Shown: positions 1-64,000 of the stretch, piece by piece | Layout: each line of letters opens with the position of its first letter | Numbering within the stretch: position 1 is the first letter of the stretch | Assembly: GCF_003050965.1 (NCBI RefSeq) | Contig: NZ_QAOU01000007.1 | Coordinates: forward strand, 62,001 to 126,000 | Length of the DNA: 64,000 nucleotides | Direction: 5' to 3' | DNA from: Nitrosospira sp. Nsp2 | Lineage (GTDB): Bacteria; Pseudomonadota; Gammaproteobacteria; Burkholderiales; Nitrosomonadaceae | The notes under the pieces: model-generated | Database searches by the model: none | The model's input: the letters and a program-made list of their open reading frames with translations, nothing else | Told to the model about the DNA's origin: nothing | Made by a program: the position numbers and the translations under genes

Positions 1-419
1 AACTGTTCCGGGGCCACGGTCTCCGCATAGCTCGCCAGTTGCACCTGCTTGGCAACGTCCAGTAACTGGACCCTGATCGAGACTTGCCCCCCCGCCAGGG
101 TGGTTGTGCTGCCAATAACCAGGGCCCCGGCGCCCCGGTTGATCCAGTCCGGATAACTCACCTCGACCGGTTCATGCGGCCTGAGACCACCCGGCTCAAC
201 CAGCTTGAATAATCCGCTGCGTTGCAAATCTGCCGCCACCACAGGGGTGATACCCTGCCGGAGTTTTTCTTCGGCGGCAAAGGGAACGATGGCGATTGGA
301 ATTTGAGTTGCTCCGCCGCCAAAAATCTCGATGTTGAGCGTGGCTTGAGCGGTTGCACCCGCCAACCACAGGAAAAGGACAGCGGCATAGCTTAAAAATC
401 TGCGCAGGCGAATTTGCAT
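1..419 (-). CDS. tolB: Tol-Pal system protein TolB (5' part, cut by window edge)
   Basis: TolB is the periplasmic beta-propeller of the Tol-Pal system, which links TolA to Pal and the outer membrane during division. The reading frame is open from an ATG at 417-419 to base 1, giving about 139 residues. It starts with a signal peptide (basic MQIRLRR, a hydrophobic stretch, then a cleavage region near ATAQA at about residue 26). The mature N-terminus follows with IPIAIVPFAAEE, DLQRSGLF and a YPDWINRGAGALVIG segment, which is the typical TolB amino-terminal domain. The propeller repeats lie outside the window. It is last in the ybgC-tolQRA order, 46 bp after tolA. Identification is firm. Confidence 0.95.
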   Translation of the reverse strand, partial: MQIRLRRFLSYAAVLFLWLAGATAQATLNIEIFGGGATQIPIAIVPFAAEEKLRQGITPVVAADLQRSGLFKLVEPGGLRPHEPVEVSYPDWINRGAGALVIGSTTTLAGGQVSIRVQLLDVAKQVQLASYAETVAPEQ

Positions 420-465
420 CGATATGACCTTCAGGGAATTCGCGGGAGGACGTAAATTATACCAG

Positions 466-1320
466 TCATTCGTGGTAATGCACCTTGACGTTCAAATTGC
501 GGAATTTGGAGAAGAGCGCGGGATCGGGCGGCAGCGGAAGTGGTTTGGACATGAAAATGCCGCGCTCCACGGCGCTGTCGAAGGCGGGATATCCGCTTGT
601 CCTGCGCATTTTGACGTCAAGAATATCGCCCCCGGGAAGCAACGTAACGTCGAACTCCACGGCAGGGTTTCCCGGCAAATCGGGCGGCATGACGATGTTC
701 CGTCTGATCTTTGCCATGATTTTGGCTTTGTACTCCGCCATCTCGTCCGCCAAACGCGACTGTGCCGCCGCCAGTTGCTGAAGCTTGTCGTTTGCTTCCT
801 GCTCCCGTTGAAGCCGCTCGACCTCCGCGGCGATTCTTGTTTTCTGCTCTTTCTCCTTCTGCTCCTTCTCCCTCTCCTTCTGCTCTTTCTCTTTAAGTTC
901 TTTCGCCTTTTCCTTCTCCGCCTGCTCCTTTAGCTCCTTCTGCTCTTTCTTGGACTGTTGCTTCTGCTCCACCGGTTTTTTCTCCGGTTTGGGTTTTTCA
1001 ATTTTTTCCTTGATAGCAATATCCGGCTTTGCCGGAGGCGGAACCTCGGGCTTCGGTGGAGGCGGGAACGGCTTGGCTTCCTGAGGCGGTGGCGGCGACG
1101 GCGGGGGCGGCGGTGCTTTTACCTCCGGCTGAACGGGCAACGGGGGGGGCGGCAGGCTGCTCCACAACTCCACCGCCATGCCTTCCGGCGGAAATGTTTT
1201 CCAATTAAGGCCGAAAATCATGAACGCAAAAAAAACGATATGTACGAGTACTGCCAGCACGCCCGCTCGCAACCGTCCCGGCTCAAGATGCGTTGAATTG
1301 CGCAATGCGATGCCTGTCAC
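466..1320 (-). CDS. tolA: Cell envelope integrity protein TolA
   Basis: TolA spans the periplasm and passes energy from TolQ-TolR to TolB and Pal. The 284-residue protein has a short cytoplasmic start, one membrane segment at about 18-40, a very proline-rich stretch (about 55-100), a Lys/Glu/Gln-rich helical rod (about 105-195) and a C-terminal TonB/TolA-like domain (about 195-284, with YKAKIMAKIRRNI and FDSAVERGI). The start is GTG at 1318-1320, only 10 bp after the tolR stop. The low-complexity central region produces long open frames on the other strand that are not genes. The architecture matches the family; the C-terminal domain is of the short TonB-like type. Confidence 0.93.
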   Translation of the reverse strand: MTGIALRNSTHLEPGRLRAGVLAVLVHIVFFAFMIFGLNWKTFPPEGMAVELWSSLPPPPLPVQPEVKAPPPPPSPPPPQEAKPFPPPPKPEVPPPAKPDIAIKEKIEKPKPEKKPVEQKQQSKKEQKELKEQAEKEKAKELKEKEQKEREKEQKEKEQKTRIAAEVERLQREQEANDKLQQLAAAQSRLADEMAEYKAKIMAKIRRNIVMPPDLPGNPAVEFDVTLLPGGDILDVKMRRTSGYPAFDSAVERGIFMSKPLPLPPDPALFSKFRNLNVKVHYHE

Positions 1321-1330
1321 GTCGGACCGT

Positions 1331-1747
1331 TCATTTCGGTCTGGCCAGCAGCCCCACCTTCTTCACCTGCTGCTGTTGCAGAATATCCATTACATTTATC
1401 ACTTCTTCATAACGGACACTTTTATCCCCGGCAATTACCACCGGCTGCTCGGTGTTTACAGCCTGTTTCCGTTTGATGGCCTCGACCAGTTCATCCCGGC
1501 TGATTTTTCGCTCACCCCCGGCCACGGACCGGTCATGGAGTCTCAAACTGCCGTCCGCCTTGACGATGACTTCGAGCGGCGCGACGGGTGGCGCCAGAGA
1601 TTTTCCGATCTGAGGCAATTCGATCTCGCCGGGGGTGATCAACGGCGCGGTAATCATGAAAATTATCAGCAGCACGAGCATTACGTCGATGTACGGAACG
1701 ACGTTTATCTCGTTCATCAGGCGGCGTCTGCTGCGGCGCTCAGTCAT
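1331..1747 (-). CDS. tolR: ExbD/TolR family protein TolR
   Basis: TolR forms the proton-driven motor with TolQ in the inner membrane. It has 138 residues, normal for the family. A basic N-terminus (TERRSRRRLMNEINVVPYID) leads into one membrane helix at about 19-40. The conserved aspartate of the proton path is Asp21 in the PYIDVMLVLL motif. The rest is the periplasmic ExbD/TolR domain, ending with VKKVGLLARPK. It sits between tolQ (24 bp upstream) and tolA (10 bp downstream) in one transcription unit. ExbD is the alternative name, but the tolQRAB context decides for TolR. Confidence 0.96.
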   Translation of the reverse strand: MTERRSRRRLMNEINVVPYIDVMLVLLIIFMITAPLITPGEIELPQIGKSLAPPVAPLEVIVKADGSLRLHDRSVAGGERKISRDELVEAIKRKQAVNTEQPVVIAGDKSVRYEEVINVMDILQQQQVKKVGLLARPK

Positions 1748-1771
1748 TGCATTTGCCCCATGGCATCATCT

Positions 1772-2458
1772 TCATCCGGACGCTTGCCGCTGCAATACAT
1801 TAGACAATTCTTCCATGAAACTCTCAAAACGGGTCGCGAGTCGATCTATGTTACTGGCGTAGCGGTTATAGGCGATCACCGCAGGAATGGCAGAAAACAA
1901 TCCCATGGCAGTCGCGATCAGTGCCTCCGCTATGCCCGGCGCCACATGAGCGATAGTGGCTTGCGCAACGTTGGACAATCCACGGAAAGAATTCATAATC
2001 CCCCATACCGTGCCGAACAGGCCGACGTACGGGCTCACCGAGCCCACCGTTGCCAGAAACGAAAGATGGGACTCCAGGCTGTCCATTTCGCGCTGGTATG
2101 TGGCGCGCATAGCCCGACGCGTTCCGTCCATGACCACGCTGATATCCATGCCGGGCTGGCGCTTGTGTTTGATGAACTCGCGGAAACCCGCCTCGAAAAT
2201 CCGTTCCATGCTGCCGGCGGTATGACGCGAAGCGGCCGCGCTTTGAAACAGCGCGTTGAGGTCGGGGCCTTTCCAGAAAACATTCTCGAATTCGTCGCTC
2301 TGCCGCATCGCCTCACGGATCACGAACAGCTTGCGAAAGATGAACCACCACGACAAAAATGAAGCCAGCAGCAGCAAGACCATGACCAGTTGCACCGGCA
2401 GGCTGGCGCTGCCAATGAGATGAAATAAGGACATGTCCTGCGTAACTGTTGGGCTCAT
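1772..2458 (-). CDS. tolQ: Tol-Pal motor protein TolQ
   Basis: TolQ is the polytopic inner-membrane proton channel partner of TolR. I place the start at the ATG at 2456-2458, giving 228 residues beginning MSPTVTQDMSLFHLIGSAS. This start overlaps the ybgC stop as ATGA and matches the usual TolQ N-terminus; the open frame continues 24 codons further upstream inside ybgC without support. Three hydrophobic regions are visible: LVMVLLLLASFLSWWFIF, a pair around LATVGSVSPYVGLFGTVWGIM, and GIAEALIATAMGLFSAIPAVIAYN. The last two are the conserved MotA/TolQ/ExbB signature. Translational coupling with ybgC is likely. Confidence 0.95.
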   Translation of the reverse strand: MSPTVTQDMSLFHLIGSASLPVQLVMVLLLLASFLSWWFIFRKLFVIREAMRQSDEFENVFWKGPDLNALFQSAAASRHTAGSMERIFEAGFREFIKHKRQPGMDISVVMDGTRRAMRATYQREMDSLESHLSFLATVGSVSPYVGLFGTVWGIMNSFRGLSNVAQATIAHVAPGIAEALIATAMGLFSAIPAVIAYNRYASNIDRLATRFESFMEELSNVLQRQASG

Positions 2459-2877
2459 GTCCGGGTTCCCAGTTTGTGGCGCAACGGCATGGGCACGCTC
2501 ACGGGCCTGAGAGTTTCGGCCCCCACGCACACCGCCTCCACGGTAGCGTTGACCAGCAGCGTTGTCCCACGCAGCACATGCTGCGAAATAGTTATGCGGC
2601 TTCTGCCCAAGTCCGCCGCCTGCACGGTCACGTGCAGCAAATCATCCAGAAATGCGGGTTTGAAGTATTCAATACTGAGGGAACGAACCATGAAAATCAC
2701 CTTGTGAACCTGAACCAATGAATTGATATCGAAGCCCAGGTCCCGCAACCATTCGTAGCGGGCGCGCTCCAGGAAATCGAGATATGTCGAATGATAAACC
2801 ACTCCGCCTGCGTCGGTATCCTGATAATAGACACGCACGGGCAGAGCAAAATTTGGATAAGGCGCGGGATTATCCAT
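2455..2877 (-). CDS. ybgC: Tol-Pal associated acyl-CoA thioesterase YbgC
   Basis: YbgC is a cytoplasmic hotdog-fold thioesterase that is regularly the first gene of tol-pal operons. The 140-residue protein shows the 4-hydroxybenzoyl-CoA-thioesterase-like signature YYQDTDAGGVVYHSTYLDFLERAR; Asp20 or Asp22 in this motif corresponds to the catalytic aspartate region. The start is the ATG at 2875-2877. The gene ends in a 4-bp ATGA overlap with tolQ. In other bacteria the enzyme acts on acyl-CoA or acyl-ACP and interacts with phospholipid synthesis proteins; its exact role in the Tol system is not settled. Confidence 0.94.
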   Translation of the reverse strand: MDNPAPYPNFALPVRVYYQDTDAGGVVYHSTYLDFLERARYEWLRDLGFDINSLVQVHKVIFMVRSLSIEYFKPAFLDDLLHVTVQAADLGRSRITISQHVLRGTTLLVNATVEAVCVGAETLRPVSVPMPLRHKLGTRT

Positions 2878-3016
2878 CTATCTGAGGTATTGAACTTCTC
2901 GTGCAAAATCATCCGCACCGTGCGCGAGGGCATGCCCGAGCACGAGACTGGCCACAAAACAGATTGTCAGCGCAGGTTTCCTGTCTACCTGCTTGCATTC
3001 ACTGCAATTTCCCGGG

Positions 3017-4060
3017 CTACTGGCTATCATCCCACAGCTCTCCACTCAACCCGTTTTTCGGCAGCGCGATGCCAAAATGCTGATAAGCCGTCTGTGTGGC
3101 CATGCGGCCACGAGGGGTACGTTTCATATATCCCTGCTGGATCAGATAGGGCTCCAGCACGTCCTCGATCGTGCCACGCTCTTCGCTGATAGCGGCGGCA
3201 AGGTTGTCCACCCCTACCGGACCGCCACCGAATTTTTCCATTACCGCCAGGAGCAGCTTTCTATCCATCACGTCCAGGCCAATGGAATCGACGTCCAGCA
3301 TGAGCAATGCCGCGTCGGCCACTTGCCGGGTGATGCGACCGTCAGCCCTGACCTCAGCAAAATCACGCACGCGCCGTAGCAGTCGATTTACGATGCGGGG
3401 CGTTCCGCGCGAGCGGCGAGCGATTTCCAGGGCCCCATCCATGGACATTTCAGCACCTAACAATGCCGCCGACCGAGCCACGATCTTGGTCAGCTCCTCG
3501 ACGGTATAAAACTCAAGGCGGGAAATAATGCCAAAACGGTCGCGCAAGGGATTGGTGAGCATACCCGCGCGGGTGGTAGCGCCGACCAGGGTGAACGGCG
3601 GCAGATCGAGCTTGACCGAACGCGCTGCAGGGCCCTCGCCGATCATAATATCGAGTTGGTAGTCCTCCAGCGCCGGATAAAGTATCTCCTCCACGATGGG
3701 GGAGAGGCGGTGGATTTCATCAATGAACAACACATCGTTGGGTTCGAGATTGGTCAGCAGGGCGGCGAGGTCGCCGGGACGCTCCAGCACTGGACCTGAA
3801 GTATGGCGCAGGCTAACACCCATTTCTCGCGCAATAATGTGGGCGAGGGTGGTCTTGCCTAAACCGGGCGGACCAAAGAGAAGTACGTGATCGAGCGCTT
3901 CCCGACGACGCCGCGCCGCCTCGATGAAAATCTGCAACTGCCCACGAATTTTTTCCTGACCGACGTATTCGGCTAAGAGCTTGGGACGCAGCGCTCGCTC
4001 AAGCTCCTCTTCCTTGTGAGAAACGGGCGTGGAGTTGATTAATCGATCGGTTTCAATCAT
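3017..4060 (-). CDS. ruvB: Holliday junction branch migration helicase RuvB
   Basis: RuvB is the hexameric AAA+ motor that drives branch migration on RuvA-bound Holliday junctions. The 347-residue protein is full length. Walker A is GPPGLGKT at 63-70, Walker B is DEIH at 114-117, and sensor 1 lies in [11 protein letters not shown]. The C-terminal winged helix contains RTPRGR. It is the third gene after ruvC and ruvA, about 109 bp downstream of ruvA. The spacing is larger than between ruvC and ruvA, so it may have some independent translation. Confidence 0.98.
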
Positions 4061-4169
4061 TCAGTGCACATCCGATCCGCACGCCATCGATCGTCCTGAT
4101 AAAACGGGAACTTGAAGTCGAGCTACCCGCTCGACACTCGGCCTGGCAATATTGCGCATGTTCCGGCCA

Positions 4170-4763
4170 CTACTTTTCTTTAGAAAGGATTTTCAATGCC
4201 TGCCGTATGCCGTCGGTTACCGTCACGTCCGCGGGTAATTGCCTGATCGCCCAATTGGCCTCGCGGTCATTATACCCGAGAGACAACAGGGCATTAAGTA
4301 CGTCGCTGCCGCTTGTCGCCACGCGCACGCCTCCCGCCGCCTCTGGTGCGCCCTCCATGCCAGAGCCGAGCTTGTCGCGCAACTCCAGCAATAAGCGTTC
4401 GGCCGTTTTTTTTCCAATGCCGGGAATTTTAATCAGCCGTCCGCTATCCTGCGCAGCCACCGCATGGTGCAGGTCGGCGACGCTCAAGCCGGACAGCAAG
4501 GCAAGGGCGGTCCTCGCCCCGACGCCCGAGATTTTCACCAGCTGGCGAAAAGCCGCCCGTTCCGCCTCAGTAGCGAAGCCAAAAAGCAGATGCACATCTT
4601 CACGCACGACAAGATGGGTATGAAGCACGATTTCGGCTCCGACGGAGGGCAGGTTATAGAATGTGCTCATCGGCACGTCGATCTCATAACCGACCCCACG
4701 CACGTCGACCAGCACCAAAGGCGGAATTTTTTCCAAAAGCAGCCCGGTTATTCTGCCGATCAT
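4170..4763 (-). CDS. ruvA: Holliday junction DNA-binding protein RuvA
   Basis: RuvA is the tetrameric junction-binding subunit that recruits RuvB. I start it at the ATG at 4761-4763 (MIGRITG), giving 197 residues; the open frame extends 25 codons upstream into ruvC but the family always starts at MIGR. Domain I (OB fold) covers about 1-63. Domain II has helix-hairpin-helix motifs at [13 protein letters not shown] and [14 protein letters not shown]. The C-terminal RuvB-binding domain includes [15 protein letters not shown]. The ruvC stop overlaps this start as ATGA, so the two are translationally coupled. Confidence 0.97.
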
Positions 4764-5278
4764 ACCAACCGCCCTCGCTTCATGCGATAACCCGCGGTGG
4801 ATATGCCGCCCAGCCCCAGTCCACCATGGGCGTGGCATATCGCGCAGGCAAGGGCGTCGGCCGCGTCTGTGCTGGGGCTGCCGTCAAGCTGCAGCAGGCG
4901 CTTGACCATTTCCTGAACCTGCTCTTTTTTTGCATGACCCTTGCCGACCACTGCCTGCTTGACCTGCAACGCAGTATATTCGGCCACAATCAGGTTATTC
5001 AGCACCGCGGTGCAGATGGCCGCTCCGCGAGCCTGTCCCAGCATCAGCGTGGACCTTGGATTGACGTTGACGAATACTTGCTCCACCGCGACTTGGTCGG
5101 GCCGGTGTTCAGCGATGACCTCATTGAGATGATCCATGATGGACTTCAGACGCAAAGGCAGTTCACCAACTACTGTCTTGATACATCCGCTGCTGACGTA
5201 GGCGAGTTTGCCACCTGTTTTGTCGATGACTCCAAAACCTGTAATTCTCAAGCCGGGATCGATCCCAAGGATACGGAT
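4760..5278 (-). CDS. ruvC: Holliday junction resolvase RuvC, apparent ATC start
   Basis: RuvC is the homodimeric endonuclease that resolves Holliday junctions. The frame contains the full catalytic N-terminus [13 protein letters not shown], including the first catalytic Asp, and further down [11 protein letters not shown] and the C-terminal [12 protein letters not shown] acidic residues. No ATG, GTG or TTG lies between the upstream in-frame TGA and LGIDPG. The first standard start (TTG at 5249-5251) would remove LGIDPG and so the catalytic Asp. The codon aligned with the usual initiator of MRILGIDPG is ATC at 5276-5278, preceded by GAGGTG about 7-9 bases upstream. I infer initiation at ATC, or at CTG 5291-5293. 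The gene is 172 residues from ATC, close to the family length. Confidence 0.9.
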
Positions 5279-5375
5279 TTTCGGACACCTCAGGTAGCGA
5301 ACCCGCGTTCGCGGGCACGGACATCAAGTAATAAAAAGACACGCATAGATTATTAAGAAGAAATTGGACTGGAAA

Positions 5376-6101
5376 CTATCCATCGATTACCGCAGTCGTG
5401 TAAACCTCTTGGACATCGTCGATATTTTCCAGCGCATCGAGCAGTTTTTGCATTCTCGTCGCATCATCGCCGTCCAAAGCGGTCTCATTGACCGGCTTCA
5501 TTGTCACTTCAGCCAACTCCGCTTTAAACCCGGCCGCCTCCAGCGCTTGGCGGATCGGGACAAATTCATACGGCGCGGTCACGACTTCGATACTGCCGTC
5601 ATCGTGCGTGACGATGTCCTCAGCGCCAGCTTCCAGCGCTATTTCCATTAGCCTGTCTTCATCGGTGCCGGGCGCAAAAAGAAGTTCTCCGCAGTGCTTG
5701 AACAGAAACGCGACGGAGCCATCCGTGCCGAGATTACCACCGTACTTGGTAAAAGCATGGCGCACATCCGCAACGGTGCGAACGCGGTTGTCGGTCATGC
5801 AATCCACCAATACCGCCGCGCCGGCGGTCCCATAACCTTCGTACCGAATTTCTTCATAATTCACGCCCTCCAATCCACCGCTGCCACGCTTGATCGCGCG
5901 CTCTACGTTGTCCTTAGGCATATTCTGCTCATACGCCTTGTCAACTGCCAGGCGTAGCCGCGGGTTACTGTTGGTATCCCCCCCTCCGAGCCTGGCGGCG
6001 ACGGTAATCTCCTTGATGAGCCGTGTAAAAATCTTGCCGCGCTTGGCGTCCTGCGCGGCTTTCTTGTGTTTGATGTTAGCCCACTTGCTGTGACCCGCCA
6101 T
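5376..6101 (-). CDS. yebC: YebC/PmpR family protein
   Basis: The 241-residue protein starts [22 protein letters not shown], the invariant YebC N-terminus. It also has the middle [21 protein letters not shown] and [12 protein letters not shown] motifs. YebC proteins are cytoplasmic; they are described as DNA-binding regulators (PmpR) and, more recently, as ribosome-associated factors that help translation of proline stretches, so the role here is open. The gene lies 97 bp upstream of ruvC on the same strand, and yebC-ruvCAB is a common order. The start at ATG 6099-6101 is fixed by the motif. Confidence 0.96.
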
Positions 6102-6232
6102 GATAATGTGCCTTTTGCCCTCTTGTTGAGTAATGCAATGGTATCACCGCGTACCACGAGCATAAAGCTCAGAGCAGGGCATAGTCGCGGATATTGCAAC
6201 GCTACGCAATGCCTGAAGCAGGAGAGTGGCCG

Positions 6233-6724
6233 TTACGGGGAGGGGGATGAAAGCCTGGCTTTGGCTGCCGTGAGGCGGCCGTTGTGAACATTGAAGGTGA
6301 GGATGAATGAAGCGAGGATTGAGTGCGCCAGCGGAGCCCTGTTCTGGCCCATTGGGAAGATGGGAAAAGCGATCTCCACCAGATCAGAATGACGTAACAC
6401 CCTGGTTACTTTATCTTCACCCGTTACTTGATACTTCGTGCCCGTACGTTGTCCGACCCCTGTTACGCTAACGAGATCGACAGACAGGAATACGCTGGGC
6501 GGTGTACCAAAGTCGGGATCGGTAACCAGGACACTGGTTATGCGAGCGCGACCGGAAAGCGCAATGGATTCCAGATCGCCATGTGCGGTCCCAGAAATGG
6601 GAATAATGAGATCGGATGTGTCGCGATTTTGCCTGGCGGATGAATCGGCCAGAATCGGGGTGCTTGCCAATCCGGTCAGGAGAGTCAAGGATACTACAGC
6701 CGATCGCAGGCAATTAATGTTCAT
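6233..6724 (-). CDS. Small exported protein of unknown function
   Basis: I do not recognise the family. From the second of two adjacent ATG codons (6722-6724) the protein has 163 residues. A GAGGAG ribosome site sits just upstream and suits that start better than the first ATG at 6725-6727. The N-terminus is a clear signal peptide (NINCLRSAVVSLTLLTGLASTPILA, cleaved near ADSSA). The mature part is beta-rich with a GTAHGDLESIALSG segment and no cysteines or metal motifs. It overlaps the 3' end of the SCO-cytochrome gene by 11 bp, so it is probably translated from the same mRNA as the multicopper oxidase and SCO-cytochrome. It may be a periplasmic partner of those proteins; that is inference from position only. 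Confidence 0.75.
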   Translation of the reverse strand: MNINCLRSAVVSLTLLTGLASTPILADSSARQNRDTSDLIIPISGTAHGDLESIALSGRARITSVLVTDPDFGTPPSVFLSVDLVSVTGVGQRTGTKYQVTGEDKVTRVLRHSDLVEIAFPIFPMGQNRAPLAHSILASFILTFNVHNGRLTAAKARLSSPSP

Positions 6725-7808
6725 CATTCTCTCCTCGCTCCGGCCGGGGCCTCTCAACGCGCGGGGGGCGTTTCAGGGATTTCATCGAGGACGCTGCCGC
6801 ATTTTCCCTTTCGCCACTTTCGTGAGCGACCGTTTGCGTCTCCAGGTACTGGATCAGCGTCTCAACATCTCCGTCACCCAGACGCAGGTTCGGCATCCGC
6901 ACCCCCCTGTACCTGATGAACAGTTCCATGGCGATAGGGTCTTTTTCCGCCAGCATCTCTTCGGGTGTCTTGATAAAACGGGCGAGCCATGCCCGGTCCC
7001 GCACGCGTGCGACGCCAAGCAGATCCGGACCTAAACCGTCGCCCTGGCCAACAGTGTGGCATGCCGAGCAACGCGTTCGGAAGAGGTAGCTCCCGGCATC
7101 CAATCCTTGGATGGGACGTGCTGCACTGTAGCTCTTCCCCGTGCCTTGCGAGTTGTTCCAGTCGCTCAGAAAAGTACTGATCTTCGTAGCAAGAAACCGC
7201 GGATCGTCCACGGCGGAAAGACGCATCCACTGGCCTGTAGACGCTTCGCCAATCATGAGGCTGGGGAGATGCCCGTCACGGTCCGCGGAATCGTTGATCG
7301 ACGACAGCCCAAGCTTTTTACTGATAAGCTTGATGTCAGCCTCATTGCCGGTAAGGAATAGCCAGCCTGGGCCGGCACCGAAGCTGTCCGCGTAAGCCTT
7401 GAGCACTTCGGCCGTGTCGTGCTCGGGGTCGATGCTGATTGAGTAAAAGAAGATATCCGTGCCTACACGGTCACCCAGCAACCGCTTCACCTGACCAAGT
7501 CGCGCAGTCTCAAGCGGACACCGATCTTTGCAATTGGTATAGATCAGGTTTATCACTACCGCCTTGTCCTTGAGGAGATCGTCATAGAAACGGATCACCT
7601 CGCCGTTCTGCGTAATCAGCGGAACATTGGGGAAATAATCCTCACCCCAACGGCTGCTGGCACCCGCGGTACCGGCAGCCAGAAGGACCGTTCCCGCGCC
7701 GAGCCACATTAATCGCCTAAACCTGCCAGATGATGTTTGGCTTCCCCGGAATCCACATCCGTTTCCATTCATATGACACCCGACTAGGTGGTTGCCCGGT
7801 CCACTCAC
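6714..7808 (-). CDS. SCO1/SenC-type copper protein fused to a C-terminal cytochrome c domain
   Basis: The 364-residue protein combines two periplasmic redox modules. Residues about 55-215 are a SCO1/SenC/PrrC thioredoxin fold: CKDRC with Cys93 and Cys97, and the copper-ligand His180 in DRDGHLPS. Residues about 235-330 are a class I cytochrome c: heme motif CSACH at 247-251 and likely axial Met305 in VRMPNL. A basic stretch (GRFRRLMWLG) precedes a hydrophobic segment at about 34-50, so it is exported or anchored. The start is GTG at 7806-7808, overlapping the oxidase stop as GTGA; an internal ATG at 7770-7772 is the alternative. SCO proteins deliver copper or carry thiol electrons; here it probably serves the oxidase upstream. 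The C-terminal tail is charged and probably disordered. Confidence 0.88.
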   Translation of the reverse strand: MSGPGNHLVGCHMNGNGCGFRGSQTSSGRFRRLMWLGAGTVLLAAGTAGASSRWGEDYFPNVPLITQNGEVIRFYDDLLKDKAVVINLIYTNCKDRCPLETARLGQVKRLLGDRVGTDIFFYSISIDPEHDTAEVLKAYADSFGAGPGWLFLTGNEADIKLISKKLGLSSINDSADRDGHLPSLMIGEASTGQWMRLSAVDDPRFLATKISTFLSDWNNSQGTGKSYSAARPIQGLDAGSYLFRTRCSACHTVGQGDGLGPDLLGVARVRDRAWLARFIKTPEEMLAEKDPIAMELFIRYRGVRMPNLRLGDGDVETLIQYLETQTVAHESGERENAAASSMKSLKRPPRVERPRPERGENDEH

Positions 7809-10033
7809 CGATACGCGGTGGAAAGAATCTCAGTAGGGTCCTCGAACCTCACACCCTGCGGCGTGGGGATCGGGGTTGGCAGCGGCGTCAGGGAAGCGTT
7901 CCCGTCCCTGACCTCCCAACGTAGCAGCATGGCGTTGTCTTCGTGTGGCGAGTTATGGCAGTGCTCCATGAACATCCCGCCAAAATCCCGGAACTGGATG
8001 GTAAGCTTGACGCTTCCCCCGGGACGGAGGCGGTACACGTCCTTTCGTCCCCGTTCCCACGCCGGAACCTTGTTCGCGCTCCCATCGCGGGCGAGAATTT
8101 GCCCCTCTTCGAAATGGATATGAACCGGGTGATCCCAGCCCCCGCCGCTGTTTTTCAATGTCCAGATCTCCCTTGTTCCCAAGCGCGGCGCAGCGGAAAT
8201 CCGGCCGAAGTCGGCGTTGAGCATGTCTTTACCATCGGTCCTAATTCCCCAAGGACCGAAGAATGACGAGACAGGGTCGTTAGTCGTCTGATCGGCGCCC
8301 CGTCCGAATTCGAATACCCGCTCCGCGGCAACTGGGATCTTGGACAGATCCGGATTGGGGCAGAGGACCGAAGGCACCTGGCTGACGTCGGGTTCGCTGG
8401 GATTGCGCGCGATGCGGAATTCCAGGAATTTCCCGACGCAGGGATCATGAGACGCACCGGACAGCGCCTCTTGCACCGACAGGTTCTCGTCCACCTTCTT
8501 GCCGTTCGAGTGCTCGGCCAGGTTCACCATCCAGACTTTATCGCCGACCTTGTAGCGCGAGAAATCGATAACAATGTCGTAGCGCTCTGCGGTACCCTGC
8601 TCGTCGAGGCGGGTGAGCGTCACCGGACTCGGCAACAGGTTCCCGTCGTTGGCAATCATGATCATGGGGGAGGAATCACTGAGCGCAATCTTTAAGAAAC
8701 GGGAAATCCCGGCATTTAGGATGCGAAAGCGGTACTTCCGCCGCTCTACCTCGAAGTAGGGCTTGTACGCGAGGTTCACCGTCATCACGTCGCCAAGAAC
8801 CCCGTCGAACTCGAAGATATCCATGGCGAGTTGCCCCTCCCGGTCCCAGGCCTTGTCTGCGATCATGAGGTTCACATCGTAGTCGAGATTTCCCCATGGC
8901 TTCGCGGTACCGCTGGGCAGCCTGAGATTCACGCCATCGTTAATGGCTTCGTTACCGCGATCCAGGCTGCTGTATAGGTTGAACATTCCGGCGTTTCCCT
9001 TGTACACGTTCTGCGCCGTGAAGCTGAACATATGGTCGTGAAACCAGTGGGTGCTCATCGTCTCGCGCCAGTCCCCCGGGTACTTCTCAATGCCACCCCC
9101 ATCGGTCGGGCTCCCGCATCGCGGATCGGTGGCCTCCCGGTTAACGCTGAAGTAGCCACCATGGCAGATGGGGTAATGGTAGTCGTAGAATTGCCCCGGA
9201 TAAAAAAAGGCGCCGGCAAACCCGTCGTTCTCCGCTCCATGATGCCCGTTATGCTCATGGGTTGAAAGCGTATGCCTGCCGAAACCACCATTGTGGCGGC
9301 GGTTGAGAGGCAATCTGTTATGGTGCCGAAAAATGATGGACTCATGGCAACGGCCGATCAGAAGCTTGGGCGGCAACGTTCCATTGAACGTCCAGACCTT
9401 TAGCGCCCCCTGTTGGGGAAGACTGGGATGGAAAGCGGGACGGAGCGGCGCAACTGCGTCGATACCGGAATTGAGGCTCGAAGGGACGCCCGGATTGTAC
9501 CCGGTGTTGACCTTGGCACCCTCCTGGGTAACCTCCACCACCACCTTGGGCGGAAACTCGTTCCACTGCTGGTGCGCCCAGATTGGACCGGGAGGCCGAC
9601 CTTCAATGGGCCCAGTACCGCCGCCCAGTTCCGCGAACACAGGCTGCTGAGTGGTATTCGCCTCAATCGTCGGATCGGGTCCCGGACGGCCCGCAAATGT
9701 CGGGAGTGGATTCATCACTCCCGTCCCCGGCGTGTATGGCTTTCGAGGCAGAACGTCGAAGCGAGGCATGGGCTGCGTGAAGGCCTGAACTCCGAACATG
9801 GGGCTGGGTGGCATTCCCGTCGGGATCTCGTCCCCCGCGTAAGCACTCTTCGCGTAAGGGCTCAGGCCATGGATCGGTACAAGCAAGCCGCCAGTTGTGA
9901 TAAGCCCCCATTTGATAAAGTCGCGTCGTGTGACCTGACCCTGGGAATATGCTTGAATCATCTGCGCGCGATTGCCACGCGCGTTCTCGGCCTCCCTTAT
10001 ACGGGCCTTGGATGCGTTCCACCGGAGATACAT
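7805..10033 (-). CDS. Tat-exported multicopper oxidase
   Basis: This 742-residue protein is a periplasmic multicopper oxidase, a family that couples oxidation of a substrate to reduction of oxygen to water. The Tat signal TRRDFIKWG is at 35-43. The copper sites are complete: HEHNGHH around 259-265, HWFHDH at 329-334, HPVHIH at 635-640, and the HCH-x3-H-x4-M motif at 691-702, with Cys692 and axial Met702 for type 1 copper. The start is ATG 10031-10033, with AGAGGA upstream. Nitrifiers carry several such oxidases, one linked to nirK (ncgA); this one is longer and has no nirK next to it, so the substrate (metal, nitrogen compound or phenol) is unknown. It is first in a three-gene operon. Confidence 0.9.
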   Translation of the reverse strand: MYLRWNASKARIREAENARGNRAQMIQAYSQGQVTRRDFIKWGLITTGGLLVPIHGLSPYAKSAYAGDEIPTGMPPSPMFGVQAFTQPMPRFDVLPRKPYTPGTGVMNPLPTFAGRPGPDPTIEANTTQQPVFAELGGGTGPIEGRPPGPIWAHQQWNEFPPKVVVEVTQEGAKVNTGYNPGVPSSLNSGIDAVAPLRPAFHPSLPQQGALKVWTFNGTLPPKLLIGRCHESIIFRHHNRLPLNRRHNGGFGRHTLSTHEHNGHHGAENDGFAGAFFYPGQFYDYHYPICHGGYFSVNREATDPRCGSPTDGGGIEKYPGDWRETMSTHWFHDHMFSFTAQNVYKGNAGMFNLYSSLDRGNEAINDGVNLRLPSGTAKPWGNLDYDVNLMIADKAWDREGQLAMDIFEFDGVLGDVMTVNLAYKPYFEVERRKYRFRILNAGISRFLKIALSDSSPMIMIANDGNLLPSPVTLTRLDEQGTAERYDIVIDFSRYKVGDKVWMVNLAEHSNGKKVDENLSVQEALSGASHDPCVGKFLEFRIARNPSEPDVSQVPSVLCPNPDLSKIPVAAERVFEFGRGADQTTNDPVSSFFGPWGIRTDGKDMLNADFGRISAAPRLGTREIWTLKNSGGGWDHPVHIHFEEGQILARDGSANKVPAWERGRKDVYRLRPGGSVKLTIQFRDFGGMFMEHCHNSPHEDNAMLLRWEVRDGNASLTPLPTPIPTPQGVRFEDPTEILSTAYR

Positions 10034-10120
10034 TTTAACGTCCTCTTCTTATTTGCCAGCAAAACCGCCCCAATAGGAGTCGAAGTGGCAGTGAAATACT
10101 CGCAATTAGGAAGGGGTTAT

Positions 10121-10140
10121 TCTGTTCGGCGGCGAACAGA
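10121..10140. promoter_or_regulatory. Perfect inverted repeat upstream of the multicopper oxidase operon
   Basis: TCTGTTCG and CGAACAGA form perfect 8-bp arms separated by GCGG, about 88 bp upstream of the oxidase start. On the minus strand it follows a TATAAG sequence (10141-10146) that could be a -10 element. Position and symmetry suggest a repressor operator or a leader hairpin. No regulator gene lies beside it, so the protein is unknown. Confidence 0.5.
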
Positions 10141-10206
10141 CTTATATTTTCTTAAGGGTTAAAGAATCCGAGGACTGCTGAGGTGGGAAGTGCGATCTAT
10201 CACTAT

Positions 10207-11319
10207 TCATGCGGGCCAGCGATAAGGCCTAGCGTCGATTGGCTGGGGCCTGCTCGAAAGGATGTTGGATAAAAGCCGGGCACTGCCGGTAGCCATGGTA
10301 ACACCATAGCGGTAATGACCGCTATTGAGATAGAGGTTCGAGATAACAGGATGACGATCGATAATCGGCACATTGCCAGGTGATCCGGGACGTAAACCTG
10401 CCCAATGGACCGCCACCATTTCCGGGGATAATTCAGGCACGAGCGCGCGGGCCTTTGCGAGCAGCATTTCACGCGCCTCGGCAGTCGGGCATTTATCGAA
10501 CCCGACATCCTCCAGGGTACTGCCCGCCAGCACAAATCCGTCTCGCCGGGGGATTAGATAAAATTTATCCGGTTCCTGTAATACGATCGCGTTTAACAGG
10601 CCCGGTTGGGCCTTGAAAAGCAGGATCTGGCCGCGCACCGGCCAGATGTCGAGCTTTAGGGCGTGTTCACGCAAAAGCCGGCGGCTCCACGCCCCCGCGG
10701 CAACGATGTAATTGGTCGCGGCGTATTCCTTTCCCTGACTCGTGCCGACTGATTGAATCCGGCCTTGGGCTATATTCCAGCGAGCGACCTCCGTGTGCTC
10801 GACGATGTCGCCTCCACGCAGTTCCACCCCCCTGATCAGCGCTTGTAACAAGCGGGGATTGCGCACCTGACAAACGTCAGGCAGCCAAAGTGCGGGTTCG
10901 TCGCGAGAAAGCGCCGGCGCGATTTTGTGAGAACGAACCCTGTTCAGGGAAAAACCAAACCGAGCGCACCAGACTTCCGCTGCATGGAGACGAGCCTTCT
11001 CCAGACGCGCCTCTGCTTCGCCTGATTGGCCATTCAGCACCAGCATGCCACTGGCCTGATACTCCGGATCGATCGCCGTCTCCGTCCGTAAGGCATCGAT
11101 AAATGCTGGATATAGCCGGTTGCTCAACCGCGTCAGCAGCGTGACAGGATCAGGGTAATCCCAGGGCAATAGCGGTGAAAGGATTCCGGCGCCCGCCCAG
11201 GATGACTCCTGTCCACAGCGATCACGTTCCAGTAACGTTACGGTCGCCCCCTGCCGCAACAATTCATGGGCGGTGGTCAAGCCGGCAATTCCGCCGCCGA
11301 TGATGAGAACGTCGCTCAA
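10207..11319 (-). CDS. thiO: Glycine oxidase ThiO
   Basis: ThiO is an FAD-dependent amine oxidase that makes iminoglycine for the thiazole ring of thiamine. The 370-residue protein begins with the dinucleotide-binding motif IIGGGIAGLTTAHELL and the FAD-contact LLERDRCGQESSWAGAGILSP, typical of ThiO. The C-terminal part has WPVRGQILLF, GFVLAGSTLED and HWAGLRPGSPGNVPIIDRHP. The start is TTG at 11317-11319 with AAGGA upstream; no ATG or GTG fits better. No other thiamine genes are in the window, so it stands alone here. Other DAO-family oxidases are the alternative. Confidence 0.88.
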   Translation of the reverse strand: MSDVLIIGGGIAGLTTAHELLRQGATVTLLERDRCGQESSWAGAGILSPLLPWDYPDPVTLLTRLSNRLYPAFIDALRTETAIDPEYQASGMLVLNGQSGEAEARLEKARLHAAEVWCARFGFSLNRVRSHKIAPALSRDEPALWLPDVCQVRNPRLLQALIRGVELRGGDIVEHTEVARWNIAQGRIQSVGTSQGKEYAATNYIVAAGAWSRRLLREHALKLDIWPVRGQILLFKAQPGLLNAIVLQEPDKFYLIPRRDGFVLAGSTLEDVGFDKCPTAEAREMLLAKARALVPELSPEMVAVHWAGLRPGSPGNVPIIDRHPVISNLYLNSGHYRYGVTMATGSARLLSNILSSRPQPIDARPYRWPA

Positions 11320-11416
11320 AAATTAATCCTTCGCATCATCGGCAGTTTAAATTAATTTTTATGCCGAAGCAGGACAAGCTGGCAGTCATTCTGCAGCCCA
11401 GCTCAGTCCAAAAAAC

Positions 11417-11445
11417 TTTATATCCGAGGGGTGAGCCGGTATAAT
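11417..11445 (+). promoter_or_regulatory. Sigma-70 promoter of tRNA-Lys
   Basis: TATAAT at 11440-11445 is a perfect -10 box. TTTATA at 11417-11422 is a weak -35 with a 17-bp spacer. The predicted transcript starts near 11452, about 15 bases before the tRNA. Confidence 0.6.
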
Positions 11446-11466
11446 GCACGTCCCGTGGGAATCAGT

Positions 11467-11542
11467 GGGTCGTTAGCTCAGCCGGTAGAGCAGCGGACTT
11501 TTAATCCGTTGGTCGCCAGTTCGAATCTGGCACGGCCTACCA
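11467..11542 (+). tRNA. tRNA-Lys(TTT)
   Basis: The 76-nt sequence folds as a complete cloverleaf. GGGTCGT pairs with ACGGCCT in the acceptor stem (two G-U pairs), the anticodon loop CTTTTAA carries anticodon TTT, the T arm contains TTCGAAT, and CCA is encoded at 11540-11542. Anticodon UUU reads AAA and AAG lysine codons. Confidence 0.97.
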
Positions 11543-11961
11543 TAATTTCAACTAGTTAGGTTCATCACCAGCTGTTTTTGTTATTCATTGCTACCCTATT
11601 GCGAACTTATAGCCGAGCTAGACGAGATTAATCAACGGTTAAGTCAACAGTAGACCACTAGAGGCGCGAAAAGCAATAGTCATTTGTCGGTTTCGCATCC
11701 CCCGCCTCTTCCCTCAGATCGTTCGCTTTAAATCTCTCCTTCGACCGGCTCGCGTTCCAGACTTTCCTGCAAAAAGACGAGGTAATCAAACTGCCTCAAG
11801 GTATCGCAAGAACAGGCTGAAGAAGGACTGTTGTACATTCAGTGCAGAGAAGCTTGTATATATCCTCACGCGCGTCACTCCGCCCCGCCGCAATACGCCT
11901 GGGTGCATGATCGCTGGCTCCCGGTGGTGACTGCCGAACACTAGGAAAGTATATACAAGGA
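11543..11961. other. Intergenic region after tRNA-Lys, no gene seen
   Basis: This stretch of 419 bases has no convincing coding region. A 61-codon minus-strand frame at 11796-11981 has no ribosome site or recognisable protein and overlaps the next gene. I see no clear terminator or repeat. Confidence 0.6.
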
Positions 11962-13356
11962 ATGTTTGCTACCCTACCCAACTACGTCATGCTGGATCTG
12001 GAGACCACCGGCGCGACTCCGCTATATGATCGCATTACCGAGATCGCCCTGATCCGGTTTGAATACGGCGTGGAAACTGAGCGCTGGCAGACGCTGGTCA
12101 ACCCCGGCATCAGTATCCCGCCCTTCATAACCCACTTGACCGGCATTACCAACGAAATGGTAAAGGATGCACCGACCTTCGAGGAGGTTGCACCTACCTT
12201 ATATGGCTATATCGAAGGAGCGGTACTGGCAGCGCATAACGTGCGGTTCGATCATGGCTTCCTGAAGAGCGAATTCAACCGCCTGGGTGCGGTGCTGCGA
12301 CAAAAGGTCATGTGCACGGTGAAGCTGTCGCGCAAGCTCTATCCCGAGCATAGAGGGCATGGGCTAGATGCAATCATGCAGCGGCATGGGCTCAGGACTG
12401 ATGCGCGCCACCGGGCAATGGGCGATGTCGAGGTCGTGGTGGCTTATCTTGACTTGGCCAGGCGCGAACTAGGAGAAGCCCGTGTGCTTGAGGCTGTGGC
12501 ATCCCTAGTCAAGGGACCAAGTCTACCCGCTGGCCTCGATCCCACGTTCCTGGATGAGATACCTGACAGTCCCGGCGTCTATCTCTTCCATGGGGAAAAC
12601 GATTTGCCGCTCTATATTGGCAAGAGTGTCACCCTGCGCTCACGAGTGATGTCCCATTTCAGCGGAGATCATGCTTCGAGCCGCGCAATGCGCATCGGAC
12701 AACAGGTTCGCCGCGTTGAATGGATGGAGACTGCAGGAGAGTTGGGCGCACTGCTGCTTGAATCGAGGTTGATCAAGGAGCGCCAACCCGTGCACAACCG
12801 ACTGCTGCGCGCATCCTCCAGTCTATTCTCTCTTAGTCTGGCAGGCGGTCTCAACCATATATCGCTCGTGAATATTGTAGACAAGGATGAGATCCACCCC
12901 GAAGTCTTCGAATATCTGTACGGCTTCTTTCGTTCAAGAAAGGCGGCCACTGAAATGCTGCGCGGCCTGGCAAAAGAACATGGACTGTGCCCGCGCACGA
13001 TTGGCATAGAAAGCGGTAAAGGTGCGTGCTTTGCTCATCAGGTCAAATGCTGTGATGGCGTATGTGCAGGTAAAGAAAACCCTGAGCTGCACTACCTGCG
13101 CCTGAAACAGGCATTAACTCCTCACCAGCTGAAGACCTGGCCGTATCCGGGCAGGATTGGAATTCGCGAACACGATAAGGAGTCAGGTCGCACACAGGTT
13201 CACGTTTTTGACAGCTGGTGCCATATTGCAACAGTGGAAGACGAAAGCGCGCTTGAAGAGGTGCGGGAGACGCGCTCATCGTTGAGTTTCGATCTGGACA
13301 CCTACAAGCTGTTGCTGAAACACCTGAAAAAAAACGTTTCCGTTATCCCTCTATAG
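11962..13356 (+). CDS. DnaQ-type exonuclease fused to a GIY-YIG (UvrC-N/Cho-like) nuclease
   Basis: The 464-residue protein joins two nucleases. Residues about 6-170 are a DnaQ/DEDDh 3'-5' exonuclease: Exo I LDLETTG (Asp12, Glu14), Exo II HNVRFDHGF (Asp97) and Exo III HRAMGDVE (His150, Asp155). Residues about 200-285 are a GIY-YIG domain like that of UvrC and Cho (SPGVYLF at 203-209, LYIGKS at 217-222, then an Arg-rich helix). The C-terminal 180 residues, with a Cys-containing CFAHQVKCCDGVCAGKE patch, resemble the region found in other such fusions. It probably acts in DNA repair, incising and trimming. AAGGA directly touches the start ATG, so a slightly later start cannot be ruled out. Confidence 0.88.
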   Translation: MFATLPNYVMLDLETTGATPLYDRITEIALIRFEYGVETERWQTLVNPGISIPPFITHLTGITNEMVKDAPTFEEVAPTLYGYIEGAVLAAHNVRFDHGFLKSEFNRLGAVLRQKVMCTVKLSRKLYPEHRGHGLDAIMQRHGLRTDARHRAMGDVEVVVAYLDLARRELGEARVLEAVASLVKGPSLPAGLDPTFLDEIPDSPGVYLFHGENDLPLYIGKSVTLRSRVMSHFSGDHASSRAMRIGQQVRRVEWMETAGELGALLLESRLIKERQPVHNRLLRASSSLFSLSLAGGLNHISLVNIVDKDEIHPEVFEYLYGFFRSRKAATEMLRGLAKEHGLCPRTIGIESGKGACFAHQVKCCDGVCAGKENPELHYLRLKQALTPHQLKTWPYPGRIGIREHDKESGRTQVHVFDSWCHIATVEDESALEEVRETRSSLSFDLDTYKLLLKHLKKNVSVIPL

Positions 13357-13721
13357 GAATAGAACTCGAGACCCCAAACGAAGGACCAAGAGTACCTGTT
13401 CGATTTCGAGGACACTATTGTGCCGTAACGTACCGCTAGCAGAACGCTCCCGACAGCGCGTTATTTCTAATGATACCGACTTTAGGCGTATGCAATTGGG
13501 GTCCCTCTATTAAGCGATACTCGGGATTCTCTGCCTTGTAATGATCACGGGTTTCTGGATGAATACGGAAGCAGCGTTAGCGAACGGCTCTGCTTGCGTA
13601 GCCGGCATGGCGGCATGAGGTCTGTTCTCCCGACGTCGAAGCTCCTTTTGACAATTCAGGCACCGCCATCTACATTGAAACAACGAAACCTTTAAATTTC
13701 AGCTCTTGCCGGAGAAGCGCC
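13357..13721. other. Intergenic region, no gene seen
   Basis: These 365 bases separate the nuclease fusion from the PEP-CTERM gene. I found no open frame with a ribosome site, and no sigma-54 type GG-N10-GC element that would fit a PrsR-controlled PEP-CTERM gene. GCCGGAGAAG just before 13722 is a plausible ribosome site. Confidence 0.5.
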
Positions 13722-14867
13722 ATGCAAAGAACTCATTGCCTTAAAGTCCGCAGAGTCCGCAGCTTTGTCACAGCATTCCTGAGTATGAGCCTTGGCCTTG
13801 TAGCGCCTGTTTTCGCTACCGAGGTCCCCATCATCGTAAATCCGGATGGTAAGCTGACCTACATTGGTGCTTCGGTCGGCGATGGCAACTGGGACAACTG
13901 GGCCGTAGGCATCAACGATAAGGGGCAGGTGGTCGGATATCCTAACATCGGAGACGCTTATGCGGATTCCTACATCACCGGTCCAGCCGGAGTGGGAAAT
14001 AGTTATCTCGGTACGTTGGGGGGGAACTACAATTTCGCCGGCGGAGTGAACAATACCGGACAGGTGGTAGGAGCCTCGACCTTAACTCTATCCGGAACTG
14101 GAAGCGATCCATACCATGCCTATATCACCGGCCCCAACGGTGTGGGAATGAAAGATCTGGGTACCCTGGGCGGGGATAGTAGTTCCGCTAGTACCATAAA
14201 CGATGCCGGTCGGGTGGCAGGATCTTCTACCGTCGCGGACGGTTCTACGCATGCTTTCATCACGGGCCCCAATGGCGTAGGGATGACCGATTTGGGTATG
14301 CTAAGTCGGGGTTACATCACTGACATTAACGCAGCCGGGCAGGTAGTAGGATATTCAGAGACGGGAAACGGCCTTTCACGCGCCTTCATTTCGGGCCCCA
14401 ATGGCGTGGGCAGGACCGACCTCGGTTCGCTGGGTGGGAATAGCACTGTCGCCACTGCCGTCAACGACGCTGGCCAGGTAGCAGGATACTCCAGCCTGAC
14501 GGACGGTTCTACGCATGCGTTCCTCACCGGTCCCAATGGCGTTGGCATGACCGATCTCGGTGCACTGGGGGGAAATAGCACTTTCGCTAGTGCCATTAAC
14601 GACGCCGGCCAGGTGGTAGGGCATTCTGGCCTGGATTATGGTTCTTCTCACGCCTTTATCACCGGCCCCAATGGCGTCGGGATGACCGATCTCCAGCCTT
14701 TGCTGGCTCCGCATGGGGTATTTTCGAGCCATGCTGTCGGAATTAATAATCTGGGCCAAGTGATCGTCAACACGAGCTTAGTCCCCGAGCCCTCCTCCTA
14801 TGTCCTGATGCTGGCCGGTCTGGGCCTTCTGATAGGCTATATGTCGCGTTGTCGCCCCATTGCTTAG
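13722..14867 (+). CDS. HAF-repeat PEP-CTERM protein
   Basis: The 381-residue exported protein starts with a signal peptide (cleaved near VFATE). It has six tandem HAF-type repeats of about 50 residues; each holds a segment like HAFITGPNGVGMTDLGxLGG followed by A-x-IND-AGQVVG. The C-terminus VPEPSSYVLMLAGLGLLIGY plus a basic tail is a PEP-CTERM sorting signal, so an exosortase is expected elsewhere in the genome to process it onto the surface or into exopolysaccharide. Its function is unknown; repeats of this family suggest an extracellular beta-propeller or matrix protein. Repeat copies are similar at the DNA level, so copy number may vary between strains. Confidence 0.9.
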   Translation: MQRTHCLKVRRVRSFVTAFLSMSLGLVAPVFATEVPIIVNPDGKLTYIGASVGDGNWDNWAVGINDKGQVVGYPNIGDAYADSYITGPAGVGNSYLGTLGGNYNFAGGVNNTGQVVGASTLTLSGTGSDPYHAYITGPNGVGMKDLGTLGGDSSSASTINDAGRVAGSSTVADGSTHAFITGPNGVGMTDLGMLSRGYITDINAAGQVVGYSETGNGLSRAFISGPNGVGRTDLGSLGGNSTVATAVNDAGQVAGYSSLTDGSTHAFLTGPNGVGMTDLGALGGNSTFASAINDAGQVVGHSGLDYGSSHAFITGPNGVGMTDLQPLLAPHGVFSSHAVGINNLGQVIVNTSLVPEPSSYVLMLAGLGLLIGYMSRCRPIA

Positions 14868-15154
14868 CCGGACACACCCCTCCGGAGGTCACGAGCGGAA
14901 TGCCTTTGTCAGCTTTTTTAGCGCGTGACGTTCTCTCCCGGGCAGAATCAAAGACCCACGCTAAGCACTCCGATAGAAAAGAAGATCATCTCTGAGCCCT
15001 TACCTGACTTTACTATTCCCGCGCGGTAACGTTCGTATCGCCGCACGACGAGTATTTCCTTGCGCGTGTTTGGTGCGACAACGTACGGAACAACTCTAGA
15101 GCTAGCGTACCATTTCAAAACAGCAATTTTGCTGGATTGAAAAACGGGACGGCC

Positions 15155-15550
15155 ATGAAAAATACCTTCGCTTTAAAAAATATTACTCGATCTATCATGA
15201 TTGCCAGCGTGATGTTTGGGGTAACAGGCGTTGTTCACGCCCAAAGCAGCGCCGCAAAAAAGCCAAACAGTTCTACCTCCAACCCGGGTTCGCACGCGTA
15301 CGGAAAAGACCAATCAAAGGACTATGCAAAGTCACAGGGGTCAGGCTTCCACGCGTACGGAAAAGACCAATCAAAGGACTACGCAAAGTCACAGGGGTCA
15401 GGCTTCCACACGTACGGAAAAGACCAATCAAAGGATTATGCAAAGTCACAAGAGTCAGCCGGCTCCACCGGTCAGGCTACCGGGATGGGATCGAGCTCCT
15501 CGCAGGGCTCCAGCACCTCTGGAACATCGGCAGGATCAGGAGGCTATTAG
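15155..15550 (+). CDS. Small exported repeat protein (YGKDQSKDYAKSQ repeats), unknown function
   Basis: From the ATG at 15155 the protein has 131 residues. A TTG 18 bases upstream is in frame but less likely. A signal peptide (KNITRSIMIASVMFGVTGVVHA) is followed by three copies of a 19-residue unit HAYGKDQSKDYAKSQGSGF, the last one partial. The tail is Ser/Gly/Thr-rich and ends in GSGGY. The mature protein is very hydrophilic, lacks cysteine and hydrophobic segments, and is probably disordered. I recognise no family. Such composition is seen in stress-related or matrix proteins, but that is a guess. It stands alone, about 290 bp after the PEP-CTERM gene. Confidence 0.75.
   Translation: MKNTFALKNITRSIMIASVMFGVTGVVHAQSSAAKKPNSSTSNPGSHAYGKDQSKDYAKSQGSGFHAYGKDQSKDYAKSQGSGFHTYGKDQSKDYAKSQESAGSTGQATGMGSSSSQGSSTSGTSAGSGGY
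15293..15457 (+). repeat. In-frame 57-bp tandem repeat, 2 full and 1 partial copy
   Basis: Units start at 15293, 15350 and 15407, exactly 57 bp apart, and differ by only a few bases, which points to recent tandem duplication. The period is a multiple of three and lies within the small exported repeat protein. Confidence 0.95.
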
Positions 15551-16701
15551 CCACGGACTTCTTCTTTAAGATCAGTCACGCAAGGCAGGCAGCCAATGAT
15601 CCGGTGTTCCGGAGATCTGCGGAAACCGGATCAGATCTTGCCCATTGTTAGCGGCTCTTAGCGGGCTAAAGTCGCTGTTTAAAAGCCTATTATTTCCAGG
15701 TCGACCTAAGAAGGCTGCGCTTGGTAGCACGTTCGTCGAAGCTGTTTTCCGTAGACCGAGTGCGCAGCGCAAGCAGTTGCTCACCAAGTAGCTCGGCGCC
15801 CGATCCGGCATCACTTGGCTAGAACTGGGTAAAGGATACTGTTATGGTCCACGGCATCTGTTCTCCTGAGATAGAGTCTAAAAATTAAGTCGCGCGCTAG
15901 TCGCGTCGTGCTTTAACACGTTACCGGTTCATCTCGCTTCTAGCGCGATCCCGACCGCTGACCAGTGCCGGCCCCTACTCGTTTCTCTAGTGCCGCAACT
16001 TTGAATCTTGCGCCTGCCCTTGTCCAAAGAAAAGGAGCAGTAGCTGAACATGAACGGATGAGATCTAAACCGTTTCAACTCCTAGCGTGACCGTCGCGCG
16101 TGCATTGTCCCTCCCAAAATGAAGGGTTGTAAAAAGGTTTCCCCGTGATTCCTACCCCAGATTTAACAGGTTTTTACGTCGCTATTTGCCGGAACATCTC
16201 CATCTGACCCGGAATAGACTCGACTTGCTTTCGAGTTCACCACTATTGATGAATCTCCGGGAGCCTCGGGCCCGGTACCGGAGGCTTCGACGCACCCAAT
16301 GGAACGTGCGTCACGTCTTTAAAAGAGAAATTTTCATAATCCCGCCGAAAGCGGAGGCTGTAAAGCTTAATCCGATCGCGATTGCACGTTGACAAGCCTG
16401 CGCAGAGCGTTTACGGATGAGGTGATTCGGAAGCAAGCTATGGTCAAGTCGGGCCGTCATTCCTCCACACGCGCTGCCAAAACCTGCCGGGCGCTTCGTA
16501 CTGTTCCTAATTCCATCGCTTCAAAGGCTACTTTACGGAAAGAAAATTCCCCGATGACCGTTAACCAGATGTGTTCCGTGCAACCGTTCGCCATAGCGCT
16601 GGGAGTGAATGCAAATCAAGAAACGGTCGATAGGATAGTTAATTCTCGCTGACCCGTTGATATCGCGCTCCCTTTTCCCTGACAATGCAGCAGGATTCGA
16701 T
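15551..16701. other. 1.15-kb region without recognisable genes
   Basis: Short open frames exist (15572-15814 minus, 16186-16392 plus, 16389-16652 plus) but none has a recognisable protein, a good ribosome site or coding-like composition. Two hairpins are visible: ACTCGA/TCGAGT near 16216 and AGCCTC/GAGGCT at 16262-16286. The stretch may hold decayed genes, a regulatory RNA or the kinase promoter. I cannot assign it. Confidence 0.5.
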
Positions 16702-19629
16702 ATGACGATCCGCAAACTGAGCCACATCTTTTATGTTGTAACAGGGCTGCTCATTCTTCTGCTTACGCTGTTTGTCTCTCTACGCTTTTTCGAGCAGGGC
16801 AAGCTTACACAGGCGCAGGATACCCGCTACGCCGCCTCCCTGATTGCAAATGAACTGCGGCAATCCTCCGACGACCTTACACGTTTGGCACGAAGCTTTA
16901 CGACTACCAAGGACCCCAAGTTCGAGCAAATGTATTGGCAGACGCTCGCCATTCGAAATGGAGAAATGGCGCCTCCGCGTCACTACGAACGAGGTTACTG
17001 GAACCTCATCATCGGGGACCCCGATTTTCAGCCACAGTATGAGACCACGAAAATCTCTTTGCGTGCGCGATGGGAGAAACTCGGACTTACACGCGCAGAG
17101 GCCGCTAAATTGGAAGAAGCAGAAAATAGTTCAAATTCGTTAACGCAGACGGAGAGCACCGCGCTAAACGCGGTAAAAGGTCTTTTCCGGGACGACGCCG
17201 GCCGGTTTGTCGTCAAAGGCAAGCCTGACAACGAACTGGCTCGCGATATTTTGAACGATGAGGCATATCACACTGCTAAAGCCAAAATTTTTCGGTCAGT
17301 CAATGAATTTCATGAGCTGAACGACCAGCGTACCCGCAACATTGTCGATGTTGCCGCACAACGTACAAGGTTTTACGTTTCTTGTGTCTTCATCACCCTC
17401 GCAGTTCTTCTCGTATGGCTTATTCTTTCTTATTTTATTGTGAGGCGAAAGGTTGATAGCCTGGAATTACTCGAACTCCATACCAAAAATACCAGCCAGG
17501 GGAACGGTGCGCCTCAATTAGACCTTGATGCAAAAGATGAGATTGGACAGCTTTCGCGTACCGTAGCCACGGTGCACTACGAACGAGAACGCTACAACAA
17601 GGAGCTGGAAGCCATGGTAGCGTCACGCACTGCCGAACTGGAGCATGCCCGACGCGATGCTGAACAGGCGAATCGAGCTAAATCGAATTTCCTCGCTGCG
17701 ATGAGTCACGAGATTCGGACGCCCATGAACGGGGTGATCGGCATGATCGATGTGCTGCATCACACCAGCCTGCGGAGCGACCAGATGGAAATGGTTGATC
17801 TGATGCGTGAATCAGCGTTGGCGTTGCTGAGTATCATTGACGATATCCTGGATTTTTCCAAGATCGAGGCGGGCAAGCTTCAGATCGAGCACGGCGCGGT
17901 ATCCATAGCCGAGGTCGCAGAGAAAGTCTGCAATCTGTTAGATCAACTGGCACAGAAAAAGGGGGTCGAACTTGCCTTATTCACGGACCCCAGGGTTCCC
18001 CTTGAAGTAGTAGGGGATGCGCTACGGCTGCGCCAGGTCCTTCTTAATCTGATCAGCAACGCCGTAAAATTTTCGGCCGATCAGCGGCGGCAAGGAAAGG
18101 TATCAGTACGCGTATTGCCTGCCCAACAGAACGGGGAGCAGATATTTGTCGAATTTCTGGTTATCGACAATGGCGTTGGGATGGATGAAGAGACCCAGGC
18201 AAAGCTGTTCACCCCCTTTACACAAGCAGATGTTTCAACCACGCGGCGCTTTGGCGGTACAGGATTGGGACTGGTCATTTCACGTAACCTGGTTGAACTG
18301 ATGGGGGGAGAAATCAGTGTCGAAAGCGCGGTGGGAAAAGGCAGCACGTTTTCCGTACGCCTGCCGTTCGAGCCACGGAAGGTGGCAAACCCCCAGATGG
18401 CCTCTCCAACGTCCGAGGTTGCCGGCTTGTCGTGTCTCGTTGCAGGGAGCGCAGATGGTGTTGGGCCCGACCTTGCCTTCCACCTGGAGCACGCGGGCGC
18501 AAGTGTAGAGCGCGTCCCGCATCTTTCGGACATCAGCGAGTGGATCGGCCGCTGCCGACCTGGGCTATGGATAGCGGTAATCGATGCGAAAAACACTACG
18601 CCCGCGCTGGAGAGCCTGAGTGCCGCGCTTTACGCAAAGCCCGGCCTGGATCTGCGTTTTGTCATTATCGGGCGCGGCAAGCGACGCTCGCCGCGCCTGC
18701 GGGAAAACGGTGTCATAACGGTAGACGGGAACCTGCTGCCCCGTCAATCCTTGTTCAAAGCAGTGGCGCTTGCGGCAAACAGGACACAAGAAGAAGAAAT
18801 ACGCTCCTTTCCCGCTCAAGAGGACGTTCTTGGCTTTTCCCCGAATGTCCAGAGCAGGGAGCATTCACAGGTAATCCTGGTAGCCGAGGACAACGAGACC
18901 AATCAGGAGGTGATCCGACGCCAACTCGCCTTGCTCGGTTATGCCATCGCCGTGGCCGGAAATGGACGCGAAGCATGGGAGTTGTGGAAAACCGGCAAGT
19001 ACTCGCTGCTGCTGACCGATGTGCATATGCCCGAAATGGACGGTTATGAGCTTTGCGCTGCCATAAGGGCCAGCGAGACCGGCTCAGCCCATGCTCCTAT
19101 CATAGCCATCACGGCTAATGCCCTGAAGGGCGAAGCGGAGCACTGCCGCGCCATGGGTATGGATGATTATCTGAGCAAACCGCTTCAACTAAGGGATTTG
19201 AAGAAAACATTGGAAAAATGGCTGCCGCCCGCCACACGCGCCGGTCTCGTTGCCGCTCCCGCGATTGTTGATGCGTCGCCAACCGCGCCGCCCCACACGA
19301 GTTCGGCGCCCATCGATATTACTGTTCTCGAAAGATTGGTGGGAAACGACCCTGCTGTGATTAAAGAATGCCTGCAGAGTTTCCGGAAAACGGCGACAAA
19401 GACTAGCGGTGAATTAAAGGCAGCTTACAGCGCTGGACAAACGGCACAGGTCGGCGAAGCCGCGCACAAGCTCAAGTCTTCCGCCCGCTCCGTCGGCGCT
19501 GTTTTCCTGGGTGAGTTATGCGCCAGTATGGAAGATGCCTGTTCTACTAAAAAGACGGCGCAGCTGGATAGTTTTATCCATCGCTTCGAGACTGAAATAG
19601 CTGCCCTGGATGAGTATCTTGGCTCGTAA
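16702..19629 (+). CDS. Membrane hybrid sensor histidine kinase with receiver and HPt domains
   Basis: I start at the ATG at 16702 (AGGA upstream), giving 975 residues; the frame opens 15 codons earlier. Order of domains: membrane segment about 7-28, periplasmic sensor region about 30-215, second membrane segment about 218-241, a linker that may be HAMP-like, HisKA with His336 in [10 protein letters not shown], an ATPase domain with [18 protein letters not shown], a degenerate receiver-like region, a true receiver with Asp773 in [12 protein letters not shown], and a C-terminal HPt with His922 in [11 protein letters not shown]. It is a BarA/RcsC-like phosphorelay kinase. The ligand is unknown. 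The next gene, 9 bp away, is its likely partner. Confidence 0.93.
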
Positions 19630-19637
19630 TAACGAAA

Positions 19638-20894
19638 ATGTCACGGCCTTCCAAAAACAGACGGGGACTGAATGGTCGCAGGGCCTTTATGATGGGTAAG
19701 CCCTCAAGACCGGCGGCGACAATACTCATAGCGTCGGACAATATCGCTGATGGCGAACTGATAAAAACGATCCTTGATGCGGAGTTTGACAATGTATTCA
19801 TTTCGACTGCTCCAGACAGGATAGTAGAAGATTTCGAGCTGCGGCTACCGAATGTGCTGCTGCTTGCGTTCGATTCCCTGGAAAAGTCAGAACACTATTA
19901 TCACGCTCTCAGAACGCGTAGCAACGAGGCTGGGACGACGGAACATCGCGTGATAGTTCTCTGCGACAAGAACAATATCGGGCGTGCGTACCAGCTATGC
20001 AAGAAGGAGCGTTTCCACGACTACGTGTTTTTTTGGCCGATGACACATGATGCGCCGCGTTTGCTCATGTCATTGCATCTGGCAATACGTGAACTCACCA
20101 TGCTTGACGCTAGCCCGACAGCCGAAGAATTTGCGGCTCAAGCGCGGCGCTTGAGCGAAATGGAGACACTCTTGCATAAGCACGTGGCGCACGGAAATCG
20201 GGAAATCGAGATTGCGGACTCGGCTATGCGAAAAGCGGAGCGAGAAATCGGCGCGGCTCTGGATGAGTTCTCCCGGCAGCTTGCGCAGGAGGGGCCGCCC
20301 GATGTTGGCGAATACGGCTTACCAAAAAAATTTGCCTCGTTTAAGCAGAACGAAATAGACCCGCGCCTGCGCAGTTTCGAGGAAATGACTCAATCATTGA
20401 AGCTCTGGATCGATGGCTTCAGTCAAGAGTGTGTTCCTCACATTAAAGCAGCCCGTACGCTTAATGAGATGGCTGATCGGTTACAACCGACTGTGTTGGT
20501 TGTGGATGACGATAATTTTCAGCAAACAATCGTGGCGAAGATACTCGAGCCCTTGAACTATCGGGTGCTTTATGCTGAGAGCGGGCTCGCTGCACTTGAA
20601 ATATTGCGGAACGTGCGACCGGATCTTGTCCTGATGGACCTTATGATGCCGGATGTTAATGGCATCGAAGCCACACGCCGGCTAAAAGCGATGCCTGCTT
20701 TCGCAAATCTGCCAGTGATGATGATGACGGGAAAAAGTGAAGGCGATATTGTTATCGAGAGCCTTAAGGCGGGCGTGATCGACTTCGTCGTGAAGCCCGT
20801 CGAGCGCGAGACCCTGATCGGTAAGGTGGCCCAAATTCTGCGGACGACGAAGATGAATCGGGCCCTGGCTCAAAAAAAATGGGACGATCTTTAG
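19638..20894 (+). CDS. Response regulator with degenerate N-terminal and intact C-terminal receiver domains
   Basis: The 418-residue protein begins with a receiver-like fold (ATILIASDNIADGELIKTIL at about 27-46) that lacks the usual acidic pair and phospho-acceptor context. A middle region at about 150-280 is predicted helical. The C-terminal receiver is intact: VLVVDDDNFQQ, Asp334 in LVLMDLMMPD, and the conserved Lys in DFVVKPVE. There is no DNA-binding or enzymatic output domain, so it probably relays phosphate or acts through protein contacts. It is 9 bp after the hybrid kinase, most likely co-transcribed and phosphorylated through its HPt. An ATG pair at about 19689 is an alternative start. 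Confidence 0.87.
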   Translation: MSRPSKNRRGLNGRRAFMMGKPSRPAATILIASDNIADGELIKTILDAEFDNVFISTAPDRIVEDFELRLPNVLLLAFDSLEKSEHYYHALRTRSNEAGTTEHRVIVLCDKNNIGRAYQLCKKERFHDYVFFWPMTHDAPRLLMSLHLAIRELTMLDASPTAEEFAAQARRLSEMETLLHKHVAHGNREIEIADSAMRKAEREIGAALDEFSRQLAQEGPPDVGEYGLPKKFASFKQNEIDPRLRSFEEMTQSLKLWIDGFSQECVPHIKAARTLNEMADRLQPTVLVVDDDNFQQTIVAKILEPLNYRVLYAESGLAALEILRNVRPDLVLMDLMMPDVNGIEATRRLKAMPAFANLPVMMMTGKSEGDIVIESLKAGVIDFVVKPVERETLIGKVAQILRTTKMNRALAQKKWDDL

Positions 20895-21030
20895 GTAACG
20901 GCCGGGACACTCAAGCTCACGTTATTTTGCTGTAGGCCTGGTTTTTTTGTTATAGTTGAATTCAGGTTAACACGACTTTTTCATTCTCAGGCGCTCGCTC
21001 GAACCCGGCAAAGCCTAACCACGACTCAGC

Positions 21031-22074
21031 GTGAAAATCTCATCTTTCCCTCTGTGCGCCAGACCCTACGAGGCTCCTGGCTGGCTCCGCGGGGGGCATG
21101 CCCAAACAATTTACCCTTACTTTCTGGCACGGCCTGCGGTTGTTTACCGTCGCGAGCGCTGGGAATTGGACGATGGCGATTTTATCGATATTGACTGGCT
21201 CGATAACGTAGCCGATGCGCCGCTGGTTGTGCTATTTCATGGACTTGAGGGCAGCTCATACAGTCACTATGCGTTGAGCATGATGGCGCTGCTGCGGCAA
21301 TTGGGCTGGCGGGGAGCAGTGGTGCATTTTCGGGGTTGTTCCGGATCGCCCAATCGGCTCGAGCGTGCGTATCATGCCGGCGATTCGACTGAAATCGACT
21401 TCATACTCCGCCGGATAAGCCAGCAGAGCAAACGTCCGGGATATAGGCTGCCGATTTATGCGGTAGGGGTTTCACTTGGTGGTAACGCATTACTGAAATG
21501 GCTGGGCGAGCAAGGACGACAGGCCTGCCAATTGCTGGATGGCGTTGTAGGGGTTTCCGTACCGTTGGATCTTGCAGCTGCTGGGGGCGCCCTCGCTTCA
21601 GGCTTCAACCTGCTCTACACCCGTCATTTTCTCGACACGTTGAAGTACAAGGCGCTTGGGAAACTTGAGCGCTTTCCGAGCCTTTTCGATTCTGCCGCAG
21701 TGGCGGGGTGCACGACGCTGTACGAGTTCGACAATTTGGTAACAGCCCCGCTGCATGGCTTTCGCGACACTGAAGACTACTGGGAGCAATCGAGTAGCAA
21801 GCCCTGGCTAAGGCATATCGAGGTACCCACGCTGGTCATTAATGCCTTGAACGATCCTTTCATGCCGGCTTCCGTGCTGCCACAACCTTATGACGTCTCC
21901 TCTGCCGTTGTTCTGGAATTTCCGGAGGAAGGAGGACACGCGGGATTTTTACATTCGCCGTTTCCAGGCAAACTGACCTGGCTCCCGGAGAGAATTGTCA
22001 GTTTCTTTGGCGAACAGGGCGGCCGCACTGCCCTCCGACCCATTAATACGGTTCCTGAGTTCCAAATTTCCTGA
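21031..22074 (+). CDS. YheT family alpha/beta-fold hydrolase
   Basis: The 347-residue protein matches the YheT/EMB8 family of alpha/beta hydrolases. The N-terminal APGWLRGGHAQTIYPY motif is the family hallmark. The oxyanion region is FHGLEGSSYSHY, the nucleophile is Ser148 in GVSLGGN, the acid is in NALNDPFMP and the histidine is in GGHAGFLHS. Start is GTG at 21031. Substrates of this family are uncertain; lipid or ester hydrolysis is the usual suggestion. It stands alone between the regulator and dnaE, 136 bp after the former. Confidence 0.9.
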   Translation: MKISSFPLCARPYEAPGWLRGGHAQTIYPYFLARPAVVYRRERWELDDGDFIDIDWLDNVADAPLVVLFHGLEGSSYSHYALSMMALLRQLGWRGAVVHFRGCSGSPNRLERAYHAGDSTEIDFILRRISQQSKRPGYRLPIYAVGVSLGGNALLKWLGEQGRQACQLLDGVVGVSVPLDLAAAGGALASGFNLLYTRHFLDTLKYKALGKLERFPSLFDSAAVAGCTTLYEFDNLVTAPLHGFRDTEDYWEQSSSKPWLRHIEVPTLVINALNDPFMPASVLPQPYDVSSAVVLEFPEEGGHAGFLHSPFPGKLTWLPERIVSFFGEQGGRTALRPINTVPEFQIS

Positions 22075-22359
22075 ACGCAAGTTATCTATTGGCCTAGGGG
22101 CTTTCCATCTGCACTGCGCGACCCCCCGGAAGCGATCCCCCGGGCCGTACATCTTCCGTCACATCACTGGCCGGCTCGCATATATCGTCATAGTTCATTC
22201 CGGAGTATCTTGCGGTTATCTCGCGATGCCGGGAGAAGCTAGATAACGTGGATGCTTTTCGAGCAGGCGGGAGTTGGTACTTTCATTTGGTGTAAAATTG
22301 AAATCCGCTTTAGCTCTACTTGGAATTAAATCTGTTGCTGACGTACCGGCTTAACCGGG

Positions 22360-25300
22360 ATGGTATCAATAGCAGCCAGTGAATCGGTCATGCCCGTTAT
22401 GCCCACACAGCCAATCTTCATTCACCTGCGGATGCACAGCGAGTATTCCGTTGTGGACGGCATCGTACGGATCGACGAGGCGGTGGCAAAAGCAGCCGCC
22501 GAGGGCATGCCGGCGCTGGCGCTAACGGATCTTTCGAACCTGTTCGGCTTGGTAAAATTTTATCAGGCCACTCGCAACAACGGAATTAAACCGATTGTCG
22601 GCTGCGATGTCTGGATAAGCAATGAAACGGACCGCGACAAACCCTCTCGTATCTTGCTGTTATCCCAGTCCCATCCCGGTTATCTGCTGTTGTGCCGTCT
22701 TCTCTCACGCGCCTACCGTGAAAATTATCATCGCGGGCGCGCCGAGATCCGAAAGTCCTGGCTAAGAGAAAACGATTTCGGCACGGATGGGCTTATCGCC
22801 CTGTCGGGCGCGAATCTCGGCGAGATTGGTCTTGTGCTGATGCAGAATGATCCGGCGCAAGCCGATACGCTGGCAAGAGAATGGGCCAGTCTCTTCCCTG
22901 GTCGTTTTTATATCGAAGTGCAGCGGGCAGGACACCCGAATACGGAGGCAGTCGTGCAGCGCTCGCTGATGTTAGCCTCGGCCCTGCATTTGCCCGTGGT
23001 TGCGACGCAGCCGGTGCAGTTTCTTAACCCCGAAGACTACCGCGCACACGAGGCGCGCGTATGCATAGCGGAAGGTTATGTACTGGGCGACCGTCGCCGA
23101 CCGAAACATTGCACAGAACAGCAATATTTTAAAAGTCAGGCCGAGATGGCCGAGCTGTTCGCCGACATGCCAGCGGCGCTCGCCAACAGCGTGGAAATTG
23201 CCAGGCGGTGCAACCTGACACTGGAATTAGGCGTGAATCGCCTGCCATTGTTTCCTACCCCCAACAACGAGAGCCTGGAGCTATACCTGCGCAATCAGGC
23301 TATCTCAGGCCTGGAAGCGCGCATGAAGACGCTTTTTCCCGATGCTGTCGAGCGAGAAGTGAAAATGCCCAGTTATCGGGCGCGGCTCGATTTCGAAGCT
23401 GACATCATCGTCCAGATGGGGTTTGCGGGCTATTTTCTCATTGTTGCCGATTTCATCAATTGGGCCAAAAGCAACGGCGTGCCGGTAGGGCCCGGCCGTG
23501 GCTCTGGCGCAGGCTCTCTGGTTGCATACTCGCTGGGAATCACCGACCTTGACCCCCTTCGTTACGATTTGCTTTTCGAGCGCTTTCTCAACCCTGAACG
23601 CGTATCCATGCCTGACTTCGACATCGACTTCTGCCAGGACGGACGCGAACACGTGATCGAATACGTGAAGCAGAAGTATGGCGCTGAGAGCGTTTCGCAG
23701 ATTGCCACTTTCGGAACCATGGCAGCGAAGGCGGTAGTGCGCGATGTCGGTCGGGTGCTGGATCTGCCTTACAGTTTCGTCGATCAGTTGGCCAAGCTGG
23801 TGCCATTCGATCTGGGCATGACACTTAAGAAGGCGCGTGAGGAGGAACCGCAACTGAATGAACGAGCGGAAGCGGAAGAAGAGGTGCGTAATTTGCTGGA
23901 ACTGGCTGAGCGTCTCGAGGGGCTTACACGCAACGTGGGGATGCATGCTGGGGGCGTACTGATCGCATCCGGGAAGATCACCGATTTTTGCCCGGTCTAT
24001 TGCACGGATTCCGGCGAGTCGGTAATAAGCCAGTTGGATAAGGATGATGTCGAAAAAATCGGGTTGGTAAAGTTCGACTTTCTGGGGTTGCGGACGTTGA
24101 CCATACTCGACTGGACGGTACGATATATCAGGCAGCGTGAAGAAGGTAGCTCGACTCAGGCCACGGGCGCCCAGTCCTTTTCCCTTGCCTTTTGCCTCGA
24201 AAATCTGCCGTTGGACGATACCGCCACTTATGCGTTATTGCGCCAGGGTAATGCGGTGGGCGTATTCCAGTTCGAATCCCGCGGCATGAAAGATCTGCTG
24301 CAGCGGGCAAAACCGGACCGATTCGAAGATATCATCGCGCTAGTGGCGTTGTACCGACCGGGCCCAATGTCCCTTATTCCCGAGTTTACCGAACGCAAGC
24401 ACGGCAAACGTGTGGAATATCTCGATCCACGCTTGCAGCCCATACTTGAGCCCACTTACGGTGTGATGGTCTATCAGGAACAGGTCATGCAAATCGCGCA
24501 GGTTATTGGGGGGTATAGCCTTGGCAGCGCCGATCTGCTTCGGCGGGCCATGGGGAAGAAAAAACCCGAAGAAATGGCGTTACAGCGGGACATTTTCGTT
24601 GCCGGGGCGGTCAAGAATGGCATGACGGAGCGGAATGCGGCCGAGCTCTTCGACCTGATGGAGAAGTTCGCCGGCTATGGATTCAATAAATCGCATGCGG
24701 CCGCGTATGCCCTCATCGCCTTTCAGACCGCTTACCTGAAAGCGCATTATCCGGCGGAATTCATGGCCGCGACCCTTTCCGCTGATATGGACGATACGGA
24801 CAAGGTCCACTCCTTCTTCGAGGACAGCATTGCCAATGGGCTGGTCATGCTGTCACCGGATATTAACCTGTCCGGTTATCGCTTCATTCCTGTGGACGCA
24901 AAAACCATACGTTATGGGTTAGGCGCGGTAAAAGGAACCGGGGAATCCGCGATTATGGCAATTATTAAAGCGCGCGAAATGAGCGGTCCCTACCAGGACC
25001 TGTTCGATTTCTGCCATCGGGTGGACAAGCGGATCGTCAACCGCCGCGTGGTTGAGTCGCTAATTCGCGGGGGCGCATTCGATTCCATCGATCGTCATCG
25101 AGCCGGCCTTCTCGCATCGGTAGGCATTGCACTCGAATCGGCCGAGCAGGCTGGACGTGCGGCCAACCAGGTCACGTTGTTCGGAGAACGCGATACGCCC
25201 CTGGAAAGATCCAGCCTGCTGAATGTGGCGGCGTGGCCGGAGAAGGAAAAGCTGAAAAACGAGAAAATGGCGTTGGGATTCTATTTGAGCGGCCACCCAT

Positions 25301-25905
25301 TCCACGCTTACGCGGACGAATTGAAACATTTTGTACGTTGCCGCCTGGACCGGCTCAACCCACAGCGAGAACCGCAACTCCTTGCTGGCATTGTCTACGC
25401 AATGCGCACGCAAGTGACACGTCGCGGCCGGATGGGAGTGATCGTATTGGATGATGGCAGTGCACGCGTGGAACTGGTGGTATATAGCGAGCTATTCGAA
25501 TCGGCACGAAACTGGCTGAAGGAAGATCAGTTGCTCGTGGTGGAGGCAAGAGTGAACAACAAGGGTGGAGAGGATGAGTATGGACTGCGGATTACGGCCG
25601 ATCAGCTGTTCGATCTGAGCAGCGCCCGCTCGCGCTATGCAAAACGCGTTGAACTTCGTTGCACCGGATCCTCCGATGCCCGAAGACTGAGAGAACTGCT
25701 AGGACCCTACCGCGGTAACCGCGGCAATGCGGGTAGAGTCAGCGGCGGAAATAACTTTTCCTGCCCGGTCTTCGTGATCTATCGCAACCACAACGCGACA
25801 TGCGAGCTCTCGCTGGGCGAGGCGTGGCGGGTGAGCCTCCATGAAGATTTGCTGCAATCGCTCGAAGCTCATTTCGGGCCAGAACATGTAAATGTGATCT
25901 ACTGA
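22360..25905 (+). CDS. dnaE: DNA polymerase III subunit alpha
   Basis: DnaE is the replicative polymerase subunit. The 1181-residue protein has the usual length. The N-terminal PHP domain starts at HLRMHSEYSVVDG; the C-family catalytic core has GPGRGSGAGSLVAY and the acidic motif PDFDIDF (Asp419, Asp421 and Asp423 region). The tandem HhH, OB-fold region (GIVYAMRTQVTRRGRMGVIVLDDG) and C-terminal tau-binding domain follow. Start choice between ATG 22360 and in-frame ATGs 10 and 13 codons later is open because no clear ribosome site is visible. The gene is monocistronic; the 285 bp upstream hold no gene. Confidence 0.97.
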   Translation: MVSIAASESVMPVMPTQPIFIHLRMHSEYSVVDGIVRIDEAVAKAAAEGMPALALTDLSNLFGLVKFYQATRNNGIKPIVGCDVWISNETDRDKPSRILLLSQSHPGYLLLCRLLSRAYRENYHRGRAEIRKSWLRENDFGTDGLIALSGANLGEIGLVLMQNDPAQADTLAREWASLFPGRFYIEVQRAGHPNTEAVVQRSLMLASALHLPVVATQPVQFLNPEDYRAHEARVCIAEGYVLGDRRRPKHCTEQQYFKSQAEMAELFADMPAALANSVEIARRCNLTLELGVNRLPLFPTPNNESLELYLRNQAISGLEARMKTLFPDAVEREVKMPSYRARLDFEADIIVQMGFAGYFLIVADFINWAKSNGVPVGPGRGSGAGSLVAYSLGITDLDPLRYDLLFERFLNPERVSMPDFDIDFCQDGREHVIEYVKQKYGAESVSQIATFGTMAAKAVVRDVGRVLDLPYSFVDQLAKLVPFDLGMTLKKAREEEPQLNERAEAEEEVRNLLELAERLEGLTRNVGMHAGGVLIASGKITDFCPVYCTDSGESVISQLDKDDVEKIGLVKFDFLGLRTLTILDWTVRYIRQREEGSSTQATGAQSFSLAFCLENLPLDDTATYALLRQGNAVGVFQFESRGMKDLLQRAKPDRFEDIIALVALYRPGPMSLIPEFTERKHGKRVEYLDPRLQPILEPTYGVMVYQEQVMQIAQVIGGYSLGSADLLRRAMGKKKPEEMALQRDIFVAGAVKNGMTERNAAELFDLMEKFAGYGFNKSHAAAYALIAFQTAYLKAHYPAEFMAATLSADMDDTDKVHSFFEDSIANGLVMLSPDINLSGYRFIPVDAKTIRYGLGAVKGTGESAIMAIIKAREMSGPYQDLFDFCHRVDKRIVNRRVVESLIRGGAFDSIDRHRAGLLASVGIALESAEQAGRAANQVTLFGERDTPLERSSLLNVAAWPEKEKLKNEKMALGFYLSGHPFHAYADELKHFVRCRLDRLNPQREPQLLAGIVYAMRTQVTRRGRMGVIVLDDGSARVELVVYSELFESARNWLKEDQLLVVEARVNNKGGEDEYGLRITADQLFDLSSARSRYAKRVELRCTGSSDARRLRELLGPYRGNRGNAGRVSGGNNFSCPVFVIYRNHNATCELSLGEAWRVSLHEDLLQSLEAHFGPEHVNVIY

Positions 25906-26067
25906 CCCGCCGGAGTGATCGAACAGTACTGAAGTGCCTCGTGAACGCGAGGGTGGCTTGACCGTAAAGATGAGTGCCACTACTATGCTGATGCCCCATC
26001 AACTTTTTTCCTCATGGGCGAGTTGTACGAGGGGGTAAGATAAGTAAGGTAAATCAAGAAGGAAGAA

Positions 26068-27521
<1,454 letters not shown>

Positions 27522-28120
27522 GTTTTAAGGATTTTAAAAGTTGGTAAAATACCTTGCCCGCACGCCCCTGCCGCCATACCTGCCACTCCGCACGCGCCTC
27601 AGGAAGGCTGTCACTTTCCACATAGACGAGCCCGCCCGGAGAAAGGTGCCCATGGAGCCTTGATAGCAGCTCCGGTAGCAACCCCAGGCGATAGGGGGGA
27701 TCAAGAAAGATTACGTCGAACCGACGCGCATCCAAGTCGATAAAATTGGACGCATCCATCGCCACCAAGTCCACTTGCGAAGCTCCCAGTTTCAGCGAAC
27801 TAGCTCTCAGCGTTGTCATTACGCCGGGGCTGGATTCCACCATGACGACCTTCCCGGCTCCACGTGACGCCGCTTCAAAGCCCATGGCGCCGCTCCCCGC
27901 GAACAGATCCAGGCAGCATTTCCCGCTCATATCCTGTCCCAACCAGTTGAAGACGGTTTCGCGCACGCGATCGGGCGTCGGCCGCAACTCAGTTTTGTCG
28001 GGGAATACGAGGACGCGGCTTCGCCACTCGCCGGCTATGATGCGAACTTTATTTTTCACCAATACGAATGTCGAGAATAGAGGTGCGTTCGACTGGAACG
28101 ATCCAGGGGAAATAGCTGTT

Positions 28121-29431
28121 CTATTCGGTTCCCACAGCACCGACCACGACAGTTACCATCCCGTCCGGGTTGATGCGTCGCTGAAACGCATCCTTGACTT
28201 GGGAAACGGTCGCCCTTTCCACCGCTTTTACGTAGTCATCCAAGTAGGTGAGGGGGAGATTATAAAAACCAATCATCGCAAGAAATCCGATAATCTTCTT
28301 GTTGCTGTCGATACGCAAAGGAAAACTGCCAATAATATTTTGTTTGGCTTCCACAAGTTCTTTTTCTGTTGGGCCGCCAGCCACGAAATCTGCGAGGACT
28401 TTTCGAGTTAGCAAGAGCGCATCTTCTGACTGTTCCTTCCGGGTTTGCAGTCCTATCTCGAAAGGGCCTTTTTCTCTGAGCGGCGCGAAATGGCTGTGCA
28501 CGCTATAAGCCAAACCTCGTTTCTGGCGGATCTCTTCCATCAGGCGGGAGGTGAATCCTCCCCCCCCCAATATATGGTTACCAACCAGCAACGGAAAATA
28601 GTCGGGATCGACGCGCCGGAGTCCGGGATAAGCGAGCACTATATGGCTTTGGGTCGCAGGGTGGGTAATCTTTCGGGTGTTGGGGGCCGGCGGCGTCACC
28701 TCAGGCAAAACATCAGCCGGCTTTCCTTGCGGTAACTCTTTCGTTAGTGATTCGGCAATCGCGGCAGCCTCAGCGCGGCTTACATTCCCCATGATCGCAA
28801 CTACCGCGTTGCCGACGGTATAACGGGAACGGTAGAAATTAGCCAAATCGTCGCGTTGCAACCCACTTACGCTGTCAACCTCGCCCGAACTGCGCAACCC
28901 ATAGGAATGGTTACCGTAGAGCATCTTCATCAACAGGCGGTCGGCAATAGTGCCCGGTTTGGTGTCGGCTTCCTTCAATCCCGCGATTACCCGAGCCTTT
29001 TCCCGTTCCAGCACGTTCCCAGCAAACTCCGGATGCTGGATGACGCGGCCAAATATATCCAGCGCCTGACCGCGCTCTCTTGCGCTGCTCAACGTGCGCA
29101 GCGAAATACCGGCCCGATCCTGATCGAAATGGGCCCCCAGCTGGGCCCCAACGTCGGCTAAACCTTTCGCAACCTGATCTTCGGTCAATCCACCGGCGCC
29201 CAGACTCAACAGATGCAGGGTTAATCCGGCACGGCCCGATTTATCCGCCGTGTCGGTACTGCTTCCTGCGTCGAAATCTACGCTGACATCGAGTATCGGT
29301 AAATCCCGGCTTTCTATGAAATATACCCGGGCGCCTGAAGGTGTTTGCCAATGTTCGATGGGCAATGTAGCCAAGGCCCATTGTGAACAGCAACTTAACA
29401 GCAGTAAAAACATGAAGCGCATCACATGCAT
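28121..29431 (-). CDS. M16 family peptidase-like protein, active site missing
   Basis: The 436-residue exported protein has a signal peptide (MFLLLLSCCSQWALA) and an insulinase/pitrilysin fold. The position of the zinc motif HxxEH reads LTLHLLSLGAGGL, so the ligands are absent and it is probably the non-catalytic half of a heterodimer with the next gene upstream. The C-terminal M16 domain is present (HILGGGGFTSRLMEEIRQKRGLAYSVHSHF). Paired periplasmic M16 proteins like this are common in proteobacteria; the substrate is unknown. It lies about 70 bp after the active partner. Confidence 0.92.
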   Translation of the reverse strand: MHVMRFMFLLLLSCCSQWALATLPIEHWQTPSGARVYFIESRDLPILDVSVDFDAGSSTDTADKSGRAGLTLHLLSLGAGGLTEDQVAKGLADVGAQLGAHFDQDRAGISLRTLSSARERGQALDIFGRVIQHPEFAGNVLEREKARVIAGLKEADTKPGTIADRLLMKMLYGNHSYGLRSSGEVDSVSGLQRDDLANFYRSRYTVGNAVVAIMGNVSRAEAAAIAESLTKELPQGKPADVLPEVTPPAPNTRKITHPATQSHIVLAYPGLRRVDPDYFPLLVGNHILGGGGFTSRLMEEIRQKRGLAYSVHSHFAPLREKGPFEIGLQTRKEQSEDALLLTRKVLADFVAGGPTEKELVEAKQNIIGSFPLRIDSNKKIIGFLAMIGFYNLPLTYLDDYVKAVERATVSQVKDAFQRRINPDGMVTVVVGAVGTE

Positions 29432-29501
29432 TGCGGCCTCTTTAGAAAACGCTCTTGAAAGCTAAACGGAAACAGGAATAGATCAGCAGGATTTCATAGC
29501 C

Positions 29502-30911
29502 TTAATGCCTCAATAACACAGGCGGGGCAGAAGGTGTTTTCTGCTCCAGCGGTTGCGGATCCAGTACCGCAACCGTGAGGACGTCATCCGTCAGGTATTT
29601 CTTTGCCACGTCCCGTACCTGTTCCGCGGTGACAGCTTTCAACCGCTCAAGAATCGTATCGATATCACGATATGACAGTCCGATGCTTTCCAGTTGGCCG
29701 ATTTCCATTGCCTGAAAAAACATCGAGTCGAGCTGGAAGACATGAGCGGCCACGACCTGAGCCTTAACACGGACGAGTTCCTCCTCGGTCACGCCCTCGC
29801 GTACAATCTTTTCCACCTCGATACGCAACGCGGCTTCAAGATCAGCCGGGGTTTTGCCCTCGCTTGGCGTGCCGTTCAGATAAAACATGCCCGGGCCCCG
29901 CGCCGTGGAATCGTAGCTCGCCCCCGCTGAACTCGCAATGTGCTGCTCGCGCACCAGCGTTTTATTAAGACGTGCTGATTCGTTTCCATCCAGCACCCCT
30001 GCGAGCATCTCGAGCGCGTAGGGTTCCCAATCGGTAGCCGGGTTACGCAACGCCGGGGCATGGTAAACCATTGCAAGATAGGGCAATTGCGCCGGCGCCT
30101 TCACCGTGATCCGCTTGATCCCGACCTGTTTCGGCTCCATCTGTGGCTTGCGCTTATCCAGTGGTAATGGCACCCCCGACTTGATAGGTCCATAAAACTT
30201 TTGCGCCAGGGCAAAGACCTCCTTTGGGTTGACATCGCCTACCACGACCAGAACAGCGTTATTTGGCGCATACCATCGGTCATACCACGACTTCGCGTCT
30301 TGAACGGTCATGTTTTCAAGGTCATTCATCCAACCGATTACGGGTTGCCGGTATGGGTGTGCCTGATAAGATGTGGCCATCATTTTTTCATGCACCAGAG
30401 CGCGGGCTTGGTCATCGGTACGCAGGCGGCGTTCTTCCATCACAACTCTGATCTCTTTCGCGAATTCTTCTTCCGTCAGTATCACGTTGCGCATCCGGTC
30501 GGACTCCAACTCCATCGCCAACGGCAGCCTGGATTTGTGCAATTGCTGGAAATAGGCGGTATAGTCGCGGCTGGTAAAGGCATTCTCTCGACCCCCCGCG
30601 GCCGCGATGCGGCGAGAAAACTCACCCCCGGGAACCTTTTTCGTGCCCTTGAACATCATATGTTCCAACACATGGGCCACGCCGGTAACGCCGTTTACTT
30701 CATCAATACTTCCAGCCTTGTACCAAATCTGCGAAATTACGACTGGGGAACGGTGATCCTCCCTGACAATCAGCCTAAGACCATTGGCAAGCATGTACTC
30801 ATGCGTTTGAGCGGTGTCAGCAAGGAGACTCCCCGGAAGCAACAAAGCGAACAGCATCGCGAGCGACCGCAAGCCTGCCGGAAACAGGAGGAAATACCGA
30901 TAACTCATCAT
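29502..30911 (-). CDS. M16 family zinc metallopeptidase, active subunit
   Basis: The 469-residue exported protein has a signal peptide (LRSLAMLFALLLPGSLLA) and the inverted zinc motif HVLEH, followed by the downstream glutamate region of M16A peptidases. The GGRENAFTSRDYTAYFQQ segment is typical. The C-terminal domain (RLNKTLVREQHIASS) completes the clamshell fold. It likely forms a complex with the inactive homologue encoded just downstream and degrades peptides in the periplasm. The gene diverges from ftsY with about 100 bp between the starts. Confidence 0.94.
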   Translation of the reverse strand: MMSYRYFLLFPAGLRSLAMLFALLLPGSLLADTAQTHEYMLANGLRLIVREDHRSPVVISQIWYKAGSIDEVNGVTGVAHVLEHMMFKGTKKVPGGEFSRRIAAAGGRENAFTSRDYTAYFQQLHKSRLPLAMELESDRMRNVILTEEEFAKEIRVVMEERRLRTDDQARALVHEKMMATSYQAHPYRQPVIGWMNDLENMTVQDAKSWYDRWYAPNNAVLVVVGDVNPKEVFALAQKFYGPIKSGVPLPLDKRKPQMEPKQVGIKRITVKAPAQLPYLAMVYHAPALRNPATDWEPYALEMLAGVLDGNESARLNKTLVREQHIASSAGASYDSTARGPGMFYLNGTPSEGKTPADLEAALRIEVEKIVREGVTEEELVRVKAQVVAAHVFQLDSMFFQAMEIGQLESIGLSYRDIDTILERLKAVTAEQVRDVAKKYLTDDVLTVAVLDPQPLEQKTPSAPPVLLRH

Positions 30912-31013
30912 TTTTTTAACAACCTAAAGCCGGGTAAACAGATAAAATCGGAAATAACACCGCGATTGCGGGGTTTCGGTATTGAATTCCGACTAATATA
31001 ACAGCCTACCAGA

Positions 31014-31997
31014 ATGCCGAGTTTCTTCAACTCTAAAAATAGTACCGAGACCGCGGACTCCCCTTCCCATTGGGCGGCAAGGGTAAGATCCGGACTCTCG
31101 CGCACCCGCCAAAACCTGGGTAAACACTTATCCGGTCTCTTCGGCAGCGGCAAAATCGACGAAGCCCTCTACGAGGAGCTGGAAACCGTCCTGCTCATGG
31201 CCGACACTGGTGTGAGCTCGACCACTTGGCTGCTCGACGAACTGCGCAGGCAAGTCAAACGCAATGGACTGACCCAGGCGGCGCAACTCAAGGAAGCATT
31301 GCAGGAAGCACTCATCGCGCTGCTTGAACCCCTGTCGCTACCTCTTGAAACTGGGGCCAGCAAGCCTTTCATCATTATGCTTGCGGGTGTGAACGGCGCC
31401 GGAAAAACAACATCCATTGGTAAACTTGCGCATCATTTTCAGCTACAGGGAAAAACCGTGCTGCTCGCGGCCGGCGACACTTTTCGGGCGGCTGCGCGCG
31501 AGCAGCTTATGGCGTGGGGCGAGCGTAATAATATCGCTGTGATTGCGCAGGAAAATACCGGGCAGCAAAAAGGGGATCCTGCCGCCGTTATATTCGATGC
31601 GGTCAACGCGGCGAAAGCCCGGGGGATCGATATCGTCCTCGCGGACACTGCCGGGCGGCTGGCAACGCAATTGCATCTCATGGAAGAAATCAGGAAAGTG
31701 AAGCGGGTCATTGCCAAGGCAGAGCCGGGCGCGCCGCATGAATCGCTGCTGGTGCTCGATGCAAATACCGGCCAGAATGCCATTGCTCAGGTTCAGGCGT
31801 TCGATGATGCGCTCGGTTTGACCGGCCTCATCGTCACAAAGCTGGATGGCACTGCCAAAGGAGGGGTGATCGCCGCTATCGCCAGGCAACGCCAGGGCAA
31901 GCAGCCACTACCCATCCGCTTTATCGGGGTAGGCGAGGGCTTGGACGATTTGAGGCCGTTTGCTGCAAGGGAATTTGTGGAGGCGTTGTTTGATTGA
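31014..31997 (+). CDS. ftsY: Signal recognition particle receptor FtsY
   Basis: FtsY is the SRP receptor GTPase that brings ribosome-nascent-chain complexes to the membrane. The 327-residue protein has a short N-terminal acidic/basic region, the NG domain with G1 GVNGAGKT at 125-132, the DTFRAAAREQL motif at 155-165, DTAGR at 211-215 and TKLDGTAKGG at 275-284. The A domain is short compared with E. coli. It leads the ftsY-ftsE-ftsX group, the same order as in E. coli, where rpoH also follows. Confidence 0.97.
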   Translation: MPSFFNSKNSTETADSPSHWAARVRSGLSRTRQNLGKHLSGLFGSGKIDEALYEELETVLLMADTGVSSTTWLLDELRRQVKRNGLTQAAQLKEALQEALIALLEPLSLPLETGASKPFIIMLAGVNGAGKTTSIGKLAHHFQLQGKTVLLAAGDTFRAAAREQLMAWGERNNIAVIAQENTGQQKGDPAAVIFDAVNAAKARGIDIVLADTAGRLATQLHLMEEIRKVKRVIAKAEPGAPHESLLVLDANTGQNAIAQVQAFDDALGLTGLIVTKLDGTAKGGVIAAIARQRQGKQPLPIRFIGVGEGLDDLRPFAAREFVEALFD

Positions 31998-32024
31998 AAG
32001 CCCGGGCCATTATCGTAACAAAGA

Positions 32025-32678
32025 ATGATTAGCTTCAGTCAGGTCTACAAGCGTTACCCTAATGGCTTCGAAGCCCTCAAGAATGTTTCTTTTACCCTTG
32101 AGACAGGGGAGATGGGCCTGATCACGGGCCATTCGGGCGCAGGTAAGACGACATTGCTAAGACTTATTGCCGCCATCGAGCGTCCCACAACCGGCAGTAT
32201 TATCGTCAACGGCCAGAACGTTAGCGCGCTCAAGAGTGGCGCAATTCCATTCCTGCGACGAAACCTCGGGCTTGTGTTTCAGGATCAGAAAATCCTGTTC
32301 GACCGCACTGTTTTTCAAAACGTATTGCTTCCACTGCAAATCAGCGGTTTTAGCTCAAGGGCGGCAACGGGACGGGTGCGAGCGGCGCTGGATAAAGTAG
32401 GTCTGCTGAACCGGGAAAAAGCACGTCCCATCACTCTTTCGGGAGGTGAGCAGCAACGCCTGTGCATTGCCCGCGCCATCGTCAACAGGCCATCAATACT
32501 CATCGCTGATGAGCCTACCAGTAACCTCGATCCGGATTATGCGAAAGACATCATGGACATGTTCGTATCATTTAATCAGGTGGGCGTCACCGTATTGATT
32601 GCAACCCATGACGTCCAGCTGCTCAGCAGTATGCAGCCCCACATCTTTAAGCTCAGTCACGGCGGGCTGGCGGCATGA
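32025..32678 (+). CDS. ftsE: Cell division ATP-binding protein FtsE
   Basis: FtsE is the ABC ATPase that with FtsX controls peptidoglycan hydrolases at the septum. The 217-residue protein has Walker A GHSGAGKTT at 35-43, signature LSGGEQQR at 138-145 and Walker B with ADEPT at 161-165. The start ATG 32025 follows ftsY by 27 bp. The stop overlaps the ftsX start by 4 bp, indicating coupled translation. Confidence 0.96.
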   Translation: MISFSQVYKRYPNGFEALKNVSFTLETGEMGLITGHSGAGKTTLLRLIAAIERPTTGSIIVNGQNVSALKSGAIPFLRRNLGLVFQDQKILFDRTVFQNVLLPLQISGFSSRAATGRVRAALDKVGLLNREKARPITLSGGEQQRLCIARAIVNRPSILIADEPTSNLDPDYAKDIMDMFVSFNQVGVTVLIATHDVQLLSSMQPHIFKLSHGGLAA

Positions 32679-33583
32679 GCGTCTGGCTTTCTCATCATTT
32701 TTACGCTTTTGCAGTTGCAATAAAGCGCCTGGCGCGTGCGCCACTGGGCAGCCTGCTCAGCATTGCAGTCATCGGGATCGCCTTCAGCCTTCCCGCAGGA
32801 ATTTATGTGCTGCTGGAAAACCTTCATTCGCTCTCGGGGCAATTCTCCGCAACGCCTCAATTGAGCCTGTTTCTAAAGCTTGACGCAGACGGGGAGGCGG
32901 TAGCCGAAATAGAATCCCGCTTGAAGCAACACCCGGATGTCGCCAGTTTCAGGTTCATTCCCAAGAATAGCGCACTGGAGCAGCTCAAGCAAAGCTCAGA
33001 AATTGGTGATGTAATGGATGGCCTCGAGCGCAATCCTCTGCCGGATGCTTTTGTCCTAAGCGCCAAGAGCATTGCTCCGGAGCGCCTGGAAGCGTTGCGC
33101 AAGGAACTGACGAAGCTGCCGCAGATCGAGCATGCCCAGCTCGACTCGGCCTGGGCGAAACGTCTGGACGCCTTGCTTAAGCTGGGGCGGGCGGGCGTAC
33201 TGATGCTTGCCGCTTTGCTGAGCTTCTCGCTTGTGGCGGTGGCATTTAACACCATTCGGCTGCAAATAATGACGATGCGGGATGAAATAGAAGTTTCCAA
33301 GTTGATTGGCGCAACCAAAGGCTTCATTCGCCGGCCTTTTCTGTATTTTGGCGCCATTCAGGGAGCGGTCGGCGGCGTGGCGGCGTGGCTCATTATTTCT
33401 TGGGGAATCTATCTCGCGGACGAGCAACTGAAAGACCTGATGGAACTCTACGAAGTGAATTTTCGCCTATACCATCTCTCACTTGAAGATAGTTTGAGCT
33501 TGTTGCTGTTTTCGGCGCTGCTGGGGTGGACTGGGGCGTGGTTGTCAGCTACAAATCAGTTGTGGCGCATAGAACCTCGATAA
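32675..33583 (+). CDS. ftsX: Cell division permease FtsX
   Basis: FtsX is the membrane partner of FtsE and transmits conformational change to periplasmic amidase activators. The 302-residue protein has a cytoplasmic N-terminus, one membrane helix (LLSIAVIGIAFSLPAGIYVLL), a periplasmic loop of roughly 110 residues with the FtsX extracellular-domain pattern (PQLSLFLKLD, FRFIPKNSALEQL), and three further helices. The ABC-type permease coupling region is EVSKLIGATKGFIRRPFLYFG. It overlaps ftsE by 4 bp. Confidence 0.95.
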   Translation: MSVWLSHHFYAFAVAIKRLARAPLGSLLSIAVIGIAFSLPAGIYVLLENLHSLSGQFSATPQLSLFLKLDADGEAVAEIESRLKQHPDVASFRFIPKNSALEQLKQSSEIGDVMDGLERNPLPDAFVLSAKSIAPERLEALRKELTKLPQIEHAQLDSAWAKRLDALLKLGRAGVLMLAALLSFSLVAVAFNTIRLQIMTMRDEIEVSKLIGATKGFIRRPFLYFGAIQGAVGGVAAWLIISWGIYLADEQLKDLMELYEVNFRLYHLSLEDSLSLLLFSALLGWTGAWLSATNQLWRIEPR

Positions 33584-33609
33584 TTCATCAGCTTAAGAGC
33601 ACTAAAGAG

Positions 33610-33638
33610 GGAACTTTCGTACGCTGTTGGCGCTCTCA
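33610..33638 (+). promoter_or_regulatory. Putative sigma-E type promoter of rpoH
   Basis: GGAACTT at 33610-33616 matches the sigma-E -35 consensus. TCTCA at 33634-33638 is one base from the TCTGA -10, with a 17-bp gap. In E. coli one rpoH promoter (P3) is sigma-E dependent, so this position makes sense. Confidence 0.5.
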
Positions 33639-33679
33639 GAGGAAAAGAATTAAACTTTGCTAAAAACTAAGGAGGTTAC

Positions 33680-34528
33680 ATGACTTTTGCTCTAGCCGTA
33701 CCCTCAGCAAGCGGCAGCATTGAAAGCTACATTCAGTCCGTTAATGGCTTTCGCATTCTTTCTCAGGAAGAAGAAATCCGTCTGGCGCGTTCGCTGAGAG
33801 ATGAAGAAAATATCGACGCGGCTCGTCAGCTGGTGCTGTCACACTTGCGTGTGGTAGTGGCCATTGCACGCGGTTATAAAGGTTATGGCCTGCCCCAGGC
33901 CGACTTGATACAGGAAGGCAATATCGGGTTGATGAAAGCAGTCAAACGCTATGATCCCGAGCGTGGGGTGAGACTTGTCTCATTTGCGGTACATTGGATC
34001 AAGGCGGAAATCCACGAATTCATACTTCGGAACTGGCGACTGGTGAAGATTGCCACAACCAAGGCCCAGCGAAAACTATTCTTCAATCTTCGGAGTATGA
34101 AGCCGGTTCTCGATACCATGAATCCCGACGAAGTCAATGCCATTGCGAGGCAGTTGGGGGTCAAGGCCGAAGAAGTCGTAGAAATGGAGACGCGGTTTAG
34201 CGGCCGTGACATCTCGCTCGAACCGATGTCCGATGACGACGAGGACGATACATTCAGCCCGATCGCCTATCTCACCGATGGCTCGGAACCCCAGCAACAG
34301 CTGGAAACAGAAGAGACCCGGCGAGTGCGAGGAGAAGGACTGGAACGCGCGCTCGCAAGCCTCGACTCGCGCAGCCGTCGCATTATCGAAGCTCGCTGGC
34401 TGCGGGAAAAAGACACCGCCACCCTCCACGACCTTGCTGACGAGTTGGGCGTTTCGGCTGAGCGTATCCGACAGATTGAAGTCAAAGCGATGCAAAAAAT
34501 GCGGACAGCCATGGGGTCGATTGCATAG
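33680..34528 (+). CDS. rpoH: RNA polymerase heat-shock sigma factor RpoH
   Basis: RpoH (sigma-32) directs RNA polymerase to heat-shock genes. The 282-residue protein has region 2 (EEEIRLARSLRDEENIDAA, LIQEGNIGLMKAVKRYDPERGVRLVSFAVHWIKAEI), the RpoH box QRKLFFNLR that separates sigma-32 from other sigma factors, and region 4 ending TLHDLADELGVSAERIRQIEVKAMQKMR. A perfect Shine-Dalgarno AAGGAGG at 33669-33675 lies 4 bases before the ATG. The gene has about 95 bp of leader after ftsX, with a sigma-E-like promoter in it. Confidence 0.97.
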   Translation: MTFALAVPSASGSIESYIQSVNGFRILSQEEEIRLARSLRDEENIDAARQLVLSHLRVVVAIARGYKGYGLPQADLIQEGNIGLMKAVKRYDPERGVRLVSFAVHWIKAEIHEFILRNWRLVKIATTKAQRKLFFNLRSMKPVLDTMNPDEVNAIARQLGVKAEEVVEMETRFSGRDISLEPMSDDDEDDTFSPIAYLTDGSEPQQQLETEETRRVRGEGLERALASLDSRSRRIIEARWLREKDTATLHDLADELGVSAERIRQIEVKAMQKMRTAMGSIA

Positions 34529-34653
34529 GAGCGATGGGGACTGCCCCGAATATTAAGTCTTGCGGATGATCGTAAAGAAAATCGCGGTTTTGACTTTGCC
34601 AAGCTGTTATACGGTAGCGTAACTTCGCAATTTATCCATACGGAGCCGCGATA

Positions 34654-34902
34654 TCAGGTTGGGTTGCTTTCATTCCACTGCTCAGGGGTCAGGGTTTTCA
34701 TGGAAAGCGCATGGATTTCCTGCTTCATCCTGTCGCCAAGGGCGCCATAAACCATCTGGTGCTGGCGCACCATATTCTTTCCGCGGAATTCAGCGCTCAC
34801 GATAACTGCGCTGAAATGATAACCGTCGTCTCCCTCAACGTGCACCAGTTCACACGGCATGCCCGCCTCAATCTGACTTTTTATGCTCTCTGCTGTAACC
34901 AT
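34654..34902 (-). CDS. ibaG: BolA/IbaG family iron metabolism protein
   Basis: From the ATG at 34900-34902 (MVTAESIKSQIEAG) the protein has 82 residues; the open frame starts 9 codons earlier. It is a BolA-fold protein with CELVHVEGDDGYHFSAVIVSAEF and the conserved His, and RQHQMVYGAL near the C-terminus. BolA-family proteins bind [2Fe-2S] clusters together with monothiol glutaredoxins. Position at the end of the mla operon is the same as ibaG in E. coli, which supports that assignment. murA, which usually follows, is not here; convergent rpoH is instead. Confidence 0.9.
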   Translation of the reverse strand: MVTAESIKSQIEAGMPCELVHVEGDDGYHFSAVIVSAEFRGKNMVRQHQMVYGALGDRMKQEIHALSMKTLTPEQWNESNPT

Positions 34903-34932
34903 TCTTCGCCCTGTAATTAAGTCATCCAAGAA

Positions 34933-34971
34933 ACCTCTGAATAAATCCTTCAGGGACCCTTGGTCAGAGGT
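34933..34971. repeat. Inverted repeat between the ABC permease gene and ibaG
   Basis: ACCTCTGA (34933-34940) and TCAGAGGT (34964-34971) are perfect 8-bp arms separated by 23 bases, directly after the permease stop codon. It can form a hairpin in the mRNA before ibaG and may separate or stabilise the operon ends. There is no T-run, so it is not a classic terminator. Confidence 0.4.
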
Positions 34972-34974
34972 CCT

Positions 34975-35730
34975 CTAATGGCGAATCTTGTATCCGCTCT
35001 TCAGCATCTTCAACGTCACCCATGATACCGCTATAAAGCACATCGCTACAATTCCGAGGCTGATATAGGGCGAGATATCCGAGGCATTAAAAAAACCATA
35101 GCGGAAACCGTCGATCATATAGAAAAACGGATTCAAGTGAGACAACTGCTGCCAGAAAGGCGGTAGTGAATGAAGGGAATAGAATACGCCCGATAAAAAA
35201 GTCAGCGGGAGGATGACAAAGTTTTGAAATGCCGCCAGCTGATCGAATTTGTCCGCCCAGATGCCCGCGATAATCCCAACTGCACCCAGCAACGCGCTTC
35301 CTACCAGGGCGAATAGAAATACCCATGGAAATGAGGCTATAGGGATATCAAAAAACCCAGTTGTAACGATATATACCCCCAACCCAACCGCGAGTCCGCG
35401 CGCAACTGAAGCCAATACATAGGCGAAAAAGATCTCCCGGTAGGAAAGCGGCGACAATAAAACAAAAACCAGGTTACCCGTGATCTTCGACTGGATGAGG
35501 CTGGATGACGAGTTGGCGAAGGCATTCTGCAATATCGCCATCATGACCAGTCCCGGAATCAGAAAGACCGCATATGCTACGCCGGGGAATGCCTCCACGT
35601 GCGCTTCAAGCACGTGCGAGAAAATCATGAGATAAAGCAGCGTGGACACCATGGGTGCAAATACTGTTTGAAACCCAACCTTCCAGAATCGCAGCAACTC
35701 TTTATGCAGCAGAGTAAGAAACCCGGTCAT
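34975..35730 (-). CDS. ABC-2 type transporter permease (YadH-like)
   Basis: The 251-residue protein has about six membrane segments and the ABC-2 permease pattern, with the C-terminal signature LPLTFLSGVFYSLHSLPPFWQQLSHLNPFFYMIDGFRYG. This resembles E. coli YadH and Nod factor exporter NodJ. It pairs with the ATPase encoded just upstream, whose stop overlaps this start as ATGA. The exported substrate is unknown; location inside the mla cluster hints at a lipid or envelope role, but this is inference. Confidence 0.92.
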   Translation of the reverse strand: MTGFLTLLHKELLRFWKVGFQTVFAPMVSTLLYLMIFSHVLEAHVEAFPGVAYAVFLIPGLVMMAILQNAFANSSSSLIQSKITGNLVFVLLSPLSYREIFFAYVLASVARGLAVGLGVYIVTTGFFDIPIASFPWVFLFALVGSALLGAVGIIAGIWADKFDQLAAFQNFVILPLTFLSGVFYSLHSLPPFWQQLSHLNPFFYMIDGFRYGFFNASDISPYISLGIVAMCFIAVSWVTLKMLKSGYKIRH

Positions 35731-36653
35731 GGCGCCAAAGCTGCGGAGGGCTTGGTGCCGGGGCCGGTGATGTTCACGAATACCTCTTCGAGATCAGGTT
35801 GCAGAATCTCCATTTCCAGAATGCACGTTTTTGCCAGACGCAAGGCGGCCAATACGTCTTCGATCTGCGAATAGCCCTTGAGTGCCAGAATGTGAAATCC
35901 ATCATCCTGCTGACTTGCCAGGGGCTGCAGCGTAGGCGGCAATATGTCCGGCGATAACCGCAGACGCACGGAGCACCCGGAGATGCTGGCGATGAGATTC
36001 CTGATACTGTCGAGAGCCACGACCCGCCCTTGCTTCAGCATCGCCACCCGGTTACACAGTGCTTCAGCCTCATCTAGATAATGAGTGGTGAGTACTATCG
36101 TGTGACCGTCGCGGTTCAATTGCCTGATAAAACGCCAGAGTCCCTGGCGCAGTTCCACGTCTACCCCCGCAGTCGGTTCGTCAAGCACGATTACCGGTGG
36201 TTTATGAACCAGCGACTGAGCCACCAGGACACGTCGTTTCATGCCGCCCGACAGTGCACGCATGTTGGCATCCGCCTTGCTGACAAGATCGAGATGGTGG
36301 AGTATCTCCTCTATCCACTTCCCATTATTTTTCAGGCCGTAGTACCCGGATTGAATGGCGAGTGTTTCACGGACAGTAAAGAACGGATCGTACACCAACT
36401 CCTGGGGTACGACGCCCAGCATGCGGCGAGCTTGACGATAATGCATAACAACATCGTGTCCCATGACGCTGACGCTGCCGCTGCTCGCGAGGGTCAACCC
36501 GGCAATGATATTGATAAGCGTGGTTTTACCGGCACCGTTGGGGCCGAGCAGGGCAAAAAACTCGCCTGCTTCTATTTCGAGGTCTACACCCCCCAAAGCA
36601 GGAAAATTGCCAAAGCGCTTGTGCAGCTGTTTGACTTCGATTGCCAGTGCCAT
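35727..36653 (-). CDS. ABC transporter ATP-binding protein (YadG-like)
   Basis: I start at the ATG at 36651-36653 (MALAIEVKQLHKRFG), giving 308 residues; the open frame runs 61 codons further upstream into mlaB but the added part does not look like an ABC protein. Walker A is GPNGAGKTT, the signature is LSGGMKRRV and Walker B is VIVLDEPTAGVD. The C-terminal part is typical of ABC-2 drug or polysaccharide exporters. The stop overlaps the permease start by 4 bp. No strong ribosome site precedes the chosen ATG, so the start is only likely. Confidence 0.9.
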   Translation of the reverse strand: MALAIEVKQLHKRFGNFPALGGVDLEIEAGEFFALLGPNGAGKTTLINIIAGLTLASSGSVSVMGHDVVMHYRQARRMLGVVPQELVYDPFFTVRETLAIQSGYYGLKNNGKWIEEILHHLDLVSKADANMRALSGGMKRRVLVAQSLVHKPPVIVLDEPTAGVDVELRQGLWRFIRQLNRDGHTIVLTTHYLDEAEALCNRVAMLKQGRVVALDSIRNLIASISGCSVRLRLSPDILPPTLQPLASQQDDGFHILALKGYSQIEDVLAALRLAKTCILEMEILQPDLEEVFVNITGPGTKPSAALAP

Positions 36654-36757
36654 TGAGGACGCAGGATTATGGAAGATGCGGCGGGTCAGGTGCTTGCCAC
36701 CACCCGCGAGCTGGGAGAACCGCGCGTGCGAGCACGCGCTTGAGCTTTTGCGGGCGT

Positions 36758-37051
36758 TTATGCCAAATGAACCAGGTCCGCAACCCCGTACAGGCGAACA
36801 AGGCTTTGCAGTTTTGGCGGCATATTTGTAAAACACATCCGGCGTCCGCTGCGGTTAGCCTCGCGCTGCCATTCCAATAACATACTGACGGCCGACGAGT
36901 CCACTTCGGTTACTCCCCCAAGGTCAACCACTTGGTTATCGCCGTTAAATAGGGCGGCGCCCCGCGCAACCATCCCGACAATAGTATCGATCGTGGCCGC
37001 TCCCTCGACACTCAGCTCGCCGCCCTCGCCTAAAACCACGTCAGCGCTCAT
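36758..37051 (-). CDS. mlaB: STAS domain protein MlaB
   Basis: MlaB is the small cytoplasmic STAS subunit of the MlaFEDB lipid transporter. The 97-residue protein has the STAS fold with LSVEGAATIDTIVGMV, VVDLGGVTEVDSSAVSMLLEWQREA (conserved Asp-Ser-Ser) and a C-terminal RLYGVADLV. It is directly after mlaC (1 bp between stop and start) and before the YadG-like ATPase. Confidence 0.92.
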   Translation of the reverse strand: MSADVVLGEGGELSVEGAATIDTIVGMVARGAALFNGDNQVVDLGGVTEVDSSAVSMLLEWQREANRSGRRMCFTNMPPKLQSLVRLYGVADLVHLA

Positions 37052-37052
37052 G

Positions 37053-37694
37053 TTATTGGGCTAGTGCCGCCTTCTTATCGGATGCAACTAGAGAGCGATT
37101 TTTTTCTGCCAAGGTCTTGAGGAGCTTTTCCACGCCCCCCTCACGCACCTGGTTATTGAAGGTGCTTCGGTAATTTGTCACCAGACTTACTCCGGCAACC
37201 GTCACATCGTATACCTTCCACCCGTCACCGGTTTTTTCCATGCTGTAGTCGATGGGAACCGGTTCCTGACCCTGATCTTGTATTACCCTGGTTTTTACGG
37301 TGGTATCGGTCTCCCCTCCCTTGTTTTTCAGGGGTTCAACCTTGATAGTGGCGTCGCTATAGGAAGAAAGCGCGTTGGAATATGTGCGGACGAGGAGCGT
37401 TCTGAACTCTTTCACAAGCTCCTGTTGCTGGTCGGGCGCGGCCTTGGACCAGTTCTTGCCCATCGCCAGACGGGTCATACGGTTAAAGTTGAAGTGCGGC
37501 AAAATCTTCGCTTCCACCAGATCAAGAATTTTCGCTTTATTGCCTCCGCGAATATCCTTATCCTGCCTCACGATTGCAAGCACCTCCTGGGCCGTATTGT
37601 CCACCAGTGTATCCGGACTGGTTTCGACCGCCCACGCCGGGGCCGCCAGCAACCATGCAGAAAGCATTAGAGGGATACCAAGATTTTTTTTCAT
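37053..37694 (-). CDS. mlaC: Phospholipid-binding periplasmic protein MlaC
   Basis: MlaC (Ttg2D family) shuttles phospholipid between the outer-membrane MlaA complex and MlaFEDB. The 213-residue protein has a signal peptide (GIPLMLSAWLLAAPAWA) and the family motif DIRGGNKAKILDLVEAKILPHFNFNRMTRLAMGKNWSKA. VRTYSNALSSYSD and WKVYDVTVAGVSLVTNYRS complete the pattern. It lies between mlaD and mlaB. Confidence 0.95.
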   Translation of the reverse strand: MKKNLGIPLMLSAWLLAAPAWAVETSPDTLVDNTAQEVLAIVRQDKDIRGGNKAKILDLVEAKILPHFNFNRMTRLAMGKNWSKAAPDQQQELVKEFRTLLVRTYSNALSSYSDATIKVEPLKNKGGETDTTVKTRVIQDQGQEPVPIDYSMEKTGDGWKVYDVTVAGVSLVTNYRSTFNNQVREGGVEKLLKTLAEKNRSLVASDKKAALAQ

Positions 37695-37755
37695 AAGTTC
37701 CTCGCTTAAAATTTACTTAGACCAAAGATTGAATCTGCCCAGCTGAAAACCCTCG

Positions 37756-38241
37756 TCAGTCTGCCTCGGCCTTTTCCTTCCCGTCGCTCTCGGACGCCTT
37801 GTTGAACAGGAATCGTCCAATCATCTCTTCCAAAACCAGCGCAGAATTGGTTTTCATGATCTTGTCACCACTCTTCAGCACTGCCTCGTCACCCCCCGCT
37901 GCGAGCCCGATGTATTGCTCGCCTATGAGGCCGGACGTCAGGATACTCGCGAAAGTGTCCTTTGGAAACTGGTAACGGCTATCGATGTTCATGATCACCT
38001 GGGCATCGAAAGTTTGCGTGCTGAACTGTATATCCGTCACGCGCCCAACTACTACCCCTGCACTTTTTACCGGCGCCCTGACTTTCAAGCCGCCGATATT
38101 TTCAAAACTTCCCGTCACGGTATAGCTGTCATCCGCGCTGTAAGTTCCCAGATTTCCCACCTTGAAAGCCAATACCAGCAATGCGCCGATTCCGGCTATG
38201 ACAAACATTCCCACCCATAAATCCATTGTTGTTCGCTGCAT
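37756..38241 (-). CDS. mlaD: MCE domain protein MlaD
   Basis: MlaD forms the hexameric periplasmic lipid channel of the Mla transporter. The 161-residue protein has one N-terminal membrane helix (DLWVGMFVIAGIGALLVLAFKVG) and a single MCE domain (YTVTGSFENIGGLKVRAPVKSAGVVVGRVTDI). SGLIGEQYIGLAAGGDE is also characteristic. Its start overlaps the mlaE stop by one base (TGATG). Confidence 0.96.
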   Translation of the reverse strand: MQRTTMDLWVGMFVIAGIGALLVLAFKVGNLGTYSADDSYTVTGSFENIGGLKVRAPVKSAGVVVGRVTDIQFSTQTFDAQVIMNIDSRYQFPKDTFASILTSGLIGEQYIGLAAGGDEAVLKSGDKIMKTNSALVLEEMIGRFLFNKASESDGKEKAEAD

Positions 38242-39038
38242 CAGCTCATTCCCCTGAACATGAATGAGGTCAAAACAAAATCGAGACCGAGAATCGCCAG
38301 CGAGGAAGTCACGACGGTACGCGTGGTAGCGCCCGATACCCCCTCCGCCGTGGGTGACGCATCATAGCCTTCAAATACCGCTATTGCAGTTACCGCCACG
38401 CCGAAAACGCAGGTCTTTATGACGCCATTGACGATGTCATAATGGAAATCCACTGCATTTTGCATTTGCGACCAAAAAGACCCGTCGTCCACCCCAATAA
38501 GAACTACCGCTACCAGATAACCGCCGAATATGCCGATCGCGGAAAACAATGCCGCCAGAAACGGCATCGAGATCACTCCAGCCCAGAACCGTGGAGCGAC
38601 TACGCGCGCAATAGGATCGACTGCCATCATCTCCATCGCCGCCAGTTGCTCGGTCGCTTTCATCAGGCCGATTTCCGCGGTAATTGCTGATCCGGCGCGG
38701 CTGGCAAATAGTAGCGCCGCCACCACCGGCCCCAGCTCGCGTAATAGCGACAATGCCACCATTGTGCCCACGGCCGATTCGGCGCCATATCTCTGCAATG
38801 TCTCGTAGCCCTGTAAGCCGAGGACCATGCCAACGAATAACCCCGATACGATAATAATGATTAACGACAGTACGCCCGTGAAGTATATCTCGCGGATGAT
38901 CAGGCCGAAACGCCGCAGGCTGGTGCCGGATTTCAGCAGTGTCAGCAGGAAAAAGCGGCTGGCATAACCCAGTCGCCAAATACTGTCGATTACGCGATGA
39001 CCGACCCCGCGGATCCCGACAACAATGCGTCTAGGCAA
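38241..39038 (-). CDS. mlaE: Lipid asymmetry ABC permease MlaE
   Basis: MlaE is the inner-membrane permease of the Mla retrograde/anterograde phospholipid system. The 265-residue protein has the MlaE family signature GALLFASRAGSAITAEIG-like segment (VVAALLFASRAGSAITAEIGLMKATEQLAAM) and about five membrane segments. The start is TTG at 39036-39038, inside the 3' end of mlaF (8-bp overlap). The protein ends FMFRGMS. Confidence 0.95.
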   Translation of the reverse strand: MPRRIVVGIRGVGHRVIDSIWRLGYASRFFLLTLLKSGTSLRRFGLIIREIYFTGVLSLIIIIVSGLFVGMVLGLQGYETLQRYGAESAVGTMVALSLLRELGPVVAALLFASRAGSAITAEIGLMKATEQLAAMEMMAVDPIARVVAPRFWAGVISMPFLAALFSAIGIFGGYLVAVVLIGVDDGSFWSQMQNAVDFHYDIVNGVIKTCVFGVAVTAIAVFEGYDASPTAEGVSGATTRTVVTSSLAILGLDFVLTSFMFRGMS

Positions 39039-39843
39039 AACCGTTCTCCAGTCTCAGATCACTCGCATATGCCGGGGCCGGGTAGTGGAATGTAACGGGT
39101 CCGTCTTCTTCACCATGCACGAACTGATGCACGAACGGCGCAACTGACTCGCGCACTTCCGCCGGGGCGCCATGTGCCGCAATCACGCCATCGGAAATGA
39201 AATACACATAATCCACGATTTTCAGGGACTCCTGCACATCGTGCGTGACGACGATCGAGGTCATGCCCAATGCATCCGTCAGGCGGCGGATCAAATTACC
39301 GATGACCGTGAGCGAGATCGGGTCCAGCCCGGTGAAAGGCTCATCATACATGATGAGGACCGGATCGAGCGCAATGGAGCGCGCCAGCGCCACCCGCCTC
39401 GCCATTCCTCCGGAAAGTTGCGCGGGCATCAAGTCGTGCGCGCCGCGCAGGCCGACAGCCTGCAGTTTCATCAGGACCAGGTCGCGGATCATGGATTCCG
39501 GCAGATTAGTATGTTCCCGCATTTGAAACGCGACGTTATCGAATACGGACAGATCGGTAAATAACGCGCCGAACTGGAACAGCATGCTCATTTTCCGGCG
39601 CATGTGGAAAAGCTCGTCCCGCGTCTGCTCATGCACGACCTTACCGGCGAACTTGACATATCCCGAAGAGGGCCGAACCGCCCCGCCGATGAGGCGCAAC
39701 AAAGTAGTCTTGCCGCTGCCGCTGCCGCCCATGATGGCTATGACCTGGCCGCGGTGCATGTCCATGTCGATCCCCTTGAGAATCGGACGCTCTCCGTAGG
39801 AAAAGGTCACGTCCCTGATTTCAATTAAAGCGTCGGGTGCCAT
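39031..39843 (-). CDS. mlaF: Lipid asymmetry ABC ATPase MlaF
   Basis: MlaF is the ATPase of the Mla system. The 270-residue protein has Walker A GGSGSGKTT, the signature LSGGMARRVALARS and Walker B LIMYDEPFTGLDP. The start at ATG 39841-39843 opens the mlaFEDCB run, followed by the YadGH-like exporter and ibaG. All genes overlap or lie within about 100 bp, so one transcript is likely. Confidence 0.96.
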   Translation of the reverse strand: MAPDALIEIRDVTFSYGERPILKGIDMDMHRGQVIAIMGGSGSGKTTLLRLIGGAVRPSSGYVKFAGKVVHEQTRDELFHMRRKMSMLFQFGALFTDLSVFDNVAFQMREHTNLPESMIRDLVLMKLQAVGLRGAHDLMPAQLSGGMARRVALARSIALDPVLIMYDEPFTGLDPISLTVIGNLIRRLTDALGMTSIVVTHDVQESLKIVDYVYFISDGVIAAHGAPAEVRESVAPFVHQFVHGEEDGPVTFHYPAPAYASDLRLENGFA

Positions 39844-39995
39844 TCTGGAAAGAGAATGCGTCGTTCGGGGAGGTCGATTTTAATCTAAATGCGCATGCAG
39901 CACATAATTCTATCGCGAGCGGAGACGGCGTTAATCCCTTTGAAGAGGTAGAAATTGCTGTGCCCCAGTCTGCGTCTTTTACCTGCCAAGATCGA

Positions 39996-41090
39996 TCAGC
40001 TGCCTGGATAAAGCAGCGACAGGCGATAACCGGCTGCGTTCAGGTTGCCACTGTCCAGGTGAAGACTTATGTTGATTTCATCATTTGGGGCAATGGCATC
40101 GGTCGCTCCCACCTTGTGTCCGAGATACGCTTCCGGCAAAAAGGTGCGGCTAGCGAGCGGACGGTCTTTCGCGTCAATTAAGGTGAGCTGAAATAATGGA
40201 AATGCCTGAGGATAGGAAGCATGGTTGCGTACCGTGGCATTAAGCGTAATCACGCCGGGACGCTGCGTATCCGACTGCATATCTGAGGACTCAATATTCA
40301 GCGATTTTGTTCGCTGAGGCAGCCGGACCGTGCAGTCCAGCAGCTCGCAGTAACGTTCAAGGTACGGCTTGGCGGCGGGCACCGAAAACGCCAACTCGGC
40401 GCGATAAAAATAAGTGGCCTGCGCTGCCAGGACAAAAAGCAAAAACAGGGTCCCGACGGTCCACACAATGGTGTGCAGGCGCGGCTGTGCTTTCTCAAAA
40501 GCATTGGGTCTTGGCGAGTAGTCTTCGTCCGAAAGGTCTTCCTGTGCCTGTGTGTCGGCCTCCTCTGGCCGCCAGACGGGCTCTTCCCTGCCAGCGGTCT
40601 CGCCAATCGAGCTGTCGCTGGCTCTGTTCGCCGCTTCCTCGTCTTTGATCACCGGTTCCCGGGCCCAGGGTGCTTCTCCCAAGGCTTCCCCGGCGACCGG
40701 TTGCTCCGCCGCGAGGCGCTCGGCGGACGTCAGGGGGGAGGCTGTTGCCTGCGCGTGCGGCTCTTCTGCAGTAACTTCCTCCTGGATTGATTCATCGCGT
40801 CGGCGCAAAGGAACGTCGCTTTGCACCGAGCTTTCTTTTGATAAAGCGGGCTCGGACCCATCATCTCGCCCCGCAATCCTGGCCCCGCTGGCGGCGCCTT
40901 GCGCCGGCTGCTCAGCCTCTGAAGGCGACGGCTCCGCGGCTTCGGGCTCGCGCCCCGTCGCGAGCATGGAATAACCATTGAATATCTGCCCGCAGCGGCC
41001 GCAGCGCACATCGCCGCCATGCGCCTGCAGATCCAGGGGCGTTACGCGGAAAGCAGCCGCACAGCTAGGACACCGCGTTATGAGGGCCAT
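39996..41090 (-). CDS. Zinc-ribbon and DUF3426 domain protein
   Basis: The 364-residue protein starts with an MJ0042-type zinc ribbon (Cys7, Cys10, Cys30, Cys33 in TRCPSCAAAF and VRCGRCGQIF). A long acidic, low-complexity linker at about 45-200 follows, then one membrane helix (TIVWTVGTLFLLFVLAAQATYF) and a C-terminal DUF3426 domain (RTFLPEAYLG, LHLDSGNLNAAGYRLSLLYP). This architecture is common in betaproteobacteria directly downstream of prmA, as here (27 bp). Function is unknown; a membrane-bound regulator or envelope protein is possible. Confidence 0.9.
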   Translation of the reverse strand: MALITRCPSCAAAFRVTPLDLQAHGGDVRCGRCGQIFNGYSMLATGREPEAAEPSPSEAEQPAQGAASGARIAGRDDGSEPALSKESSVQSDVPLRRRDESIQEEVTAEEPHAQATASPLTSAERLAAEQPVAGEALGEAPWAREPVIKDEEAANRASDSSIGETAGREEPVWRPEEADTQAQEDLSDEDYSPRPNAFEKAQPRLHTIVWTVGTLFLLFVLAAQATYFYRAELAFSVPAAKPYLERYCELLDCTVRLPQRTKSLNIESSDMQSDTQRPGVITLNATVRNHASYPQAFPLFQLTLIDAKDRPLASRTFLPEAYLGHKVGATDAIAPNDEINISLHLDSGNLNAAGYRLSLLYPGS

Positions 41091-41117
41091 ATCTGTTCTG
41101 CTTTAGAGCAAATGAAG

Positions 41118-42032
41118 TCACGTTCTCGTTCCCGTCAACAAAACCCAACCATCCTTTTCTCGGGCGATTCGGATATCAAACCCCTGCCGATAGGCTAGCG
41201 CGACTTCGTCGGCCTGTTCCGTGAGTATGCCCGAGAGGGCGATGCGACCTCCGGGGCGCGCAGCCCGCGTCAGTATGGGTTCCAGCATGACCAACGGTCC
41301 GGCCAGGATATTGGCGACAATCATATCTGCACTCATCCCGTCTATGTCGCCCGTACGGGCATCGCGGGTCTCATAAAATTTCAGCTGCGCATCGCCGCAC
41401 TGATTGAGCACTGCATTCTGGCGGCTCGCGTCAATCGCCTGGGGATCGATATCCACTCCAACCACATGACGTGCGCCGAGCTTTACAGCGGCAATGGCGA
41501 GTATGCCCGAACCACAGCCGTAATCCAGAACATCTTCGCCCCCTCGCAGGTTTTCGTCAAGCCAGGCTAGGCAAAGTTGCGTGGAGGGATGACTGCCCGT
41601 GCCAAACGCCAGTCCCGGATCAAGTATCAGGTTGACTGCGCCGGGATCCGGGATGCGATGCCAGCTTGGAACCACCCATAAATGCGAAGATATCCGGATC
41701 GGACTGAACTGTGCCTGAGTAGTCCGGACCCAGTCCTGCTCTTCCACCCGCGTGATACGGTAGCTGGTCGAGAAGGGGAGTCCGGCCAAACCCGCCGCAG
41801 CGTGCACAATAGACGGGATATCTACCGCTTCATCAAATAGGGCGGTAACCTCCGCAGCAACCCAAATCTGCCCCGAAGCCTCCCCGGCTTCATCGAACAA
41901 GGGCTGTTCACGCTCGGTGCCGACGGCCGCGTCATGCAGGTCCGTGGATAAGGCGCCCAGTTCCAGCAATGCGTCGCTCAAAACCTGTGCATGAGTGTCA
42001 TCAGTTTCGATAGCGAGCAAAATCCATGGCAT
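41118..42032 (-). CDS. prmA: Ribosomal protein L11 methyltransferase PrmA
   Basis: PrmA trimethylates ribosomal protein L11. I start at ATG 42030-42032 (MPWILLAIETDD), giving 304 residues; the open frame extends 19 codons upstream without family support. Motifs are PGLAFGTGSHPSTQLCLAWL, the SAM site VLDYGCGSGILAIAA and DMIVANILAGPLVML (the NPP-like NIL substrate motif). The gene is in the usual accB-accC-prmA order, though 385 bp after accC. Confidence 0.95.
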   Translation of the reverse strand: MPWILLAIETDDTHAQVLSDALLELGALSTDLHDAAVGTEREQPLFDEAGEASGQIWVAAEVTALFDEAVDIPSIVHAAAGLAGLPFSTSYRITRVEEQDWVRTTQAQFSPIRISSHLWVVPSWHRIPDPGAVNLILDPGLAFGTGSHPSTQLCLAWLDENLRGGEDVLDYGCGSGILAIAAVKLGARHVVGVDIDPQAIDASRQNAVLNQCGDAQLKFYETRDARTGDIDGMSADMIVANILAGPLVMLEPILTRAARPGGRIALSGILTEQADEVALAYRQGFDIRIAREKDGWVLLTGTRT

Positions 42033-42417
42033 ACGCAATAACCTAGAAAAGTCTTCGACGCGCGTTTGAGGAGCCGCGGACGAGCACAAGGGTTGCGCCC
42101 GGTCCAGGAGCCCCCGCTTTTACTTTATTTTATATCGCGAACAGCGATACGATGACTTGTTATCGGAATATCCGTTTCCACAGCCACAAGGGGAATGTGA
42201 CTGAGTATCCTGTCTTGCAGGATCCCTCACTGTTGGAGGGACGAGGTCTGTCCTCCCGGAAATTCGCGCCGCCTCAGCGCAATGTGTCCACCAAGGCTTC
42301 GGCTACCGGACATTCTCTGCTACGGCAGCCTTATAAATAATAACTTAATGCCTTTGGCGGCCGGCCTGACATGCTATCGATAGCCGCTCCTGGGTGAACG
42401 AGCGCCGCAAGGCCGTC
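42033..42417. other. Intergenic region between accC and prmA, no gene seen
   Basis: The 385 bases have no recognisable gene. A CCCTC-ACTGTTG-GAGGG hairpin lies at about 42224-42240, and a small TCGC/GCGA hairpin near 42137. These could end accC transcription or form the prmA leader. A 62-codon plus-strand frame is not supported. Confidence 0.5.
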
Positions 42418-43773
42418 TTATTCCGGTTTGTTGTAGTTGGCGAGCTTTTGCTCCAGGTAATGAATGCTCGTGCCACCGTTCAGGAATGCTGCATCGGATA
42501 GCAGGTCAAGATGCAAGGGGATGTTGGTCTTAATTCCCCCCACCACCATTTCAGATAGGGCAATGCGCATCCGCGCGATCGCCTGATCGCGATCATCTCC
42601 ATACGCGATCACTTTGCCGATCATTGAATCATAATTGGGGGGCACGAAGTAGTTATGGTAGACATGGGAGTCGACACGGATTCCCGGCCCGCCCGGCGCG
42701 TGATATTGCGTGATGCGGCCGGCGGACGGCGTAAGCTTATAAGGATCTTCGGCATTAATGCGGCACTCGATAGCATGACCCTTCCATGTCACGTCCCGCT
42801 GGCGAATATTCAATTTTTCCCCAGCCGCCACTCGAATCTGCGCCTGGACCAGATCAATTCCGGTTACCGCTTCGGTCACGGGATGTTCGACTTGCAGGCG
42901 TGTGTTCATTTCGATGAAATAAAACTCGTTTCGTTCGAAAAGAAACTCGAACGTGCCTACGCCACGATAACCAAAACGGCGGCAAGCGTCCGCGCAACGG
43001 GTGCCGATCCTGTCCCGCAAGCGCGTAGGAATGCCGACCGCGGGCGATTCCTCGAGTATTTTCTGGTGACGCCGCTGCATCGAGCATTCCCGTTCTCCGA
43101 GGTGAATCGCATTGCGGTGTTCGTCAGCCAGCACTTGAAACTCGATATGCCGAGGGTTTTCAAGGTATTTTTCTGCGTAAAGCGTCGGATTGCCGAACGC
43201 CGCCTGGGCTTCGTTCCGGGTAATGATAACCGCGTTGGACAATGCGGCTTCGGTATGTACCACCCGCATGCCCCGGCCGCCCCCGCCCGCGGCAGCCTTG
43301 ATGATCACGGGGTAGCCAATAGCGCGCATAATCGCCTTGATTTCTTCCGGAGCATCGGGCAACGCGCCATTCGACCCGGGAACGCAGGGCACGCCCGCCT
43401 TTTTCATTGCCAACTTGGCGCTGACCTTATCGCCCATCAGCCGAATTGTGTCGGGCCGCGGCCCGATAAACACAAAACCGCTCCGCTCCACGCGCTCAGC
43501 GAAGTCGGCGTTTTCCGACAGGAACCCATAGCCCGGATGAATCGCCTCGGAGTCCGTTACCTCCGCGGCACTGATAATAGCCGGGATATTGAGATAACTC
43601 TGGGCTGAAGGCGCTGGTCCGATACAGACCGATTCATCGGCGAGTTTGACATATTTCGCTTCCGCATCCGCCTCCGAATGTACCGCTACCGTCTTGATAC
43701 CCATCTCGCGGCACGCACGCTGTATCCGCAGTGCGATTTCGCCACGATTGGCAATTAGAATTTTTCCGAACAT
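42418..43773 (-). CDS. accC: Acetyl-CoA carboxylase, biotin carboxylase subunit
   Basis: AccC carboxylates biotin on AccB in the first step of fatty acid synthesis. The 451-residue protein has the biotin carboxylase N-terminal domain ([23 protein letters not shown]), the ATP-grasp glycine loop [16 protein letters not shown], the active-site region [18 protein letters not shown] and [24 protein letters not shown]. Length is normal. It follows accB by 32 bp. Confidence 0.97.
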
Positions 43774-43805
43774 GTTTTACCGTTAATTACTCAGGCGGGA
43801 CCAGA

Positions 43806-44261
43806 TCAATCGATAACAAATAGTGGTTCGCCATACTCTACCGGCTGCCCGTTTTCCACCAGGACCGCCCTTATCACTCCGCTTTTGTCAGACTCGATTT
43901 CATTCAGCAGCTTCATCGCCTCAACGATACAAAGCGTATCGCCTTCTTTCACCGTTTGCCCCACCTCAACGAACGCGGGGGCCCCGGGAGCAGAGCTGCG
44001 GTAAAACGTTCCCACCATCGGGGATTTTACGATGTGACCCTCGGGAATTGTCTCTGCAGCCTGCGGCTCCGGGGAACCGGCGGGGGGAGACAAAAGGGGA
44101 GCTTGCTGCGGAGCTGTGGTTACCCTTTGGGTGACAGCGCCTTGCGCCGAACTTGACGATTTACTGATACGAACTTTCTCTTCCCCTTCAGTAATCTCCA
44201 GTTCGGCGATACCGGATTCCTCGACCAGGTCAATTAATTTTTTGAGCTTTCTAAGATCCAT
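43806..44261 (-). CDS. accB: Acetyl-CoA carboxylase, biotin carboxyl carrier protein
   Basis: AccB carries the biotin of acetyl-CoA carboxylase. The 151-residue protein has an N-terminal domain ([23 protein letters not shown]), a Pro/Ala linker and a C-terminal biotinyl domain with the biotin lysine Lys117 in the [10 protein letters not shown] motif. It starts the accB-accC pair and lies 157 bp after aroQ; aroQ-accB-accC is a widespread order. Confidence 0.97.
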
Positions 44262-44418
44262 ATAGCCTCCCGGGGAGCACCCCAGATTTTTCGTAATCTT
44301 GCCTAATCAATAACGCTTATTTTTAACTGCAGTTTGGTCGAAACATCGATGAACGCAAGTATCTGCTGTTAGCACTAAGCGTTATAGGCCGTGGTTGTAA
44401 AAATCTCGTTTTGACCGA

Positions 44419-44898
44419 TCATTCCAAGCCACCCCCTTCGAGGGCATCTCGGGACAGTACATAACCCAGGGCGAGCTCATAACCCTTCGGTCCGAGGCCG
44501 GTGATCACGCCACGGGCCAAATCGGAGAAATAGGATTTTGCGCGGAATGGTTCACGCGAGAAGATGTTGGAAAGATGAACCTCAATAAAAGGAATCCCGG
44601 TCGCGGCCAGCGCGTCCCTAAGCGCGATGCTGGTATGCGTATAAGCGGCGGGGTTAATGATAATAAAGTCGATTTGTTCCTGGCGCGCGCTCTGAATACG
44701 ATTGATCAGCTCCGCTTCGGCATTACTTTGAAAGTGCGCTAATCGGGCACCTGCTTCTGCTGCTATGTTCGCCAAATTGCTGTTAATTTCGTCGAGTGTA
44801 ACCGTTCCATAGATGCCCGGCTCTCGGTTTCCCAATAAATTCAGATTGGGGCCATGCAAGACCAAAATACTTCGTGCTCGAGTTAGGCCCTTTTTCAT
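44419..44898 (-). CDS. aroQ: Type II 3-dehydroquinate dehydratase
   Basis: AroQ catalyses the third step of the shikimate pathway. The 159-residue protein has [20 protein letters not shown] (catalytic Tyr30), [19 protein letters not shown] (catalytic His and Asn) and [18 protein letters not shown]. It is the type II, dodecameric class. There are about 285 bp without a gene between its start and tRNA-Thr. Confidence 0.97.
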
Positions 44899-45136
44899 GG
44901 CGGCAAGTTTGACGTAAACTTGCGAAAATGTCTAGCATCGGTTGATTGATCGGCGAAAATAGCCGAATATACCGGGATTTTGCCTAGACTTACTACGAGC
45001 CACGGCTTTTGGTTGCGTAAAGCGGTCGTTGGCCCCCGGTTTGTCTCAGCACAGATTGCAATAAACTTGGCAGGCAAAAAAATTGGCTCGCTTATCTTCC
45101 ACATGGACGAGTCGGATTGCTGGAAACAACTCGCGT

Positions 45137-45165
45137 TTGCCCGTAGTTGTTCAAACCTCTATAAT
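45137..45165 (+). promoter_or_regulatory. Sigma-70 promoter of tRNA-Thr
   Basis: TATAAT at 45160-45165 is a perfect -10; TTGCCC at 45137-45142 is a -35 with a 17-bp spacer. Transcription would start near 45172, about 12 bases before the tRNA. The promoter stays on the chromosome side of the integrated element, so the tRNA remains functional. Confidence 0.7.
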
Positions 45166-45183
45166 CGCATTTCGCTTTTCAAG

Positions 45184-45259
<76 letters not shown>

Positions 45260-45295
45260 TCTCCACCAATGGCTTACATAAACCTGTCAGCAGCG

Positions 45296-45324
45296 GGGTA
45301 CCGGCCGGGTAACGCCGGGGTAAC
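45296..45324 (+). repeat. GGGTAAC repeats near the left end, 11-bp spacing
   Basis: GGGTACC at 45296, GGGTAAC at 45307 and GGGTAAC at 45318 are spaced 11 bp apart, one helical turn, starting 36 bp inside the left repeat. Matching copies lie near the right end. They are likely arm-type binding sites for the integrase or excisionase. Confidence 0.6.
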
Positions 45325-45351
45325 TTCATTCGAATTGTTGCGATAAGGAAG

Positions 45352-45370
45352 GGCTTAAGATGTTAAGCCT
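45352..45370 (+). terminator. Hairpin downstream of tRNA-Thr
   Basis: GGCTTAA (45352-45358) and TTAAGCC (45363-45369) are perfect arms with a GATG loop, followed by TTTCGTGCTTTT. It may end the tRNA transcript within the element. The T-run is interrupted, so this is only moderately supported. Confidence 0.45.
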
Positions 45371-45778
45371 TTCGTGCTTTTCCCCCCGCTTGCGTCGTAT
45401 TGCTCACTTCCAACACCCAGTCGCTTTCCAGTTGAATAGTCACTAATATCCCGAATCTTTCGCAACGAAGAAAGCATTAGGGAACGTCAGCGGCTTCGCC
45501 CCAAGTAGATTAGGGAAGACTTAAATCTTCTAGAAAAACTTCTCTTACTTATGGTAGGTCAATCGTTCCCAAAGGGACCCTTCAGCATAACAACCTTTAC
45601 ACGGTTTATAGGAGCCAGGAAAGCGTTACCGTCGATCCTCGAAAGGGTCACGGCTGCAAGTTCAATCGATCGATTCCTTTAACAATTTCGATGGCAAAAA
45701 GGGAATCAGATGCACTGACCCGAATAATTATTCAACATGTCCCCGTGCGGATTGCTTTGGCAGTTGCTCATCCGAGGT

Positions 45779-45790
45779 GGAAACGTTTCC
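45779..45790. promoter_or_regulatory. Palindrome GGAAACGTTTCC, copy 1
   Basis: This perfect 12-bp palindrome is 281 bp upstream of the OLD-family gene. Three other exact copies lie in the same element at 48816, 52097 and 53343. The ACGTTT core resembles LacI-family operators such as PurR boxes, but no LacI-type gene is in the window. Confidence 0.6.
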
Positions 45791-46071
45791 GGTTGCAATG
45801 TGCCTATTGCGGCTTTTGTTCCAACGCATAGGTGTGTTTGGCGTACCTAAGTCCAATAGCCAGCTGAAAAAGAAGCTCTAGAATATAATGCCTCCCGCTG
45901 ACCGGTGGGTAAGGTCACCACCAACGTAGGGGCAGATGTTTCGTGGCGCGTCTGCGTCATTCCCGCCCTACTATTCGGCGGCCTTAGCTCTTGTTGCTGG
46001 CTGCTACTGCATCACGCAACGAAAAATAAGAGCGCTTTTAAGTCGGATGTTTTCATTAATCTGAACTCAAG

Positions 46072-47826
46072 ATGAACAATAAGAATGTTTTAATAAAAGG
46101 GTTCGCCCTAGGAGGCTACCGAAGCTTTGGGGACAACATCCAACGATTTGAGGACTTTTCGAAGATCAATCTCTTTGTGGGACAGAACAACTGTGGAAAA
46201 TCTAACGTCCTACGTTTCCTTTACGATATTTATCCCAAGCTCGCGCAGGGTTCCATAGGTCTTGATAAGCTAGACCTTCACGTTCCATCTCACGCAGCCT
46301 TTCGAACAGGAACAGCTGTTTCCTTTCCAGACGACTCGGGAAGCCACTGGAGTGACTTCGATAAAGAGATCCTTCCCATAATCAGAAAACCTCAGCCGAA
46401 ATTGCAAGAGTTCGTATTACGAGTCTTCCGCGAAAAAGCCAAGCTAGATGATACGAAAAAGGTGTGGTTCGATTTCAATCCCGATCGCAGCTTAATTCAG
46501 CAGAACTGGGAAGAAGCGTTTCGAGTCCTTTCAGACAGCGAGATGGAAATGCTGTGGTCTTCATTGACGGCTAAATCTGGCGGGATGCGCCAAAGAGATT
46601 GGTATCCTGACTGCTTGAGGTCACTTACACCAAAATTCAAAGCTTTCAGCGTCGCGATGGTCCCTGCGATTAGGCGCGTGGGAACCAAAGGTAGCCTGTC
46701 CGAGGAGTTCAGCGGCGATGGAATTATCGAACGCTTGGTAAAGCTGCAGAATCCCGGCGTCCATAATCGAACAGATAACGAGAAGTTTCAAAAAATCGTT
46801 AGGTTTCTACAGACCGTTACGGATAACGAAACTGCTTTAATAGAGATCCCTCACGAAAAAGATACCATTCTCGTTATCATGGACGGAAAGGCGCTCCCAT
46901 TAGAGTCCCTGGGTACGGGAATTCATGAGGTCATAATACTGGCAGCTGCTGCGACTATCTTGGAGAACACAGTCGTTTGCATGGAAGAGCCGGAACTTCA
47001 CTTGAATCCGGTTCTTCAAAAGAAACTAATTAGGCATCTCTTGAATTCTACTAATAATCAATACTTTATCTCAACTCACTCTGCGTCCTTTATGGACACA
47101 CCACAAGCCGAGATCTACCACATTCAGCTTTTAGGTGGAAAGTCTATGGTAGAACGTGCGACAACGGATAAAACAAGGTCCGCCATTTGCGAAGATCTAG
47201 GGTATCACCCCTCGGATTTGCTTCAGTCGAACTGCGTGATATGGGTGGAGGGGCCATCGGATCGTATTTACCTGAACTGGTGGATCAGCTCAATTACGAA
47301 GCGATTGATTGAAGGGATTCATTATTCGATCATGTTTTATGGAGGTAGGCTAGCTTCTCACCTTTCGGGAGAAGATGTAAAAGACATAAACGGGTTTCTG
47401 GACGATTTCATATCATTACGACGCCTTAACCGACGAGGAGTTGTTTTAATCGATAGTGACAGGGAGAAGAAAAGGTCTCCTATCAATTCGACGAAGATGC
47501 GACTGCGCGAAGAATTCGACAAAGGCCCCGGATTTGCCTGGATAACTGAAGGCAGAGAGATCGAAAATTACTTAGATTCGACACATATAGAAGAGGCTAT
47601 AAGAACAGCACAGCCCTCTTTAACTTGCATTTCAAGCTTCACGGTGTATGAGAATTACTTATCTGTGCTAGATAGCAAGGGTAAAACCGGCACAGCTTCG
47701 AAAGTGAAAGTTGCGAAACATATAAGTGAAAACTGCCAGCCCGATCTGTCGAGATTAGATTTGAAGAAGCAGATTAAGAAATTAGTAGATTTTATCGATG
47801 AATCTAACGTAGGCGTGCACGGGTAA
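46072..47826 (+). CDS. OLD-family ATP-dependent endonuclease (AAA ATPase plus Toprim), probable defence gene
   Basis: The 584-residue protein has an N-terminal ABC/RecF-like ATPase and a C-terminal Toprim nuclease domain. Walker A is GQNNCGKS at 37-44; Walker B is VVCMEEPELHLNP at 301-313; the H-loop is STHSASF at 335-341. The Toprim domain has IWVEGPSD (Glu393) and LIDSDRE (Asp461, Asp463). P2 Old and GajA share this layout. No UvrD helicase (GajB) or reverse transcriptase follows, so it is a lone OLD protein. Such genes often act against phages when carried on mobile elements, which is inferred here. Composition is richer in A and T than that of host genes. The ribosome site is weak. Confidence 0.88.
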   Translation: MNNKNVLIKGFALGGYRSFGDNIQRFEDFSKINLFVGQNNCGKSNVLRFLYDIYPKLAQGSIGLDKLDLHVPSHAAFRTGTAVSFPDDSGSHWSDFDKEILPIIRKPQPKLQEFVLRVFREKAKLDDTKKVWFDFNPDRSLIQQNWEEAFRVLSDSEMEMLWSSLTAKSGGMRQRDWYPDCLRSLTPKFKAFSVAMVPAIRRVGTKGSLSEEFSGDGIIERLVKLQNPGVHNRTDNEKFQKIVRFLQTVTDNETALIEIPHEKDTILVIMDGKALPLESLGTGIHEVIILAAAATILENTVVCMEEPELHLNPVLQKKLIRHLLNSTNNQYFISTHSASFMDTPQAEIYHIQLLGGKSMVERATTDKTRSAICEDLGYHPSDLLQSNCVIWVEGPSDRIYLNWWISSITKRLIEGIHYSIMFYGGRLASHLSGEDVKDINGFLDDFISLRRLNRRGVVLIDSDREKKRSPINSTKMRLREEFDKGPGFAWITEGREIENYLDSTHIEEAIRTAQPSLTCISSFTVYENYLSVLDSKGKTGTASKVKVAKHISENCQPDLSRLDLKKQIKKLVDFIDESNVGVHG

Positions 47827-48029
47827 TTTCCTAACCAAGGGCAAAGCTGGCTACAGAATGGAGCAATTCCAAGAGAAGGGCGGAAATGCTTGAGGTAGCT
47901 TTAGTTGGCAGTCATGAACATGCGAAGGAGGCGTGTTACGAGCATGATCCACTCCATCTTTTCGTCCAAAGAACGTTCCAGCGATGACCGCACATTAGAT
48001 CCATTACGCAAGAGGAGCAGATACTTAAC

Positions 48030-48149
48030 ATGCAGCGGAAAACAAATTCGGCTGTCGTTTCTGCTATTGGAGCCGGATTCTTTACACTGTTATCGCATGC
48101 GCCAACGATAATAACCCATCTAGAAAATTTGCCTAAAGATGTATCGTAG
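48030..48149 (+). CDS. Possible 39-residue membrane peptide
   Basis: An ATG at 48030 opens a 39-codon frame, MQRKTNSAVVSAIGAGFF and onwards, ending DVS. It has one hydrophobic segment (AVVSAIGAGFFTLLSHAPTII). AGAGGAG lies 12 bases upstream, a bit far. It could be a real small membrane protein, for example an anti-phage effector or toxin, or a fragment of a decayed gene, since the 47827-48249 stretch contains IS debris. I recognise no homologue. Confidence 0.25.
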   Translation: MQRKTNSAVVSAIGAGFFTLLSHAPTIITHLENLPKDVS

Positions 48150-48580
48150 TGCAATACGGTGCGCGATAATTCCACAGGCAGGCATGACGCTCCGAGATCC
48201 CCGTTTGCTCCCACATCGCCGTTTACTGCCTCACGCCTTGCTTGTGGAGTTAAGGCTTTCGGCCCAAGGCTACCTTCAGGGCTTCAGCATCCCGAAATGA
48301 CTCTGCTAATAGCTTTTTGAGTTGGTTATTCTCAGCTTCAAGGTCCCGCAGCCGTTTCGCGTCCGGCACGGTCATCCCGCCAAACTTCGCACGCCAAGTG
48401 TAGAACGAGCCATCGCTAAAGTCATACTGGCGGCATAATTCCCGGACCGGAACCCCTCCATCGGCCTGTTTCGGAAACCCAATAATTTGCTCATCCGTAA
48501 ACCGTTTCTTCACATTCGTTCTCCTCTCGAAAAACGAACTTTCCTAGATTCTAAATGCACTGTTTATGGGGAGCACGTCA
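48140..48580 (-). mobile_element. IS3-family remnant (left end, orfA and start of orfB)
   Basis: On the minus strand the remnant begins with TGACGTGCTCCCC at about 48580, an IS3-like terminal end. orfA follows, then a decayed start of orfB: EQTGISERHAC in one frame (about 48195-48170) and ELSRTVLHYDT in another, a frameshift. The rest of orfB and the other end are missing. The copy is dead, and it marks an old insertion in the element. Confidence 0.8.
48250..48513 (-). pseudogene. IS3-family transposase orfA (intact frame in a truncated IS)
   Basis: The 87-residue protein is a typical OrfA: a helix-turn-helix (RFTDEQIIGFPKQADGGVPVRELCRQYDFSDGSFYTWRAKFGG) followed by a leucine-zipper coiled coil (RLRDLEAENNQLKKLLAESF). 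It starts at GTG 48511-48513 with GAGGAG upstream. It is complete, but OrfB, which holds the DDE catalytic residues, is broken, so no functional transposase is made. Its upstream regulation is only that of the IS. Confidence 0.85.
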
Positions 48581-49367
48581 CCCCTTGTCAATAGTTTTTC
48601 GCTTTCAAGAGGCTCATCATTACTATGAACAAAGTTAACAATGGGAGACCGTGCTTATTAACATGTAAACCTCACAGTAGCGTATAAACACGGCTCGCTA
48701 TTGCTTATACTACACAGTAGCTCCTGACTTTCCTCCGGCGTCATAAGCTCAGGGGGTCAGGGCAAAAATCCAAAATAAACATCCTTAATTCTCAATGACT
48801 TAACTCGCCACACTGGAAACGTTTCCAGTTTCCACTAGCGTCTTACCTTGGCTGCCCGATTTTCCAATTCGCACACCAATTAGATTGTTTAAACGGCATA
48901 TTTGACAAGATTCGGTTTGGAAAACTTTAATTTATCATCTGCCGTTCGTTAAGCTATTGTTAATGTCCCCCTCACTTGATACCCAATATTGTAACGAAGC
49001 TCCAATAATGAACACGTGACAGGGCGCCAGGGGTTCAGGTTCAATACTGACGTGGGTGAAAAGGATAGGAGTATCTCGACCGATTTGGGCGTATGCGTTA
49101 TTGGCAAGATTTACATTGCTCAGCAATTTACTCAACCTTTGCCATTTCCAGCCCTGGACCATTTCTGCTAATACTCTAATACTTTGTGTCTATTTTTTTT
49201 GATAGTCAAAGTCACATTGCCACAGGGACTGTCCGACCCTCCCGGCAATACCGGACATGGAATATCCTGGATATGCGTCTTCCCGACTGTTAAAAACTCC
49301 TACTTTCTCTCTTCATTTTTTTCAACCTTAGTATTTATCCAAGCTATCACTATCAAAGAGGTCTTAC
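48581..49367. other. AT-rich stretch upstream of the AAA ATPase gene, no gene seen
   Basis: These 787 bases hold the second palindrome (48816-48827) but no supported gene. Two short frames, 48935-49162 minus and 49184-49375 plus, lack ribosome sites and familiar motifs. The high A+T content fits foreign promoter DNA. Confidence 0.5.
48816..48827. promoter_or_regulatory. Palindrome GGAAACGTTTCC, copy 2
   Basis: Here the symmetry extends to 18 bp, ACTGGAAACGTTTCCAGT at 48813-48830. It is 541 bp upstream of the AAA ATPase gene. This is the longest of the four copies. Confidence 0.6.
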
Positions 49368-50663
49368 TTGATTGATCCAGAAAAAGGATTCACATCCGAC
49401 GTTATAACAGATCCGGAACGATTTGTTGGACGTACGGAACTCATCAGATCCTGCATGCAAGCACTGAACTCCCCCACTAGCTTAATCGCAATATATGGCA
49501 AACGGGGGGTTGGAAAATCATCGTTACTAAGACAAGTGCAACAAATGGCTCTAGGAGATTACAGTTTAGCAACTAGGGCCGGTTTAGATCATGAAATACC
49601 CCAATCGCCTAGAACGTTTTTAACCGTTTTTTATTCCTGTGACTCAATCATAAATTCCGGTGAGGAACTCCTCCACCGATTATGTAATGACCAAAATGAT
49701 GAAGATGGATTGTTGCGGCTTGTGCCTAGTGACGGTAAGGAATTGGTAGAGTTTACTAGGACCAAAGAAGTCGGCGGCGGCGCTGATTTGAAGGTTGTTA
49801 ATTGGGGTATTAAAGGAATTGAAACATCAAAATACGCCAAGGTTGTAGACGGCAATACGGTTCAAACTTTTAGGAATTTTGTTTCATCTATCGTTCAGCA
49901 CCAAGTTAAGAAAATGATGAAACGGGATGGTTTACTCATCCTCCTAGATGAGTTTGATGTTTTACCGAACAAAACAGGGTTGGGTTCACTAATTAAATCG
50001 CTAAGCTCCAAAGATGTAAAGTTTGGTGTTTGTGGCATCGGTCAAGATTTGACAAATCTTATTGATGATCACGCATCGGTAGAGCGTCTTTTGGAACAAG
50101 GCGCTATCCATGTTAAACCAATGCCCCATGACGAAGCCTGTGCTGTTTTGGATAAGGCGGAAGAATTATTTCAGGGAGAGCTTACTATTGATCGCGATGT
50201 AAAAGACGCAATAGTGTCTGTATCCCAAGGCTACCCGTACTTTATACAGATGATAGGAAAATCTTGTGCCAATAAAGCATCTCAACTGGGAGCTACTTGC
50301 GTCAATGAAACTGTTTACGGCAAGGTAATGAACGACATAAAGAACGGTATCGCTTTCCCCAATCTTGAGAGTTCCTATAAAAAAGCCATTGGTAATTCTG
50401 AAAGCAGACAAATGCTATTACACCTTCTCGCTGACCACCCAGAGGAAGAGACATTGTTTCACGAGGACGTTGGACGGATTTTTCTTAAAAACGTTAGGAG
50501 GGACGCACCAGATTTTGATGTCGATAATCTCGATCAAAACCTTCCGCGTTTAATCGATAAAAACTATGGCCCAGTATTAAGGAGAATTCCGGAAGGACAA
50601 GGGATATATGAATTTATTAATCCTGTTTTTCGACTTTATGTAAAACTGAGGGCCATAACATAA
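49368..50663 (+). CDS. Orphan AAA/STAND-type ATPase, possible defence protein
   Basis: The 431-residue protein looks like an Orc1/STAND-type ATPase. It has a PERFVGRTELI entry motif at 16-26, Walker A GKRGVGKSS at 44-52, Walker B LLILLDEFD at 189-197 with Asp194 and Glu195, a sensor-like VKFGVCGIGQDLTNL, and a C-terminal helical/winged-helix-like part (FHEDVGRIFL, YEFINPVFRLYVKL). No effector domain is recognisable. The start is TTG 49368, with AGAGG 6 bases upstream. It sits alone between two IS remnants and is rich in A and T. Proteins of this type can act as sensor ATPases in defence or regulation; the role here is unknown. Confidence 0.7.
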   Translation: MIDPEKGFTSDVITDPERFVGRTELIRSCMQALNSPTSLIAIYGKRGVGKSSLLRQVQQMALGDYSLATRAGLDHEIPQSPRTFLTVFYSCDSIINSGEELLHRLCNDQNDEDGLLRLVPSDGKELVEFTRTKEVGGGADLKVVNWGIKGIETSKYAKVVDGNTVQTFRNFVSSIVQHQVKKMMKRDGLLILLDEFDVLPNKTGLGSLIKSLSSKDVKFGVCGIGQDLTNLIDDHASVERLLEQGAIHVKPMPHDEACAVLDKAEELFQGELTIDRDVKDAIVSVSQGYPYFIQMIGKSCANKASQLGATCVNETVYGKVMNDIKNGIAFPNLESSYKKAIGNSESRQMLLHLLADHPEEETLFHEDVGRIFLKNVRRDAPDFDVDNLDQNLPRLIDKNYGPVLRRIPEGQGIYEFINPVFRLYVKLRAIT

Positions 50664-50762
50664 TTCTAGGAAAAAATTTAACTGGTGGCGGCGCATAAAA
50701 AGCGAGTCGCCATGATCTAATTAGACTCAGTCGATTGATCCCAATTCGCTACGAATCCTACG

Positions 50763-51059
50763 TGTTAGTGCCGCTGTAATACTGACCCATTGAACCGGAG
50801 TAAAACTGACTCGCTTGGGTGAATATAGGGACTTTTTGGCTGCCGATTATGTTGACTCAGGAGGAAGCAGTAAAAATCAATCAAGGTATTGATGCGGCCC
50901 GGTACTCGAATTCGGGAGATGGCGCGTCCAATCAAGCTTGATCCGTACAAGGATTATTTGCTGGAACGTGTCCATGCCGCAGGGCCGCACTGGATTCCGG
51001 CCGTAGTGTTGCTTCGAGAGATAAAAGAGCGTGGCTATCCTGGCGTGTTACGTAGCTAA
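50763..51059 (+). mobile_element. IS21-family remnant (left end and broken istA)
   Basis: TGTTAGTGCCG at 50763 and the repeated AATACTGACCC/AAACTGACTC pattern are an IS21-type terminus. istA starts at ATG 50849 (LTQEEAVKI) and shifts frame to give [42 protein letters not shown] before a stop at 51057-51059. The N-terminal helix-turn-helix is partly deleted and the remainder of istA, all of istB and the right end are missing. It is inactive. Confidence 0.85.
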
Positions 51060-51172
51060 AGGAGTTTCGGAGCACCCAGCCAGGACGCAGCCCGCAACGT
51101 AGGCCTTCTCGTGTGAGAGCCCATCTCCCAGATCGCTAGCGAGTTTCTCATGCCCGACATTCCTTAATACTG

Positions 51173-52825
51173 TCATGACTTTTGCCCTCCTTCCAGCGAA
51201 TCGACACCACCTGAACCAGGTACGCAGCTGTTGGACAGTTTGGAAGGCTCGGATAGTTTTTCAGGAAGTATTCCCATATAAGTGTTACTAGGTGAAATTC
51301 TCCCAAAACCCTCCGAACTATCCGAACCGTCCAATAAACCGATACCGTGATAAAAGACCGTCCCCCGTTTATCTTTCGTGAAACCGCGCTCTGTCAACTT
51401 TCTTCCGAACTGGCAGGAGTTCATGATATCCCGCCCACTATTTTCCGTATGTCGCTTAAAACTGCTATAGAGCGATTTCGCTGCGCTAGTAGCACTAGCC
51501 AATTGTATACAGCAGCTTTCCAGCCAGTCCCCGACCAAGTCCATTTCTTTCCTGTATAGATCGGTAGCGCCCGTAACTTCACGGGGAGGGTTTAACCCCT
51601 GCCGCTGCCAGTCCAGACATCCGTTGACCGCCCATGCAAGAATGCCTGAATATTCCAAGCGCAGCTTATCTCCGAGTTTGCGATCCATTTCATCTAGCGA
51701 AAAGGTGACACTGAAAGGCACTAGGTGAATACGCCGCCATATGGCGTAATCATCACCGCGAATAACTGGCTTGTGGTTGGCGGCGAGCCAAATCTTGCTA
51801 GTCGGTTTGAACACAAAGTGTTCGCCATAAAGGAATCGGGCTGCAATATCGTCGCCGCCGGTAAGTTGCTTAACCGTGGCCTCCCCAAACCGGCGGCCTT
51901 CGTCTGTTTCGGAAGTAGCCACAAAACGCATTCCACGCAATCGAGCGATGTCGTTGGTAGCACTGCCTTCGCGTTTCACCATCAGAGTTTCTGCCGCACA
52001 CTGGGTAGCATAGCCTCCCAACATCTCCCTGATCACGTTCAGGAACGTACTCTTGCCATTTGCGCCCATTCCGTGGAGGAAGAAAAGGCATTGCTCGGAA
52101 ACGTTTCCGGTTAAGCTGTAACCGATGGCTCGCTGAAGGAATTCCACAAGGTGAACGTTGCCGCCTGTAATCTTATCCAGAAATGAAATCCAGGTTGGGC
52201 AGTGCGAATCATCCTCGTAATCAACATGCGCATGCTTGGTAACATATTCTTCTCGACGGGATTTTCTCAGCCGGCCGGTTCTAAGGTCTATAACTCCATT
52301 GTTAACCCCAAGTAACCAGTCGTCCTGATCTAACTCTTTCTGACTGATCGTAATCCCCGGCTCTGACTTGGCAAGCTCTATCATTGCATGGAGGCTTGGT
52401 AGATTCTGGGATTTATCAGCGTGGGCGGCTACGGTTCTTGCTTGCTCCCTATCCTGTGCCTTTGCTGCTTCACGATAGATTTGTTCTGCTGTTTTTTTGG
52501 CAAAGCGCATGATTGCCCCGTCGACGTCGGGGGTCCATCGAAGGCCGTCCCAGACAATCCACCGCTTAAACTCTGCGACCCAGCGGATGTTTACCCCATG
52601 TTTAACCACTAGCCGCTCTGCGTTCCCTATATCTGTGAGTCTTTGTTGTCGTTTTAACGCTGGCGCGTCTTGAGGCGCACTGGGGAAACAATTGATAATT
52701 CCTTCTCCTTTGGAGCGGGAATTAACGGGGAACAGAGAGGGCACATTAGCGCCACGAGACACTTCCCCATTTACCAACTCTGGTACTTCGCCATCTTTCG
52801 GCAATGCACTCTTCTCAGTCTTCAT
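51173..52825 (-). CDS. Phage/plasmid-type primase-helicase (D5 N-like plus SF3 helicase)
   Basis: The 550-residue protein has a D5 N-like region (DWLLGVNNGVIDLRTG at about 169-184) and a superfamily 3 helicase core with Walker A HGMGANGKST at 251-260, FVATSETDEGRRF (Walker B/sensor zone) and KIWLAANHKPVIRGDDYAIWRR (motif C). P4-like satellites and plasmids use such proteins to start their own replication. No separate primase zinc domain is visible. The start ATG overlaps the HTH gene by 11 bp, so the two form an operon. A GGAAACGTTTCC palindrome lies inside it. It is probably the replication protein of the element. Confidence 0.88.
   Translation of the reverse strand: MKTEKSALPKDGEVPELVNGEVSRGANVPSLFPVNSRSKGEGIINCFPSAPQDAPALKRQQRLTDIGNAERLVVKHGVNIRWVAEFKRWIVWDGLRWTPDVDGAIMRFAKKTAEQIYREAAKAQDREQARTVAAHADKSQNLPSLHAMIELAKSEPGITISQKELDQDDWLLGVNNGVIDLRTGRLRKSRREEYVTKHAHVDYEDDSHCPTWISFLDKITGGNVHLVEFLQRAIGYSLTGNVSEQCLFFLHGMGANGKSTFLNVIREMLGGYATQCAAETLMVKREGSATNDIARLRGMRFVATSETDEGRRFGEATVKQLTGGDDIAARFLYGEHFVFKPTSKIWLAANHKPVIRGDDYAIWRRIHLVPFSVTFSLDEMDRKLGDKLRLEYSGILAWAVNGCLDWQRQGLNPPREVTGATDLYRKEMDLVGDWLESCCIQLASATSAAKSLYSSFKRHTENSGRDIMNSCQFGRKLTERGFTKDKRGTVFYHGIGLLDGSDSSEGFGRISPSNTYMGILPEKLSEPSKLSNSCVPGSGGVDSLEGGQKS
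52097..52108. promoter_or_regulatory. Palindrome GGAAACGTTTCC, copy 3 (inside the primase gene)
   Basis: The symmetry extends to CGGAAACGTTTCCG (52096-52109). It lies in the coding region of the primase-helicase, at the NVSEQ codons just before Walker A. A coding location could fit a replication or DNA-organisation site as well as an operator. Confidence 0.5.
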
Positions 52826-53066
52826 TTAGGCCCCCTGCCGTGATAGTGCGGGAAGCGAGCCAGCTATCCAGATCGGCTACGCGATATTTCACGAGACGGC
52901 CAACCTTGATGTATGGGATAAGGTATCTTTTCGTACAGCGCCAAACGTTAAGAGTACCAGCGGTAATGCCAAGATACGCGGCTGCGTCGGTCGAGCTTAG
53001 CTGGAAGGTGGGACGAGGGCTAGGAACTGGGGATGTTGCGGATGTATGTTGCATGTTGCTCTCCAA
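52815..53066 (-). CDS. Small helix-turn-helix protein (AlpA/excisionase-like)
   Basis: The 83-residue protein contains a MerR/AlpA-like winged helix: FQLSSTDAAAYLGITAGTLNVWRCTKRYLIPYIKVGRLVKYRVADLDSWL. Proteins of this type in integrative elements act as excisionase or as the activator of the integrase and replication genes. It is the first gene of an operon with the primase-helicase and overlaps it by 11 bp. It is the most likely element-encoded DNA binder, but it is too short to be a LacI-type regulator that would recognise the palindrome. Confidence 0.82.
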   Translation of the reverse strand: MESNMQHTSATSPVPSPRPTFQLSSTDAAAYLGITAGTLNVWRCTKRYLIPYIKVGRLVKYRVADLDSWLASRTITAGGLNED

Positions 53067-53721
53067 TCAAGAAAGTGGATTTCTTGACGGATTGGCCCAC
53101 CCAAATACAAAAGGGAAGCGCAAGCCGTCGGCTCGACACTTCCCCATCATTTTGGAGACTCAGATATTTCGCCAGGTAACCGGACTAACGTCTCCTCCAC
53201 GTTCTGGAGGAATTGTACCCGCACTACATATCAGTATTCTTAAGTATACTATCATTATTCATTTGAAATTTCAATCTCACGCAATTAACTTAAGTTCCTG
53301 TCGTTTAATTCAAAAATCCTAAGGAGTGTGACATTCTGTCGTGGAAACGTTTCCAGTGGCAGCCGTATGGGACTGAAACAAGGGATTTTTCTTATTCTGC
53401 CATGGGCTAGTTGAATTCAATTAATTGTAAGTCGCGTTTCATCTGCCAAACAATGCCAGATTCGAGTTACCGTTATCGACCCCCAACGCACCCGTTTAAG
53501 TACAGCAGCGAATCAGACGGCTTCCGTGCGAACCGCACATCCGGAAAATACAAAATTTCGAACATACCAGAAGGCGAGTTTAGCTAAAAGGTACGGTCGT
53601 ACCAGCTGACGCCGGCGCACGGAAAGGCATAGCCACTATGTTACTGTTACGAATTCGCTTACACAGGCCACTTCTTATATCATTCGCATAACGCCAACTA
53701 GAGCCAAGAGCAATCTCGCGA
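53067..53721. other. Divergent control region between the HTH gene and hsdR
   Basis: These 655 bases hold no supported gene. They contain the fourth palindrome (53343-53354) and should contain both the leftward promoter for the HTH-primase operon and the rightward promoter for hsdRSM. I could not pick clear -35/-10 pairs. Confidence 0.55.
53343..53354. promoter_or_regulatory. Palindrome GGAAACGTTTCC, copy 4
   Basis: Symmetry extends to TGGAAACGTTTCCA (53342-53355). It is 276 bp upstream of the HTH gene and 368 bp upstream of hsdR, so it could control either direction. Confidence 0.6.
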
Positions 53722-56505
53722 ATGACCGAGAACCAGAACCCAGAACAAAAAGCCCGAGACAATATTGACGCACTGCTCAAGCAAGCAGGCTGGGTCGTTC
53801 GATCAGCGAAGAAAATTGACTTCGGCGTGGGGCTCGGCATCGCGGTCAGGGAATACCAAACCGATGTCGGTCCGGCGGACTATGTCTTATTTGTTGACAA
53901 AAAGGCAGTGGGCGTCATCGAGGCAAAGAAGGAAGACCTTGGCCACAAACTCATCGAAGTCGAACAGCAGACTGAAGGTTACGCCGCTGCCAAGTTAAAG
54001 TGGGTGAACAACAAGGAACCCTTGCCCTTCCTCTACGAAAGCACAGGCATCATCACCCGCTTCACCGATGGCCGTGACCCCAAGCCCCGTTCCCGAGAAG
54101 TGTTCAACTTCCCCCGCCCAGAAACCATCAAGGGATGGTTATCCCAAGGCGTCAGCCTGCGCCAGCGCTTGCAAACCATCCCCGATCTGAACCCGAGCCA
54201 CTTGCCCGCCCAGACACTGCACCTGCGCGACTGTCAGGAAATTGCCATCACCAATCTGGAGAAATCGTTCAAGGCGGACCGGCCACGCGCCCTAATCCAG
54301 ATGGCCACTGGGGCCGGCAAGACCTACACCGCCATCACCTCCATCTATCGGCTGCTTAGGTACGCAGAAGGGAAACGCATCCTATTCCTCGTCGACACCA
54401 AGAACCTTGGCGAGCAGGCCGAGCAGGAAATGATGTCCTACGTCCCTCTCGACGATAACCGCAAGTTCACCGAGCTCTACAACGTTCAGCGGCTCAAGTC
54501 TTCGTACATCGCCAAGGATAGCCAGGTCTGCATCAGCACCATTCAGCGCCTGTACTCCATCCTCAAGGGCACCGAGCTCGACGAAGCCGCGGAAGAAATC
54601 AACCCGGCCGAGCTTGCTCAACCTAAGGCGCCGCTGCCGGTCGTCTATAATGACAAGATTCCGCCGGAGTTCTTCGACTTCATCTACATCGACGAATGCC
54701 ACCGCTCCATCTACAACCTCTGGCAACAGGTCATCGACTACTTCGACGCCAGCCTGATCGGTCTTACTGCCACGCCGGATAACCGCACCTACGGCTTCTT
54801 CAAGAAAAACGTTGTCAGCGACTACAGCCACGAAAAAGCCGTGGCCGATGGCGTTAACGTCGGCAATGAAATCTACGTCATCGAAACGCAGGTCACTAAA
54901 GCCGGCGGCGAAATCAAGGCGCAGCAGCAGGTCGAGCGCCGCGAAAAGCTCACCCGCAAGAAGCGCTGGGAGCAGCAGGACGAAGACGAGACTTACTCTG
55001 CCGCCCAGCTCGATAGAAACATCGTCAACCCGGACCAGATACGCACGGTCATACGCACTTTCCGCAACAAGCTGCCCGAGATATTCCCCGGCCGCACAGA
55101 AGTGCCGAAGACCCTTATCTTCGCCAAGACCGACAGCCACGCCGACGACATCATCCAAACCATGCGCGAAGAGTTCGGCGAGGGGAATGCCTTCTGCAAG
55201 AAACTCACCTACAAGATCGAAGAAGACCCTAAGTCCGTCCTGGCCCAGTTCCGTAACGATTACTACCCGCGCATCGCGGTCACCGTCGATATGATCGCCA
55301 CCGGCACCGACGTCAAACCGCTCGAATGTCTGCTCTTCATGCGCGACGTCAAGAGCCGCAACTACTTCGAGCAAATGAAGGGGCGCGGCACCCGCACGCT
55401 GGACATGGACGATCTGAGGAAAGTCACGCCATCCGCCAAGAGTGCCAAGACCCACTACGTCATTGTCGACGCCATCGGCGTAACCAAATCGCTCAAGACG
55501 GCTAGCCAGCCCCTCATCACCAAGCCCACGGTACCGCTCAAGGATTTGGCCATGGCCGTCATGATGGGCGCCACCGACGAAGACACCGTTTCATCTCTCG
55601 CCGGCCGCCTGGCCCGCCTCAACAAGCAACTTGATAGCGATGAGCAACGGCAAATTCGCGACGCCGCCGGCGGCGTCGAGCTCAGCCAGATCGTCGGCAG
55701 GCTATTCAGCGCCATCGACGCCGACAACATCGAAGCCAGAGCCCTGGAGCTCGCTGGCCTTCCAATAGGTTGCGACCCCGGCGACACCCAGCGCCAGCAA
55801 GCCCAAGAACAGCTGGTCAATGCCGTCTCCAGTGTCCTCAACGGCGAGCTGGTCGAGCTCATCGACGCCATCCGCCGCGACAAAGAGCAGACCATCGACC
55901 ACGACAATATCGACACCCTGCTGCGTGCCGAATGGGACAAGGATGCCGCAAACAATGCACAGGCCCTGACCGACGAGTTTGCCGACTACCTGAAGTCCAA
56001 CCGGGACAACATCACCGCCCTTACCATCTTCTTCAGTCAGCCGTACAGAAGGCGCGAACTCAGCTTCGACCTCATCCGGCAGTTGCTCGATAAGCTCAGG
56101 ACCGACAAGCCCAAGCTCGCACCCCTGCGCGTGTGGCAGGCCTACAGCCAGCTGGACGCCTATAAAGGCGAGCACCCGATCAGCGAACTCACCGCGTTGG
56201 TGGCGCTCATCCGCCGGGTCTGCGGCATGGATGAAAAGCTATCGACCTTTGACGATACCGTCCGCCGTAACTTCCAGAACTGGGTGATGAAGCACCACTC
56301 CGGCGGCAGCGAGAAATTTAACGGGGAACAAATGAAGTGGCTGCGTATGATCCGGGATCACATTGCTAACTCATTCCACATCGAGCGGGCTGATCTTGAA
56401 CTGTCACCATTTGATGGGCAAGGTGGATTAGGAAAAATGTATCAACTGTTCGGCGCGAAGATGGACACAGTGTTGGATGATTTGAATGAGGGACTGGTGG
56501 CGTGA
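53722..56505 (+). CDS. hsdR: Type I restriction endonuclease subunit R
   Basis: HsdR is the translocating and cutting subunit of a type I restriction-modification enzyme. The 927-residue protein has the N-terminal PD-(D/E)xK nuclease (Asp53 in GPADY, Glu67-Ala-Lys69 in VIEAKK), SF2 helicase Walker A ATGAGKT at 195-201, DECH at 324-327, LTATP (motif III), and further helicase motifs (VTVDMIATGTDVKPLECLLF and QMKGRGTRT). It resembles the EcoEI-like class. The stop overlaps the hsdS start as GTGA, so R, S and M are translated as one coupled operon, in the order R-S-M. Confidence 0.96.
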   Translation: MTENQNPEQKARDNIDALLKQAGWVVRSAKKIDFGVGLGIAVREYQTDVGPADYVLFVDKKAVGVIEAKKEDLGHKLIEVEQQTEGYAAAKLKWVNNKEPLPFLYESTGIITRFTDGRDPKPRSREVFNFPRPETIKGWLSQGVSLRQRLQTIPDLNPSHLPAQTLHLRDCQEIAITNLEKSFKADRPRALIQMATGAGKTYTAITSIYRLLRYAEGKRILFLVDTKNLGEQAEQEMMSYVPLDDNRKFTELYNVQRLKSSYIAKDSQVCISTIQRLYSILKGTELDEAAEEINPAELAQPKAPLPVVYNDKIPPEFFDFIYIDECHRSIYNLWQQVIDYFDASLIGLTATPDNRTYGFFKKNVVSDYSHEKAVADGVNVGNEIYVIETQVTKAGGEIKAQQQVERREKLTRKKRWEQQDEDETYSAAQLDRNIVNPDQIRTVIRTFRNKLPEIFPGRTEVPKTLIFAKTDSHADDIIQTMREEFGEGNAFCKKLTYKIEEDPKSVLAQFRNDYYPRIAVTVDMIATGTDVKPLECLLFMRDVKSRNYFEQMKGRGTRTLDMDDLRKVTPSAKSAKTHYVIVDAIGVTKSLKTASQPLITKPTVPLKDLAMAVMMGATDEDTVSSLAGRLARLNKQLDSDEQRQIRDAAGGVELSQIVGRLFSAIDADNIEARALELAGLPIGCDPGDTQRQQAQEQLVNAVSSVLNGELVELIDAIRRDKEQTIDHDNIDTLLRAEWDKDAANNAQALTDEFADYLKSNRDNITALTIFFSQPYRRRELSFDLIRQLLDKLRTDKPKLAPLRVWQAYSQLDAYKGEHPISELTALVALIRRVCGMDEKLSTFDDTVRRNFQNWVMKHHSGGSEKFNGEQMKWLRMIRDHIANSFHIERADLELSPFDGQGGLGKMYQLFGAKMDTVLDDLNEGLVA

Positions 56506-58070
56506 CCAAACTGCATAAACCTAAGTCATGGGAGTCTGTGGCACTAGAAACTCTTGCCACCCTGACATTGGGAGGTGACTGGGGCAAAGAAGCCGAGTTT
56601 GAATCAGAAGACTACGCACTAGTGCTTAGCATCAGAGGAGCAGAGATTCGTCACTGGAGCGAGAACAAAGGCTCAACAGCCTCTTTGCGCAAAGTTAAGA
56701 AATCAAGCTTGGCAAGCCGACTGCTCAAGGGTGGTGACATCCTAGTTGAGATATCTGGTGGCGGGCCTGATCAACCTGTTGGTCGTACTGTTCTGATTGA
56801 TAAAAGCGTTTTTGCGTACGCACCGAACACCCCTAAAATATCCACAAATTTCCTACGTCTACTTCGAACCTGTGAAGAAATCGATTCAAGCTTCCTGAAT
56901 CACTATCTCCAGTATTTCTACAAGAGCGGGGAAATCTCAGCTTATCAAGCTGGGAGCAACAATCTTAGGAATCTCAAGTTCAACGATTATCTTGGCCTTC
57001 AAATACCTCTCCCCCCATTTCGAGAACAACACCGCATTGTCGCAAAAATTGAGGAATTGTTTTCCGAATTGGACAAGGGAATCGAAAACCTGAAGACAGC
57101 CCGCGCACAGCTCAAGGTATATCGCCAAGCCCTGTTGAAGTACGCTTTCGAGGGCAAGCTCACCGAGAAATGGCGCGAAGAAAATAAGGACAAACTGGGA
57201 ACCGCCGCAGCGTTGCTGAAGCGCATCCAACTGGAGCGCGCGCAACGCTACCAGCAGCAACTCGCCGATTGGGAAGCCGCTGGCAAACGAGGCACCAAAC
57301 CCAAAGCCCCAAAAACCCTGCCGCCGAAGACCGCCGAAGACCTGGCCGAATTGCCCGAACTGCCGAAGGGATGGGGGTGGTTTAAGGTGGCTGACCTAGC
57401 AAATGTTTCAGGTGGCTTAACGAAAAATCCGAAAAGAAATATTTTTCCGATAAAACGTCCGTTTCTCCGGGTCGCGAACGTTTATGCCAATAGACTTGAA
57501 CTGGACGATATGCACGTCTCCGGCGTTTCTGAGACAGAAATTGAAAGAGTCATTTTAGTTAAGGGAGACATTCTCGTTGTGGAAGGAAATGGTAGCGTCG
57601 ATCAAATTGGCAGAGTTGCTATTTGGAATGGGGCAATTGATGAATGTGTACATCAAAACCATCTCATTAAAGCGCGACCACTGAATTTTGTTTGCTCAGA
57701 ATTCATCCTGCATTTCTTGATGTCAGAGTTAGGGCGAAAATTTATTGTCCGTGCGGCGAGTTCAACATCTGGTTTGCATACTTTGAGTATCTCAAAAGTT
57801 GAAAGCCTATTCGCTCCACTTTGCGCAAGAGCAGAACAAGACGTCCTATTGAACGAACTGTCAGTCAAACTTTCACTGGTCGATCAACTCGAACAGACCA
57901 TCATTACCTCATTGCAACAAGCCGAAGCCCTGCGAAAGTCCATTCTAAAGAAAGCCTTCTCCGGCCGGCTGGTGCCGCACGACCCGCACGATGAACCCGC
58001 GTCGGCGCTGCTGGCGCGCATCAAGGCAGAAAAGTCCGCCCAACCCCAAGGCAAGAAAGCCCGCAAATGA
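56502..58070 (+). CDS. hsdS: Type I restriction-modification specificity subunit S
   Basis: HsdS sets the recognition sequence. The 522-residue protein has two target-recognition domains (about 10-165 and 285-445) separated by conserved helical regions: LPPFREQHRIVAKIEELFSELDKGIENLKTARAQLKVYRQALLKYAFEGKL in the middle and LCARAEQDVLLNELSVKLSLVDQLEQTIITSLQQAEALRKSILKKAFSGRL at the end. The target sequence cannot be read from this. Start is GTG 56502 overlapping hsdR; the stop overlaps the hsdM start as ATGA. Confidence 0.95.
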   Translation: MTKLHKPKSWESVALETLATLTLGGDWGKEAEFESEDYALVLSIRGAEIRHWSENKGSTASLRKVKKSSLASRLLKGGDILVEISGGGPDQPVGRTVLIDKSVFAYAPNTPKISTNFLRLLRTCEEIDSSFLNHYLQYFYKSGEISAYQAGSNNLRNLKFNDYLGLQIPLPPFREQHRIVAKIEELFSELDKGIENLKTARAQLKVYRQALLKYAFEGKLTEKWREENKDKLGTAAALLKRIQLERAQRYQQQLADWEAAGKRGTKPKAPKTLPPKTAEDLAELPELPKGWGWFKVADLANVSGGLTKNPKRNIFPIKRPFLRVANVYANRLELDDMHVSGVSETEIERVILVKGDILVVEGNGSVDQIGRVAIWNGAIDECVHQNHLIKARPLNFVCSEFILHFLMSELGRKFIVRAASSTSGLHTLSISKVESLFAPLCARAEQDVLLNELSVKLSLVDQLEQTIITSLQQAEALRKSILKKAFSGRLVPHDPHDEPASALLARIKAEKSAQPQGKKARK

Positions 58071-59548
58071 ACGCAACCGCATCCATCGTTTCCAAAGTCT
58101 GGAGTTTCTGCACCACCCTGCGCGACGACGGCGTGGGCTATGCCGATTATCTGGAGCAGCTCACCTACCTGATCTTCCTAAAGATGGCGGACGAGTACAG
58201 CCAGCCGCCTCATAGCCGCCAGGTGGGCATCCCCGCCGAATACAACTGGCAAAGCCTCAAGGCCAAGCGCGGCGCTGAGCTGGAAGTCCATTACGTAACG
58301 CTGTTACGCGAGTTAGGCAATAGGCCCGGCATGCTCGGCACGATCTTTACCAAGGCGCAGAACAAGATTCAAGACCCGGCTAAACTGTATCGCCTGATCG
58401 ACATGGTGAATGAAACCGAGTGGGTCACCATGGGCGCCGATGTCAAAGGCGACATCTACGAAGGCCTGCTCGAACGCAACGCCGAAGATACCAAATCCGG
58501 CGCCGGCCAATACTTCACCCCTCGCGCCCTCATTCGCGCCATGGTTGAGTGTGTGCGCCCCGAGCCCAACAGGACGATTGCCGACCCTGCCTGCGGCACC
58601 GGCGGCTTCTTCCTCGCCGCCTATGACTTTCTGGTGGGGACGCACCAGATGAATAAGGCGCAGAAGGCCTTCCTCAAGCACGACACCTTCCACGGCAACG
58701 AAATCGTCGCCAGCACTCGCCGCCTTGCCTTAATGAACATGTTCCTGCACAACATTGGCGAGATCGACGGTGACAGCATGATTTCTCCTAATGATGCTCT
58801 GGTCGCCAGCTCGCCGAAAACCTATGACTACGTTCTCGCCAATCCGCCCTTCGGCAAGAAGAGCGCTATGAGCTTTACCAACGAAGAAGGCGAACAGGAA
58901 AAGGACGACCTAACCTACAACCGCCAGGATTTCTGGGCCACCACCTCAAATAAGCAGCTCAACTTCGTCCAGCACATCCGCACCATGCTCAAAACAAATG
59001 GACGCGCCGCCGTGGTCGTACCTGACAATGTGTTGTTTGAAGGCGGCGCCGGGGAAACGGTGCGCAAGAAGTTGATGGAGAACACCGACCTGCACACCAT
59101 CCTGCGCCTGCCAACCGGCATCTTCTACGCCAACGGCGTCAAGGCGAATGTGCTGTTCTTCGACAACCACGCCGCCAGCAAAGACCCCTGGACCAAGGAA
59201 GTCTGGTTCTACGATTACCGCACCGACATTCACCATACGCTCAAAAAGAAGCCGCTCCGCTTCGAGGACTTGAAGGATCTCATCGCCTGCTACAACGCGG
59301 GCAACCGCTTCGAGCGCAAGGAAACATGGAACGAGCAGACCAACCCAGAGGGCCGCTGGCGTAAATTCACTTACGAGCAGATCATCGCTCGCGACAAAAC
59401 CAGCCTTGATATTTTCTGGCTTAAGGACAAGAGCCTCGTTGATCTGGATAACCTGCCCGAGCCCGATGAGCTGGTTGGCGAGATTATCGACAATATCGAG
59501 GCAGGATTGGATAGCTTCCGAGCGGTTGCTGCCGCACTTGCCAAATAA
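58067..59548 (+). CDS. hsdM: Type I restriction-modification methyltransferase subunit M
   Basis: HsdM is the adenine methyltransferase of the type I enzyme. The 493-residue protein has the HsdM N-terminal domain (VWSFCTTLRDDGVGYADYLEQLTYLIFLKMADE), the SAM motif ADPACGTGGFF at 172-182 and the catalytic NPPF motif IV starting at Asn259. GQYFTPRALIRAMVECVRP is also typical. It is the last gene of the R-S-M operon and is followed by a perfect 12-bp inverted repeat. Confidence 0.96.
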   Translation: MNATASIVSKVWSFCTTLRDDGVGYADYLEQLTYLIFLKMADEYSQPPHSRQVGIPAEYNWQSLKAKRGAELEVHYVTLLRELGNRPGMLGTIFTKAQNKIQDPAKLYRLIDMVNETEWVTMGADVKGDIYEGLLERNAEDTKSGAGQYFTPRALIRAMVECVRPEPNRTIADPACGTGGFFLAAYDFLVGTHQMNKAQKAFLKHDTFHGNEIVASTRRLALMNMFLHNIGEIDGDSMISPNDALVASSPKTYDYVLANPPFGKKSAMSFTNEEGEQEKDDLTYNRQDFWATTSNKQLNFVQHIRTMLKTNGRAAVVVPDNVLFEGGAGETVRKKLMENTDLHTILRLPTGIFYANGVKANVLFFDNHAASKDPWTKEVWFYDYRTDIHHTLKKKPLRFEDLKDLIACYNAGNRFERKETWNEQTNPEGRWRKFTYEQIIARDKTSLDIFWLKDKSLVDLDNLPEPDELVGEIIDNIEAGLDSFRAVAAALAK

Positions 59549-59944
59549 CTAATCAACATTGCTTTGTGGATGCCGACTGCCATAGGCAAGAACGGTTTTT
59601 TGCTGGATAGTGAAGCGGACGGAACGTCGACCTTCCTGACCTTCGTCCGACATCGAGGCATTGCCGAGCGACTCGGCCGGAAGCGCCACCGTGCCTTCCG
59701 GCCGAGAAGATGACATTAGCTATATAGATTGCGAGCAACCGCTTTTCGCACTCGGCGCCCCGGCAGAATTCAACCGAATTGAACGTGTTTTCGCCCGGAT
59801 TACCATTTATTGTAAGGCGCGTGCGTCCATATCATAGCTGTTACGGCTCACTTAGGCAGGTGATACGGCCTCGGCATAATCTCGAAAACTTAGGAGGAAT
59901 GACAGCTATCTGTTTACGGAAGGTCCATCAATCGTTGATTTCTT
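59549..59944. other. Gap between hsdM and the integrase, no gene seen
   Basis: These 396 bases lie between the convergent ends of hsdM and int. Apart from the inverted repeat at 59672-59706, I see no supported gene; a 62-codon frame at 59779-59967 has no ribosome site and overlaps the integrase end. Confidence 0.55.
59672..59706 (+). terminator. Perfect 12-bp hairpin downstream of hsdM
   Basis: CTCGGCCGGAAG and CTTCCGGCCGAG pair perfectly around an 11-base loop. Lying between the convergent hsdM and int genes, it could end transcription from one or both sides. It has no T-run, so it may be a rho-dependent or stability hairpin, or the footprint of a mobile sequence. Confidence 0.45.
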
Positions 59945-61129
59945 TCAATCAAGCTTCGTCACATTAGCTCGGTTCTTCAATCCAGCCGCCGCCATCATTG
60001 CACTTGTCGCGGTGTTCACGCTATCCCTTACCGGATCAAGATCAAGCCGTGCATAAATAGCCGTGGTATTCTGGTTCTTGTGGTTAAGGCTCTTTCCAAT
60101 AATCGCCATTGATGCGCCTGTTTTCGCTTGCCAGCTTCCCAAAGTGCGCCGTAAATCATGGATACGTAGGTCAGAAATACCAGCACGTTTCAAGATGCGC
60201 TCCCAGCCCTTTTTAGGCTCTGCCAGATGCCCAGCCTTACCGATACCGGGAAATACATATCTTGCACCTTCTAAGGGCTTCCTTGCGCGTAATACTTCCA
60301 TCGCTTCAGGTGATAACGTTACTGTCTGCGGTGTGCCGTTCTTGGTCTCCCTGATGCGCCACTCAGCCCTTTCAAAGTTCACATCAGCCCATTGCATTGC
60401 CAGTACGTTCGAACGTCTAGCGCCAGTCAACAGGGACAATAAGAAGTAATCACGCATCGTGTCGTTTTGCTCATCTGCCAATGCCTGGAAGAACCTCGGC
60501 AACTCATCGCCTTGTATGAACCGGTCGCGTGAATTTTCCTTGTTGAGCTTAATTCCCGTTGCAGGATTGGTGTGCCATAGCCCAGCAGCTATTGACCATC
60601 CAAATATGCTTGATACTAGAGCTTTCACCCGATTAGCAGTTATCCCATGACCTGATTTGGTGATACTGCTATGAATTGCCGCAATATCAGCCCTATTAAT
60701 AGCGGAGAGCTTTTTGTTGCCTAACGGCTTCTCAAGATAGGTCTTGAACTTTGACTCATCCTCAGCCCAAGTTCTTTTATTGAGTTTGGAGTGACGGTCA
60801 AGATAATCAGCGAACAGGGCAGAAAAGGTTAACTCAGCCTTTCGCCCTCTCTTCACTTCACCGGGATTCAGGTCATGGGCAATGTCAGAGTTTATTTGAG
60901 TAGCCTTACGCCTTGCTTGCTCAACTGTCAGGTCAGGATAACGCCCTATCGTGATGCGTTCGAGGGTGCCGTGAATACGACGTAGAACAGAAAACGTTCT
61001 TGTCCCGTTAGAAGTAACCCGAAGTTGTAAGCCCGTAGTTTTGGTATCTTGATAGTCGGCCCGTTTGCCGTGTTCGGGTAAGGTCAGATCGGCGATTGCA
61101 GCCTTGGTGAAATTGATCTTGTTTGCCAT
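59945..61129 (-). CDS. Tyrosine integrase (P4-type) of the element
   Basis: The 394-residue integrase has the DUF4102-like N-terminal arm-binding domain (TKTTGLQLRVTSNGTRTFSVLRRIHGTLERITIGRYPDLTVEQAR), a core-binding domain and the catalytic domain with Arg238 (TGARRSNVL), His324-x2-Arg327 (HDLRR), His350 (SLNHKN) and Tyr359. It belongs to the P4-like class, which integrates in tRNA 3' ends, consistent with the 47-bp repeat in tRNA-Thr. The start ATG is 13 bp from the GGGTAAC repeats, so the protein could repress its own promoter. All catalytic residues are present. Confidence 0.95.
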   Translation of the reverse strand: MANKINFTKAAIADLTLPEHGKRADYQDTKTTGLQLRVTSNGTRTFSVLRRIHGTLERITIGRYPDLTVEQARRKATQINSDIAHDLNPGEVKRGRKAELTFSALFADYLDRHSKLNKRTWAEDESKFKTYLEKPLGNKKLSAINRADIAAIHSSITKSGHGITANRVKALVSSIFGWSIAAGLWHTNPATGIKLNKENSRDRFIQGDELPRFFQALADEQNDTMRDYFLLSLLTGARRSNVLAMQWADVNFERAEWRIRETKNGTPQTVTLSPEAMEVLRARKPLEGARYVFPGIGKAGHLAEPKKGWERILKRAGISDLRIHDLRRTLGSWQAKTGASMAIIGKSLNHKNQNTTAIYARLDLDPVRDSVNTATSAMMAAAGLKNRANVTKLD

Positions 61130-61140
61130 GATTATTCTTA

Positions 61141-61171
61141 GGGTAACGTTGGGGTAACTCTAGGGGGTAAT
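61141..61171 (+). repeat. GGGTAAC repeats in front of the integrase gene
   Basis: GGGTAAC at 61141 and 61152, 11 bp apart, and GGGTAAT at about 61165. The same motif, orientation and spacing occur near the left end (45296-45324). They lie in the promoter region of int. Confidence 0.6.
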
Positions 61172-61277
61172 TCGCAGCTAAATCGAGGTTATTCCGTTAA
61201 CGTCACTATAGGCGTAATATGTTGCTATATCAACGCTTATTAAACTTCGTTAACCCGTAACTGTACGTGAACCGTCG

Positions 61278-61324
61278 GATTCGTAATCAGTAGGTCGGAG
61301 GTTCGACTCCTCTCAACAGCACCA
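61278..61324 (+). repeat. Right attachment repeat (partial tRNA-Thr copy)
   Basis: Identical to 45213-45259 over 47 bases. It has no acceptor 5' half or D arm, so it is not a working tRNA. It marks the right boundary of the element. Confidence 0.92.
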
Positions 61325-61866
61325 GATCCAATCCTTTGATTCCCAGGTACCCTGACCAGCGGTCCCTCTGCGCTCCTAGGTAGCGGAAATAGGTTTGGCA
61401 GGACTGCCAACTTCAAGGGATCGAGTTCTTGTTGCAGACCGCGCTGAACCTACTCCAGGCCGTGCTGAACCTACTCTAGATTTGCATTTTTCAGCTTCGA
61501 TAAAATACCCGGCATATTGCTGTGTAACACCCCACGCCGCTCGCCGCTAGAGCGATGTCTACGTTGTTATCCCGCTGCATCGCCAATAAGCGCACGCGCT
61601 TGGATGAGCAGGCTTCGAGAATCTCTCTGATCGCGAGACCGCCCCCTTATCTAGCGGACGACCCGCCGGGAAAAGTGTCGAATTAAGCTTACCTTAAAAC
61701 CCGGGTTGTGTAAGCGTTTTGGCGTTTGAAACGTTCATCCCTTCTTCTTGAGTCACAAAGCACAGCCAGGTGATTGGTAAAGGAAATCGATTTCCTACAA
61801 CCCCTCTTTATTAATCAGGATTTTGTTGATCTTCTTTGCCCAATTTTGCGAAAAAGGGTTTTGTAG
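61325..61866. other. Intergenic region right of the element, no gene seen
   Basis: These 542 bases have no supported gene. GCTGAACCTACTC occurs twice 21 bp apart near 61441-61480. A near match to the element palindrome (GAAACGTTC) lies near 61717 but is imperfect. AAAAAGGG about 8 bases before 61867 is a ribosome site for the next gene. Confidence 0.5.
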
Positions 61867-64000
61867 ATGGGAAAGCGTTTGAGCATTAAAGGTTGGCGGT
61901 TTGTATCGTTGGCTATGTGGCTGGGGTTAATTGCTTTGGCACCGCCCGCGATTGCTGATAATGCCGTCAGATTAAGGATACTGGTCATTACGACCGGTGA
62001 AATCGCGGAAGATATGGGATTTGCGTATATCAAACCCTTCCTTGATGAAATAGGCGTGCCGTATGACGTGTTAAACGCCGCGACAGAGGATCTGACCGCT
62101 GCTGTACTCGCCTCTTCTTCCACCGGAGGCAGCTGCAAAGCCGAGGACGCGGGTTGCGTCGGCAACTATAATGGCATCATTCTTACCGACGCCGACCTGG
62201 TGCCCGGCTTCACTCCATCCGAATGGGACATCCTGCACAATTACCAGAAGAACTTTGGCGTCCGTCAAGCCGTTCTTTCAGGATGGCCGGCCACGTATTC
62301 GGATCCGCAGACCCCTTATGGGGTCTATCTCGATTACGGTCTGGTCTATTCGTCCAGTGGAACGGACTACGAGGGCCGGTGGACGGTGCCTGCCAGTTAC
62401 GGCATGGAAGTGTTTGAGTATGTGAATCGCGCAAATCCATTTCCAATTACGGATTTTGCCTTCGCAGCCAATCCTCGAAATGATGCTAGGGCGCTACGGG
62501 ACGGTTCTGTGCCCCGGGTCGAGCCCCTCCTTAGAACACAGAATGGGGAAGCCCTGCTATCGATCGTTCGTTATATGGTGGCTCCCCAGATCCAGCCGGT
62601 ACGTGAGGTGATGATCTCGACGATTACTAACGCCGGGTTCCTCGTTCATTCAAAAGTGCTTGCCTATGAGTTCATCAACTGGGTGACACATGGGGTCTTC
62701 GTTGGTGCACGCTTTGTTCATATGGCGGTCCATGTGGACGATTTGTTTCTTCCTAACCCCGTTTGGGATACTGCCGTCAAGGCGATTAACCCCGCAAATA
62801 CGTATCGCTTGAACAGCGTTGATGTTAACAACGCGGTGAGCAAACAGGCGGCCTTCCGTGCCGCACACCCCGCAGCCGGGGCGTTCAAGCTGGATTTTGC
62901 ATTCAATGGTGCGGGGGCTGTGGTTGATCCAAAAGCTGTGAGATTGACTGCAAACTTCGCAGACGACCTGGTGCGTGCGGTTGTCGTCAATAAACGAAAT
63001 TTCCGCTTCATTAACCACACCTTCACTCACGCGGCAATGGATAAAGCGGGGGTTCGCGCTGATGCTCCTTGTGATTACGCAACTTTTACCAGCGCCGCGG
63101 ACATTCGAGCAGAGATTCTCAAGAACCGGATGGTTTGGGGGCTTCTGGGTCTTCCCGACAGAAGTGAAAACAACCGGGTACTCGTGAGCGGGGCTCACTC
63201 GGGCCTTAAAGACCGCAGGTGCACCGATAATCCTGCCCTGCATCGAGATATGTTCAACGTCCAGGCGGACGATACGGCATTTGACGGCGGCGGCGCGAAC
63301 CCCCTATTCCTGGAAGCGGCGGCTAACACGGGCGTGGCCTATCTTGCCGCGGACTCATCGCAGCGGGCGCAGAACGTCGAACAGTACATCGCGCAATACG
63401 AAGATCACAGCCCGATGGATCGACTTATGTTGCCGCGCTGGCCAACCAATATTTTTTATAATGTGACGAATCCAGCTCAGTTGGAAGATGAGTACGACCA
63501 CATTTACCATGGGCGATTTGTTAATTCGGGGCAAAACCCATGTGAAATAGCCGGAGCGCTCTGCTCACGCCGAAGTTATGCGGAAATCCTCGCTGTGGAA
63601 GCCGATGTGGCATTGCGACATATGCTTACCTTTAATAGATGGCCTCATTTTTTCCATCAGACGAACCTGGCGAGATATGATGAGAGCGGTAACACGCTCC
63701 AATTCGACTGGCTCAACGCGGTTTTCACAGAATATGAGCAGCTGTTAACACTACCGGTCAAGAATCTTCCCTATTATCTCATCGGCGACCAAACCGCAGC
63801 GCGCCTCAACCTCAAGTCCGCGGCTATTCATGCGACATGGGATCGCGAGACCAACCAGGTTATGCTGTTCGCGAACAAGGCGATACTTAACCTTCCGGTA
63901 ACGGGTATTTCCGGTGGCGAGCTTTACGGGGGTCAATTCATCCGCGAGGTTGCCGTAGATAACATGCCCAAGGCGTTTCCGGTCGACCGTGCGCTGAGCC
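61867..64000 (+). CDS. Large exported NodB-fold protein, Agd3/CE18-like polysaccharide deacetylase (cut by window edge)
   Basis: The frame is open from ATG 61867 to the window end, at least 711 residues, and is preceded by an in-frame TAG. It starts with a signal peptide (WRFVSLAMWLGLIALAPPAIADNA). The middle contains a NodB-type metal site: HVDDLF with Asp291 and Asp292, and NHTFTH with His384 and His388 (HxxxH). WPHFFHQTNL follows in the later part. The size, order of domains and these motifs resemble Agd3, the fungal galactosaminogalactan deacetylase that founded CE18, with an N-terminal carbohydrate-binding part. The product would modify an exported polysaccharide. The family call is by motif and layout only; no exopolysaccharide genes are visible in the window. 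Confidence 0.65.
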   Translation, partial: MGKRLSIKGWRFVSLAMWLGLIALAPPAIADNAVRLRILVITTGEIAEDMGFAYIKPFLDEIGVPYDVLNAATEDLTAAVLASSSTGGSCKAEDAGCVGNYNGIILTDADLVPGFTPSEWDILHNYQKNFGVRQAVLSGWPATYSDPQTPYGVYLDYGLVYSSSGTDYEGRWTVPASYGMEVFEYVNRANPFPITDFAFAANPRNDARALRDGSVPRVEPLLRTQNGEALLSIVRYMVAPQIQPVREVMISTITNAGFLVHSKVLAYEFINWVTHGVFVGARFVHMAVHVDDLFLPNPVWDTAVKAINPANTYRLNSVDVNNAVSKQAAFRAAHPAAGAFKLDFAFNGAGAVVDPKAVRLTANFADDLVRAVVVNKRNFRFINHTFTHAAMDKAGVRADAPCDYATFTSAADIRAEILKNRMVWGLLGLPDRSENNRVLVSGAHSGLKDRRCTDNPALHRDMFNVQADDTAFDGGGANPLFLEAAANTGVAYLAADSSQRAQNVEQYIAQYEDHSPMDRLMLPRWPTNIFYNVTNPAQLEDEYDHIYHGRFVNSGQNPCEIAGALCSRRSYAEILAVEADVALRHMLTFNRWPHFFHQTNLARYDESGNTLQFDWLNAVFTEYEQLLTLPVKNLPYYLIGDQTAARLNLKSAAIHATWDRETNQVMLFANKAILNLPVTGISGGELYGGQFIREVAVDNMPKAFPVDRALS

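Follow-up and report, generated by a model that had tools for sequence, protein, structure and literature searches.

Four copies of one palindrome in an integrative island of Nitrosospira sp. Nsp2 and a phage-type ParB-like family as their candidate reader

What protein reads a 12-bp palindrome, GGAAACGTTTCC, that stands in four places in one mobile element of Nitrosospira sp. Nsp2 and nowhere else in its genome? The question arises in the window (the whole 64,000-nucleotide stretch of DNA that was analysed, to which all coordinates refer), and the answer turns on where else the word occurs, on the protein family that accompanies it there, and on whether the host or the island encodes such a protein.

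The island and its four sites

The element is a 16.1-kb (16,118-bp) island inserted in tRNA-Thr. The direct repeats at its ends (45213-45265 and 61278-61330; 53 bp, 96% identical) copy the 3' part of tRNA-Thr(CGT). Its features, in order, are these:

45184-45259: tRNA-Thr(CGT)
45213-61330: integrative island, with the 53-bp direct repeat at either end
45779-45790: site 1, GGAAACGTTTCC(GGT), intergenic, 281 bp before the OLD-type gene
46072-47826, plus strand: OLD-type ATPase (AAA_15; best PADLOC matches AriA and GajA; putative TOPRIM part)
48812-48829: site 2, 18-bp perfect palindrome ACTGGAAACGTTTCCAGT with the 12-mer at 48815-48826, intergenic, 541 bp from the 12-mer to the NTPase gene
49368-50663, plus strand: AAA/STAND-type NTPase (nSTAND1, AAA_16)
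51173-52825, minus strand: P4/D5-type primase-helicase (D5_N, DUF5906)
52097-52108: site 3, GGAAACGTTTCC(GGT), inside the primase gene, encoding the GNVS of a TGNVSEQ stretch
52815-53066, minus strand: 83-residue HTH_17 (excisionase-like) protein
53343-53354: site 4, GGAAACGTTTCC(AGT), intergenic, where the HTH/primase operon and hsdR diverge
53722-59548, plus strand: type I restriction-modification genes hsdR, hsdS and hsdM
59945-61129, minus strand: tyrosine integrase of the island

The combination of a tRNA-targeted integrase, a P4-type primase and a small excisionase-like HTH protein places the island among P4-type integrative elements or satellites; no match to capsid or terminase families was found among the nine island proteins scanned. 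Judged by its sequence, the OLD-type protein is a predicted member of the OLD/Gabija type. G+C content is lowest in the site-bearing part of the island, at 46.6%, compared with 53.8% in the hsd-integrase part and 54.8% in the remainder of the window. A promoter scan gave 11 against 11.4 in shuffles, that is, no excess.

An exact search confirms the four copies reported by the first-pass annotation, at 45779, 48815, 52097 and 53343; the 18-bp extension of the second copy also stands (48812-48829), and only its start, given as 48816, needs to be moved to 48815. There is indeed no further copy in the 64 kb, the five other matches in the window all having two mismatches, and the gene map bears out the description of three copies as intergenic (the start codon that follows being 281, 541 and 276 bp away) and one as lying within the primase gene. 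The whole-genome exact-match search that the annotation had proposed as a check finds exactly four copies of GGAAACGTTTCC in 3.46 Mb, all inside the island and none in core DNA; the backward (reversed) word has 0 copies in the same genome. All four sites extend to YGGAAACGTTTCCRGT in one orientation: they are perfect palindromes with RGT on one side only. Copies with one mismatch occur genome-wide in 15 further places, against 10 for the backward control, and so look like background; none of them lies inside the island. The word was also said to be rare by chance in such a length, and the cluster is more improbable still: at least four copies in 16,118 bp have P=6e-13 (background rate 15/36), or P=2e-13 if the background is taken from relatives (32 sites in 27 of 100 genomes), and the three copies that remain when the one in the primase gene is left out have P=6e-10. 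The probability of the cluster of four arising by chance is thus about 1e-12. Confinement to a mobile element and absence from core DNA lend support to the proposal that a single (dimeric) DNA-binding protein recognises all the copies, as it may well do. A full-text search found no published paper containing the 12-mer.

The word in other genomes and in phages

Related genomes contain the word infrequently: the 32 copies in 27 of the 100 amount to a background of ~0.3 per genome. In 27 copies of this kind that were compared the flanks differ, save for a few that resemble one coding position. The 15-bp form GGAAACGTTTCCRGT occurs in 13 of 399 genomes of the order, and in more than one place only in the host's own. 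The same-species genome G352 has one copy of GGWAACGTTWCC, which may correspond to the one copy of that form in the host's core DNA. A HIP1-like frequent host word was considered and rejected, since TGGAAACGTTTCCA is present in just 2 of 369 genomes of the class, the host's included (a hand calculation puts the expectation at about 4 copies). No sister island with sites was found, either in 20 loci encoding relatives of the primase, which hold no exact copy, or in the 399 genomes of the order; by the refuting condition that the annotation had set for itself, conservation in sister elements, this tells against its reading. A search with the island primase confirmed no relative among cellular-genome contigs and viral contigs. 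Further afield, the word occurs in at least 117 stretches of cellular genome contigs from diverse taxa, and at least two W-sites are present in 18 of the 117 cellular motif loci listed.

On present sequence comparisons, it appears to be phages and not islands that have kept the sites. A scan of a viral collection (IMG/VR) yielded 116 stretches with YGGAAACGTTTCCRGT and at least 120 with RSTGGAAACGTTTCCASY, compared with 9 for the reversed palindrome. Copies were counted over the full length of 24 virus records and 2 cellular genomes, all selected because the word occurs in them: there are 21, 23 and 23 in three contigs of 58-60 kb and 12 in one of 25 kb; others have 7, 6 and 6, five have 4, two have 3 and the rest 2 or 1, while the backward control has 0 copies in all 26 records. 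With W at the third base, G747 has 12 sites in 62 kb and G748 has 10 in 67 kb (controls 1 and 0). Five of the phages (G353, G357, G358, G359 and G366) form a group with many genes in common. Among the 52 orthologue pairs of G359 and G353, which are diverged from each other, a site lies in or just upstream of 18 and 19 genes, respectively, and of both partners in 12 pairs (P=0.0015). For phage group A, planctomycete hosts are only a guess. A Mu-like group consists of G363, which has Mu-transposase and Mor matches, and G372; the four sites of each seem to match those of the other in position, their flanks being different, and no ParB-like gene was found in the portions of the two that were examined.

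A ParB-like family that accompanies the word

Profile searches of loci chosen for the motif led to a protein family whose members share an HTH, a box of ParB type (DGFHR) and the motif GANxxHGLRRxNxDKR. A member is encoded in 14 of 319 motif-chosen loci, some of these 14 belonging to one phage group and not being independent, and in 10 of the 14 a W-site lies inside that gene; the pieces examined of the other 305 loci have no family gene. None of 85 other loci (9 with the reversed palindrome, 20 chosen for the primase, 29 for the HTH protein and 27 for the relatives' 12-mer) encodes a member. In the ParB-like genes examined, the word lies 3' of the HTH except in L272. It codes for GNVS in some and for VETFP in others, so that the DNA rather than the peptide seems to be conserved. 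All 13 members of the family alignment (A1) match phrog_1033 ('ParB-like partition protein'); 3 of 13 match Pfam ParB_N and 3 of 13 NCBIfam Noc. An AlphaFold2 model of a family protein (mean pLDDT 79.5, pTM 0.60) finds its best PDB matches in DNA-bound Noc and ParB (KorB appears at rank 22 and beyond), at query TM-scores that are low to moderate (0.24-0.39); the PHROG 1033 family is therefore predicted to have the Noc/ParB/KorB fold. A regular expression for the ParB box, a noisy measure to which no weight is given here, matches 21 of 382 site-bearing ORFs and 50 of 2990 others used for comparison.

The association can also be approached from the side of the protein, in the 80 best of at least 589 matching viral loci that encode the family. 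The commonest palindromic 12-mers in these loci are CTGCTCGAGCAG (14 copies in 13 loci) and GGTAACGTTACC (12 in 7), followed by CGCTGGCCAGCG (7 in 7) and GGAAACGTTTCC (5 in 5). The degenerate class GGWAACGTTWCC has 24 copies where 0.24 would be expected, the highest count among 180 permuted palindromes, which average 0.38. It follows a protein motif: 11 of 15 loci with SHPxV have it, against 2 of the 65 others (Fisher P=9e-9), where the match to SHPxV could lie at any place in the ORF and the motif's role as recognition helix is assumed. The sample is not wholly independent of the motif, the A1 query having been built from motif-chosen loci; L484 is the contig of L148, both L484 and L126 are also among the motif-chosen loci, and L550, L551, L554 and L556 look nearly identical to one another. 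The island's site word is identical to the word that accompanies the SHPxV-type members of the family. The annotation had offered two functions, an operator set or origin/partition sites; because the word tracks a ParB-like family in phages, origin/partition comes closer and operator falls behind.

No PHROG 1033-type protein was found in the island, in the host genome or in G352, and no ORF of the window (at least 20 residues) matches the family. A search of the genus with A1 (E up to 0.01) gives matches in 12 of its 23 genomes, two at full length (G011 and G021), one in part (G016) and nine weakly (E 0.002-0.01); congeners are thus matched, and the host and G352 are without a match. A second alignment (A2) gave nothing in the host at E up to 5, in a search that had no positive control. 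The ICE-like regions of G011 and G021 that were examined have no exact copy of the word. Relatives of the family are matched in 20 plasmid and 3 phage records, and GGWAACGTTWCC is absent from the six of these plasmids and all three phages that were counted whole. Phages with both sites and protein exist; none is linked to this host.

Readings of the sites

Since the sites are phage-like and searches of island and host turned up no gene for the protein, an incoming virus may bring the protein that reads the island. That the palindromes are binding sites for a phage-type ParB-like protein (PHROG 1033), provided in trans by a phage that is either a helper or an invader, is the reading that we favor, and we put its chances a shade above even. 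Binding of the word by the protein, action in trans and every functional step that follows are what we infer. The island would keep four sites without a gene for the protein, and a helper or invader phage would bring the reader. Once there, the ParB-like protein would load at the sites, perhaps then sliding as a clamp as KorB does, and loading might couple the state of the primase/HTH genes and the defence-type cargo to the presence of the phage; alternatively, it might give the island a share in the partition or packaging of the phage. A more specific version is tentative and, taken whole, doubtful: a P4-like defence island would detect a phage through the loading of its ParB-like protein on the sites and switch nuclease-type, NTPase and replication genes in response, the same sites also letting the island ride on phage partition or packaging.

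The main rival to reading in trans makes the sites unused leftovers. The island would descend from a phage-like element (integrase, HTH_17, P4 primase, ParB-like protein and terminase) that has lost its ParB-like and structural genes. Such an element can be seen in L344, from the Planctomycetota MAG M_MetaBat.130, which has the gene order integrase-HTH_17-primase together with a terminase and a word-bearing ParB-like gene, and whose primase is 42% identical to that of the window over 443 residues; the failure to find a family member in island or host is in keeping with a loss. The ParB-like gene of L344 is of another subfamily (phrog_21315 and 4715, weakly 1033) and contains the 24-bp palindrome ATTGGTGGAAACGTTTCCACCAAT; the combination of genes in this element is counted in favor of reading in trans as well. 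Yet no alignment is obtained between the HTH_17 proteins of L344 and the window, the four sites are all exact and the island has no one-mismatch copy, and three of the sites stand in separate intergenic regions beside different genes. We regard such a relic as unlikely.

The reader might instead be the island's own HTH_17 protein or primase-helicase, with the sites as its operators or replication sites. Site 4 does precede the HTH/primase operon and site 3 is inside the primase gene, and a relative of the primase is present in two motif-chosen loci, L344 and the viral contig L211, where a word-bearing ParB-like gene lies directly 5' of a weakly similar primase (25%). Nevertheless, origin or primase-linked sites were rejected on the 0 exact copies in 20 primase-relative loci, and HTH_17-linked sites on their absence from the host's second HTH_17 locus (L112) and six other HTH-relative loci, the seven having been examined over 11-20 kb. 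Relatives of the two proteins were not found in the multi-copy phage contigs compared, and single dispersed copies are unlike origin iterons, which are clustered. That the island reads its own sites is, on this evidence, distinctly improbable.

Operators of a host LacI-family regulator, which the annotation had entertained, are already contradicted and very improbable. The word presumably resembles LacI-family operators, and a LacI-like gene stands at or beside it in 5 of the 117 cellular motif loci listed (by regular expression), so that in other cellular genomes, to go by gene neighborhood, the word can plausibly be a LacI-type operator. The annotation rightly saw no LacI-type regulator in the element, but none is to be had from the host either: a LacI HTH was found in 0 of 23 genomes of the genus, its own included, by a search that detected one in 9 of 14 controls; core DNA has no copy of the word, and 0 of 202 viral motif loci have a LacI-like HTH by regular expression. 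Chance or compositional clustering, with next to no probability left, can appeal to the background of the word in related genomes and is already contradicted by the improbability of the cluster and by the flank YGGAAACGTTTCCRGT common to all four sites.

Among known systems that invite comparison, KorB has an operator whose sequence differs from the island word, and L5-type stoperators are dispersed short repeats bound by one phage regulator. The stoperators are asymmetric and oriented (PMC4351075); the island sites, in contrast, are perfect palindromes with RGT on one side only and also occur inside genes, and an L5-type stoperator was accordingly rejected. The SPBRE of SPbeta are likewise dispersed short repeats bound by one phage regulator, MrpR, which an excerpt of the report (PMC10516654) presents as a recombinase-like protein, unlike the ParB-like candidate. 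The KorB protein of RK2, which binds OB operators, is described in portions of PMC11790492 as a ParB-fold CTPase whose action reaches promoters as much as 1.5 kb away. Its operators are on a mobile element, as here, and the window's intergenic sites are 276 to 541 bp from start codons; however, KorB and its sites share one replicon and, by the same portions, KorA is needed for strong repression. Cluster O mycobacteriophages carry, according to sections of PMC4351075, >30 copies of a 17-bp palindrome, TGTTCGGNNNCCGAACA, of unknown function, and a ParB-like gene. Counts of TGTTCGGNNNCCGAACA in 24-kb pieces are 17 for Firecracker and 18 for Catdawg; the word is another one, neither phage has a site inside its ParB-like gene, unlike the family described here, and the cluster O ParB subfamily does not match the PHROG 1033 family profile.

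Going by excerpts of the reports concerned, the nearest published case is, by analogy, that of SGI1, in which two parS-like sites are bound by the ParB of the IncC helper plasmid and stabilise the island, the plasmid having 14 dispersed sites of its own (PMC10954446). There as here, an integrative island has palindromic sites and the ParB (here predicted) comes from another mobile element with many dispersed sites. The SGI1 helper is a known conjugative plasmid for which binding has been shown, whereas here the helper is a presumed phage and the sites are known from sequence; here, too, the sites number four and lie among defence-type genes. Passages of a broad survey (PMC12704722) find the ParB fold often on mobile elements, and part of another report (PMC6536676) suggests that phage ParB-like proteins guide DNA modification during packaging.

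The analysis ties an otherwise unexplained island palindrome to a pair of site and protein that recurs in many uncultured phages, and it makes ParB-like proteins a concrete candidate for reading dispersed phage palindromes such as those of mycobacteriophage cluster O. If the sites are read in trans, the parS mimicry of SGI1 and IncC would reach beyond plasmids to include phages, as well as islands that carry defence-type genes. If, beyond that, the phage-sensing reading is true, the island would be a chromosomal detector that reads a DNA-binding protein, and not a structural or damage signal.

Insertion-sequence remnants and the second HTH_17 locus of the host

Two insertion-sequence remnants lie in the window:
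48250-48513, orfA with an HTH_Tnp_1 domain match
50889-51059, a fragment reminiscent of an IS21-type transposase

Elsewhere in the host genome, the second HTH_17 locus (L112) is situated near a tRNA-Arg gene. It has one palindrome, CCAAACGTTTGG, at position 11436, with the core of the island's 12-bp word and the ends swapped.

The word in other cellular genomes

Three Halobacillus loci that were picked for holding the word (L241, L246 and L319) have two W-sites (the word with W at its third base) apiece within the stretch fetched, over which a regular-expression search found no LacI-like gene. A genome from another family of the order (G087) carries GGAAACGTTTCC twice on a single contig (C10:14078 and 31994), 18 kb apart.

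The ParB-like family outside the phages and other palindromes within them

Two congeneric genomes encode a full-length ParB-like relative (loci L462 and L480), adjoined in L480 by a coupling-protein-like gene in an ICE-like arrangement; the regions around these relatives in both loci contain no exact copy of the island's word. On a Chlorohelix plasmid (L575, NZ_CP128402.1), a single protein combines a ParB-like domain with a DNA methyltransferase annotation. Among the 80 viral loci selected for encoding the family (the best 80 of at least 589), the commonest palindromic 12-mer is CTGCTCGAGCAG, present 14 times across 13 loci, and another, CGCTGGCCAGCG, is found in 7 of the loci; these palindromes may be coding motifs, or the sites of other subfamilies.
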